A stretch of 64,000 nt of DNA from Tomocerus qinae (taxonomy: Eukaryota; Arthropoda; Collembola; Entomobryomorpha; Tomoceridae): assembly GCA_020055645.1 (NCBI GenBank), contig CM034548.1:51203411-51267410 (forward strand), written 5' to 3'. Positions 1 to 64,000 of the stretch are shown here, piece by piece (within the stretch, counting starts at the first letter, position 1; every line of letters begins with the position of its first letter). A program made the position numbers and the translations under genes. The notes under the pieces were generated by a model. It searched no databases and had not been told where the DNA came from. It saw only the letters and a list, made by a program, of their open reading frames with translations.

Positions 1-2189
1 TCGAATAGCTTTTCTAATTGGTCGAAAATAAAAGTTGGTCCTAAAACCGTAAAACCAACCTTCTAAATGTTTAGGGTGGTAAATACAACTTTTTTAGACC
101 GATAAAATATTTAATTCTTCAACTATATTGAAATGATTACAAGTATTCTAATAGCTTCTCTATTTGGTCGAAAACAAAAGTTGGTCCTAGACACCCAAAA
201 CCAACCTTCTAAATGTTTAGTTTGGTAAATACAATTTCTTAAAACAGATATGACATTTTATGCTTTAACCATATTGAAATGATTACAAGTATGCGAATAG
301 CTACTTTAAATGGTCGAAAATAAAAATTGGTCCTAGACCCGTAAAACCAACCTTCTAAATGTTTGAGGTGGTAAATACAATTTTTTAAGAAAGATATGAC
401 ATAACTATCTTCAACCATATTGAAATGATGACAAGTATTCGAATAGCCACTCTAATTGGTCGAAAATAAATGTTGTTCCTAGACGCGTAAAACCAATCTT
501 CTTAAAGTTTAGGGTGGTAAATACAATTTTTTAAGACAGATATGACATTTCATTCTTCAACTATATTGAAATGATTACAAGTATTCGAATAGCCACTCTA
601 ATTGGTCGAAAATAAATGTAGTTCCTAGACCCGTAAAACCAATCTTCTTAAAGTTTAGGGTGGTAAATACAATTTTTTAAGACAGATATGACATTTCTAT
701 CTTATACCATATTGAAATGATTACAAGAATTCGAATAGCTTCTCTATTTGGTCGAAAATAAAAGTTGGTCCTAGACCCGTAAAACCAAACTTCTAAATGT
801 TTGAGGTGGTAAATACAATTTTTTAAGAAAGATATGTTATTTCTATCTTCAACCATATTGAAATAATTACAAGTATTCGAATAGCTTTTCTAATTGGTCG
901 AAAATAAAAGTTGGTCCTAAAACCGTAAAACCAACCTTCTAAATGTTTAAGGTGGTAAATACAACTTTTTTAGACCGATAAAATATTTAATTCTTCAACT
1001 ATATTGAAATGATTACAAGTATTCTAATAGCTTCTCTAATTGGTCGAAAACAAAAGTTGGTCCTAGACACCCAAAACCAACCTTCTAAATGTTTAGTTTG
1101 GTAAATACAATTTCTTAAAACAGATATGACATTTTATGCTTTAACCATATTGAAATGATTACAAGTATGCGAATAGCTACTTTAAATGGTCGAAAATAAA
1201 AATTGGTCCTAGACCCGTAAAACCAACCTTCTAAATGTTTGAGGTGGTAAATACAATTTTTTAAGAAAGATATGACATAACTATCTTCAACCATATTGAA
1301 ATGATGACAAGTATTCGAATAGCCACTCTAATTGGTCGAAAATAAATGTTGTTCCTAGACGCGTAAAACCAATCTTCTTAAAGTTTAGGGTGGTAAATAC
1401 AATTTTTTAAGACAGATATGACATTTCATTCTTCAACTATATTGAAATGATTACAAGTATTCGAATAGCCACTCTAATTGGTCAAAAATAAATGTTGGTC
1501 CTAGACCCGTAAAACCAACCTTCTAAATGTTTGAGGTGGTAAATACAATTTTTTAAGAAAGATATGTTATTTCTATCTTCAACCATATTGAAATAATTAC
1601 AAGTATTCGAATAGCTTTTCTAATTGGTCGAAAATAAAAGTTGGTCCTAAAACCGTAAAACCAACCTTCTAAATGTTTAAGGTGGTAAATACAACTTTTT
1701 TAGACCGATAAAATATTTAATTCTTCAACTATATTGAAATGATTACAAGTATTCTAATAGCTTCTCTAATTGGTCGAAAACAAAAGTTGGTCCTAGACAC
1801 CCAAAACCAACCTTCTAAATGTTTAGTTTGGTAAATACAATTTCTTAAAACAGATATGACATTTTATGCTTTAACCATATTGAAATGATTACAAGTATGC
1901 GAATAGCTACTTTAAATGGTCGAAAATAAAAATTGGTCCTAGACCCGTAAAACCAACCTTCTAAATGTTTGAGGTGGTAAATACAATTTTTAAGAAAGAT
2001 ATGACATAACTATCTTCAACCATATTGAAATGATGACAAGTATTCGAATAGCCACTCTAATTGGTCGAAAATAAATGTTGTTCCTAGACGCGTAAAACCA
2101 ATCTTCTTAAAGTTTAGGGTGGTAAATACAATTTTTTAAGACAGATATGACATTTCATTCTTCAACTATATTGAAATGATTACAAGTAT

Positions 2190-2335
2190 TCGAATAGCCA
2201 CTCTAATTGGTCGAAAATAAATGTAGTTCCTAGACCCGTAAAACCAATCTTCTTAAAGTTTAGGGTGGTAAATACAATTTTTTAAGACAGATATGACATT
2301 TCTATCTTATACCATATTGAAATGATTACAAGAAT
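2190..2335. repeat. Monomer type F (representative)
   Basis: Type F looks like D on the left and centre (CCACTCTAATTGGTCG, CTTCTTAAAGTTTAGGG) but reads ATGTAGTTCC, CCCGTAAAACC and TCTATCTTATACCAT. It ends ACAAGAAT, which creates a GAATTC at its boundary with the next monomer, G. It is found only in the 6-mer part of the 11-mer. Confidence 0.88.
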
Positions 2336-2481
2336 TCGAATAGCTTCTCTATTTGGTCGAAAATAAAAGTTGGTCCTAGACCCGTAAAACCAAACTTCTA
2401 AATGTTTGAGGTGGTAAATACAATTTTTTAAGAAAGATATGTTATTTCTATCTTCAACCATATTGAAATGATGACAAGTAT
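2336..2481. repeat. Monomer type G (representative)
   Basis: Type G reads CTTCTCTATTTGGTCG and AAAACCAAACTTC, then GAGGTGG and GATATGTTATTTC, and ends GATGACAAG. It follows F and precedes H. The copy at 731 ends in the E-type AATAATTACAAG and is followed by A, so it is a G/E junction product. Confidence 0.87.
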
Positions 2482-2627
2482 TCGAATAGCTTCTCTAACT
2501 GGTCCAAAATAAAAGTTGGTTCTAGCCACCCAAAACCAACCTTCTAAGTGTTTGAGGTGGTAAATACAATTTTTTAAGAATGATATGTTATTTCTATCTT
2601 TAACCATATTGAAATGATTACAAGTAT
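2482..2627. repeat. Monomer type H (representative)
   Basis: Type H reads GGTCCAAAATAAAAG, GGTTCTAGCCACCC, TTCTAAGTGTTTGAGG and AAGAATGATATGTT. The copies at 2482 and 5083 share the private CTAACTGG, one of the marks of the first tandem duplication. Copies near 46777, 49696, 52761 and 56557 share CCAACGTTC and TGTTCTTTC, and mark the 3-kb super-repeat family. Confidence 0.87.
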
Positions 2628-2773
2628 TCTAATAGCTTCTCTAATTGGTCGAAAACCAAAGTTGGTCCTAGACCAGTAAAACCAATCTTCTAGATGTATA
2701 GGGTAGTAAATACAAGTTTTTAAGACAGATATGACATTTATATCTTTTAGAATATTGAAATGAATACAAGTAT
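2628..2773. repeat. Monomer type I (representative)
   Basis: Type I starts TCTAATAG like B and reads GAAAACCAAAG, GACCAGTAAAACC, TCTAGATGTATAGGG, CAAGTTTTTAAG and TATCTTTTAGAATAT. It ends GAATACAAG. It is among the most distinctive types, found almost only between H and J. Confidence 0.87.
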
Positions 2774-2919
2774 TCGAATAGCTTCTCTAATTGGTCAAAA
2801 ATAAAAGTTGGTCCTAGACCCGTTAAATCAACGTTCTAAATATTTGGGGTGGTAAATAAAATTTTTTAAGACAGATATGACATTTTATGCTTTAACAATA
2901 TTGAAATGATGACAAGTAT
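2774..2919. repeat. Monomer type J (representative)
   Basis: Type J reads GGTCAAAAATAAAAG, CCCGTTAAATCAAC, AAATATTTGGGGTGG and AAATAAAATTTTTT, then TGCTTTAACAATAT, and ends GATGACAAG. Its end resembles the end of C, and like C it leads into D. That shared end may explain why exchange between C-D and J-D junctions is so frequent. A variant at 14396 has CGAATTGC and ACGCGT. Confidence 0.87.
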
Positions 2920-3503
2920 TCGAATAGCCACTCTAATTGGTCGAAAATAAATGTTGTTCCTAGACGCGTAAAACCAATCTTCTTAAAGTTTAGGGTGGTA
3001 AATACAATTTTTTAAGACAGATATGACATTTCATTCTTCAACTATATTGAAATGATTACAAGTATTCGAATAGCCACTCTAATTGGTCAAAAATAAATGT
3101 TGGTCCTAGACCCGTAAAACCAACCTTCTAAATGTTTGAGGTGGTAAATACAATTTTTTAAGAAAGATATGTTATTTCTATCTTCAACCATATTGAAATA
3201 ATTACAAGTATTCGAATAGCTTTTCTAATTGGTCGAAAATAAAAGTTGGTCCTAAAACCGTAAAACCAACCTTCTAAATGTTTAGGGTGTTAAATACAAC
3301 TTTTTTAGACCGATAAAATATTTAATTCTTCAACTATATTGAAATGATTACAAGTATTCTAATAGCTTCTCTAATTGGTCGAAAACAAAAGTTGGTCCTA
3401 GACACCCAAAACCAACCTTCTAAATGTTTAGTTTGGTAAATACAATTTCTTAAAACAGATATGACATTTTATGCTTTAACCATATTGAAATGATTACAAG
3501 TAT

Positions 3504-3622
3504 GCGAATAGCTACTTTAAATGGTCGAAAATAAAAATTGGTCCTAGACCCGTAGTAAATACAATTTTTTAAGAAAGATATGACATAACTACCTTCAACC
3601 ATATTGAAATGATGACAAGTAT
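3504..3622. repeat. Type C monomer with 27-bp deletion (119 bp)
   Basis: The monomer reads CCCGTAGTAAATAC where C normally has CCCGTAAAACC, then 20 more bases, then GGTAAATAC. Bases 52-78 of the monomer are missing, including the right arm of the conserved dyad. No microhomology is visible at the joint. The identical lesion recurs at 6105-6223. Confidence 0.9.
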
Positions 3623-3768
3623 TCGAATAGCCACTCTAATTGGTCGAAAATAAATGTTGGTCCTAGACACCCAAAACCAACCTTCTAAATGTTTAGTTTG
3701 GTAAATACAATTTCTTAAAACAGATATGACATTTTATGCTTTAACCATATTGAAATGATTACAAGTAT
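3623..3768. repeat. D/B hybrid monomer
   Basis: The left 40 or so bases are type D, with AATAAATG. From GGTCCTAGACAC onward it is type B. It is followed by C, as a true B would be, so the array keeps its phase. It probably marks the joint of the 18-monomer duplication. Confidence 0.82.
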
Positions 3769-4206
3769 GCGAATAGCTACTTTAAATGGTCGAAAATAAA
3801 AATTGGTCCTAGACCCGTAAAACCAACCTTCTAAATGTTTGAGGTGGTAAATACAATTTTTTAAGAAAGATATGACATAACTATCTTCAACCATATTGAA
3901 ATGATGACAAGTATTCGAACAGCCACTCTAATTGGTCGAAAATAAATGTTGTTCCTAGACGCGTAAAACCAATCTTCTTAAAGTTTAGGGTGGTAAATAC
4001 AATTTTTTAAGACAGATATGACATTTCATTCTTCAACTATATTGAAATGATTACAAGTATTCGAATAGCCACTCTAATTGGTCAAAAATAAATGTTGGTC
4101 CTAGACCCGTAAAACCAACCTTCTAAATGTTTGAGGTGGTAAATACAATTTTTTAAGAAAGATATGTTATTTCTATCTTCAACCATATTGAAATAATTAC
4201 AAGTAT

Positions 4207-5812
4207 TCGAATAGCTTTTCTAATTGGTCGAAAATAAAAGTTGGTCCTAAAACCGTAAAACCAACCTTCTAAATGTTTAGGGTGGTAAATACAACTTTTT
4301 TAGACCGATAAAATATTTAATTCTTCAACTATATTGAAATGATTACAAGTATTCTAATAGCTTCTCTAATTGGTCGAAAACAAAAGTTGGTCCTAGACAC
4401 CCAAAACCAACCTTCTAAATGTTTAGTTTGGTAAATACAATTTCTTAAAACAGATATGACATTTTATGCTTTAACCATATTGAAATGATTACAAGTATGC
4501 GAATAGCTACTTTAAATGGTCGAAAATAAAAATTGGTCCTAGACCCGTAAAACCAACCTTCTAAATGTTTGAGGTGGTAAATACAATTTTTTAAGAAAGA
4601 TATGACATAACTATCTTCAACCATATTGAAATGATGACAAGTATTCGAATAGCCACTCTAATTGGTCGAAAATAAATGTTGTTCCTAGACGCGTAAAACC
4701 AATCTTCTTAAAGTTTAGGGTGGTAAATACAATTTTTTAAGACAGATATGACATTTCATTCTTCAACTATATTGAAATGATTACAAGTATTCGAATAGCC
4801 ACTCTAATTGGTCGAAAATAAATGTAGTTCCTAGACCCGTAAAACCAATCTTCTTAAAGTTTAGGGTGGTAAATACAATTTTTTAAGACAGATATGACAT
4901 TTCTATCTTATACCATATTGAAATGATTACAAGAATTCGAATAGCTTCTCTATTTGGTCGAAAATAAAAGTTGGTCCTAGACCCGTAAAACCAAACTTCT
5001 AAATGTTTGAGGTGGTAAATACAATTTTTTAAGAAAGATATGTTATTTCTATCTTCAACCATATTGAAATGATGACAAGTATTCGAATAGCTTCTCTAAC
5101 TGGTCCAAAATAAAAGTTGGTTCTAGCCACCCAAAACCAACCTTCTAAGTGTTTGAGGTGGTAAATACAATTTTTTAAGAATGATATGTTATTTCTATCT
5201 TTAACCATATTGAAATGATTACAAGTATTCTAATAGCTTCTCTAATTGGTCGAAAACCAAAGTTGGTCCTAGACCAGTAAAACCAATCTTCTAGATGTAT
5301 AGGGTAGTAAATACAAGTTTTTAAGACAGATATGACATTTATATCTTTTAGAATATTGAAATGAATACAAGTATTCGAATAGCTTCTCTAATTGGTCAAA
5401 AATAAAAGTTGGTCCTAGACCCGTTAAATCAACGTTCTAAATATTTGGGGTGGTAAATAAAATTTTTTAAGACAGATATGACATTTTATGCTTTAACAAT
5501 ATTGAAATGATGACAAGTATTCGAATAGCCACTCTAATTGGTCGAAAATAAATGTTGTTCCTAGACGCGTAAAACCAATCTTCTTAAAGTTTAGGGTGGT
5601 AAATACAATTTTTTAAGACAGATATGACATTTCATTCTTCAACTATATTGAAATGATTACAAGTATTCGAATAGCCACTCTAATTGGTCAAAAATAAATG
5701 TTGGTCCTAGACCCGTAAAACCAACCTTCTAAATGTTTGAGGTGGTAAATACAATTTTTTAAGAAAGATATGTTATTTCTATCTTCAACCATATTGAAAT
5801 AATTACAAGTAT
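4207..5812. repeat. Complete 11-mer HOR, copy 2
   Basis: The order is the same, from A at 4207 to E ending at 5812, exactly 11 x 146 = 1606 bp. It shares the private H change CTAACTGG with the 11-mer at 1607, so both descend from one local duplication. Confidence 0.88.
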
Positions 5813-6104
5813 TCGAATAGCTTTTCTAATTGGTCGAAAATAAAAGTTGGTCCTAAAACCGTAAAACCAACCTTCTAAATGTTTAGGGTGTTAAATACAA
5901 CTTTTTTAGACCGATAAAATATTTAATTCTTCAACTATATTGAAATGATTACAAGTATTCTAATAGCTTCTCTAATTGGTCGAAAACAAAAGTTGGTCCT
6001 AGACACCCAAAACCAACCTTCTAAATGTTTAGTTTGGTAAATACAATTTCTTAAAACAGATATGACATTTTATGCTTTAACCATATTGAAATGATTACAA
6101 GTAT

Positions 6105-6223
6105 GCGAATAGCTACTTTAAATGGTCGAAAATAAAAATTGGTCCTAGACCCGTAGTAAATACAATTTTTTAAGAAAGATATGACATAACTACCTTCAAC
6201 CATATTGAAATGATGACAAGTAT
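6105..6223. repeat. Type C monomer with the same 27-bp deletion
   Basis: The breakpoint and context match those of the copy at 3504, so it was copied in the segmental duplication, not made twice. Both copies also share TACCTTCAACC where most C monomers have TATCTTCAACC. Confidence 0.9.
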
Positions 6224-6368
6224 TCGAATAGCCACTCTAATTGGTCGAAAATAAATGTTGTTCCTAGACGCGTAAAACCAATCATCTTAAAGTTTAGGGT
6301 GGTAAAAACAATTTTTAAGACAGATATGACATTTCGTTCTTCACTTATATTGAAATGATTACAAGTAT

Positions 6369-7827
6369 TCGAATAGCCACTCTAATTGGTCAAAAATAAA
6401 TGTTGGTCCTAGACCCGTAAAACCAACCTTCTAAATGTTTGAGGTGGTAAATACAATTTTTTAAGAAAGATATGTTATTTCTATCTTCAACCATATTGAA
6501 ATAATTACAAGTATTCGAATAGCTTTTCTAATTGGTCGAAAATAAATGTTGGTCCTAGACCCGTAAAACCAACCTTCTAAATGTTTAAGGTGGTAAATAC
6601 AACTTTTTTAGACCGATAAAATATTTAATTCTTCAACTATATTGAAATGATTACAAGTATTCTAATAGCTTCTCTAATTGGTCGAAAACAAAAGTTGGTC
6701 CTAGACACCCAAAACCAACCTTCTAAATGTTTAGTTTGGTAAATACAATTTCTTAAAACAGATATGACATTTTATGCTTTAACCATATTGAAATGATTAC
6801 AAGTATGCGAATAGCTACTTTAAATGGTCGAAAATAAAAATTGGTCCTAGACCCGTAAAACCAACCTTCTAAATGTTTGAGGTGGTAAATACAATTTTTT
6901 AAGAAAGATATGACATAACTATCTTCAACCATATTGAAATGATGACAAGTATTCGAATAGCCACTCTAATTGGTCGAAAATAAATGTTGTTCCTAGACGC
7001 GTAAAACCAATCTTCTTAAAGTTTAGGGTGGTAAATACAATTTTTTAAGACAGATATGACATTTCATTCTTCAACTATATTGAAATGATTACAAGTATTC
7101 GAATAGCCACTCTAATTGGTCAAAAATAAATGTTGGTCCTAGACCCGTAAAACCAACCTTCTAAATGTTTGAGGTGGTAAATACAATTTTTTAAGAAAGA
7201 TATGTTATTTCTATCTTCAACCATATTGAAATAATTACAAGTATTCGAATAGCTTTTCTAATTGGTCGAAAATAAAAGTTGGTCCTAGACCCGTAAAACC
7301 AACCTTCTAAATGTTTAAGGTGGTAAATACAACTTTTTTAGACCGATAAAATATTTAATTCTTCAACTATATTGAAATGATTACAAGTATTCTAATAGCT
7401 TCTCTAATTGGTCGAAAACAAAAGTTGGTCCTAGACACCCAAAACCAACCTTCTAAATGTTTAGTTTGGTAAATACAATTTCTTAAAACAGATATGACAT
7501 TTTATGCTTTAACCATATTGAAATGATTACAAGTATGCGAATAGCTACTTTAAATGGTCGAAAATAAAAATTGGTCCTAGACCCGTAAAACCAACCTTCT
7601 AAATGTTTGAGGTGGTAAATACAATTTTTTAAGAAAGATATGACATAACTATCTTCAACCATATTGAAATGATGACAAGTATTCGAATAGCCACTCTAAT
7701 TGGTCGAAAATAAATGTTGTTCCTAGACGCGTAAAACCAATCTTCTTAAAGTTTAGGGTGGTAAATACAATTTTTAAGACAGATATGACATTTCATTCTT
7801 CAACTATATTGAAATGATTACAAGTAT
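6369..7827. repeat. 5-mer HOR array, two units
   Basis: The order is E 6369, A, B, C, D, then E 7099, A, B, C, D ending at 7827. Both A monomers are the mosaic sub-variant with CCTAGACCCG and TTTAAGGTGG. Confidence 0.85.
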
Positions 7828-7973
7828 TCGAATAGCCACTCTAATTGGTCAAAAATAAATGTTGGTCCTAGACCCGTAAAACCAACCTTTTAAATGTTTG
7901 AGGTGGTAAATACAATTTTTTAAGAAAGATATGTTATTTCTATCTTCAACCATATTGAAATAATTACAAGTAT

Positions 7974-8119
7974 TTGAATAGCTTTTCTAATTGGTCGAAA
8001 ATAAAAGTTGGTCCTAAAACCGTAAAACCAATCTTCTTAAAGTTTAGGGTGGTAAATACAATTTTTTAAGACAGATATGACATTTCATTCTTCAACTATA
8101 TTGAAATGATTACAAGTAT
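7974..8119. repeat. A/D hybrid monomer
   Basis: The left part is A (GCTTTTC, CCTAAAACCG). From AAAACCAATCTTCTTAAAG it is D to the end, and E follows. The step E-(A/D)-E skips B and C, so a 5-mer has been shortened to two monomers by exchange between A and D. It starts TTGAATAG, a CpG transition. The same hybrid lies at 17021. Confidence 0.88.
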
Positions 8120-11100
8120 TCGAATAGCCACTCTAATTGGTCAAAAATAAATGTTGGTCCTAGACCCGTAAAACCAACCTTCTAAATGTTTGAGGTGGTA
8201 AATACAATTTTTTAAGAAAGATATGTTATTTCTATCTTCAACCATATTGAAATAATTACAAGTATTCGAATAGCTTTTCTAATTGGTCGAAAATAAAAGT
8301 TGGTCCTAAAACCGTAAAACCAACCTTCTAAATGTTTAGGGTGGTAAATACAACTTTCTTAGACCGATAAAATATTTAATTCTTCAACTATATTGAAATG
8401 ATTACAAGTATTCTAATAGCTTCTCTAATTGGTCGAAAACAAAAGTTGGTCCTAGACACCCAAAACCAACCTTCTAAATGTTTAGTTTGGTAAATACAAT
8501 TTCTTAAAACAGATATGACATTTTATGCTTTAACCATATTGAAATGATTACAAGTATGCGAATAGCTACTTTAAATGGTCGAAAATAAAAATTGGTCCTA
8601 GACCCGTAAAACCAACCTTCTAAATGTTTGAGGTGGTAAATACAATTTTTTAAGAAAGATATGACATAACTATCTTCAACCATATTGAAATGATGACAAG
8701 TATTCGAATAGCCACTCTAATTGGTCGAAAATAAATGTTGTTCCTAGACGCGTAAAACCAATCTTCTTAAAGTTTAGGGTGGTAAATACAATTTTTTAAG
8801 ACAGATATGACATTTCATTCTTCAACTATATTGAAATGATTACAAGTATTCGAATAGCCACTCTAATTGGTCAAAAATAAATGTTGGTCCTAGACCCGTA
8901 AAACCAACCTTCTAAATGTTTGAGGTGGTAAATACAATTTTTTAAGAAAGATATGTTATTTCTATCTTCAACCATATTGAAATAATTACAAGTATTCGAA
9001 TAGCTTTTCTAATTGGTCGAAAATAAAAGTTGGTCCTAAAACCGTAAAACCAACCTTCTAAATGTTTAGGGTGGTAAATACAACTTTTTTAGACCGATAA
9101 AATATTTAATTCTTCAACTATATTGAAATGATTACAAGTATTCTAATAGCTTCTCTAATTGGTCGAAAACAAAAGTTGGTCCTAGACACCCAAAACCAGC
9201 CTTCTAAATGTTTAGTTTGGTAAATACAATTTCTTAAAACAGATATGACAGATTTTGCTTTAACCATATTGAAATGATTACAAGTATGCGTATAGCTACT
9301 TTAAATGGTCGAAAATAAAAATTGGTCCTAGACCCGTAAAACCAACCTTCTAAATGTTTGAGGTGGTAAATACAATTTTTTAAGAAAGATATGACATAAC
9401 TATCTTCAACCATATTGAAATGATGACAAGTATTCGAATAGCCACTCTAATTGGTCGAAAATAAATGTTGTTCCTAGACGCGTAAAACCAATCTTCTTAA
9501 AGTTTAGGGTGGTAAATACAATTTTTTAAGACAGATATGACATTTCATTCTTCAACTATATTGAAATGATTACAAGTATTCGAATAGCCACTCTAATTGG
9601 TCAAAAATAAATGTTGGTCCTAGACCCGTAAAACCAACCTTCTAAATGTTTGAGGTGGTAAATACAATTTTTTAAGAAAGATATGTTATTTCTATCTTCA
9701 ACCATATTGAAATAATTACAAGTATTCGAATAGCTTTTCTAATTGGTCGAAAATAAAAGTTGGTCCTAAAACCGTAAAACCAACCTTCTAAATGTTTAGG
9801 GTGGTAAATACAACTTTTTTAGACCGATAAAATATTTAATTCTTCAACCATATTGAAATGATTACAAGTATTCTAATAGCTTCTCTAATTGGTCGAAAAC
9901 AAAAGTTGGTCCTAGACAGCCAAAACCAACCTTCTAAATGTTTAGTTTGGTAAATACAATTTCTTAAAACAGATATGACATTTTATGCTTTAACCATATT
10001 GAAATGATTACAAGTATGCGAATAGCTACTTTAAATGGTCGAAAATAAAAATTGGTCCTAGACCCGTAAAACCAACCTTCTAAATGTTTGAGGTGGTAAA
10101 TACAATTTTTAAGAAAGATATGACATAACTATCTTCAACCATATTGAAATGATGACAAGTATTCGAATAGCCACTCTAATTGGTCGAAAATAAATGTTGT
10201 TCCTAGACGCGTAAAACCAATCTTCTTAAAGTTTAGGGTGGTAAATACAATTTTTTAAGACAGATATGACATTTCATTCTTCAACTATATTGAAATGATT
10301 ACAAGTATTCGAATAGCCACTCTAATTGGTCAAAAATAAATGTTGGTCCTAGACCCGTAAAACCAACCTTCTAAATGTTTGAGGTGGTAAATACAATTTT
10401 TTAAGAAAGATATGTTATTTCTATCTTCAACCATATTGAAATAATTACAAGTATTCGAATAGCTTTTCTAATTGGTCGAAAATAAAAGTTGGTCCTAAGA
10501 CCGTAAAACCAACCTTCTAAATGTTTAGGGTGGTAAATACAACTTTTTTAGACCGATAAAATATTTAATTCTTCAACTATATTGAAATGATTACAAGTAT
10601 TCTAATAGCTTCTCTAATTGGTCGAAAACAAAAGTTGGTCCTAGACACCCAAAACCAACCTTCTAAATGTTTAGTTTGGTAAATACAATTTCTTAAAACA
10701 GATATGACATTTTATGCTTTAACCATATTGAAATGATTACAAGTATGCGAATAGCTACTTTAAATGGTCGAAAATAAAAATTGGTCCTAGACCCGTAAAA
10801 CCAACCTTCTAAATGTTTGAGGTGGTAAATACAATTTTTTAAGAAAGATATGACATAACTATCTTCAACCATATTGAAATGATGACAAGTATTCGAATAG
10901 CCACTCTAATTGGTCGAAAATAAATGTTGTTCCTAGACGCGTAAAACCAATCTTCTTAAAGTTTAGTGTGGTAAATACAATTTTTTAAGACAGATATGAC
11001 ATTTCATTCTTCAACTATATTGAAATGATTACAAGTATTCGAATAGCCACTCTAATTGGTCAAAAATAAATGTTGGTCCTAGACCCGTAAAACCAACCTT

Positions 11101-11768
11101 CTAAATGTTTGAGGTGGTAAATACAATTTTTTAAGAAAGATATGTTATTTCTATCTTCAACCATATTGAAATAATTACAAGTATTCGAATAGCTTTTCTA
11201 ATTGGTCGAAAATAAAAGTTGGTCCTAGACCCGTAAAACCAACCTTCTAAATGTTTAAGGTGGTAAATACAACTTTTTTAGACCGATAAAATATTTAATT
11301 CTTCAACTATATTGAAATGATTACAAGTATTCTAATAGCTTCTCTAATTGGTCGAAAACAAAAGTTGGTCCTAGACACCCAAAACCAACCTTCTAAATGT
11401 TTAGTTTGGTAAATACAATTTCTTAAAACAGATATGACATTTTATGCTTTAACCATATTGAAATGATTACAAGTATGCGAATAGCTACTTTAAATGGTCG
11501 AAAATAAAAATTGGTCCTAGACCCGTAAAACCAACCTTCTAAATGTTTGAGGTGGTAAATACAATTTTTTAAGAAAGATATGACATAACTATCTTCAACC
11601 ATATTGAAATGATGACAAGTATTCGAATAGCCACTCTAATTGGTCGAAAATAAATGTTGTTCCTAGACGCGTAAAACCAATCTTCTTAAAGTTTAGGGTG
11701 GTAAATACAATTTTTTAAGACAGATATGACATTTCATTCTTCAACTATATTGAAATGATTACAAGTAT
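8120..11768. repeat. 5-mer HOR array, five units
   Basis: Units start with E at 8120, 8850, 9580, 10309 and 11039 and end with D at 11768, spaced 730 bp apart except for one 1-bp T-tract loss. This is one of the two cleanest stretches of the 5-mer state. Confidence 0.9.
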
Positions 11769-12059
11769 TCGAATAGCCACTCTAATTGGTCGAAAATAAA
11801 AGTTGGTCCTAAAACCGTAAAACCAACCTTCTAAATGTTTAGGTGGTAAATACAATTTTTCAAGACCAATATGACATTTCTATCTTCAACCATATTGAAA
11901 TAATTACAAGTATTCGAATAGCTTTTCTAATTGGTCGAAAATAAAAGTTGGTCCTAGACCCGTAAAACCAAACTTCTAAATGTTTGAGGTGGTAAATACA
12001 ATTTTTTAAGACAGATATGACATTTCATTCTTCAACTATATTGAAATGATTACAAGTAT
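11769..12059. repeat. Two mosaic monomers
   Basis: The first (145 bp) begins as D/E, takes on A character (CCTAAAACCG) and has the private TTTCAAGACCAATATG. The second combines an A start, the G-type CCAAACTTC and a D end. Together they mark the change from pure 5-mers to the mixed region. Confidence 0.75.
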
Positions 12060-12205
12060 TCGAATAGCCACTCTAATTGGTCAAAAATAAATGTTGGTCC
12101 TAGACCCGTAAAACCAACCTTCTAAATGTTTGAGGTGGTAAATACAATTTTTTAAGAAAGATATGTTATTTCTATCTTCAACCATATTGAAATAATTACA
12201 AGTAT
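12060..12205. repeat. Monomer type E (representative)
   Basis: Type E shares CCACTCTAATTGG with D but reads GGTCAAAAATAAATG (CpG lost), TGTTGGTCCTAGACCCG and TGTTTGAGGTGG, then GATATGTTATTTCTATC. It ends AATAATTACAAG. It normally joins D to A. By hand alignment it differs from D at 15 of 146 positions. Confidence 0.9.
12093..12118. other. Conserved dyad within the monomer (representative)
   Basis: GTTGGT (monomer positions 34-39) and ACCAAC (54-59) form a 6-bp inverted repeat around a 14-nt centre. Within it GGTC-CTA-GACC is a second, overlapping inverted repeat. The arms are kept in most types; H and B keep 7 bp (GTTGGTT/AACCAAC in H). In D and F the left arm is changed (GTTGTT, GTAGTT), and in the 27-bp deletion the right arm is lost. 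Dyad or cruciform-prone motifs have been reported in satellites lacking a CENP-B box; a role here is inference. Confidence 0.6.
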
Positions 12206-12351
12206 TCGAATAGCTTTTCTAATTGGTCGAAAATAAAAGTTGGTCCTAAAACCGTAAAACCAACCTTCTAAATGTTTAGGGTGGTAAATACAACTTTTTT
12301 AGACCGATAAAATATTTAATTCTTCAACTATATTGAAATGATTACAAGTAT
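12206..12351. repeat. Monomer type A (representative)
   Basis: Type A is recognised by GCTTTTCTAATTGG on the left, CCTAAAACCG in the middle and a distinctive right half containing TTAGACCGATAAAAT, where other types read AAGACAGATATGACAT. It normally follows E and precedes B. Its right half is the most diverged stretch of any regular monomer. A sub-variant reads CCTAGACCCG and TTTAAGGTGG (for example 7245 and 16291). The T tract varies: T7 is usual, and shorter forms lie near 19591 and 60299. Confidence 0.9.
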
Positions 12352-12497
12352 TCTAATAGCTTCTCTAATTGGTCGAAAACAAAAGTTGGTCCTAGACACC
12401 CAAAACCAACCTTCTAAATGTTTAGTTTGGTAAATACAATTTCTTAAAACAGATATGACATTTTATGCTTTAACCATATTGAAATGATTACAAGTAT
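12352..12497. repeat. Monomer type B (representative)
   Basis: Type B starts TCTAATAG instead of TCGAATAG, so it lacks the first CpG. It carries GAAAACAAAAG, AGACACCCAAAACC, GTTTAGTTTGG, TTTCTTAAAACAG and TTATGCTTTAACC. It sits between A and C in both higher-order repeats. Copies across the window are nearly invariant apart from single changes such as AGACAGCC at 9915 and 18961, which mark duplicated blocks. Confidence 0.9.
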
Positions 12498-12643
12498 GCG
12501 AATAGCTACTTTAAATGGTCGAAAATAAAAATTGGTCCTAGACCCGTAAAACCAACCTTCTAAATGTTTGAGGTGGTAAATACAATTTTTTAAGAAAGAT
12601 ATGACATAACTATCTTCAACCATATTGAAATGATGACAAGTAT
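12498..12643. repeat. Monomer type C (representative)
   Basis: Type C starts GCGAATAGCTACTTTAAATG, with AAAAATTGGTCC on the left and GATATGACATAACTATC on the right, and ends GATGACAAG rather than GATTACAAG. It always leads into D in the regular repeat. A diverged form starting TCGAATAGATACTCTTATTG occurs at 26796, 38322, 43711 and 63859. Confidence 0.9.
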
Positions 12644-12789
12644 TCGAATAGCCACTCTAATTGGTCGAAAATAAATGTTGTTCCTAGACGCGTAAAACCA
12701 ATCTTCTTAAAGTTTAGGGTGGTAAATACAATTTTTTAAGACAGATATGACATTTCATTCTTCAACTATATTGAAATGATTACAAGTAT
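12644..12789. repeat. Monomer type D (representative), pivot of both HORs
   Basis: Type D carries CCACTCTAATTGGTCG, TGTTGTTCC, AGACGCGTAAAACC, CTTCTTAAAGTTTAGGG and TTTCATTCTTCAACTAT. It is the only regular type with ACGCGT. It occurs once per 5-mer and twice per 11-mer, after either C or J and before either E or F. Copies in the two contexts look the same, so D gives 146 bp of near-perfect homology at two places within one repeat unit. Confidence 0.9.
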
Positions 12790-12935
12790 TCGAATAGCCA
12801 CTCTAATTGGTCGAAAATAAATGTAGTTCCTAGACCCGTAAAACCAATCTTCTTAAAGTTTAGGGTGGTAAATACAATTTTTTAAGACAGATATGACATT
12901 TCTATCTTATACCATATTGAAATGATTACAAGAAT

Positions 12936-13081
12936 TCGAATAGCTTTTCTAATTGGTCGAAAATAAAAGTTGGTCCTAAAACCGTAAAACCAACCTTCTA
13001 AATGTTTAGGGTGGTAAATACAATTTTTTAAGACAGATATGACATTTCATTCTTCAACTATATTGAAATGATTACAAGTAT
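12936..13081. repeat. A/D hybrid monomer, independent of the 7974 copy
   Basis: Type A continues to TTTAGGGTGGTAAATACAA, then the monomer switches to D (AAGACAGATATGACATTTCATTC). The switch lies farther right than in the hybrid at 7974, so the two arose separately. It follows F directly (ACAAGAAT before it) and is followed by E. Confidence 0.82.
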
Positions 13082-13811
13082 TCGAATAGCCACTCTAATT
13101 GGTCAAAAATAAATGTTGGTCCTAGACCCGTAAAACCAACCTTCTAAATGTTTGAGGTGGTAAATACAATTTTTTAAGAAAGATATGTTATTTCTATCTT
13201 CAACCATATTGAAATAATTACAAGTATTCGAATAGCTTTTCTAATTGGTCGAAAATAAAAGTTGGTCCTAAAACCGTAAAACCAACCTTCTAAATGTTTA
13301 GGGTGGTAAATACAACTTTTTTAGACCGATAAAATATTTAATTCTTCAACTATATTGAAATGATTACAAGTATTCTAATAGCTTCTCTAATTGGTCGAAA
13401 ACAAAAGTTGGTCCTAGACACCCAAAACCAACCTTCTAAATGTTTAGTTTGGTAAATACAATTTCTTAAAACAGATATGACATTTTATGCTTTAACCATA
13501 TTGAAATGATTACAAGTATGCGAATAGCTACTTTAAATGGTCGAAAATAAAAATTGGTCCTAGACCCGTAAAACCAACCTTCTAAATGTTTGAGGTGGTA
13601 AATACAATTTTTTAAGAAAGATATGACATAACTATCTTCAACCATATTGAAATGATGACAAGTATTCGAATAGCCACTCTAATTGGTCGAAAATAAATGT
13701 TGTTCCTAGACGCGTAAAACCAATCTTCTTAAAGTTTAGGGTGGTAAATACAATTTTTTAAGACAGATATGACATTTCATTCTTCAACTATATTGAAATG
13801 ATTACAAGTAT

Positions 13812-14541
13812 TCGAATAGCCACTCTAATTGGTCGAAAATAAATGTTGGTCCTAGACCCGTAAAACCAACCTTCTAAATGTTTGGGATGGTAAATACAAT
13901 TTTTTAAGACAGATATGACATTTCTATCTTCAACCATATTGAAATGATTACAGGTATTCGAATAGCTTCTGTAATTGGTCGAAAATAAAAGTTGGTCCTA
14001 GACCCGTAAAATCAACCTTCTAAATGTTTGAGGTGGTAAATACAATTTTTTAAGAAAGATATGTTATTTCTATCTTCAACCATATTGAAATGATGACAAG
14101 TATTCGAATAGCTTCTCTAATTGGTCCAAAATAAAAGTTGGTTCTAGCCACCCAAAACCAACCTTCTAAGTGTTTGAGGTGGTAAATACAATTTTTTAAG
14201 AATGATATGTTATTTCTATCTTCAACCATATTGAAATGATTACAAGTATTCTAATAGCTTCTCTAATTGGTCGAAAACCAAAGTTGGTCCTAGACCAGTA
14301 AAACCAATCTTCTAGATGTATAGGGTAGTAAATACAAGTTTTTAAGACAGATATGACATTTATATCTTTTAGAATATTGAAATGAATACAAGTATTCGAA
14401 TTGCTTCTCTAATTGGTCAAAAATAAAAGTTGGTCCTAGACGCGTAAAACCAACCTTCTAAATGTTTAGTTTGGTAAATACAATTTCTTAAGACAGATAT
14501 GACATTTTATGCTTTAACAATATTGAAATGATGACAAGTAT
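13812..14541. repeat. Variant 6-mer remnant (K-like, L, H, I, J variant)
   Basis: After D at 13666, the places of F and G are taken by a monomer with TTTGGGATGG and one with CTTCTGTAATTGG. H 14104, I 14250 and a J variant at 14396 (CGAATTGC, ACGCGT, GTTTAGTTTGG) follow. The slot structure of the 11-mer is kept while the content differs, as expected from conversion by irregular monomers. Confidence 0.7.
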
Positions 14542-15415
14542 TCGAATAGCCACTCTAATTGGTCGAAAATAAATGTTGTTCCTAGACGCGTAAAACCAAT
14601 CTTCTTAAAGTTTAGGGTGGTAAATACAATTTTTTAAGACAGATATGACATTTCATTCTTCAACTATATTGAAATGATTACAAGTATTCGAATAGCCACT
14701 CTAATTGGTCAAAAATAAATGTTGGTCCTAGACCCGTAAAACCAACCTTCTAAATGTTTGAGGTGGTAAATACAATTTTTTAAGAAAGATATGTTATTTC
14801 TATCTTCAACCATATTGAAATAATTACAAGTATTCGAATAGCTTTTCTAATTGGTCGAAAATAAAAGTTGGTCCTAAAACCGTAAAACCAACCTTCTAAA
14901 TGTTTAGGGTGGTAAATACAACTTTTTTGACCGATAAAATATTTAATTCTTCAACTATATTGAAATGATTACAAGTATTCTAATAGCTTCTCTAATTGGT
15001 CGAAAACAAAAGTTGGTCCTAGACACCCAAAACCAACCTTCTAAATGTTTAGTTTGGTAAATACAATTTCTTAAAACAGATATGACATTTTATGCTTTAA
15101 CCATATTGAAATGATTACAAGTATGCGAATAGCTACTTTAAATGGTCGAAAATAAAAATTGGTCCTAGACCCGTAAAACCAACCTTCTAAATGTTTGAGG
15201 TGGTAAATACAATTTTTTAAGAAAGATATGACATAACTATCTTCAACCATATTGAAATGATGACAAGTATTCGAATAGCCACTCTAATTGGTCGAAAATA
15301 AATGTTGTTCCTAGACGCGTAAAACCAATCTTCTTAAAGTTTAGGGTGGTAAATACAATTTTTAAGACAGATATGACATTTCATTCTTCAACTATATTGA
15401 AATGATTACAAGTAT

Positions 15416-16874
15416 TCGAATAGCCACTCTAATTGGTCAAAAATAAATGTTGGTCCTAGACCCGTAAAACCAACCTTCTAAATGTTTGAGGTGGTAAATA
15501 CAATTTTTTAAGAAAGATATGTTATTTCTATCTTCAACCATATTGAAATAATTACAAGTATTCGAATAGCTTTTCTAATTGGTCGAAAATAAATGTTGGT
15601 CCTAGACCCGTAAAACCAACCTTCTAAATGTTTAAGGTGGTAAATACAACTTTTTTAGACCGATAAAATATTTAATTCTTCAACTATATTGAAATGATTA
15701 CAAGTATTCTAATAGCTTCTCTAATTGGTCGAAAACAAAAGTTGGTCCTAGACACCCAAAACCAACCTTCTAAATGTTTAGTTTGGTAAATACAATTTCT
15801 TAAAACAGATATGACATTTTATGCTTTAACCATATTGAAATGATTACAAGTATGCGAATAGCTACTTTAAATGGTCGAAAATAAAAATTGGTCCTAGACC
15901 CGTAAAACCAACCTTCTAAATGTTTGAGGTGGTAAATACAATTTTTTAAGAAAGATATGACATAACTATCTTCAACCATATTGAAATGATGACAAGTATT
16001 CGAATAGCCACTCTAATTGGTCGAAAATAAATGTTGTTCCTAGACGCGTAAAACCAATCTTCTTAAAGTTTAGGGTGGTAAATACAATTTTTAAGACAGA
16101 TATGACATTTCATTCTTCAACTATATTGAAATGATTACAAGTATTCGAATAGCCACTCTAATTGGTCAAAAATAAATGTTGGTCCTAGACCCGTAAAACC
16201 AACCTTCTAAATGTTTGAGGTGGTAAATACAATTTTTTAAGAAAGATATGTTATTTCTATCTTCAACCATATTGAAATAATTACAAGTATTCGAATAGCT
16301 TTTCTAATTGGTCGAAAATAAAAGTTGGTCCTAGACCCGTAAAACCAACCTTCTAAATGTTTAAGGTGGTAAATACAACTTTTTTAGACCGATAAAATAT
16401 TTAATTCTTCAACTATATTGAAATGATTACAAGTATTCTAATAGCTTCTCTAATTGGTCGAAAACAAAAGTTGGTCCTAGACACCCAAAACCAACCTTCT
16501 AAATGTTTAGTTTGGTAAATACAATTTCTTAAAACAGATATGACATTTTATGCTTTAACCATATTGAAATGATTACAAGTATGCGAATAGCTACTTTAAA
16601 TGGTCGAAAATAAAAATTGGTCCTAGACCCGTAAAACCAACCTTCTAAATGTTTGAGGTGGTAAATACAATTTTTTAAGAAAGATATGACATAACTATCT
16701 TCAACCATATTGAAATGATGACAAGTATTCGAATAGCCACTCTAATTGGTCGAAAATAAATGTTGTTCCTAGACGCGTAAAACCAATCTTCTTAAAGTTT
16801 AGGGTGGTAAATACAATTTTTTAAGACAGATATGACATTTCATTCTTCAACTATATTGAAATGATTACAAGTAT
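15416..16874. repeat. 5-mer HOR array, two units (right copy)
   Basis: E at 15416 and E at 16145 each lead an E-A-B-C-D unit. The order and sub-variants equal those of 6369-7827. The D at 16000 has a T5 tract. Confidence 0.85.
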
Positions 16875-17020
16875 TCGAATAGCCACTCTAATTGGTCAAA
16901 AATAAATGTTGGTCCTAGACCCGTAAAACCAACCTTTTAAATGTTTGAGGTGGTAAATACAATTTTTTAAGAAAGATATGTTATTTCTATCTTCAACCAT
17001 ATTGAAATAATTACAAGTAT

Positions 17021-17166
17021 TCGAATAGCTTTTCTAATTGGTCGAAAATAAAAGTTGGTCCTAAAACCGTAAAACCAATCTTCTTAAAGTTTAGGGTGGT
17101 AAATACAATTTTTTAAGACAGATATGACATTTCATTCTTCAACTATATTGAAATGATTACAAGTAT
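17021..17166. repeat. A/D hybrid monomer (copy of 7974)
   Basis: It has the same switch point as 7974 (CCTAAAACCG followed by AAAACCAATCTTCTTAAAG) and the same preceding E with CCTTTTAAATG. Here the start is TCGAATAG, not TTGAATAG. Confidence 0.88.
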
Positions 17167-20100
17167 TCGAATAGCCACTCTAATTGGTCAAAAATAAATG
17201 TTGGTCCTAGACCCGTAAAACCAACCTTCTAAATGTTTGAGGTGGTAAATACAATTTTTTAAGAAAGATATGTTATTTCTATCTTCAACCATATTGAAAT
17301 AATTACAAGTATTCGAATAGCTTTTCTAATTGGTCGAAAATAAAAGTTGGTCCTAAAACCGTAAAACCAACCTTCTAAATGTTTAGGGTGGTAAATACAA
17401 CTTTTTTAGACCGATAAAATATTTAATTCTTCAACTATATTGAAATGATTACAAGTATTCTAATAGCTTCTCTAATTGGTCGAAAACAAAAGTTGGTCCT
17501 AGACACCCAAAACCAACCTTCTAAATGTTTAGTTTGGTAAATACAATTTCTTAAAACAGATATGACATTTTATGCTTTAACCATATTGAAATGATTACAA
17601 GTATGCGAATAGCTACTTTAAATGGTCGAAAATAAAAATTGGTCCTAGACCCGTAAAACCAACCTTCTAAATGTTTGAGGTGGTAAATACAATTTTTAAG
17701 AAAGATATGACATAACTATCTTCAACCATATTGAAATGATGACAAGTATTCGAATAGCCACTCTAATTGGTCGAAAATAAATGTTGTTCCTAGACGCGTA
17801 AAACCAATCTTCTTAAAGTTTAGGGTGGTAAATACAATTTTTTAAGACAGATATGACATTTCATTCTTCAACTATATTGAAATGATTACAAGTATTCGAA
17901 TAGCCACTCTAATTGGTCAAAAATAAATGTTGGTCCTAGACCCGTAAAACCAACCTTCTAAATGTTTGAGGTGGTAAATACAATTTTTTAAGAAAGATAT
18001 GTTATTTCTATCTTCAACCATATTGAAATAATTACAAGTATTCGAATAGCTTTTCTAATTGGTCGAAAATAAAAGTTGGTCCTAAAACCGTAAAACCAAC
18101 CTTCTAAATGTTTAGGGTGGTAAATACAACTTTTTTAGACCGATAAAATATTTAATTCTTCAACTATATTGAAATGATTACAAGTATTCTAATAGCTTCT
18201 CTAATTGGTCGAAAACAAAAGTTGGTCCTAGACACCCAAAACCAACCTTCTAAATGTTTAGTTTGGTAAATACAATTTCTTAAAACAGATATGACATTTT
18301 ATGCTTTAACCATATTGAAATGATTACAAGTATGCGAATAGCTACTTTAAATGGTCGAAAATAAAAATTGGTCCTAGACCCGTAAAACCAACCTTCTAAA
18401 TGTTTGAGGTGGTAAATACAATTTTTTAAGAAAGATATGACATAACTATCTTCAACCATATTGAAATGATGACAAGTATTCGAATAGCCACTCTAATTGG
18501 TCGAAAATAAATGTTGTTCCTAGACGCGTAAAACCAATCTTCTTAAAGTTTAGGGTGGTAAATACAATTTTTTAAGACAGATATGACATTTCATTCTTCA
18601 ACTATATTGAAATGATTACAAGTATTCGAATAGCCACTCTAATTGGTCAAAAATAAATGTTGGTCCTAGACCCGTAAAACCAACCTTCTAAATGTTTGAG
18701 GTGGTAAATACAATTTTTTAAGAAAGATATGTTATTTCTATCTTCAACCATATTGAAATAATTACAAGTATTCGAATAGCTTTTCTAATTGGTCGAAAAT
18801 AAAAGTTGGTCCTAAAACCGTAAAACCAACCTTCTAAATGTTTAGGGTGGTAAATACAACTTTTTTAGACCGATAAAATATTTAATTCTTCAACTATATT
18901 GAAATGATTACAAGTATTCTAATAGCTTCTCTAATTGGTCGAAAACAAAAGTTGGTCCTAGACAGCCAAAACCAACCTTCTAAATGTTTAGTTTGGTAAA
19001 TACAATTTCTTAAAACAGATATGACATTTTATGCTTTAACCATATTGAAATGATTACAAGTATGCGAATAGCTACTTTAAATGGTCGAAAATAAAAATTG
19101 GTCCTAGACCCGTAAAACCAACCTTCTAAATGTTTGAGGTGGTAAATACAATTTTTTAAGAAAGATATGACATAACTATCTTCAACCATATTGAAATGAT
19201 GACAAGTATTCGAATAGCCACTCTAATTGGTCGAAAATAAATGTTGTTCCTAGACGCGTAAAACCAATCTTCTTAAAGTTTAGGGTGGTAAATACAATTT
19301 TTTAAGACAGATATGACATTTCATTCTTCAACTATATTGAAATGATTACAAGTATTCGAATAGCCACTCTAATTGGTCAAAAATAAATGTTGGTCCTAGA
19401 CCCGTAAAACCAACCTTCTAAATGTTTGAGGTGGTAAATACAATTTTTTAAGAAAGATATGTTATTTCTATCTTCAACCATATTGAAATAATTACAAGTA
19501 TTCGAATAGCTTTTCTAATTGGTCGAAAATAAAAGTTGGTCCTAAAACCGTAAAACCAACCTTCTAAATGTTTAGGGTGGTAAATACAACTTTTAGACCG
19601 ATAAAATATTTAATTCTTCAACTATATTGAAATGATTACAAGTATTCTAATAGCTTCTCTAATTGGTCGAAAACAAAAGTTGGTCCTAGACACCCAAAAC
19701 CAACCTTCTAAATGTTTAGTTTGGTAAATACAATTTCTTAAAACAGATATGACATTTTATGCTTTAACCATATTGAAATGATTACAAGTATGCGAATAGC
19801 TACTTTAAATGGTCGAAAATAAAAATTGGTCCTAGACCCGTAAAACCAACCTTCTAAATGTTTGAGGTGGTAAATACAATTTTTTAAGAAAGATATGACA
19901 TAACTATCTTCAACCATATTGAAATGATGACAAGTATTCGAATAGCCACTCTAATTGGTCGAAAATAAATGTTGTTCCTAGACGCGTAAAACCAATCTTC
20001 TTAAAGTTTAGGTGTGGTAAATACAATTTTTTAAGACAGATATGACATTTCATTCTTCAACTATATTGAAATGATTACAAGTATTCGAATAGCCACTCTA

Positions 20101-21543
20101 ATTGGTCAAAAATAAATGTTGGTCCTAGACCCGTAAAACCAACCTTCTAAATGTTTGAGGTGGTAAATACAATTTTTTAAGAAAGATATGTTATTTCTAT
20201 CTTCAACCATATTGAAATAATTACAAGTATTCGAATAGCTTTTCTAATTGGTCGAAAATAAAAGTTGGTCCTAAAACCGTAAAACCAACCTTCTAAATGT
20301 TTAGGTGGTAAATACAACTTTTTTAGACCGATAAAATATTTAATTCTTCAACTATATTGAAATGATTACAAGTATTCTAATAGCTTCTCTAATTGGTCGA
20401 AAACAAAAGTTGGTCCTAGACACCCAAAACCAACCTTCTAAATGTTTAGTTTGGTAAATACAATTTCTTAAAACAGATATGACATTTTATGCTTTAACCA
20501 TATTGAAATGATTACAAGTATGCGAATAGCTACTTTAAATGGTCGAAAATAAAAATTGGTCCTAGACCCGTAAAACCAACCTTCTAAATGTTTGAGGTGG
20601 TAAATACAATTTTTTAAGAAAGATATGACATAACTATCTTCAACCATATTGAAATGATGACAAGTATTCGAATAGCCACTCTAATTGGTCGAAAATAAAT
20701 GTTGTTCCTAGACGCGTAAAACCAATCTTCTTAAAGTTTAGGGTGGTAAATACAATTTTTTAAGACAGATATGACATTTCATTCTTCAACTATATTGAAA
20801 TGATTACAAGTATTCGAATAGCCACTCTAATTGGTCAAAAATAAATGTTGGTCCTAGACCCGTAAAACCAACCTTCTAAATGTTTGAGGTGGTAAATACA
20901 ATTTTTTAAGAAAGATATGTTATTTCTATCTTCAACCATATTGAAATAATTACAAGTATTCGAATAGCTTTTCTAATTGGTCGAAAATAAAAGTTGGTCC
21001 TAAAACCGTAAAACCAACCTTCTAAATGTTTAGGGTGGTAAATACAACTTTTTTAGACCGATAAAATATTTAATTCTTCAACTATATTGAAATGATTACA
21101 AGTATTCTAATAGCTTCTCTAATTGGTCGAAAACAAAAGTTGGTCCTAGACACCCAAAACCAACCTTCTAAATGTTTAGTTTGGTAAATACAATTTCTTA
21201 AAACAGATATGACATTTTATGCTTTAACCATATTGAAATGATTACAAGTATGCGAATAGCTACTTTAAATGGTCGAAAATAAAAATTGGTCCTAGACCCG
21301 TAAAACCAACCTTCTAAATGTTTGAGGTGGTAAATACAATTTTTTAAGAAAGATATGACATAACTATCTTCAACCATATTGAAATGATGACAAGTATTCG
21401 AATAGCCACTCTAATTGGTCGAAAATAAATGTTGTTCCTAGACGCGTAAAACCAATCTTCTTAAAGTTTAGGGTGGTAAATACAATTTTTTAAGACAGAT
21501 ATGACATTTCATTCTTCAACTATATTGAAATGATTACAAGTAT
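17167..21543. repeat. 5-mer HOR array, six units
   Basis: Units start with E at 17167, 17896, 18626, 19356, 20085 and 20814, and the last D ends at 21543. It is the longest run of the 5-mer state in the window. Length changes are confined to the T tract and the GGGTGG block. Confidence 0.9.
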
Positions 21544-21689
21544 TCGAATAGCCACTCTAATTGGTCAAAAATAAATGTTGGTCCTAGACCCGTAAAACCA
21601 ACCTTCTAAATGTTTGAGGTGGTAAATACAATTTTTTAAGAAAGATATGACATTTCTATCTTCAACCATATTGAAATGATTACAAGTAT

Positions 21690-23438
21690 TCGAATAGCTT
21701 TTCTAATTGGTCGAAAATAAAAGTTGGTCCTAAAACCGTAAAACCAACCTTCTAAATGTTTAGGGTGGTAAATACAACTTTTTTAGACCGATAAAATATT
21801 TAATTCTTCAACTATATTGAAATGATTACAAGTATTCTAATAGCTTCTCTAATTGGTCGAAAATAAAAATTGGTCCTAGACCCGTAAAACCAACCTTCTA
21901 AATGTTTGAGGTGGTAAATACAATTTCTTAAAACAGATATGACATTTTATGCTTTAACCATATTGAAATGATTACAAGTATTCGAATAGCTACTCTATTT
22001 GGTCGAAAATAAAAGTTGGTCCTAGACCCGTAAAACCAACCTTCTAAATGTTTGAGGTGGTAAATACAATTTTTTAAGACAGATATGACATTTCTATCTT
22101 CAACCATATTGAAATGATTACAAGTATTCGAATAGCTTCTCTAATTGGTCGAAAATAAAAGTTGGTCCTAGACCCGTAAAACCAACCTTCTAAATGTTTG
22201 AGGTGGTAAATACAATTTTTTAAGAAAGATATGACATAACTATCTTCAACCATATTGAAATGATGACAAGTATTCGAATAGCCACTCTAATTGGTCGAAA
22301 ATAAATGTTGTTCCTAGACGCGTAAAACCAATCTTCTTAAAGTTTAGGGTGGTAAATACAATTTTTTAAGACAGATATGACATTTCATTCTTCAACTATA
22401 TTGAAATGATTACAAGTATTCGAATAGCCACTCTAATTGGTCGAAAATAAATGTTGTTCCTAGACCCGTAAAACCAATCTTCTTAAAGTTTAGGGTGGTA
22501 AATACAATTTTTTAAGACAGATATGACATTTCTATCTTATACCATATTGAAATGATTACAAGAATTCGAATAGCTTCTCTATTTGGTCGAAAATAAAAGT
22601 TGGTCCTAGACCCGTAAAACCAAACTTCTAAATGTTTGAGGTGGTAAATACAATTTTTTAAGAAAGATATGTTATTTCTATCTTCAACCATATTGAAATG
22701 ATTAAAGGTATTTGAATAGCTTCTGTAATTGGTCAAAAAAAAGTTGGTTCTAGACCCGTAAAACCAACTTTCTAAATGTTTGGGATGGTAAATACAATTT
22801 TTTAAGACAGATATGACATTTCTATCTTCAACCATATTGAAATGATTACAGGTATTCGAATAGCTTCTCTAATTGGTCCAAAATAAAAGTTGGTCCTAAA
22901 ACCGTAAAACCAACCTTCTAAATGTTTAGGGTGGTAAATACATTTTTTTAAGACAGATATGACATTTAAGTCTTCAACCATATTGAAATGATTACAAGTA
23001 TTCGAATAGCTTCTCTAATTGGTCGAAAATAAAAGTTGGTCCTAGACCCGTAAAACCAACCTTCTAAATGTTTGAGGTGGTAAATACAATTTTTAAGACA
23101 GATATGACATTTTATGCTTTAACCATATTGAAATGATTACAAGTATTCGAATAGCCACTCTAATTGGTCGAAAATAAATGTTGGTCCTAGACCCGTAAAA
23201 CCAACCTTCTAAATGTTTGAGGTGGTAAATACAATTTTTTAAGACAGATATGACATTTCTATCTTCAACCATATTGAAATGATTACAAGTATTCCAATAG
23301 CCACTCTAATTGGTCGAAAATAAATGTTGGTCCTAGACCCGTAAAACCAACCTTCTAAATGTTTGAGGTGGTAAATACAATTTTTTAAGAAAGATATGTT
23401 ATTTCTATCTTCAACCATATTGAAATAATTACAAGTAT
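21690..23438. repeat. Irregular monomer island 1
   Basis: HOR order breaks down. An A at 21690 is followed by a B/C/B mosaic (21836), chimeric monomers at 21982 and 22128, D, a D/F mosaic (22420), G, a short divergent monomer of 144 bp (22712), then blends with ACATTTTTTTAAG and ATTTAAGTCTTC. No two neighbours repeat in order. A 107-codon minus-strand open frame at 22512-22835 lies here by chance. Confidence 0.8.
22712..22855. repeat. Divergent short monomer K (144 bp)
   Basis: This monomer reads TTGAATAGCTTCTGTAATTG, GGTCAAAAAAAAGTTGG, CTTTCTAAATG and TTTGGGATGG. Relatives lie at 31176-31318 (143 bp), 40510-40653 (144 bp) and 44591-44732 (142 bp), all in irregular islands. The shortening lies in the A-rich run after GGTC. 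Confidence 0.82.
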
Positions 23439-24021
23439 TCGAATAGCTTTTCTAATTGGTCGAAAATAAAAGTTGGTCCTAAAACCGTAAAACCAACCTT
23501 CTAAATGTTTAGGGTGGTAAATACAACTTTTTTAGACCGATAAAATATTTAATTCTTCAACTATATTGAAATGATTACAAGTATTCTAATAGCTTCTCTA
23601 ATTGGTCGAAAACAAAAGTTGGTCCTAGACACCCAAAACCAACCTTCTAAATGTTTAGTTTGGTAAATACAATTTCTTAAAACAGATATGACATTTTATG
23701 CTTTAACCATATTGAAATGATTACAAGTATGCGAATAGCTACTTTAAATGGTCGAAAATAAAAATTGGTCCTAGACCCGTAAAACCAACCTTCTAAATGT
23801 TTGAGGTGGTAAATACAATTTTTTAAGAAAGATATGACATAACTATCTTCAACCATATTGAAATGATGACAAGTATTCGAATAGCCACTCTAATTGGTCG
23901 AAAATAAATGTTGTTCCTAGACCCGTAAAACCAATCTTCTTAAAGTTTAGGGTGGTAAATACAATTTTTAAGACAGGTATGACATTTCATTCTTCAACCA
24001 TATTGAAATGATTACAAGTAT

Positions 24022-26211
24022 TCGAATAGCCACTCTAATTGGTCGAAAATAAATGTTGGTCCTAGACCCGTAAAACCAACCTTCTAAATGTTTGAGGTGG
24101 TAAATACAATTTTTTAAGAAAGATATGACATTTCTATCTTCAACCATATTGAAATAATTACAAGTATTCGAATAGCTTTTCTAATTGGTCGAAAATAAAA
24201 GTTGGTCCTAGACCCGTAAAACCAACCTTCTAAATGTTTAAGGTGGTAAATACAACTTTTTTAGACCGATAAAATATTTAATTCTTCAACTATATTGAAA
24301 TGATTACAAGTATTCTAATAGCTTCTCTAATTGGTCGAAAACAAAAGTTGGTCCTAGACACCCAAAACCAACCTTCTAAATGTTTAGTTTGGTAAATACA
24401 ATTTCTTAAAACAGATATGACATTTTATGCTTTAACCATATTGAAATGATTACAAGTATTCGAATAGCTACTTTAAATGGTCGAAAATAAAAATTGGTCC
24501 TAGACCCGTAAAACCAACCTTCTAAATGTTTGAGGTGGTAAATACAATTTTTTAAGAAAGATATGACATAACTATCTTCAACCATATTGAAATGATGACA
24601 AGTATTCGAATAGCCACTCTAATTGGTCGAAAATAAATGTTGTTCCTAGACGCGTAAAACCAATCTTCTTAAAGTTTAGGGTGGTAAATACAATTTTTTA
24701 AGACAGATATGACATTTCATTCTTCAACTATATTGAAATGATTACAAGTATTCGAATAGCCACTCTAATTGGTCAAAAATAAATGTTGGTCCTAGACCCG
24801 TAAAACCAACCTTCTAAATGTTTGAGGTGGTAAATACAATTTTTTAAGAAAGATATGTTATTTCTATCTTCAACCATATTGAAATAATTACAAGTATTCG
24901 AATAGCTTTTCTAATTGGTCGAAAATAAAAGTTGGTCCTATAACCGTAAAACCAACCTTCTAAATGTTTAGGGTGGTAAATACAACTTTTTTAGACCGAT
25001 AAAATATTTAATTCTTCAACTATATTGAAATGATTACAAGTATTCTAATAGCTTCTCTAATTGGTCGAAAACAAAAGTTGGTCCTAGACACCCAAAACCA
25101 ACCTTCTAAATGTTTAGTTTGGTAAATACAATTTCTTAAAACAGATATGACATTTTATGCTTTAACCATATTGAAATGATTACAAGTATGCGAATAGCTA
25201 CTTTAAATGGTCGAAAATAAAAATTGGTCCTAGACCCGTAAAACCAACCTTCTAAATGTTTGAGGTGGTAAATACAATTTTTTAAGAAAGATATGACATA
25301 ACTATCTTCAACCATATTGAAATGATGACAAGTATTCGAATAGCCACTCTAATTGGTCGAAAATAAATGTTGTTCCTAGACGCGTAAAACCAATCTTCTT
25401 AAAGTTTAGGGTGGTAAATACAATTTTTTAAGACAGATATGACATTTCATTCTTCAACTATATTGAAATGATTACAAGTATTCGAATAGCCACTCTAATT
25501 GGTCAAAAATAAATGTTGGTCCTAGACCCGTAAAACCAACCTTCTAAATGTTTGAGGTGGTAAATACAATTTTTTAAGAAAGATATGTTATTTCTATCTT
25601 CAACCATATTGAAATAATTACAAGTATTCGAATAGCTTTTCTAATTGGTCGAAAATAAAAGTTGGTCCTAGACCCGTAAAACCAACCTTCTAAATGTTTA
25701 GGGTGGTAAATACAACTTTTTTAGACCGATAAAATATTTAATTCTTCAACTATATTGAAATGATTACAAGTATTCTAATAGCTTCTCTAATTGGTCGAAA
25801 ACAAAAGTTGGTCCTAGACCCGTAAAACCAACCTTCTAAATGTTTAGTTTGGTAAATACAATTTCTTAAAACAGATATGACATTTTATGCTTTAACCATA
25901 TTGAAATGATTACAAGTATGCGAATAGCTACTTTAAATGGTCGAAAATAAAAATTGGTCCTAGACCCGTAAAACCAACCTTCTAAATGTTTGAGGTGGTA
26001 AATACAATTTTTTAAAAAAGATATGTTATTTTTATCTTCAACCATATTGAAATGATGACAAGTATTCGAATAGCCACTCTAATTGGTCGAAAATAAATGT
26101 TGTTCCTAGACGCGTAAAACCAATCTTCTTAAAGTTTAGGGTGGTAAATACAATTTTTTAAGACAGATATGACATTTCATTCTTCAACTATATTGAAATG
26201 ATTACAAGTAT
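24022..26211. repeat. 5-mer HOR array, three units
   Basis: E 24022, E 24752 and E 25482 each lead E-A-B-C-D, exactly 15 x 146 bp in all. A partial unit A-B-C-D (from 23439) precedes it. Private changes include CCTATAACCG in the A at 24898 and a C starting TCGAATAG at 24460. Confidence 0.85.
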
Positions 26212-28547
26212 TCGAATAGCCACTCTAATTGGTCGAAAATAAATGTAGTTCCTAGACCCGTAAAACCAATCTTCTTAAAGTTTAGGGTGGTAAATACAAT
26301 TTTTTAAGACAGATATGACATTTCTATCTTCAACCATATTGAAATGATTACAAGTATTCGAATAGCCACTCTAATTGGTCAAAAATAAATGTTGGTCCTA
26401 GACCCGTAAAACCAACCTTCTAAATGTTTGAGGTGGTAAATACAATTTTTTAAGAAAGATATGTTATTTCTATCTTCAACCATATTGAAATAATTACAAG
26501 TATTCGAATAGCTTTTCTAATTGGTCGAAAATAAAAGTTGGTCCTAGACCCGTAAAACCAACCTTCTAAATGTTTAGGGTGGTAAATACAACTTTTTTAG
26601 ACCGATAAAATATTTAATTCTTCAACTATATTGAAATGATTACAAGTATTCTAATAGCTTCTCTAATTGGTCGAAAATAAAAGTTGGTCCTAGACCCGTA
26701 AAACCAACCTTTTAAATGTTTGAGGTGGTAAATACAATTTTTTAAGACAGATATGACATTTTATTCTTTAACCATATTGAAATGATTACAAGTATTCGAA
26801 TAGATACTCTTATTGGTCGAAAATAGAAATTGGTCCTAGACCCGTAAAACCAACCTTCTAAATGTTTGAGGTGGTAAATACAATTTTTTAAGAAAGATAT
26901 GACATAACTATCTTCAACCATATTGAAATGATGACAAGTATTCGAATAGCCACTCTAATTGGTCGAAAATAAATGTTGTTCCTAGACGCGTAAAACCAAT
27001 CTTCTTAAAGTTTAGGGTGGTAAATACAATTTTTTAAGACAGATATGACATTTCATTCTTCAACTATATTGAAATGATTACAAGTATTCGAATAGCCACT
27101 CTAATTGGTCAAAAATAAATGTTGGTCCTAGACCCGTAAAACCAACCTTCTAAATGTTTGAGGTGGTAAATACAATTTTTTAAGAAAGATATGTTATTTC
27201 TATCTTCAACCATATTGAAATAATTACAAGTATTCGAATAGCTTTTCTAATTGGTCGAAAATAAAAGTTGGTCCTAAAACCGTAAAACCAAACTTCTAAA
27301 TGTTTGAGGTGGTAAATACAATTTTTTAAGAAAGATATGTTATTTCTATCTTCAACCATATTGAAATGATGACAAGTATTCGAATAGCTTCTCTAATTGG
27401 TCGAAAATAAAAGTTGGTCCTAGACACCCAAAACCAACCTTCTAAATGTTTAGTTTGGTAAATACAATTTCTTAAAACAGATATGACATTTTATGCTTTA
27501 ACCATATTGAAATGATTACAAGTATGCGAATAGCTACTTTAAATGGTCGAAAATAAAAATTGGTCCTAGACCCGTAAAACCAACCTTCTAAATGTTTGAG
27601 GTGGTAAATACAATTTTTTAAGAAAGATATGACATAACTATCTTCAACCATATTGAAATGATGACAAGTATTCGAATAGCCACTCTAATTGGTCGAAAAT
27701 AAATGTTGTTCCTAGACGCGTAAAACCAATCTTCTTAAAGTTTAGGGTGGTAAATACAATTTTTTAAGACAGATATGACATTTCATTCTTCAACTATATT
27801 GAAATGATTACAAGTATTCGAATAGCCACTCTAATTGGTCGAAAATAAATGTTGGTCCTAGACCCGTAAAACCAACCTTCTAAATGTTTGAGGTGGTAAA
27901 TACAATTTTTTAAGAAAGATATGTTATTTCTATCTTCAACCATATTGAAATAATTACAAGTATTCGAATAGCTTTTCTAATTGGTCGAAAATAAAAGTTG
28001 GTCCTAAAACCGTAAAACCAACCTTCTAAATGTTTAGGGTGGTAAATACAACTTTTTTAGACCGATAAAATATTTAATTCTTCAACTATATTGAAATGAT
28101 TACAAGTATTCTAATAGCTTCTCTAATTGGTCGAAAACAAAAGTTGGTCCTAGACACCCAAAACCAACCTTCTAAATGTTTAGTTTGGTAAATACAATTT
28201 CTTAAAACAGATATGACATTTTATGCTTTAACCATATTGAAATGATTACAAGTATGCGAATAGCTACTTTAAATGGTCGAAAATAAAAATTGGTCCTAGA
28301 CCCGTAAAACCAACCTTCTAAATGTTTGAGGTGGTAAATACAATTTTTTAAGAAAGATATGACATAACTATCTTCAACCATATTGAAATGATGACAAGTA
28401 TTCGAATAGCCACTCTAATTGGTCGAAAATAAATGTTGTTCCTAGACGCGTAAAACCAATCTTCTTAAAGTTTAGGGTGGTAAATACAATTTTTTAAGAC
28501 AGATATGACATTTCATTCTTCAACTATATTGAAATGATTACAAGTAT
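26212..28547. repeat. Mosaic region with 5-mer fragments
   Basis: F 26212, E 26358, A 26504, a B/E blend at 26650 and a C variant at 26796 (ATACTCTTATTG) are followed by D, E, an A/G hybrid at 27234 and an H/B blend at 27380. Then C, D and one regular E-A-B-C-D (27818-28547) follow. Phase is kept throughout. I see nothing but satellite. Confidence 0.75.
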
Positions 28548-28693
28548 TCGAATAGCCACTCTAATTGGTCGAAAATAAATGTTGTTCCTAGACGCGTAAA
28601 ACCAATCTTCTTAAAGTTTAGGGTGGTAAATACAATTTTTTAAGACAGATATGACATTTCATTCTTCAACCATATTGAAATGATTACAAGTAT
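28402..28693. repeat. Two D monomers in direct succession
   Basis: Both monomers read TGTTGTTCC, AGACGCG and CTTCTTAAAG; the second ends CAACCATATTG. D normally precedes E or F, so D-D is an out-of-order product, probably of exchange between the two D positions of an 11-mer. Confidence 0.8.
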
Positions 28694-29277
28694 TCGAATA
28701 CCCAGTCTAATTGGTCGAAAATAAATGTTGGTCCTAGACCCGTAAAACCAACCTTCTAAATGTTTGGGGTGGTAAATACAATTTTTTAAGAAAGATATGT
28801 TATTTCTATCTTCAACCATATTGAAATAATTACAAGTATTCGAATAGCCACTCTAATTGGTCAAAAATAAATGTTGGTCCTAGACCCGTAAAACCAACCT
28901 TCTAAATGTTTGAGGTGGTAAATACAATTTTTTAAGAAAGATATGTTATTTCTATCTTCAACCATATTGAAATGATGACAAGTATTCGAATAGCTTCTCT
29001 AATTGGTCCAAAATAAAAGTTGGTTCTAGCCACCCAAAACCAACCTTCTAAGTGTTTGAGGTGGTAAATACAATTTTTTAAAACAGATATGACATTTTAT
29101 GCTTTAACCATATTGAAATGATGACAAGTATTCGAATAGCCACTCTAATTGGTCGAAAATAAATGTTGTTCCTAGACCCGTAAAACCAATCTTCTAAATG
29201 TTTGAGGTGGTAAATACAATTTTTTAAGAAAGATATGACATAACTATCTTCAACCATATTGAAATGATGACAAGTAT
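28694..29277. repeat. Irregular stretch of four monomers
   Basis: A monomer with CGAATACCCAGTC and TTTGGGGTGG is followed by E, an H whose right half is B-like (AAAACAGATATGACATTTTATGC), and a D/E blend ending like C. Regular E-A-B-C-D resumes at 29278. Confidence 0.72.
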
Positions 29278-30153
29278 TCGAATAGCCACTCTAATTGGTC
29301 AAAAATAAATGTTGGTCCTAGACCCGTAAAACCAACCTTCTAAATGTTTGAGGTGGTAAATACAATTTTTTAAGAAAGATATGTTATTTCTATCTTCAAC
29401 CATATTGAAATAATTACAAGTATTCGAATAGCTTTTCTAATTGGTCGAAAATAAAAGTTGGTCCTAAAACCGTAAAACCAACCTTCTAAATGTTTAGGGT
29501 GGTAAATACAACTTTTTTAGACCGATAAAATATTTAATTCTTCAACTATATTGAAATGATTACAAGTATTCTAATAGCTTCTCTAATTGGTCGAAAACAA
29601 AAGTTGGTCCTAGACACCCAAAACCAACCTTCTAAATGTTTAGTTTGGTAAATACAATTTCTTAAAACAGATATGACATTTTATGCTTTAACCATATTGA
29701 AATGATTACAAGTATGCGAATAGCTACTTTAAATGGTCGAAAATAAAAATTGGTCCTAGACCCGTAAAACCAACCTTCTAAATGTTTGAGGTGGTAAATA
29801 CAATTTTTTAAGAAAGATATGACATAACTATCTTCAACCATATTGAAATGATGACAAGTATTCGAATAGCCACTCTAATTGGTCGAAAATAAATGTTGTT
29901 CCTAGACGCGTAAAACCAATCTTCTTAAAGTTTAGGGTGGTAAATACAATTTTTTAAGACAGATATGACATTTCATTCTTCAACTATATTGAAATGATTA
30001 CAAGTATTCGAATAGCCACTCTAATTGGTCAAAAATAAATGTTGGTCCTAGACCCGTAAAACCAACCTTCTAAATGTTTGAGGTGGTAAATACAATTTTT
30101 TAAGAAAGATATGTTATTTCTATCTTCAACCATATTGAAATAATTACAAGTAT

Positions 30154-30883
30154 TCGAATAGCTTTTCTAATTGGTCGAAAATAAAAGTTGGTCCTAAAAC
30201 CGTAAAACCAACCTTCTAAATGTTTAAGGTGGTAAATACAACTTTTTTAGACCGATAAAATATTTAATTCTTCAACTATATTGAAATGATTACAAGTATT
30301 CTAATAGCTTCTCTAATTGGTCGAAAACAAAAGTTGGTCCTAGACACCCAAAACCAACCTTCTAAATGTTTAGTTTGGTAAATACAATTTCTTAAAACAG
30401 ATATGACATTTTATGCTTTAACCATATTGAAATGATTACAAGTATTCGAATAGCTTTTCTAATTGGTCGAAAATAAAAGTTGGTCCTAAAACCGTAAAAC
30501 CAACCTTCTAAATGTTTAGGGTGGTAAATACAACTTTTTTAGACCGATAAAATATTTAATTCTTCAACTATATTGAAATGATTACAAGTATTCTAATAGC
30601 TTCTCTAATTGGTCGAAAACAAAAGTTGAACCTAGACACCCAAAACCAACCTTCTAAATGTTTAGTTTGGTAAATACAATTTCTTAAAACAGATATGACA
30701 TTTTATGCTTTAACCATATTGAAATGATTACAAGTATGCGAATAGCTACTTTAAATGGTCGAAAATAAAAATTGGTCCTAGACCCGTAAAACCAACCTTC
30801 TAAATGTTTGAGGTGGTAAATACAATTTTTTAAGAAAGATATGACATAACTATCTTCAACCATATTGAAATGATGACAAGTAT
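30154..30883. repeat. Out-of-order A-B-A-B-C run
   Basis: A 30154, B 30300, A 30446, B 30592 and C 30738 run in direct succession, so B is followed by A instead of C. The two A monomers differ (TTTAAGGTGG against TTTAGGGTGG), which means the dimer was made by joining two different units. The second B has the private GTTGAACC. Confidence 0.85.
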
Positions 30884-31029
30884 TCGAAAAGCCACTCTAA
30901 TTGGTCGAAAATAAATGTTGGTCCTAGACCCGTAAAACCAACCTTCTAAATGTTTGGGGTGGTAAATACAATTTTTTAAGAAAGATATGTTATTTCTATC
31001 TTCAACCATATTGAAATGATTAAAAGTGT

Positions 31030-31175
31030 TCGAATTGCTACTCTAATTGGTCAAAAATAAAAGTTGGTCCTAGACCCGTAAAACCAACCTTCTAAATAAT
31101 AATGGTGATAAATACAATTTTTTAAGACAGATATGACATTTCTATCTTCAACCATATTGAAATGATTACAGGTAT
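31030..31175. repeat. Divergent monomer with AATAATAATGGTGAT
   Basis: It starts TCGAATTGC. Where other monomers have AAATGTTTGAGGTGG it reads AAATAATAATGGTGA, with no change in length. A close relative at 33509-33654 reads AGATAATAATGTCGA at the same place. The pair suggests a separate minor lineage. Confidence 0.8.
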
Positions 31176-31318
31176 TCGAATAGCTTCTGTAATTGGTCAA
31201 AAAAAAGTTGGTTCTAGACCCGTAAAACCAACTTTCTAAATGTTTGGGATGGTAAATACAATTTTTAAGACAGATATGACATTTCTATCTTCAACCATAT
31301 TGAAATGATTACAGGTAT
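31176..31318. repeat. Divergent short monomer K (143 bp)
   Basis: It matches the K monomer at 22712 in CTTCTGTAATTGG, GGTCAAAAAAAAG, CTTTCTAAATG and TTTGGGATGG, with a T5 tract. The next monomer (31319) again has CTTCTGTAATTGG. Confidence 0.82.
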
Positions 31319-32048
31319 TCGAATAGCTTCTGTAATTGGTCGAAACTAAAAGTTGGTCCTAGACCCGTAAAATCAACCTTCTAATTGTTTGAGGTGGTAA
31401 ATACAATTTTTTAAGACAGATATGACATTTCATTCTTCAACTATATTGAAATGATTACAAGTATTCGAATAGCCACTCTAATTGGTCGAAAATAAATGTT
31501 GGTCCTAGACCCGTAAAACCAACCTTCTAAATGTTTGAGGTGGTAAATACAATTTTTTAAGAAATATATGACATTTCTATCTTCAACCATATTGAAATGA
31601 TGACAAGTATTCGAATAGCTTCTCTAATTGGTCAAAAATAAATGTTGGTCCTAGACCCGCAAAACCAACCTTCTAAATATTTAGTTTGGTAAATACATTT
31701 TTTTAAGACAGATATGACATTTAAGTCTTCAACTATATTGAAATGATGACAAGTATTCGAATAGCTTCTCTAATTGGTCCAAAATAAAAGTTGGCCCTAG
31801 ACCCGTAAAACCAACTTTCTAAATATTGGGGGTGGTAAATACAATTTTTTAAGACAGATATGACATTTTATGCTTTAACCATATTGAAATGATTACAAGT
31901 ATTCGAATAGCCACTTTAATTGGTCGAAAATAAAAGTTGGTCCTAGACCAGTAAAGCCAATCTTCTAAATGTTTGAAGTGGTAAATACAAATTTTTAAGA
32001 CAGATATGACATTTCTATCTTCAACCATATTGAAATGATGACAAGTAT

Positions 32049-33216
32049 TCGAATAGCCACTCTAATTGGTCAAAAATAAATGTTGGTCCTAGACCCGTAA
32101 AACCAACCTTCTAAATGTTTGAGGTGGTAAATACAATTTTTTAAGAAAGATATGTTATTTCTATCTTCAACCATATTGAAATAATTACAAGTATTCGAAT
32201 AGCTTTTCTAATTGGTCGAAAATAAAAGTTGGTCCTAGACCCGTAAAACCAACCTTCTAAATGTTTAGGGTGGTAAATACAACTTTTTTAGACCGATAAA
32301 ATATTTAATTCTTCAACTATATTGAAATGATTACAAGTATTCTAATAGCTTCTCTAATTGGTCGAAAACAAAAGTTGGTCCTAGACACCCAAAACCAACC
32401 TTCTAAATGTTTAGTTTGGTAAATACAATTTCTTAAAACAGATATGACATTTTATGCTTTAACCATATTGAAATGATTACAAGTATGCGAATAGCTACTT
32501 TAAATGGTCGAAAATAAAAATTGGTCCTAGACCCGTAAAACCAACCTTCTAAATGTTTGAGGTGGTAAATACAATTTTTTAAGAAAGATATGACATAACT
32601 ATCTTCAACCATATTGAAATGATGACAAGTATTCGAATAGCCACTCTAATTGGTCGAAAATAAATGTTGTTCCTAGACGCGTAAAACCAATCTTCTTAAA
32701 GTTTAGGGTGGTAAATACAATTTTTTAAGACAGATATGACATTTCATTCTTCAACTATATTGAAATGATTACAAGTATTCGAATAGCCACTCTAATTGGT
32801 CGAAAATAAAAGTTGGTCCTAGACCCGTAAAACCAACCTTCTAAATGTTTAGGGTGGTAAATACAATTTTTTAAGACAGATATGACATTTCTATCTTCAA
32901 CCATATTGAAATGATTACAAGTATTCGAATAGCCACTCTAATTGGTCAAAAATAAATGTTGGTCCTAGACCCGTAAAACCAACCTTCTAAATGTTTGAGG
33001 TGGTAAATACAATTTTTTAAGAAAGATATGTTATTTCTATCTTCAACCATATTGAAATAATTACAAGTATTCGAATAGCTTTTCTAATTGGTCGAAAATA
33101 AAAGTTGGTCCTAAAACCGTAAAACCAACCTTCTAAATGTTTAGGGTGGTAAATACAACTTTTTTAGACCGATAAAATATTTAATTCTTCAACTATATTG
33201 AAATGATTACAAGTAT
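32049..33216. repeat. Regular stretch E-A-B-C-D-x-E-A
   Basis: One 5-mer (32049-32778) is followed by a D-like/A-like blend at 32779, then E 32925 and A 33071. The next monomer, 33217, is a B/H hybrid with GGTCCAAAATAAAAG and AGACACCC, which ends the regular order. Confidence 0.78.
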
Positions 33217-33945
33217 TCTAATAGCTTCTCTAATTGGTCCAAAATAAAAGTTGGTTCTAGACACCCAAAACCAACCTTCTAAATGTTTAGTTTGGTAAAT
33301 ACAATTTTTTAAGACAGATATGACATTTCAGTCTTCAACTATATTGAAATGATTACAAGTATTCGAATAGCCACTCTAATTGGTCAAATATAAAAGTTGG
33401 TCCTAGACCCGTAAAACCAACCTTCTAAATGTTTGAGGTGGTAAATACAATTTTTTAAGAAATATATGACATTTCTATCTTCAACCATATTGAAATGATG
33501 ACAAGTATTCGAATAGCTTCTCTAATTGGTCAAAAATAAATGTTGGTCCTAGACCCGTAAAACCAACCTTCTAGATAATAATGTCGATAAATACAATTTT
33601 TTAAGACAGATATGACATTTCTATCTTCAACCATATTGAAATGATTAAAGGTATTTGAATAGCTTCTCTAATTGGTCGAAAATAAAAGTTGGTCCTAGAC
33701 CCGTAAAACCAACCTTCTAAATATTCGGGGTGGTAAATATCATTTTTAAGACAGATATGACATTTCTATCTTATACCATATTGAAATCATTACAAATATT
33801 CGAATAGCTTCTCTAATTGGTCGAAAATAAAAGTTGGTCCTAGACCCGTAAAACCAACCTTCTAAATGTTTGAGGTGGTAAATACAATTTTTTAAGACAG
33901 ATATGACATTTCATTCTTCAACTATATTGAAATGATGACAAGTAT
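33217..33945. repeat. Irregular stretch of five monomers
   Basis: The B/H hybrid is followed by monomers with GGTCAAATATAAAAG, GAAATATATGAC, AGATAATAATGTCGA (33509) and AATATTCGGGGTGG with AAATATCATTTTTAAG and GAAATCATTACAAATATTC. The last two changes recur together near 44091-44151, linking this stretch with island 4. Confidence 0.75.
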
Positions 33946-34966
33946 TCGAATAGCCACTCTAATTGGTCGAAAATAAATGTTGTTCCTAGACGCGTAAAAC
34001 CAACCTTCTAAATGTTTAGTTTGGTAAATACAATTTTTTAAGACAGATATGACATTTCATTCTTCAACTATATTGAAATGATTACAAGTATTCGAATAGC
34101 CACTCTAATTGGTCAAAAATAAATGTTGGTCCTAGACCCGTAAAACCAACCTTCTAAATGTTTGAGGTGGTAAATACAATTTTTTAAGAAAGATATGTTA
34201 TTTCTATCTTCAACCATATTGAAATAATTACAAGTATTCGAATAGCTTTTCTAATTGGTCGAAAATAAAAGTTGGTCCTAAAACCGTAAAACCAACCTTC
34301 TAAATGTTTAGGGTGGTAAATACAACTTTTTTGACCGATAAAATATTTAATTCTTCAACTATATTGAAATGATTACAAGTATTCTAATAGCTTCTCTAAT
34401 TGGTCGAAAACAAAAGTTGGTCCTAGACACCCAAAACCAACCTTCTAAATGTTTAGTTTGGTAAATACAATTTCTTAAAACAGATATGACATTTTATGCT
34501 TTAACCATATTGAAATGATTACAAGTATGCGAATAGCTACTTTAAATGGTCGAAAATAAAAATTGGTCCTAGACCCGTAAAACCAACCTTCTAAATGTTT
34601 GAGGTGGTAAATACAATTTTTTAAGAAAGATATGACATAACTATCTTCAACCATATTGAAATGATGACAAGTATTCGAATAGCCACTCTAATTGGTCGAA
34701 AATAAATGTTGTTCCTAGACGCGTAAAACCAATCTTCTTAAAGTTTAGGGTGGTAAATACAATTTTTTAAGACAGATATGACATTTCATTCTTCAACTAT
34801 ATTGAAATGATTACAAGTATTCGAATAGCCACTCTAATTGGTCGAAAATAAATGTAGTTCCTAGACCCGTAAAACCAATCTTCTTAAAGTTTATGGTGGT
34901 AAATACAATTTTTTAAGACAGATATGACATTTCTATCTTATACCATATTGAAATGATTACAAGTAT
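33946..34966. repeat. Regular stretch D/B-E-A-B-C-D-F
   Basis: A D/B hybrid (33946: ACGCG, then GTTTAGTTTGG) leads into E 34092, A 34238 (1 bp short), B 34383, C 34529, D 34675 and F 34821 with TTTATGGTGG. A G with CCAACC instead of CCAAAC follows. Confidence 0.78.
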
Positions 34967-36277
34967 TCGAATAGCTTCTCTATTTGGTCGAAAATAAAAG
35001 TTGGTCCTAGACCCGTAAAACCAACCTTCTAAATGTTTGAGGTGGTAAATACAATTTTTAAGAAAGATATGTTATTTCTATCTTCAACCATATTGAAATG
35101 ATGACAAGTATTCGAATAGCTTCTCTAATTGGTCGAAAACCAAAGTTGGTCCTAGACCAGTAAAACCAATCTTCTTAAAGTTTAGGGTGGTAAATACAAT
35201 TTTTTAAGACAGATATGACATTTCATCTTTAACTATATTGAAATGATTACAAGTATTCGAATAACTTCTCTAATTGGTCGAAAATAAAAGTTGGACCTAG
35301 ACCCGTAAAACCAACTTTCTAAATATTGGGGGTGGTAAATACAAATTTTTAAGACAGATATGACATTTCTATCTTCAACCATATTGAAATGATGACAAGT
35401 ATTCGAATAGCCACTCTAATTGGTCGAAAATAAATGTTGGTCCTAGACCCGTAAACCCAATCTTCTTAAAGTTTGAGGTGGAAAATACAATTTTTTTAGA
35501 CAGATATAATATTTCATTCTTCAACTATATTGAAACGATTACAAGTATTCGAATAGCCACTCTAATTGGTCGAAAATAAATGTTGGTCCTAGACCCGTGA
35601 AACCAACATTCTAAATGTTTGAGGTGGTAAATACAATTTTTTAAGAAAGGTATGACATTTCTATCTTCAACCATATTGAAATAATTACAAGTATTCGAAT
35701 AGCTTTTCTAATTGGTCGAAAATAAAAGTTGGTCCAAAAACCGTAAAACCAACCTTCTAAATGTTTAGGGTGGTAAATACAACTTTTTTGACCGATAAAA
35801 TATTTAATTCTTCAACTATATTGAAATGATTACAAGTATTCGAATAGGTTCTCTATTTGGTCGAAAATAGAAATTGGTTCTAGACACCCAAAACCAACCT
35901 TCTAAATGTTTAGTTTGGTAAATACAATTTTTTAAGACAGATATGACATTTTATTCTTTAACCATATTGAAATGATTACAAGTATGCGAATAGCTACTTT
36001 AAATGGTCGAAAATAAAAATTGGTCCTAGACCCGTAAAACCAACCTTCTAAATGTTTGAGGTGGTAAATACAATTTTTTAAGACAGATATGACATTTCTA
36101 TCATCAACAATATTGAAATGATTACAAGTATTCGAATAGCCACTCTAATTGGTCGAAAATAAATGTTGGTCCTAGACCCGTAAAACCAACCTTCTAAATG
36201 TTTGAGGTGGTAAATACAATTTTTTAAGAAAGATATGACATTTCATTCTTCAACTATATTGAAATGATTACAAGTAT
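34967..36277. repeat. Irregular monomer island 3
   Basis: A G-like monomer is followed by an H/I/D mosaic (GAAAACCAAAG, GACCAGT, then CTTCTTAAAG) and by blends with CGAATAACTTC, TATTGGGGGTGG, GGAAAATACAA and AAACGATTACAAG, a GTGAAACC change and GAAAGGTATGAC. Several single-copy changes cluster here, the sign of a stretch not recently homogenised. Confidence 0.78.
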
Positions 36278-39200
36278 TCGAATAGCCACTCTAATTGGTC
36301 GAAAATAAATGTTGTTCCTAGACGCGTAAAACCAATCTTCTTAAAGTTTAGGGTGGTAAATACAATTTTTTAAGACAGATATGACATTTCATTCTTCAAC
36401 TATATTGAAATGATTACAAGTATTCGAATAGCCACTCTAATTGGTCGAAAATAAATGTAGTTCCTAGACCCGTAAAACCAAACTTCTAAATGTTTGAGGT
36501 GGTAAATACAATTTTTTAAGAAAGATATGTTATTTCTATCTTCAACCATATTGAAATGATGACAAGTATTCGAATAGCTTCTCTATTTGGTCGAAAATAA
36601 ATGTTGGTCCTAGACCCGTAAAACCAACCTTCTAAATGTTTGAGGTGGTAAATACAATTTTTTAAGAATGATATGTTATTTCTATCTTCAACCATATTGA
36701 AATGATTACAAGTATTCTAATAGCTTCTCTAATTGGTCGAAAACCAAAGTTGGTCCTAGACCAGTAAAACCAACCTTCTAAGTGTTTGAGGTAGTAAATA
36801 CAAGTTTTTAAGACAGATATGACATTTATATCTTTTAGAATATTGAAATGAATACAAGTATTCGAATAGCTTCTCTAATTGGTCAAAAATAAAAGTTGGT
36901 CCTAGACCCGTTAAATCAACTTTCTAAATATTTGGGGTGGTAAATAAAATTTTTTAAGACAGATATGACATTTTATGCTTTAACAATATTGAAATGATGA
37001 CAAGTATTCGAATAGCCACTCTAATTGGTCGAAAATAAATGTTGTTCCTAGACGCGTAAAACCAATCTTCTTAAAGTTTAGGGTGGTAAATACAATTTTT
37101 TAAGACAGATATGACATTTCATTCTTCAACTATATTGAAATGATTACAAGTATTCGAATAGCCACTCTAATTGGTCAAAAATAAATGTTGGTCCTAGACC
37201 CGTAAAACCAACCTTCTAAATGTTTGAGGTGGTAAATACAATTTTTTAAGAAAGATATGTTATTTCTATCTTCAACCATATTGAAATAATTACAAGTATT
37301 CGAATAGCTTTTCTAATTGGTCGAAAATAAAAGTTGGTCCTAAAACCGTAAAACCAACCTTCTAAATGTTTAGGGTGGTAAATACAACTTTTTTAGACCG
37401 ATAAAATATTTAATTCTTCAACTATATTGAAATGATTACAAGTATTCTAATAGCTTCTCTAATTGGTCGAAAACAAAAGTTGGTCCTAGACACCCAAAAC
37501 CAACCTTCTAAATGTTTAGTTTGGTAAATACAATTTCTTAAAACAGATATGACATTTTATGCTTTAACCATATTGAAATGATTACAAGTATGCGAATAGC
37601 TACTTTAAATGGTCGAAAATAAAAATTGGTCCTAGACCCGTAAAACCAACCTTCTAAATGTTTGAGGTGGTAAATACAATTTTTTAAGAAAGATATGACA
37701 TAACTATCTTCAACCATATTGAAATGATGACAAGTATTCGAATAGCCACTCTAATTGGTCGAAAATAAATGTTGTTCCTAGACGCGTAAAACCAATCTTC
37801 TTAAAGTTTAGGGTGGTAAATACAATTTTTTAAGACAGATATGACATTTCATTCTTCAACTATATTGAAATGATTACAAGTATTCGAATAGCCACTCTAA
37901 TTGGTCGAAAATAAAAGTTGGTCCTAGACCCGTAAAACCAAACTTCTAAATGTTTGAGGTGGTAAATACAATTTTTTAAGAAAGATATGTTATTTCTATC
38001 TTCAACCATATTGAAATGATGACAAGTATTCGAATAGCTTCTCTAATTGGTCCAAAATAAAAGTTGGTTCTAGCCACCCAAAACCAACCTTCTAAATGTT
38101 TGAGGTGGTAAATACAATTTTTTTAGACCGATAAAATATTTAATTCTTCAACTATATTGAAATGATTACAAGTATTCTAATAGCTTCTCTAATTGGTCGA
38201 AAACAAAAGTTGGTCCTAGACACCCAAAACCAACCTTCTAAATGTTTAGTTTGGTAAATACAATTTTTTAAGACAGATATGACATTTTATTCTTTAACCA
38301 TATTGAAATGATTACAAGTATTCGAATAGATACTCTTATTGGTCGAAAATAAATGTTGGTCCTAGACCCGTAAAACCAACCTTCTAAATGTTTGAGGTGG
38401 TAAATACAATTTTTTAAGAAAGATATGACATAACTATCTTCAACCATATTGAAATGATGACAAGTATTCGAATAGCCACTCTAATTGGTCGAAAATAAAT
38501 GTTGTTCCTAGACGCGTAAAACCAATCTTCTTAAAGTTTAGGGTGGTAAATACAATTTTTTAAGACAGATATGACATTTCATTCTTCAACTATATTGAAA
38601 TGATTACAAGTATTCGAATAGCCACTCTAATTGGTCAAAAATAAATGTTGGTCCTAGACCCGTAAAACCAACCTTCTAAATGTTTGAGGTGGTAAATACA
38701 ATTTTTTAAGAAAGATATGTTATTTCTATCTTCAACCATATTGAAATAATTACAAGTATTCGAATAGCTTTTCTAATTGGTCGAAAATAAAAGTTGGTCC
38801 TAAAACCGTAAAACCAACCTTCTAAATGTTTAGGGTGGTAAATACAACTTTTTTAGACCGATAAAATATTTAATTCTTCAACTATATTGAAATGATTACA
38901 AGTATTCTAATAGCTTCTCTAATTGGTCGAAAACAAAAGTTGGTCCTAGACACCCAAAACCAACCTTCTAAATGTTTAGTTTGGTAAATACAATTTCTTA
39001 AAACAGATATGACATTTTATGCTTTAACCATATTGAAATGATTACAAGTATGCGAATAGCTACTTTAAATGGTCGAAAATAAAAATTGGTCCTAGACCCG
39101 TAAAACCAACCTTCTAAATGTTTGAGGTGGTAAATACAATTTTTTAAGAAAGATATGACATAACTATCTTCAACCATATTGAAATGATGACAAGTATTCG

Positions 39201-39343
39201 AATAGCCACTCTAATTGGTCGAAAATAAATGTTGTTCCTAGACGCGTAAAACCAATCTTCTTAAAGTTTAGGGTGGTAAATACAATTTTTTAAGACAGAT
39301 ATGACATTTCATTCTTCAACTATATTGAAATGATTACAAGTAT
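36278..39343. repeat. Mostly regular stretch with I-J-D-E-A-B-C-D
   Basis: D 36278, an F/G hybrid 36424, a G variant 36570, I 36716, J 36862, D 37008, E 37154, A 37300, B 37446, C 37592 and D 37738 follow 11-mer order with H missing. A G variant, an H/A hybrid (38030, ending TTAGACCGATAAAAT), B, a C variant, D 38468 and a clean E-A-B-C-D (38614-39343) follow. Confidence 0.8.
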
Positions 39344-40073
39344 TCGAATAGCCACTCTAATTGGTCGAAAATAAATGTAGTTCCTAGACCCGTAAAACCA
39401 AACTTCTTAAAGTTTATGGTGGTAAATACAATTTTTTAAGACAGATATGACATTTCTATCTTCAACTATATTGAAATAATTACAAGTAATCGAATAGCTT
39501 CTCTATTTGGTCGAAAATAAAAGTTGGTCCTAGACCCGTAAAACCAACCTTCTAAATGTTTGAGGTGGTAAATACAATTTTTTAAGAAAGATATGACATT
39601 TCTATCTTCAACCATATTGAAATGATGACAAGTATTCGAATAGCCACTCTAATTGGTCGAAAATAAATGTTGTTCCTAGACGCGTAAAACCAATCTTCTT
39701 AAAGTTTAGGGTGGTAAATACAATTTTTTAAAACAGATATGACATTTCATTCTTCAACTATATTGAAATGATTACAAGTATTCGAATAGCCACTCTAATT
39801 GGTCGAAAATAAATGTTGTTCCTAGACCCGTAAAACCAATCTTCTTAAAGTTTAGGGTGGTAAATACAATTTTTTAAGACAGATATGACATTTCTATCTT
39901 ATACCATATTGAAATGATTACAAGTATTCGAATAGCCACTTTAATTGGTCGAAAATAAAAGTTGGTCCTAGACCAGTAAAACCAATCTTCTAAATGTTTG
40001 AAGTGGTAACTACAATTTTTTAAGACAGATATGTTATTTCTATCTTCAACCATATTGAAATAATTACAAGTAT
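39344..40073. repeat. Irregular 5-monomer segment, left copy of a distant duplicate
   Basis: Five monomers share private marks with 55243-55972 at a constant 15899-bp offset: TTTATGGTGG, ACAAGTAATCGAATAG, TTTTTTAAAACAGATATG before TTTCATTC, and AAGTGGTAACTACAA with GACAGATATGTTATT. Small differences between the copies (CTTCAACT against CTTATACC near 39465) show later change. Confidence 0.82.
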
Positions 40074-40364
40074 TCGAATAGCCACCCTAATTGGTCGAAA
40101 ATAAATGTTGGTCCTAGACCCGTAAAACCAATCTTCTAAATGTTTAGTTTAGTAAATACAAATTTTAAGACAGATATGACATTTCATTCTTCAACTAAAT
40201 TGAAATGATTACAAGTATTCGAATAGCCACTCTAATTGGTCAAAATTAAATGTTGGTCCTAGACCCGTAAAACCAACCTTCTAAATGTTTAAAGTGGTAA
40301 ATACAATTTTTTAAGAAAGATATGTTATTTCTATCTTCAACCATATTGAAATAATTACAAGTAT

Positions 40365-41383
40365 TCGAATAGCCACTCTAATTGGTCGAAAATTAATGTT
40401 GGTCCTAGACCCGTAAAACCAATCTTCTTAAAGTTTAGGGTGGTAAATACAATTTTTAAGACAGGTATGACATTTCTATCTTCAACCATATTGAAATGAT
40501 TACAAGTATTTGAATAGCTTCTGTAATTGGTCAAAAAAAAGTTGGTTCTAGACCCGTAAAACCAACTTTCTAAATGTTTGGGTTGGTAAATACAAATCTT
40601 TAAGACAGATATGACATTTTATTCTTTAATCATATTGAAATGATTACAAGTATTCGAATAGCCACTCTAATTGGTCAAAAATAAATGTTGGTCCTAGACC
40701 CGTAAAACCAACCTTCTAAATGTTTGAGGTGGTAAATACAATTTTTTAAGAAAGATATGTTATTTCTATCTTCAACCATATTGAAATAATTACAAGTATT
40801 CGAATAGCTTTTCTAATTGGTCGAAAATAAAAGTTGGTCCTAAAACCGTAAAACCAACCTTCTAAATGTTTAGGGTGGTAAATACAACTTTTTTAGACCG
40901 ATAAAATATTTAATTCTTCAACTATATTGAAATGATTACAAGTATTCTAATAGCTTCTCTAATTGGTCGAAAACAAAAGTTGGTCCTAGACACCCAAAAC
41001 CAACCTTCTAAATGTTTAGTTTGGTAAATACAATTTCTTAAAACAGATATGACATTTTATGCTTTAACCATATTGAAATGATTACAAGTATGCGAATAGC
41101 TACTTTAAATGGTCGAAAATAAAAATTGGTCCTAGACCCGTAAAACCAACCTTCTAAATGTTTGAGGTGGTAAATACAATTTTTTAAGAAAGATATGACA
41201 TAACTATCTTCAACCATATTGAAATGATGACAAGTATTCGAAAAGCCACTCTAATTGGTCGAAAATAAATGTTGGTCCTAGACCCGTAAAACCAACCTTC
41301 TAAATGTTTGGGGTGGTAAATACAATTTTTTAAGAAAGATATGTTATTTCTATCTTCAACCATATTGAAATAATTACAAGTAT
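40365..41383. repeat. 7-monomer tandem duplication, left copy
   Basis: The unit opens with a monomer reading AAAATTAATGTTGG and GACAGGTATGAC (40365), then K (40510, with GGGTTGG, CTTTAAGAC and TTTAATCAT), E, A, B, C and a CGAAAAGCC monomer (41238). The next copy begins 1019 bp later, at 41384, with the same first marks. Confidence 0.8.
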
Positions 41384-41966
41384 TCGAATAGCCACTCTAA
41401 TTGGTCGAAAATTAATGTTGGTCCTAGACCCGTAAAACCAATCTTCTTAAAGTTTAGGGTGGTAAATACAATTTTTAAGACAGGTATGACATTTCTATCT
41501 TCAACCATATTGAAATGATTACAAGTATTTGAATAGCTTCTCTAATTGATCGAAAATAAAAGTTAGTCCTAGACCCGTAAAACCAACTTTCTAAATGTTT
41601 GGGTTGGTAAATACAATTCTTTAAGACAGATATGACATTTTCTTCTTTAATCATATTGAAATGATTACAAGTATTCGAATAGCCACTCTAATTGGTCAAA
41701 AATAAATGTTGGTCCTAGACCCGTAAAACCAACCTTCTAAATGTTTGAGGTGGTAAATACAATTTTTTAAGAAAGATATGTTATTTCTATCTTCAACCAT
41801 ATTGAAATAATTACAAGTATTCGAATAGCTTTTCTAATTGGTCGAAAATAAAAGTTGGTCCAAAAACCGTAAAACCAACCTTCTAAATGTTTAGGGTGGT
41901 AAATACAACTTTTTTAGACCGATAAAATATTTAATTCTTATACCATATTGAAATGATTACAAGTAT
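41384..41966. repeat. 7-monomer tandem duplication, partial right copy
   Basis: Monomers at 41384 (AAAATTAATG, GACAGGTATGAC), 41529 (GGGTTGG, CTTTAAGAC, TTTAATCAT), 41675 (E) and 41821 (A) repeat the start of the unit at 40365. In the second monomer the left half is not K but a blend with ATTGATCG and GTTAGTCC. After A, the A right half runs into CTTATACCAT and the order is lost. Confidence 0.78.
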
Positions 41967-44878
41967 TCGAATAGGTTCTCTATTTGGTCGAAAATAAAAG
42001 TTGGTCCTAGACCCGTAAAACCAACCTTCTAAATGTTTGAGGTGGTAAATACAAATTTTTAAGAAAGATATGACAACTATCTTCAACCATATTGAAATGA
42101 TGACAAGTATTCGAATAGCTTCTCTTATTGGTCGAAAATAGAAATTGGTTCTAGACACCCAAAACCAACCTTCTAAATGTTTAGTTTGGTAAATACAATT
42201 TTTTAAGACAGATATGACATTTTATTCTTTAACCATATTGAAATGATTACAAGTATTCGAATAGATACTCTTATTGGTCGAAAATAAATGTTGGTCCTAG
42301 ACCCGTAAAATCAACTTTCTAATTGTTTGAGGTAGTAAATACAATGTTTTAAGACAGATATGACATTTCTATCTTATACCATATTGAAATGATTAGAAGA
42401 ATTCGAATAGCTTCTCTATTTGGTCGAAAATAAAAGTTGGTCCTAGACCCGTAAAACCAAACTTCTAAATGTTTGAGGTGGTAAATACAATTTTTTAAGA
42501 AATATATGACATTACTATCTTATACCATATTGAAATGATTACAAGTATTCGAATAGGTTCTCCATTTGGTCGAAAATAAAAGTTGGTCCTAGACCCGTAA
42601 AACCAACCTTCTAAATGTTTGAGGTGGTAAATACAATTTTTTAAGAAAGATATGACATAACTATCTTCAACCATATTGAAATGATGACAAGTATTCGAAT
42701 AGCTTCTCTAATTGGTCGAAAATAAAAGTTGGTCCTAGACACCCAAAACCAACCTTCTAAATGTTTAGTTTGGTAAATACAATTTTTTAAGACAGATATG
42801 ACATTTTATTCTTTAACCATATTTAAATGATTACAAGTATTCGAATAGCCACTCTAATTGGTCGAAAATAAATGTTGGTCCTAGACCCGTAAAACCAACC
42901 TTCTAAATGTTTGAGGTGGTAAATACAATTTTTTAAGACAGATATGACATTTCTATCTTCAACCATATTGAAATGATTACAAGTATTCGAATAGCTTCTC
43001 TATTTGGTCGAAAATAAAAGTTGGTTCTAGACACCCAAAACCAACATTCTAAATGTTTGAGGTGGTAAATACAATTTTTTAAGAAATATATGACATTACT
43101 AACTTCAACTATATTGAAATGATGACAAGTATTCGAATAGCTTCTCTAATTGGTCCAAAATAAATGTTGGTCCTAGACCCATAAAATCAACTTTCTAATT
43201 GTTTGAAGTGGTAAATACAGTTTTTTAAGACAGATATGACATTTCATTCTTCAACTATATTGAAATGATTACAAGTATTCGAATAGCTTCTCTAATTGGT
43301 CGAAAACAAAAGTTGGTCCTAGACACCCAAAACCAACCTTCTAAATGTTTTATTTGGTAAATACAATTTTTAAGACAGATATGACATTTCATTCTTCAAC
43401 TAAATTGAAATGATTACAAGTATTCGAATAGCTTCTCTAATTGGTCAAAAATAAAAGTTGTTCCTAGACGCGTAAAACCAATCTTCTTAAAGTTTAGGGT
43501 GGTAAATACAATTTTTTAAGACAGATATGACATTTCTATCTTCAACCATATTGAAATGATTACAAGTATTCGAATAGGTTCTCTATTTGGTCGAAAATAG
43601 AAATTGGTTCTAGACACCCAAAACCAACCTTCTAAATGTTTAGTTTGGTAAATACAATTTTTTAAGACAGATATGACATTTTATTCTTTAACCATATTGA
43701 AATGATTACAAGTATTCGAATAGATACTCTTATTGGTCGAAAATAAATGTTGGTCCTAGACCCGTAAAACCAACCTTCTAAATGTTTGAGGTGGTAAATA
43801 CAATTTTTTAAGAAAGATATGACATAACTATCTTCAACCATATTGAAATGATGACAAGTATTCGAAAAGCCACTCTAATTGGTCGAAAATAAATGTTGGT
43901 CCTAGACCCGTAAAACCATTCTTCTAAATGTTTAGTTTGGTAAATACAATTTTTTAAGACAGATATGACATTTCATTCTTCAACTATATTGAAATGATTA
44001 CAAGTATTCGAATAGCCACTCTAATTGGTCAAAAATAAATGTTGGTCCTAGACCCGTAAAACCAACCTTCTAATTGTTTGAGGTGATAAATATCATTTTT
44101 AAGACAGATATGACATTTCTATCTTATACCATATTGAAATCATTACAAATATTCGAATAGCTTCTCTAATTGGTCGAAAATAAAAGTTGGTCCTAGACCC
44201 GTAAAACCAACCTTCTAAATGTTTGAGGTGGTAAATACAATTTTTTAAGAAATATATGACATTTCTATCTTCAACCATATTGAAATAATGACAAGTATTC
44301 GAATAGCTTCTCTAATTGGTCAAAAATAAATAATGGTCCTAGACCCGTAAAACCAACCTTTTAAATGTTTAGGATGGTAAATACAATTTTTTAAGACAGA
44401 TATGACATTTCTATCTTCAACCATATTGAAATGATTACAAGTATTCGAATAGCTTCTCTAATTGGTCGAAAATAAAAGTTGGTCCTAGACCCGTAAAACC
44501 AACCTTCTAAATGTTTGAGGTGGTAAATACAATTTTTTAAGACAGATATGACATTTCTATCTTCAACCATATTGAAATGATTACAAGTATTCGAATAGCT
44601 TCTGTAGTTGGTCAAAAAAATTGGTTCTAGACCCGTAAAACCAACTTTCTAAATGTTTAGGGTGGTAAATACAATTTTTTAAGACAGATATGACATTTTA
44701 TTCTTTAACCATATTGAAATGATTACAAGTATTCGAATAGCTTCTCTATTTGGTCGAAAATAAAAGTTGGTCCTAGACCCGTAAAACCAACCTTCTAAAT
44801 GTTTGAGGTGGTAAATACAATTTTTAAAGAAATATATGACATTTTATGCTTTAACAATATTGAAATGATGACAAGTAT
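41967..44878. repeat. Irregular monomer island 4, the longest in the window
   Basis: Twenty monomers run with no HOR order. Features include AGGTTCTCTATTTGG starts, AATAGAAATTGG, GAAATATATGAC repeated at several places, CGAAAAGCC (43862), AAATCATTACAAATATTC (44151), AATAATGGTCC (44330) and a K monomer of 142 bp (44591). Two chance minus-strand open frames (41931-42158, 44391-44615) fall in or at the edge of it. Single-copy variants are denser here than anywhere else. Confidence 0.8.
44591..44732. repeat. Divergent short monomer K (142 bp)
   Basis: It reads CTTCTGTAGTTGG, GGTCAAAAAAATTGG and CTTTCTAAATG; the A-rich block is shortened further than in the other K copies. The right half is a common type. 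Confidence 0.78.
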
Positions 44879-47214
44879 TCGAATAGCCACTCTAATTGGT
44901 CGAAAATAAATGTTGTTCCTAGACGCGTAAAACCAATCTTCTTAAAGTTTAGGGTGGTAAATACAATTTTTTAAGACAGATATGACATTTCATTCTTCAA
45001 CTATATTGAAATGATTACAAGTATTCGAATAGCCACTCTAATTGGTCGAAAATAAATGTAGTTCCTAGACCCGTAAAACCAATCTTCTTAAAGTTTAGGG
45101 TGGTAAATACAATTTTTTAAGACAGATATGACATTTCTATCTTATACCATATTGAAATGATTACAAGAATTCGAATAGCTTCTCTATTTGGTCGAAAATA
45201 AAAGTTGGTCCTAGACCCGTAAAACCAAACTTCTAAATGTTTGAGGTGGTAAATACAATTTTTTAAGAAAGATATGTTATTTCTATCTTCAACCATATTG
45301 AAATGATGACAAGTATTCGAATAGCTTCTCTAATTGGTCCAAAATAAAAGTTGGTTCTAGCCACCCTAAACCAACCTTCTAAATGTTTAGTTTGGTAAAT
45401 ACAATTTTTTAAGACAGATATGACATTTCATTCTTCAACCATATTGAAATGATTACAAGTATTCTAATAGCTTCTCTAATTGGTCGAAAACCAAAGTTGG
45501 TCCTAGACCAGTAAAACCAATCTTCTAGATGTATAGGGTAGTAAATACAAGTTTTTAAGACAGATATGACATTTATATCTTTTAGAATATTGAAATGAAT
45601 ACAAGTATTCGAATAGCTTCTCTAATTGGTCAAAAATAAAAGTTGGTCCTAGACCCGTTAAATCAACTTTCTAAATATTTGGGGTGGTAAATACAATTTT
45701 TTAAGACAGATATGACATTTTATGCTTTAACAATATTGAAATGATGACAAGTATTCGAATAGCCACTCTAATTGGTCGAAAATAAATGTTGTTCCTAGAC
45801 GCGTAAAACCAATCTTCTTAAAGTTTAGGGTGGTAAATACAATTTTTTAAGACAGATATGACATTTCATTCTTCAACTATATTGAAATGATTACAAGTAT
45901 TCGAATAGCCACTCTAATTGGTCAAAAATAAATGTTGGTCCTAGACCCGTAAAACCAACCTTCTAAATGTTTGAGGTGGTAAATACAATTTTTTAAGAAA
46001 GATATGTTATTTCTATCTTCAACCATATTGAAATAATTACAAGTATTCGAATAGCTTTTCTAATTGGTCGAAAATAAAAGTTGGTCCTAAAACCGTAAAA
46101 CCAACCTTCTAAATGTTTAGGGTGGTAAATACAACTTTTTTAGACCGATAAAATATTTAATTCTTCAACTATATTGAAATGATTACAAGTATTCTAATAG
46201 CTTCTCTAATTGGTCGAAAACAAAAGTTGGTCCTAGACACCCAAAACCAACCTTCTAAATGTTTAGTTTGGTAAATACAATTTCTTAAAACAGATATGAC
46301 ATTTTATGCTTTAACCATATTGAAATGATTACAAGTATGCGAATAGCTACTTTAAATGGTCGAAAATAAAAATTGGTCCTAGACCCGTAAAACCAACCTT
46401 CTAAATGTTTGAGGTGGTAAATACAATTTTTTAAGAAAGATATGACATAACTATCTTCAACCATATTGAAATGATGACAAGTATTCGAATAGCCACTCTA
46501 ATTGGTCGAAAATAAATGTTGTTCCTAGACGCGTAAAACCAATCTTCTTAAAGTTTAGGGTGGTAAATACAATTTTTTAAGACAGATATGACATTTCATT
46601 CTTCAACTATATTGAAATGATTACAAGTATTCGAATAGCCACTCTAATTGGTCGAAAATAAATGTAGTTCCTAGACCCGTAAAACCAATCTTCTTAAAGT
46701 TTAGGGTGGTAAATACAATTTTTTAAGAAAGATATGTTATTTCTATCTTCAACCATATTGAAATGATGACAAGTATTCGAATAGCTTCTCTAATTGGTCC
46801 AAAATAAAAGTTGGTTCTAGCCACCCAAAACCAACGTTCTAAGTGTTTGAGGTGGTAAATACAATTTTTTAAGAATGATATGTTCTTTCTATCTTCAACC
46901 ATATTGAAATGATTACAAGTATTCTAATAGCTTCTCTAATTGGTCGAAAACCAAAGTTGGTCCTAGACCAGTAAAACCAAACTTCTAGATGTATAGGGTA
47001 GTAAATACAAGTTTTTAAGACAGATATGACATTTATATCTTTTAGAATATTGAAATGAATACAAGTATTCGAATAGCTTCTCTAATTGGTCAAAAATAAA
47101 AGTTGGTCCTATACCCGTTAAATCAACTTTCTAAATATTTGGGGTGGTAAATAAAATTTTTTAAGACAGATATGACATTTTATGCTTTAACAATATTGAA
47201 ATGATGACAAGTAT
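44879..47214. repeat. 11-mer territory, left part
   Basis: D 44879, F, G, H, I 45463, J 45609, D 45755, E, A, B, C 46339, D 46485, an F/G hybrid 46631, H 46777, I 46923 and J 47069 follow the 11-mer order, with one monomer lost by F/G fusion. In the hybrid, F continues through TTTAGGGTGG and becomes G at AAGAAAGATATGTT. Confidence 0.86.
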
Positions 47215-48382
47215 TCGAATAGCCACTCTAATTGGTCGAAAATAAATGTTGTTCCTAGACGCGTAAAACCAATCTTCTTAAAGTTTAGGGTGGTAAATAC
47301 AATTTTTTAAGACAGATATGACATTTCATTCTTCAACTATATTGAAATGATTACAAGTATTCGAATAGCCACTCTAATTGGTCAAAAATAAATGTTGGTC
47401 CTAGACCCGTAAAACCAACCTTCTAAATGTTTGAGGTGGTAAATACAATTTTTTAAGAAAGATATGTTATTTCTATCTTCAACCATATTGAAATAATTAC
47501 AAGTATTCGAATAGCTTTTCTAATTGGTCGAAAATAAAAGTTGGTCCTAAAACCGTAAAACCAACCTTCTAAATGTTTAGGGTGGTAAATACAACTTTTT
47601 TAGACCGATAAAATATTTAATTCTTCAACTATATTGAAATGATTACAAGTATTCTAATAGCTTCTCTAATTGGTCGAAAACAAAAGTTGGTCCTAGACAC
47701 CCAAAACCAACCTTCTAAATGTTTAGTTTGGTAAATACAATTTCTTAAAACAGATATGACATTTTATGCTTTAACCATATTGAAATGATTACAAGTATGC
47801 GAATAGCTACTTTAAATGGTCGAAAATAAAAATTGGTCCTAGACCCGTAAAACCAACCTTCTAAATGTTTGAGGTGGTAAATACAATTTTTTAAGAAAGA
47901 TATGACATAACTATCTTCAACCATATTGAAATGATGACAAGTATTCGAATAGCCACTCTAATTGGTCGAAAATAAATGTTGTTCCTAGACGCGTAAAACC
48001 AATCTTCTTAAAGTTTAGGGTGGTAAATACAATTTTTTAAGACAGATATGACATTTCATTCTTCAACTATATTGAAATGATTACAAGTATTCGAATAGCC
48101 ACTCTAATTGGTCGAAAATAAATGTAGTTCCTAGACCCGTAAAACCAATCTTCTTAAAGTTTAGTGTGGTAAATACAATTTTTTAAGACAGATATGACAT
48201 TTCTACCTTATACCATATTGAAATGATTACAAGAATTCGAATAGCTTCTCTATTTGGTCGAAAATAAAAGTTGGTCCTAGACCCGTAAAACCAAACTTCT
48301 AAATGTTTGAGGTGGTAAATACAATTTTTTAAGAAAGATATGTTATTTCTATCTTCAACCATATTGAAATGATGACAAGTAT

Positions 48383-48528
48383 TCGAATAGCTTCTCTAAT
48401 TGGTCGAAAACCAAAGTTGGTCCTAGACCAGTAAAACCAATCTTCTAGAGGTATAGGGTAGTAAATACAAGTTTTTAAGACAGATATGACATTTATATCT
48501 TTTAGAATATTGAAATGAATACAAGTAT
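48383..48528. repeat. H/I hybrid monomer
   Basis: It starts TCGAATAG as H and turns to I by GAAAACCAAAG and GACCAGT; CTAGAGGTATAGG is private. The same hybrid recurs at 51302 and 58167, so one fusion event has been spread by later duplication. Confidence 0.85.
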
Positions 48529-48820
48529 TCGAATAGCTTCTCTAATTGGTCAAAAATAAAAGTTGGTCCTAGACCCGTTAAATCAACTTTCTAAATATTT
48601 GGGGTGGTAAATAAAATTTTTTAAGACAGATATGACATTTTATGCTTTAACAATATTGAAATGATGACAAGTATTCGAATAGCCACTCTAATTGGTCGAA
48701 AATAAATGTTGTTCCTAGACGCGTAAAACCAATCTTCTTAAAGTTTAGGGTGGTAAATACAATTTTTTAAGACAGATATGACATTTCATTCTTCAACTAT
48801 ATTGAAATGATTACAAGTAT

Positions 48821-48966
48821 TCGAATAGCCACTCTAATTGGTCAAAAATAAATGTTGGTCCTAGACCCGTAAAACCAACCTTCTAAATGTTTGAGGTGGT
48901 AAATACAATTTTTTTAGACCGATAAAATATTTAATTCTTCAACTATATTGAAATGATTACAAGTAT
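48821..48966. repeat. E/A hybrid monomer
   Basis: E (GGTCAAAAATAAATG, TTTGAGGTGG) continues to AAATACAA and changes to A at TTTTTTTAGACCGAT. One monomer length is missing compared with the matching place in the neighbouring super-repeat (51740-52031). This is the signature of an in-register unequal exchange or deletion between adjacent monomers. Confidence 0.88.
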
Positions 48967-50133
48967 TCTAATAGCTTCTCTAATTGGTCGAAAATAAAAG
49001 TTGGTCCTAGACACCCAAAACCAACCTTCTAAATGTTTAGTTTGGTAAATACAATTTCTTAAAACAGATATGACATTTTATGCTTTAACCATATTGAAAT
49101 GATTCAAGTATGCGAATAGCTACTTTAAATGGTCGAAAATAAAAATTGGTCCTAGACCAGTAAAACCAACCTTCTAAATGTTTGAGGTGGTAAATACAAT
49201 TTTTTAAGAAAGATATGACATAACTATCTTCAACCATATTGAAATGATGACAAGTATTCGAATAGCCACTCTAATTGGTCGAAAATAAATGTTGTTCCTA
49301 GACGCGTAAAACCAATCTTCTTAAAGTTTAGGGTGGTAAATACAATTTTTTAAGACAGATATGACATTTCATTCTTCAACTATATTGAAATGATTACAAG
49401 TATTCGAATAGCCACTCTAATTGGTCGAAAATAAATGTAGTTCCTAGACCCGTAAAACCAACCTTCTAAATGTTTGAGGTGGTAAATACAATTTTTTAAG
49501 AAAGATATGTTATTTCTATCTTCAACCATATTGAAATAATTACAAGAATTCGAATAGCTTCTCTATTTGGTCGAAAATAAAAGTTGGTTCTAGACCCGTA
49601 AAACCAAACTTCTAAATGTTTGAGGTGGTAAATACAATTTTTTAAGAAAGATATGTTATTTCTATCTTCAACCATATTGAAATGATGACAAGTATTCGAA
49701 TAGCTTCTCTAATTGGTCCAAAATAAAAGTTGGTTCTAGCCACCCAAAACCAACGTTCTAAGTGTTTGAGGTGTTAAATACAATTTTTTAAGAATGATAT
49801 GTTCTTTCTATCTTCAACCATATTGAAATGATTACAAGTATTCTAATAGCTTCTCTAATTGGTCGAAAACCAAAGTTGGTCCTAGACCAGTAAAACCAAT
49901 CTTCTAGATGTATAGGGTAGTAAATACAAGTTTTTAAGACAGATATGACATTTATATCTTTTAGAATATTGAAATGAATACAAGTATTCGAATAGCTTCT
50001 CTAATTGGTCAAAAATAAAAGTTGGTCCTATACCCGTTAAATCAACTTTCTAAATATTTGGGGTGGTAAATAAAATTTTTTAAGACAGATATGACATTTT
50101 ATGCTTTAACAATATTGAAATGATGACAAGTAT

Positions 50134-53100
50134 TCGAATAGCCACTCTAATTGGTCGAAAATAAATGTTGTTCCTAGACGCGTAAAACCAATCTTCTTAA
50201 AGTTTAGGGTGGTAAATACAATTTTTTAAGACAGATATGACATTTCATTCTTCAACTATATTGAAATGATTACAAGTATTCGAATAGCCACTCTAATTGG
50301 TCAAAAATAAATGTTGGTCCTAGACCCGTAAAACCAACCTTCTAAATGTTTGAGGTGGTAAATACAATTTTTTAAGAAAGATATGTTATTTCTATCTTCA
50401 ACCATATTGAAATAATTACAAGTATTCGAATAGCTTTTCTAATTGGTCGAAAATAAAAGTTGGTCCTAAAACCGTAAAACCAACCTTCTAAATGTTTAGG
50501 GTGGTAAATACAACTTTTTTAGACCGATAAAATATTTAATTCTTCAACTATATTGAAATGATTACAAGTATTCTAATAGCTTCTCTAATTGGTCGAAAAC
50601 AAAAGTTGGTCCTAGACACCCAAAACCAACCTTCTAAATGTTTAGTTTGGTAAATACAATTTCTTAAAACAGATATGACATTTTATGCTTTAACCATATT
50701 GAAATGATTACAAGTATGCGAATAGCTACTTTAAATGGTCGAAAATAAAAATTGGTCCTAGACCCGTAAAACCAACCTTCTAAATGTTTGAGGTGGTAAA
50801 TACAATTTTTTAAGAAAGATATGACATAACTATCTTCAACCATATTGAAATGATGACAAGTATTCGAATAGCCACTCTAATTGGTCGAAAATAAATGTTG
50901 TTCCTAGACGCGTAAAACCAATCTTCTTAAAGTTTAGGGTGGTAAATACAATTTTTTAAGACAGATATGACATTTCATTCTTCAACTATATTGAAATGAT
51001 TACAAGTATTCGAATAGCCACTCTAATTGGTCGAAAATAAATGTAGTTCCTAGACCCGTAAAACCAATCTTCTTAAAGTTTAGTGTGGTAAATACAATTT
51101 TTTAAGACAGATATGACATTTCTACCTTATACCATATTGAAATGATTACAAGAATTCGAATAGCTTCTCTATTTGGTCGAAAATAAAAGTTGGTCCTAGA
51201 CCCGTAAAACCAAACTTCTAAATGTTTGAGGTGGTAAATACAATTTTTTAAGAAAGATATGTTATTTCTATCTTCAACCATATTGAAATGATGACAAGTA
51301 TTCGAATAGCTTCTCTAATTGGTCGAAAACCAAAGTTGGTCCTAGACCAGTAAAACCAATCTTCTAGAGGTATAGGGTAGTAAATACAAGTTTTTAAGAC
51401 AGATATGACATTTATATCTTTTAGAATATTGAAATGAATACAAGTATTCGAATAGCTTCTCTAATTGGTCAAAAATAAAAGTTGGTCCTAGACCCGTTAA
51501 ATCAACTTTCTAAATATTTGGGGTGGTAAATAAAATTTTTTAAGACAGATATGACATTTTATGCTTTAACAATATTGAAATGATGACAAGTATTCGAATA
51601 GCCACTCTAATTGGTCGAAAATAAATGTTGTTCCTAGACGCGTAAAACCAATCTTCTTAAAGTTTAGGGTGGTAAATACAATTTTTTAAGACAGATATGA
51701 CATTTCATTCTTCAACTATATTGAAATGATTACAAGTATTCGAATAGCCACTCTAATTGGTCAAAAATAAATGTTGGTCCTAGACCCGTAAAACCAACCT
51801 TCTAAATGTTTGAGGTGGTAAATACAATTTTTTAAGAAAGATATGTTATTTCTATCTTCAACCATATTGAAATAATTACAAGTATTCGAATAGCTTTTCT
51901 AATTGGTCGAAAATAAAAGTTGGTCCTAAAACCGTAAAACCAACCTTCTAAATGTTTAGGGTGGTAAATACAACTTTTTTAGACCGATAAAATATTTAAT
52001 TCTTCAACTATATTGAAATGATTACAAGTATTCTAATAGCTTCTCTAATTGGTCGAAAACAAAAGTTGGTCCTAGACACCCAAAACCAACCTTCTAAATG
52101 TTTAGTTTGGTAAATACAATTTCTTAAAACAGATATGACATTTTATGCTTTAACCATATTGAAATGATTCAAGTATGCGAATAGCTACTTTAAATGGTCG
52201 AAAATAAAAATTGGTCCTAGACCAGTAAAACCAACCTTCTAAATGTTTGAGGTGGTAAATACAATTTTTTAAGAAAGATATGACATAACTATCTTCAACC
52301 ATATTGAAATGATGACAAGTATTCGAATAGCCACTCTAATTGGTCGAAAATAAATGTTGTTCCTAGACGCGTAAAACCAATCTTCTTAAAGTTTAGGGTG
52401 GTAAATACAATTTTTTAAGACAGATATGACATTTCATTCTTCAACTATATTGAAATGATTACAAGTATTCGAATAGCCACTCTAATTGGTCGAAAATAAA
52501 TGTAGTTCCTAGACCCGTAAAACCAACCTTCTAAATGTTTGAGGTGGTAAATACAATTTTTTAAGAAAGATATGTTATTTCTATCTTCAACCATATTGAA
52601 ATAATTACAAGAATTCGAATAGCTTCTCTATTTGGTCGAAAATAAAAGTTGGTTCTAGACCCGTAAAACCAAACTTCTAAATGTTTGAGGTGGTAAATAC
52701 AATTTTTTAAGAAAGATATGTTATTTCTATCTTCAACCATATTGAAATGATGACAAGTATTCGAATAGCTTCTCTAATTGGTCCAAAATAAAAGTTGGTT
52801 CTAGCCACCCAAAACCAACGTTCTAAGTGTTTGAGGTGTTAAATACAATTTTTTAAGAATGATATGTTCTTTCTATCTTCAACCATATTGAAATGATTAC
52901 AAGTATTCTAATAGCTTCTCTAATTGGTCGAAAACCAAAGTTGGTCCTAGACCAGTAAAACCAATCTTCTAGATGTATAGGGTAGTAAATACAAGTTTTT
53001 AAGACAGATATGACATTTATATCTTTTAGAATATTGAAATGAATACAAGTATTCGAATAGCTTCTCTAATTGGTCAAAAATAAAAGTTGGTCCTATACCC

Positions 53101-53198
53101 GTTAAATCAACTTTCTAAATATTTGGGGTGGTAAATAAAATTTTTTAAGACAGATATGACATTTTATGCTTTAACAATATTGAAATGATGACAAGTAT
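50134..53198. repeat. 3-kb super-repeat, copy 2 (21 monomers)
   Basis: It starts 2919 bp after copy 1 and is one monomer longer, because E and A are separate here while copy 1 has a single E/A hybrid. Offsets of shared marks are 2919 bp before that point and 3065 bp after it, a difference of exactly one monomer. Confidence 0.85.
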
Positions 53199-53490
53199 TC
53201 GAATAGCCACTCTAATTGGTCGAAAATAAATGTTGTTCCTAGACGCGTAAAACCAATCTTCTTAAAGTTTAGGGTGGTAAATACAATTTTTTAAGACAGA
53301 TATGACATTTCATTCTTCAACTATATTGAAATGATTACAAGTATTCGAATAGCCACTCTAATTGGTCAAAAATAAATGTTGGTCCTAGACCCGTAAAACC
53401 CACCTTCTAAATGTTTGAGGTGGTAAATACAATTTTTTAAGAAAGATATGTTATTTCTATCTTCAACCATATTGAAATAATTACAAGTAT
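52469..53490. repeat. Segment duplicated 26 monomers downstream (left copy)
   Basis: Marks here recur at 56265 onward with an offset of exactly 3796 bp (26 x 146): the F/E fusion, CCAACGTTC with GGTGTTAAATAC in H, CCTATACCCG in J and CCCACCTTC in E. The last mark is not seen in the other super-repeat copies, so this block is the closest relative of the block at 56265. Confidence 0.83.
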
Positions 53491-54512
53491 TCGAATAGCT
53501 TTTCTAATTGGTCGAAAATAAAAGTTGGTCCTAAAACCGTAAAACCAACCTTCTAAATGTTTAGGGTGGTAAATACAACTTTTTTAGACCGATAAAATAT
53601 TTAATTCTTCAACTATATTGAAATGATTACAAGTATTCTAATAGCTTCTCTAATTGGTCGAAAACAAAAGTTGGTCCTAGACACCCAAAACCAACCTTCT
53701 AAATGTTTAGTTTGGTAAATACAATTTCTTAAAACAGATATGACATTTTATGCTTTAACCATATTGAAATGATTACAAGTATGCGAATAGCTACTTTAAA
53801 TGGTCGAAAATAAAAATTGGTCCTAGACCCGTAAAACCAACCTTCTAAATGTTTGAGGTGGTAAATACAATTTTTTAAGAAAGATATGACATAACTATCT
53901 TCAACCATATTGAAATGATGACAAGTATTCGAATAGCCACTCTAATTGGTCGAAAATAAATGTTGTTCCTAGACGCGTAAAACCAATCTTCTTAAAGTTT
54001 AGGGTGGTAAATACAATTTTTTAAGACAGATATGACATTTCATTCTTCAACTATATTGAAATGATTACAAGTATTCGAATAGCCACTCTAATTGGTCGAA
54101 AATAAATGTAGTTCCTAGACCCGTAAAACCAATCTTCTTAAAGTTTAGGGTGGTAAATACAATTTTTTAAGACAGATATGACATTTCTATCTTATACCAT
54201 ATTGAAATGATTACAAGAATTCGAATAGCTTCTCTATTTGGTCGAAAATAAAAGTTGGTCCTAGACCCGTAAAACCAAACTTCTAAATGTTTGAGGTGGT
54301 AAATACAATTTTTTAAGAAAGATATGTTATTTCTATCTTCAACCATATTGAAATGATGACAAGTATTCGAATAGCTTCTCTAATTGGTCCAAAATAAAAG
54401 TTGGTTCTAGCCACCCAAAACCAACCTTCTAAGTGTTTGAGGTGGTAAATACAATTTTTTAAGAAAGATATGTTATTTCTATCTTCAACCATATTGAAAT
54501 AATTACAAGTAT
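53491..54512. repeat. 11-mer fragment A-B-C-D-F-G-H
   Basis: A 53491, B 53637, C 53783, D 53929, F 54075, G 54221 and an H (54367) whose right half is E-like (GATATGTTATTTC, AATAATTACAAG) end the regular block. A D at 54513 follows, skipping I and J. Confidence 0.8.
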
Positions 54513-56264
54513 TCGAATAGCCACTCTAATTGGTCGAAAATAAATGTTGTTCCTAGACGCGTAAAACCAATCTTCTTAAAGTTTAGGGTGGTAAATACAA
54601 TTTTTTAAGACAGATATGACATTTCATTCTTCAACTATATTGAAATGATTACAAGTATTCGAATAGCTTCTCTAATTGGTCGAAAATAAAAGTTGGTCCT
54701 AGACCCGTAAAACCAACCTTCTAAATGTTTGAGGTGGTAAGTACAATTTTTTAAGACAGATATGACATTTCTATCTTATACCATATTGAAATGATTACAA
54801 GTATTCGAATAGCTTCTCTATTTGGTCGAAAATAAAAGTTGGTTCTAGACACCCAAAACCAACCTTCTAAATATTTAGTTTGGTAAATACATTTTTTTAA
54901 GACAGATATGACATTTAAGTCTTCAACTATATTGAAATGATTACAAGTATTCTAATAGCTTCTCTAATTGGTCGAAAATAAAAATTGGTCCTAGACCCGT
55001 AAAACCAACCTTCTAAATGTTTGAGGTGGTAAATACAATTTTTTAAGAAAGATATGACATAACTATCTTCAACCATATTGAAATGATGACAAGTATTCGA
55101 ATAGCCACTCTAATTGGTCGAAAATAAATGTTGTTCCTAGACCCGTAAAACCAATCTTCTTAAAGTTTAGGGTGGTAAATACAATTTTTTAAGACAGATA
55201 TGACATTTCTATCTTCAACTATATTGAAATGATTACAAGTATTCGAATAGCCACTCTAATTGGTCGAAAATAAATGTAGTTCCTAGACCCGTAAAACCAA
55301 ACTTCTTAAAGTTTATGGTGGTAAATACAATTTTTTAAGACAGATATGACATTTCTATCTTATACCATATTGAAATAATTACAAGTAATCGAATAGCTTC
55401 TCTATTTGGTCGAAAATAAAAGTTGGTCCTAGACCCGTAAAACCAACCTTCTAAATGTTTGAGGTGGTAAATACAATTTTTAAAGAAAGATATGACATAA
55501 CTATCTTCAACCATATTGAAATGATGACAAGTATTCGAATAGCCACTCTAATTGGTCGAAAATAAATGTTGTTCCTAGACGCGTAAAACCAATCTTCTTA
55601 AAGTTTAGGGTGGTAAATACAATTTTTTAAAACAGATATGACATTTCATTCTTCAACTATATTGAAATGATTACAAGTATTCGAATAGCCACTCTAATTG
55701 GTCGAAAATAAATGTTGTTCCTAGACCCGTAAAACCAATCTTCTTAAAGTTTAGGGTGGTAAATACAATTTTTTAAGACAGATATGACATTTCTATCTTA
55801 TACCATATTGAAATGATTACAAGTATTGAAACAGGTACTCTATTTGGTCGAAAATAAAAGTTGGCCCTAGACCAGTAAAACCAATCTTCTAAATGTTTGA
55901 AGTGGTAACTACAATTTTTTAAGACAGATATGTTATTTCTATCTTCAACCATATTGAAATAATTACAAGTATTCGAATAGCTTTTCTAATTGGTCGAAAA
56001 TAAAAGTTGGTCCTAAAACCGTAAAACCAACCTTCTAAATGTTTAGGGTGGTAAATACAATTTTTTAAGAAAGATATGACATAACTATCTTCAACCATAT
56101 TGGAATGATGACAAGTATTCGAATAGCCACTCTAATTGGTCGAAAATAAATGTTGTTCCTAGACGCGTAAAACCAATCTTCTTAAAGTTTAGGGTGGTAA
56201 ATACAATTTTTTAAGACAGATATGACATTTCATTCTTCAACTATATTGAAATGATTACAAGTAT
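54513..56264. repeat. Irregular monomer island 5
   Basis: After D come blends with GGTAAGTACAA, ATTTAAGTCTTC, a B/C mosaic near 54951, a D with CCCG, and the five-monomer segment 55243-55972 copied from or to 39344-40073. An A with a C-type right end and TATTGGAATGATG near 56098 precedes D at about 56119. The order is not that of either HOR. Confidence 0.78.
55243..55972. repeat. Irregular 5-monomer segment, right copy of a distant duplicate
   Basis: This is the partner of 39344-40073. The shared marks keep one constant offset (15899 bp) across 730 bp. A private CAAGTATTGAAACAGGTAC near 55821 is found only here. Confidence 0.82.
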
Positions 56265-58604
56265 TCGAATAGCCACTCTAATTGGTCGAAAATAAATGTA
56301 GTTCCTAGACCCGTAAAACCAACCTTCTAAATGTTTGAGGTGGTAAATACAATTTTTTAAGAAAGATATGTTATTTCTATCTTCAACCATATTGAAATAA
56401 TTACAAGAATTCGAATAGCTTCTCTATTTGGTCGAAAATAAAAGTTGGTTCTAGACCCGTAAAACCAAACTTCTAAATGTTTGAGGTGGTAAATACAATT
56501 TTTTAAGAAAGATATGTTATTTCTATCTTCAACCATATTGAAATGATGACAAGTATTCGAATAGCTTCTCTAATTGGTCCAAAATAAAAGTTGGTTCTAG
56601 CCACCCAAAACCAACGTTCTAAGTGTTTGAGGTGTTAAATACAATTTTTTAAGAATGATATGTTCTTTCTATCTTCAACCATATTGAAATGATTACAAGT
56701 ATTCTAATAGCTTCTCTAATTGGTCGAAAACCAAAGTTGGTCCTAGACCAGTAAAACCAATCTTCTAGATGTATAGGGTAGTAAATACAAGTTTTTAAGA
56801 CAGATATGACATTTATATCTTTTAGAATATTGAAATGAATACAAGTATTCGAATAGCTTCTCTAATTGGTCAAAAATAAAAGTTGGTCCTATACCCGTTA
56901 AATCAACTTTCTAAATATTTGGGGTGGTAAATAAAATTTTTTAAGACAGATATGACATTTTATGCTTTAACAATATTGAAATGATGACAAGTATTCGAAT
57001 AGCCACTCTAATTGGTCGAAAATAAATGTTGTTCCTAGACGCGTAAAACCAATCTTCTTAAAGTTTAGGGTGGTAAATACAATTTTTTAAGACAGATATG
57101 ACATTTCATTCTTCAACTATATTGAAATGATTACAAGTATTCGAATAGCCACTCTAATTGGTCAAAAATAAATGTTGGTCCTAGACCCGTAAAACCCACC
57201 TTCTAAATGTTTGAAAGAGGTGGTAAATACAATTTTTTAAGAAAGATATGTTATTTCTATCTTCAACCATATTGAAATAATTACAAGTATTCGAATAGCT
57301 TTTCTAATTGGTCGAAAATAAAAGTTGGTCCTAAAACCGTAAAACCAACCTTCTAAATGTTTAGGGTGGTAAATACAACTTTTTTAGACCGATAAAATAT
57401 TTAATTCTTCAACTATATTGAAATGATTACAAGTATTCTAATAGCTTCTCTAATTGGTCGAAAACAAAAGTTGGTCCTAGACACCCAAAACCAACCTTCT
57501 AAATGTTTAGTTTGGTAAATACAATTTCTTAAAACAGATATGACATTTTATGCTTTAACCATATTGAAATGATTACAAGTATGCGAATAGCTACTTTAAA
57601 TGGTCGAAAATAAAAATTGGTCCTAGACCCGTAAAACCAACCTTCTAAATGTTTGAGGTGGTAAATACAACTTTTTAAGAAAGATATGACATAACTATCT
57701 TCAACCATATTGAAATGATGACAAGTATTCGAATAGCCACTCTAATTGGTCGAAAATAAATGTTGTTCCTAGACGCGTAAAACCAATCTTCTTAAAGTTT
57801 AGGGTGGTAAATACAATTTTTTAAGACAGATATGACATTTCATTCTTCAACTATATTGAAATGATTACAAGTATTCGAATAGCCACTCTAATTGGTCGAA
57901 AATAAATGTAGTTCCTAGACCCGTAAAACCAATCTTCTTAAAGTTTAGGGTGGTAAATACAATTTTTTAAGACAGATATGACATTTCTATCTTATACCAT
58001 ATTGAAATGATTACAAGAATTCGAATAGCTTCTCTATTTGGTCGAAAATAAAAGTTGGTCCTAGACCCGTAAAACCAAACTTCTAAATGTTTGAGGTGGT
58101 AAATACAATTTTTTAAGAAAGATATGTTATTTCTATCTTCAACCATATTGAAATGATGACAAGTATTCGAATAGCTTCTCTAATTGGTCGAAAACCAAAG
58201 TTGGTCCTAGACCAGTAAAACCAATCTTCTAGAGGTATAGGGTAGTAAATACAAGTTTTTAAGACAGATATGACATTTATATCTTTTAGAATATTGAAAT
58301 GAATACAAGTATTCGAATAGCTTCTCTAATTGGTCAAAAATAAAAGTTGGTCCTAGACCCGTTAAATCAACTTTCTAAATATTTGGGGTGGTAAATAAAA
58401 TTTTTTAAGACAGATATGACATTTTATGCTTTAACAATATTGAAATGATGACAAGTATTCGAATAGCCACTCTAATTGGTCGAAAATAAATGTAGTTCCT
58501 AGACCCGTAAAACCAATCTTCTTAAAGTTTAGGGTGGTAAATACAATTTTTTAAGACAGATATGACATTTCTATCTTATACCATATTGAAATGATTACAA
58601 GAAT
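56265..58604. repeat. 11-mer territory, copy of super-repeat pieces
   Basis: F/E 56265, G, H, I, J, D and E (57141, with a 4-bp insertion giving TTTGAAAGAGGTGG) match 52469-53490. A, B, C, D, F, G, H/I and J then match the super-repeat at 50426-51593. The block ends in a D/F hybrid (58459) joined to A. It is a mosaic of two sources. Confidence 0.8.
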
Positions 58605-60210
58605 TCGAATAGCTTTTCTAATTGGTCGAAAATAAAAGTTGGTCCTAAAACCGTAAAACCAACCTTCTAAATGTTTAGGGTGGTAAATACAACTTTTTTA
58701 GACCGATAAAATATTTAATTCTTCAACTATATTGAAATGATTACAAGTATTCTAATAGCTTCTCTAATTGGTCGAAAACAAAAGTTGGTCCTAGACACCC
58801 AAAACCAACCTTCTAAATGTTTAGTTTGGTAAATACAATTTCTTAAAACAGATATGACATTTTATGCTTTAACCATATTGAAATGATTACAAGTATGCGA
58901 ATAGCTACTTTAAATGGTCGAAAATAAAAATTGGTCCTAGACCCGTAAAACCAACCTTCTAAATGTTTGAGGTGGTAAATACAATTTTTTAAGAAAGATA
59001 TGACATAACTATCTTCAACCATATTGAAATGATGACAAGTATTCGAATAGCCACTCTAATTGGTCGAAAATAAATGTTGTTCCTAGACGCGTAAAACCAA
59101 TCTTCTTAAAGTTTAGGGTGGTAAATACAATTTTTTAAGACAGATATGACATTTCATTCTTCAACTATATTGAAATGATTACAAGTATTCGAATAGCCAC
59201 TCTAATTGGTCGAAAATAAATGTAGTTCCTAGACCCGTAAAACCAATCTTCTTAAAGTTTAGGGTGGTAAATACAATTTTTTAAGACAGATATGACATTT
59301 CTATCTTATACCATATTGAAATGATTACAAGAATTCGAATAGCTTCTCTATTTGGTCGAAAATAAAAGTTGGTCCTAGACCCGTAAAACCAAACTTCTAA
59401 ATGTTTGAGGTGGTAAATACAATTTTTTAAGAAAGATATGTTATTTCTATCTTCAACCATATTGAAATGATGACAAGTATTCGAATAGCTTCTCTAATTG
59501 GTCCAAAATAAAAGTTGGTTCTAGCCACCCAAAACCAACCTTCTAAGTGTTTGAGGTGGTAAATACAATTTTTTAAGAATGATATGTTATTTCTATCTTC
59601 AACCATATTGAAATGATTACAAGTATTCTAATAGCTTCTCTAATTGGTCGAAAACCAAAGTTGGTCCTAGACCAGTAAAACCAATCTTCTAGATGTATAG
59701 GGTAGTAAATACAAGTTTTTAAGACAGATATGACATTTATATCTTTTAGAATATTGAAATGAATACAAGTATTCGAATTGCTTCTCTAATTGGTCAAAAA
59801 TAAAAGTTGGTCCTAGACCCGTTAAATCAACTTTCTAAATATTTGGGGTGGTAAATAAAATTTTTTAAGACAGATATGACATTTTATGCTTTAACAATAT
59901 TGAAATGATGACAAGTATTCGAATAGCCACTCTAATTGGTCGAAAATAAATGTTGTTCCTAGACGCGTAAAACCAATCTTCTTAAAGTTTAGGGTGGTAA
60001 ATACAATTTTTTAAGACAGATATGACATTTCATTCTTCAACTATATTGAAATGATTACAAGTATTCGAATAGCCACTCTAATTGGTCAAAAATAAATGTT
60101 GGTCCTAGACCCGTAAAACCAACCTTCTAAATGTTTGAGGTGGTAAATACAATTTTTTAAGAAAGATATGTTATTTCTATCTTCAACCATATTGAAATAA
60201 TTACAAGTAT
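58605..60210. repeat. Complete 11-mer HOR, copy at the right end
   Basis: A 58605, B 58751, C 58897, D 59043, F 59189, G 59335, H 59481, I 59627, J 59773, D 59919 and E 60065 make exactly 1606 bp. The J copy has CGAATTGC. The unit is preceded by a D/F hybrid ending ACAAGAAT joined directly to A, a junction not seen in the regular order. Confidence 0.87.
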
Positions 60211-60792
60211 TCGAATAGCTTTTCTAATTGGTCGAAAATAAAAGTTGGTCCTAAAACCGTAAAACCAACCTTCTAAATGTTTAGGGTGGTAAATACAACT
60301 TTTAGACCGATAAAATATTTAATTCTTCAACTATATTGAAATGATTACAAGTATTCTAATAGCTTCTCTAATTGGTCGAAAACAAAAGTTGGTCCTAGAC
60401 ACCCAAAACCAACCTTCTAAATGTTTAGTTTGGTAAATACAATTTCTTAAAACAGATATGACATTTTATGCTTTAACCATATTGAAATGATTACAAGTAT
60501 GCGAATAGCTACTTTAAATGGTCGAAAATAAAAATTGGTCCTAGACCCGTAAAACCAACCTTCTAAATGTTTGAGGTGGTAAATACAATTTTTTAAGAAA
60601 GATATGACATAACTATCTTCAACCATATTGAAATGATGACAAGTATTCGAATAGCCACTCTAATTGGTCGAAAATAAATGTTGTTCCTAGACGCGTAAAA
60701 CCAATCTTCTTAAAGTTTAGGGTGGTAAATACAATTTTTTAAGACAGATATGACATTTCATTCTTCAACTATATTGAAATGATTACAAGTAT
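60211..60792. repeat. A-B-C-D fragment after the last complete 11-mer
   Basis: A 60211 (2 bp short, CAACTTTTAGACCG), B 60355, C 60501 and D 60647. The same 2-bp loss is found in the A at 19502, either shared ancestry or repeated slippage in the T tract. Confidence 0.82.
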
Positions 60793-61376
60793 TCGAATAG
60801 CCACTCTAATTGGTCGAAAATAAATGTAGTTCCTAGACCCGTAAAACCAATCTTCTAATTGTTTGAGGTGGTAAATACCATTTTTTAAGACAGATATGAC
60901 ATTTCTATCTTATACCATATTGAAATGATTACAAGTATTCGAATAGCTTCTCTATTTGGTCGAAAATAAAAGTTGGTCCTAGACCCGTAAAACCAACCTT
61001 CTAAATGTTTGAGGTGGTAAATACAATTTTTTAAGAAAGATATGTTATTTCTATCTTCAACCATATTGAAATGATGACAAGTATTCGAATAGCTTCTCTA
61101 ATTGGTCAAAAATAAATGTTGGTCCTAGACCCGCAAAACCAACCTTCTAAATGTTTAGAGTGGTAAATACAATTTTTTTAGACAGATATGTTATTTCTAT
61201 CTTTAACCATATTGAAATGATTACAAGTATTCTAATAGCTTCTCTAATTGGTCAAAAATAAAAGTTGGTCCTAGACCCGTTAAATCAACTTTCTAAATAT
61301 TTGGGGTGGTAAATAAAATTTTTTAAGACAGATATGACATTTTATGCTTTAACAATATTGAAATGATGACAAGTAT
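60793..61376. repeat. Irregular stretch of four monomers
   Basis: An F variant with CTTCTAATTGTTTGAGG and TACCATTTTTTAAG is followed by a G with CCAACC, a monomer with CCCGCAAAACC and TTTAGAGTGG, and a J monomer that begins TCTAATAG. Regular D follows at 61377. Confidence 0.75.
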
Positions 61377-62690
61377 TCGAATAGCCACTCTAATTGGTCG
61401 AAAATAAATGTTGTTCCTAGACGCGTAAAACCAATCTTCTTAAAGTTTAGGGTGGTAAATACAATTTTTTAAGACAGATATGACATTTCATTCTTCAACT
61501 ATATTGAAATGATTACAAGTATTCGAATAGCTTCTCTAATTGGTCGAAAATAAAAGTTGGTCCTAGACCCGTAAAACCAACCTTCTAAATGTTTGAGGTG
61601 GTAAATACAATTTTTTAAGAAAGATATGTTATTTCTATCTTCAACCATATTGAAATAATTACAAGTATTCGAATAGCTTTTCTAATTGGTCGAAAATAAA
61701 AGTTGGTCCTAAAACCGTAAAACCAACCTTCTAAATGTTTAGGGTGGTAAATACAACTTTTTTAGACCGATAAAATATTTAATTCTTCAACTATATTGAA
61801 ATGATTACAAGTATTCTAATAGCTTCTCTAATTGGTCGAAAACAAAAGTTGGTCCTAGACACCCAAAACCAACCTTCTAAATGTTTAGTTTGGTAAATAC
61901 AATTTCTTAAAACAGATATGACATTTTATGCTTTAACCATATTGAAATGATTACAAGTATGCGAATAGCTACTTTAAATGGTCGAAAATAAAAATTGGTC
62001 CTAGACCCGTAAAACCAACCTTCTAAATGTTTGAGGTGGTAAATACAATTTTTTAAGAAAGATATGACATAACTATCTTCAACCATATTGAAATGATGAC
62101 AAGTATTCGAATAGCCACTCTAATTGGTCGAAAATAAATGTTGTTCCTAGACGCGTAAAACCAATCTTCTTAAAGTTTAGGGTGGTAAATACAATTTTTT
62201 AAGACAGATATGACATTTCATTCTTCAACTATATTGAAATGATTACAAGTATTCGAATAGCCACTCTAATTGGTCGAAAATAAATGTTGGTCCTAGACCC
62301 GTAAAACCAATCTTCTTAAAGTTTAGGGTGGTAAATACAATTTTTTAAGACAGATATGACATTTCTATCTTATACCATATTGAAATGATTACAAGAATTC
62401 GAATAGCTTCTCTATTTGGTCGAAAATAAAAGTTGGTCCTAGACCCGTAAAACCAAACTTCTAAATGTTTGAGGTGGTAAATACAATTTTTTAAGAAAGA
62501 TATGACATTTCTATCTTCAACCATATTGAAATGATGACAAGTATTCGAATAGCTTCTCTAATTGGTCCAAAATAAAAGTTGGTTCTAGCCACCCAAAACC
62601 AACCTTCTAAGTGTTTGAGGTGGTAAATACAATTTTTTAAGAAAGATATGTTATTTCTATCTTCAACCATATTGAAATAATTACAAGTAT
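61377..62690. repeat. Near-regular stretch D-E-A-B-C-D-F-G-H
   Basis: D 61377, an E-like blend 61523 (starting GCTTCTCTAATTGGTCG), A 61669, B 61815, C 61961, D 62107, an F with TGTTGG instead of TGTAGT, G and an H with GAAAGATATG follow 11-mer order up to H. Confidence 0.78.
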
Positions 62691-63274
62691 TCGAATAGCT
62701 TTTCTAATTGGTCGAAAATAAAAGTTGGTCCTAGACCCGTAAAATCAACCTTCTAATTGTTTGAAATGGTAAATACAATTTTTTAAGACAGATATGACAT
62801 TTCTATCTTATACCATATTGAAATGATGACAAGTATTCGAATAGCTTCTCTAATTGGTCCAAAATAAAAGTTGGTTCTAGACACCCTAAACCAACCTTCT
62901 AAATGTTTAGTTTGGTAAATACAATTTTTTAAGACAGATATGACATTTAAGTCTTCAACTATATTGAAATGATGACAAGTATTCGAATAGCTTCTCTAAT
63001 TGGTCGAAAATAAAAGTTGGTCCTAGACCCGTAAAACCAATCTTCTTAAAGTTTAGGGTGGTAAATACAATTTTTTAAGACAGATATGACATTTATATCT
63101 TTTAGAATATTGAAATGAATACAAGTATTCGAATAGCTTCTCTAATTGGTCAAAAATAAAAGTTGGTCCTAGACCCCCTAAACCAACCTTCTAAATATTT
63201 AGTTTGGTAAATACAATTCTTTAAGACAGATATGACATTTTATGCTTTAACAATATTGAAATGATGACAAGTAT
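62691..63274. repeat. Irregular stretch of four monomers
   Basis: An A-left monomer with AAAATCAACC and GTTTGAAATGG, an H/B blend (GGTCCAAAAT, ACACCCTAAACC), a monomer ending like I (TCTTTTAGAATAT) and a J-like monomer with CCCCCTAAACC and GTTTGG on the centre-right. The slot sequence I-J-D is recognisable, but the contents are replaced. Confidence 0.72.
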
Positions 63275-64000
63275 TCGAATAGCCACTCTAATTGGTCGAA
63301 AATAAATGTTGTTCCTAGACGCGTAAAACCAATCTTCTTAAAGTTTAGGGTGGTAAATACAATTTTTTAAGACAGATATGACATTTCATTCTTCAACTAT
63401 ATTGAAATGATTACAAGTATTCGAATAGCCACTCTAATTGGTCAAAAATAAATGTTGGTCCTAGACCCGTAAAACCAACCTTCTAAATGTTTGAGGTGGT
63501 AAATACAATTTTTTAAGACAGATATGACATTTCTATCTTCAACCATATTGAAATAATTACAAGTATTCGAATAGCTTTTCTAATTGGTCGAAAATAAAAG
63601 TTGGTCCTAAAACCGTAAAACCAACCTTCTAAATGTTTAGGGTGGTAAATACAACTTTTTTAGACCGATAAAATATTTAATTCTTCAACTATATTGAAAT
63701 GATTACAAGTATTCTAATAGCTTCTCTAATTGGTCGAAAACAAAAGTTGGTCCTAGACACCCAAAACCAACCTTCTAAATGTTTAGTTTGGTAAATACAA
63801 TTTCTTAAAACAGATATGACATTTTATGCTTTAACCATATTGAAATGATTACAAGTATTCGAATAGATACTCTTATTGGTCGAAAATAAATGTTGGTCCT
63901 AGACCCGTAAAACCAACCTTCTAAATGTTTGAGGTGGTAAATACAATTTTTTAAGAAAGATATGACATAACTATCTTCAACCATATTGAAATGATGACAA
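63275..64000. repeat. D-E-A-B-C run cut by the window end
   Basis: D 63275, E 63421, A 63567, B 63713 and a C variant at 63859 (GATACTCTTATTGG) which lacks only its last 4 bp. The array clearly continues beyond the window. Confidence 0.85.

Follow-up and report, generated by a model that had tools for sequence, protein, structure and literature searches.

A repeated monomer as a possible switch point between 5-mer and 11-mer units in a 146-bp satellite array

Alpha satellite is built from monomers of about 171 bp, and a centromeric satellite is one to which the centromeric histone binds. A higher-order repeat (HOR) is termed cascading when a monomer type is present more than once in its canonical unit, and the passages that treat one human alpha-satellite example describe a 20-mer with 19 types, one of which is repeated at distances of 5 and 15. 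The polymorphism of D17Z1, on human chromosome 17, reportedly has earlier references in Waye and Willard, 1986. D17Z1 comprises 16-mer and 13-mer units, and the 13-mer, which is now common in the population, is ascribed in the relevant excerpt most likely to deletion via unequal exchange (PMC3966626). Human alpha-satellite HORs are described, in the sections on unit variants, as differing from the primary unit by insertions and deletions of whole monomers, with hybrid monomers that usually keep their length (PMC9549924, PMC8336445). For human chromosome 1, homogenized domains are attributed, in the part of the account drawn on here, to accumulated unequal crossovers (PMC2853522).

The window (the whole 64-kb stretch of DNA analyzed here) is a single head-to-tail array with a period of 146, as seen with Tandem Repeats Finder and by autocorrelation. 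Monomer borders were set by wraparound alignment against a 146-base consensus, and 439 monomers were cut out, 402 of which are exactly 146 bp long. Average-linkage clustering, cut at 5 differences, gave ten main types (a–j, each with 10 to 67 members) and, besides these, minor and hybrid clusters; the type consensi are separated by 7–28 columns out of 150. The letters A, B, C, D, E, F, G, H, I, and J of the original prediction, which we retain, correspond one to one to clusters c, d, e, a, b, f, g, j, i, and h, and our monomer phase starts 3 bp before the one used there. Near-identical multimonomer units built from distinct, more divergent monomers place the array among HOR satellites, and the presence of D twice per canonical 11-mer, with the same consensus by context, places it among cascading HORs.

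Assignment to alpha satellite by monomer length was rejected, as the monomer here is 146 bp and the peaks found close to multiples of 171 correspond to multiples of 146. The CENP-B box has the core TTCGNNNNANNCGGG, and some alpha satellite lacks the box. Exact matches to this core are absent from the window; at up to two mismatches there are 249, against 60.65 expected, and among the 200 matches listed most lie at one recurring minus-strand site. The minus-strand sequence TTCGACCAATTAGAG, two mismatches off the core, is present in 194 exact copies for 439 monomers. A 30-base monomer piece had no matches in viral or genome contig collections, neither of them eukaryotic, and a 1456-bp piece of the array had none in a plasmid collection, also not eukaryotic. 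Seven satellite pieces of 21–23 bases were absent from paper texts, and no candidate was recognized among 146-bp satellites in the literature, as judged from search listings.

The monomer-type string recovers both kinds of unit within the one array, as the original prediction held: 19 clean 5-mers (A-B-C-D-E followed by A) and three clean 11-mers (A-B-C-D-F-G-H-I-J-D-E, by cluster label; Table 1). The 5-mer string with its following A (cdeabc) arose at most once in any of 2000 shuffles of monomer order. The 11-mer had been read as the 5-mer (E-A-B-C-D) plus D-F-G-H-I-J, and the consensi agree with this reading: removal of six monomers from the consensus of the three 11-mers leaves the consensus of the 19 5-mers with 0 differences in 730 bp, whether the removed block is taken as F-G-H-I-J-D or as D-F-G-H-I-J. 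Runs of five and six E-A-B-C-D 5-mers, placed at 8120–11768 and 17167–21543, are present from 8117 and 17164 in our phase. Two further claims stood in part. The interval 1607–5812, to which the two states were assigned, contains two 11-mers but no free-standing 5-mer, its middle being a 7-monomer variant; and the region 44879–60792, called 11-mer-rich, carries the extra block but consists mostly of variant units and has a single canonical 11-mer.

Exact copies of the type consensi placed end to end number two for the 5-mer (18039, 29421) and none for the 11-mer in the window. Decoding at switch penalties of 3, 4, 6, and 8 returned the 5-mer plus A 19, 19, 19, and 23 times and the 11-mer 2, 2, 4, and 4 times; at penalty 4, a one-column switch at the start of the first monomer keeps the 11-mer at 58602 from being scored as pure. 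The mean pairwise difference is 0.0110 (1.1%) among the 19 5-mers, a value inflated because one unit carries a 27-bp deletion (0.0063, or 0.6%, without it), and 0.0029 (0.3%) among the three 11-mers. An exact 1673-bp repeat at an offset of 2601 (1987–3659 and 4588–6260), both copies of which hold the same C shortened to 119 bp (3501–3619 and 6102–6220), is a recent segmental duplication within the array.

Table 1. Coordinates of units, shared tracts, and domains in the window
Feature	Position	Strand	Basis
11-mer A-B-C-D-F-G-H-I-J-D-E	1604..3208	+	cluster labels, decoding
7-monomer variant unit with a D/B hybrid and a C lacking 27 bp	3209..4203	+	
Second 11-mer, part of the exact 1673-bp repeat	4204..5809	+	
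Three 5-mer units A-B-C-D-E, the first with a 119-bp C	5810..7970	+	
Five 5-mers, frame E-A-B-C-D	8117..11765	+	
Three 5-mer units	14831..17017	+	
Six 5-mers, frame E-A-B-C-D	17164..21540	+	
Three 5-mer units	23436..25624	+	
921-bp D-E-A-B-C-D string, 5-mer context	17728..18648	+	
191-bp D tract, context C-D-F	2022..2212	+	
191-bp D tract, context J-D-E	2898..3088	+	
Sole J-D-F junction found; its J end is part of a G/J hybrid monomer	44857..45047	+	
Domain with extra F–J block, mostly variant units	44879..60792	+	
Sole canonical 11-mer found in the second domain	58602..60207	+	

D was predicted to be the same in both of its positions, with the same sequence before it. Mosaic decoding yields 77 pure D monomers, 58 of which carry the exact consensus, across five of seven contexts. 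The exact form dominates in C-D-F (18 of 21), C-D-E (24 of 35), and J-D-E (14 of 16); 57 of the 58 exact copies are preceded by C or J and followed by an E- or F-type monomer, and GATGACAAG lies directly before 56 of them. Most D copies are identical; E-flanked and F-flanked copies were compared by exact-copy counts per context, in which two D clades, the outcome that had been named as evidence against exchange, were not seen. Permutation tests, which are rough as the copies are not independent, gave P = 0.056 for D before F versus before E, 0.30 for C-D-F versus J-D-E, 0.40 for J-D-E versus C-D-E, and, with few variants, 0.042 for C-D-F versus C-D-E; the C-D-E group in this comparison and these tests still includes cases flanked by F/E hybrids.

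The identity extends beyond the monomer. In the consensus 11-mer, identity between the two D positions runs for 191 bp (the last 19 of C or J, all 146 of D, and the first 26 of E or F), and the next longest tract shared between different positions is 79 bp. The 54 exact copies of the 191-bp tract lie between C and E (22), C and F (17), J and E (13), J and F (1), and C and D (1), with two of the C–E copies (49236, 52301) preceding an F/E hybrid and belonging with C-D-F. Model-free counts that required exact flanks of 40 and 48 bases gave 15 C-D-F, 16 C-D-E, 13 J-D-E, and one J-D-F junction. Seven unchanged copies of a 921-bp D-E-A-B-C-D string plus flanks are found in the window, two between C and E in 5-mers (17728, 20646), four with J on the left and F on the right (36986, 45733, 47193, 50112), and one between C and F (38446). 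Eleven of the 42 decoded E-A-B-C blocks are identical to the consensus, and these occur in both settings.

We think that homologous exchange between D positions probably turned an 11-mer into the 5-mer, which was then amplified and homogenized. An exchange in monomer register between the two D positions would drop the six intervening monomers, and, in support of the original prediction, exchange anywhere within the shared 191-bp tract would yield exactly the 5-mer. The event at D could be a crossover, single-strand annealing, or conversion, with crossover and annealing equally compatible. The 5-mer might then have multiplied as a unit and been homogenized into its own domain. Loss appears likelier than gain. 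The F–J consensi show 7–20 differences from the nearest other type, and because F–J are not readily derivable from the 5-mer, an 11-mer (or a 6-mer) would have had to be present already. A three-site haplotype of A is present in six E-A-B-C-D 5-mers in four runs (6366, 7096, 11036, 15413, 16142, and 24019) and, in full, in none of the other decoded E-A-B-C blocks, partial forms having two sites (25479 and 32046) or the third (1458). This restriction suggests that 5-mers were copied as 5-mers.

The two unit states are spread unevenly along the window. By the model-free counts, in which copies are not independent, the positions of C-D-E and J-D-E junctions differ (Mann-Whitney P = 0.007), and junction context is associated with the side of the window (Fisher P = 0.008); with F/E hybrids left in C-D-E, the values are 0.011 and 0.020, respectively, and P = 0.038 for 12 runs. 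Decoded units starting in 44879–60792 have 10, 20, 10, 11, 17, 9, 20, and 7 monomers, none having five, and the extra block there is mostly altered by F/G fusion, H/I fusion, or an F/E hybrid. The 5-mer half retains pieces of the extra block at 12203–14830. Both the retained pieces and the lack of five-monomer units starting in the second domain make loss the likelier direction; the greater variation of the 5-mers than of the three 11-mers does not favor it. Exact repeats in the second domain measure 1933 bp at an offset of 2919 and 1340 bp at an offset of 3065, about 20 and 21 monomers. At a second level, 46982–53400 is periodic at about 20 and 21 monomers and could represent a super-unit made of altered 10-mers and 11-mers. 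Residual divergence, in 4-kb bins, is highest at 28–36 and 40–44 kb and lowest at 12–20, 48–52, and 56–60 kb.

Because D is repeated, either a 5-mer or a 6-mer can result from one exchange. An exchange at D that removed D-E-A-B-C would leave the 6-mer and a J-D-F junction. With the same 191-bp tract available, the 6-mer should form as easily as the 5-mer, and its rarity counts against the exchange model: the window holds no clean 6-mer or array of 6-mers (J-D-F in the decoded strings, 0 at all four penalties), and its one J-D-F junction, at 44857, adjoins a hybrid monomer. Founding events may be very few because 5-mers are copied, and the asymmetry alone therefore weighs little. That one product was favored, for example because E-A-B-C was kept by a binding protein or preferentially amplified, seems to us quite unlikely. 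The model predicts a third state, the 6-mer, which might be present on other chromosomes or in other haplotypes or relatives.

Exchange and conversion look general in the array, judging from the decoded monomers. Mosaic decoding with ten types places 96 switches within 81 monomers, in 74 distinct classes, and the switch total falls from 117 to 45 as the penalty rises from 3 to 8. Of these 81 hybrids, 71 are exactly 146 bp long, and such in-register hybrids count for the exchange model. Closer type pairs show more distinct junctions (Spearman −0.29, P = 0.006). The identical tract at hybrid breakpoints averages 13.2 columns, versus 16.9 for uniform placement; this lack of preference for long identical tracts counts against the model, and we rejected as a general rule the idea that identity length drives all exchange. 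Units read as having E in place of F (b then g) were also rejected, as fourteen diagnostic columns identify F/E hybrids with F at the first three and E at the other eleven. Three identical monomers (49401, 52466, and 56262) have an F 5′ part and an E 3′ part, each followed by G, and look like a conversion-like tract that was copied afterwards. The B consensus has exclusive alleles in common with I near the 5′ end, with H in mid-monomer, and with J near the 3′ end; H, I, and J follow directly on one another in the extra block. Monomers B, H, I, and J themselves look mosaic.

The direction of change could be reversed: the 5-mer would be older, and D-F-G-H-I-J would have been inserted to give the 11-mer when D underwent exchange with some other unit of at least six monomers, either within the array or in another part of the genome. 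We regard this order of events as unlikely. It would accord with the greater variation of the 5-mers and with the one J-D-F junction. F and G are also close to D and E, respectively (7 and 9 differences), so that an older pentamer is conceivable; together with three alleles common to D and F that occur in no other type, this hints at an old duplication of the D-E step. It would require an outside source for F–J, however, and the window offers neither a 6-mer array nor a decoded 5-mer starting in the second domain.

D identity could stem from later conversion instead of being a precondition for exchange. The fuller proposal, that gene conversion equalized the D positions after unit formation and that the two unit lengths are of separate origin, has precedent in the array, where conversion-like tracts exist, the three identical F/E monomers are still followed by G, and some single monomers contain double switches. 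It is nevertheless very unlikely, as the whole 921-bp D-E-A-B-C-D block, and not D alone, would have to stay unchanged between the states. Exact repeats of up to 1933 bp are difficult to assemble, and part of the alternation might stem from incorrect assembly of an array that is really longer or more regular, but differences between the states are scattered over many sites, with flanks that differ and variants that are private, and several runs contain 5-mer units, which makes this explanation highly improbable. Loss of six monomers by exchange at D remains our preferred reading.

Overall, the array is in structure a cascading HOR with deletion variants, and each of its elements is already known in human alpha satellite; the monomer here is 146 bp. 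Like the 20-mer, in which one of 19 types is repeated, the 11-mer has 10 types with D repeated, at distances of 6 and 5. Unlike that 171-bp-based unit, the array holds a short 5-mer as an abundant state of its own, and the passages on the 20-mer do not mention a 5-mer unit that remained after the monomers between the repeated ones were lost. Whole-monomer insertions and deletions and length-keeping hybrids are found here as in the alpha-satellite HOR variants described in the sections cited (PMC9549924, PMC8336445), but in a different satellite and with variant units that outnumber the three canonical 11-mers. As in the excerpted account of D17Z1, the shorter unit most likely arose by deletion in an unequal exchange, with three monomers fewer there and six here. 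The difference between 5 and 11 parts, one six-part block beside a repeated monomer, fits best as the expected trace of ordinary homologous exchange, and the array may offer, outside alpha satellite, a readable record of a repeated monomer in a higher-order unit acting as the point where one unit length switches to another.
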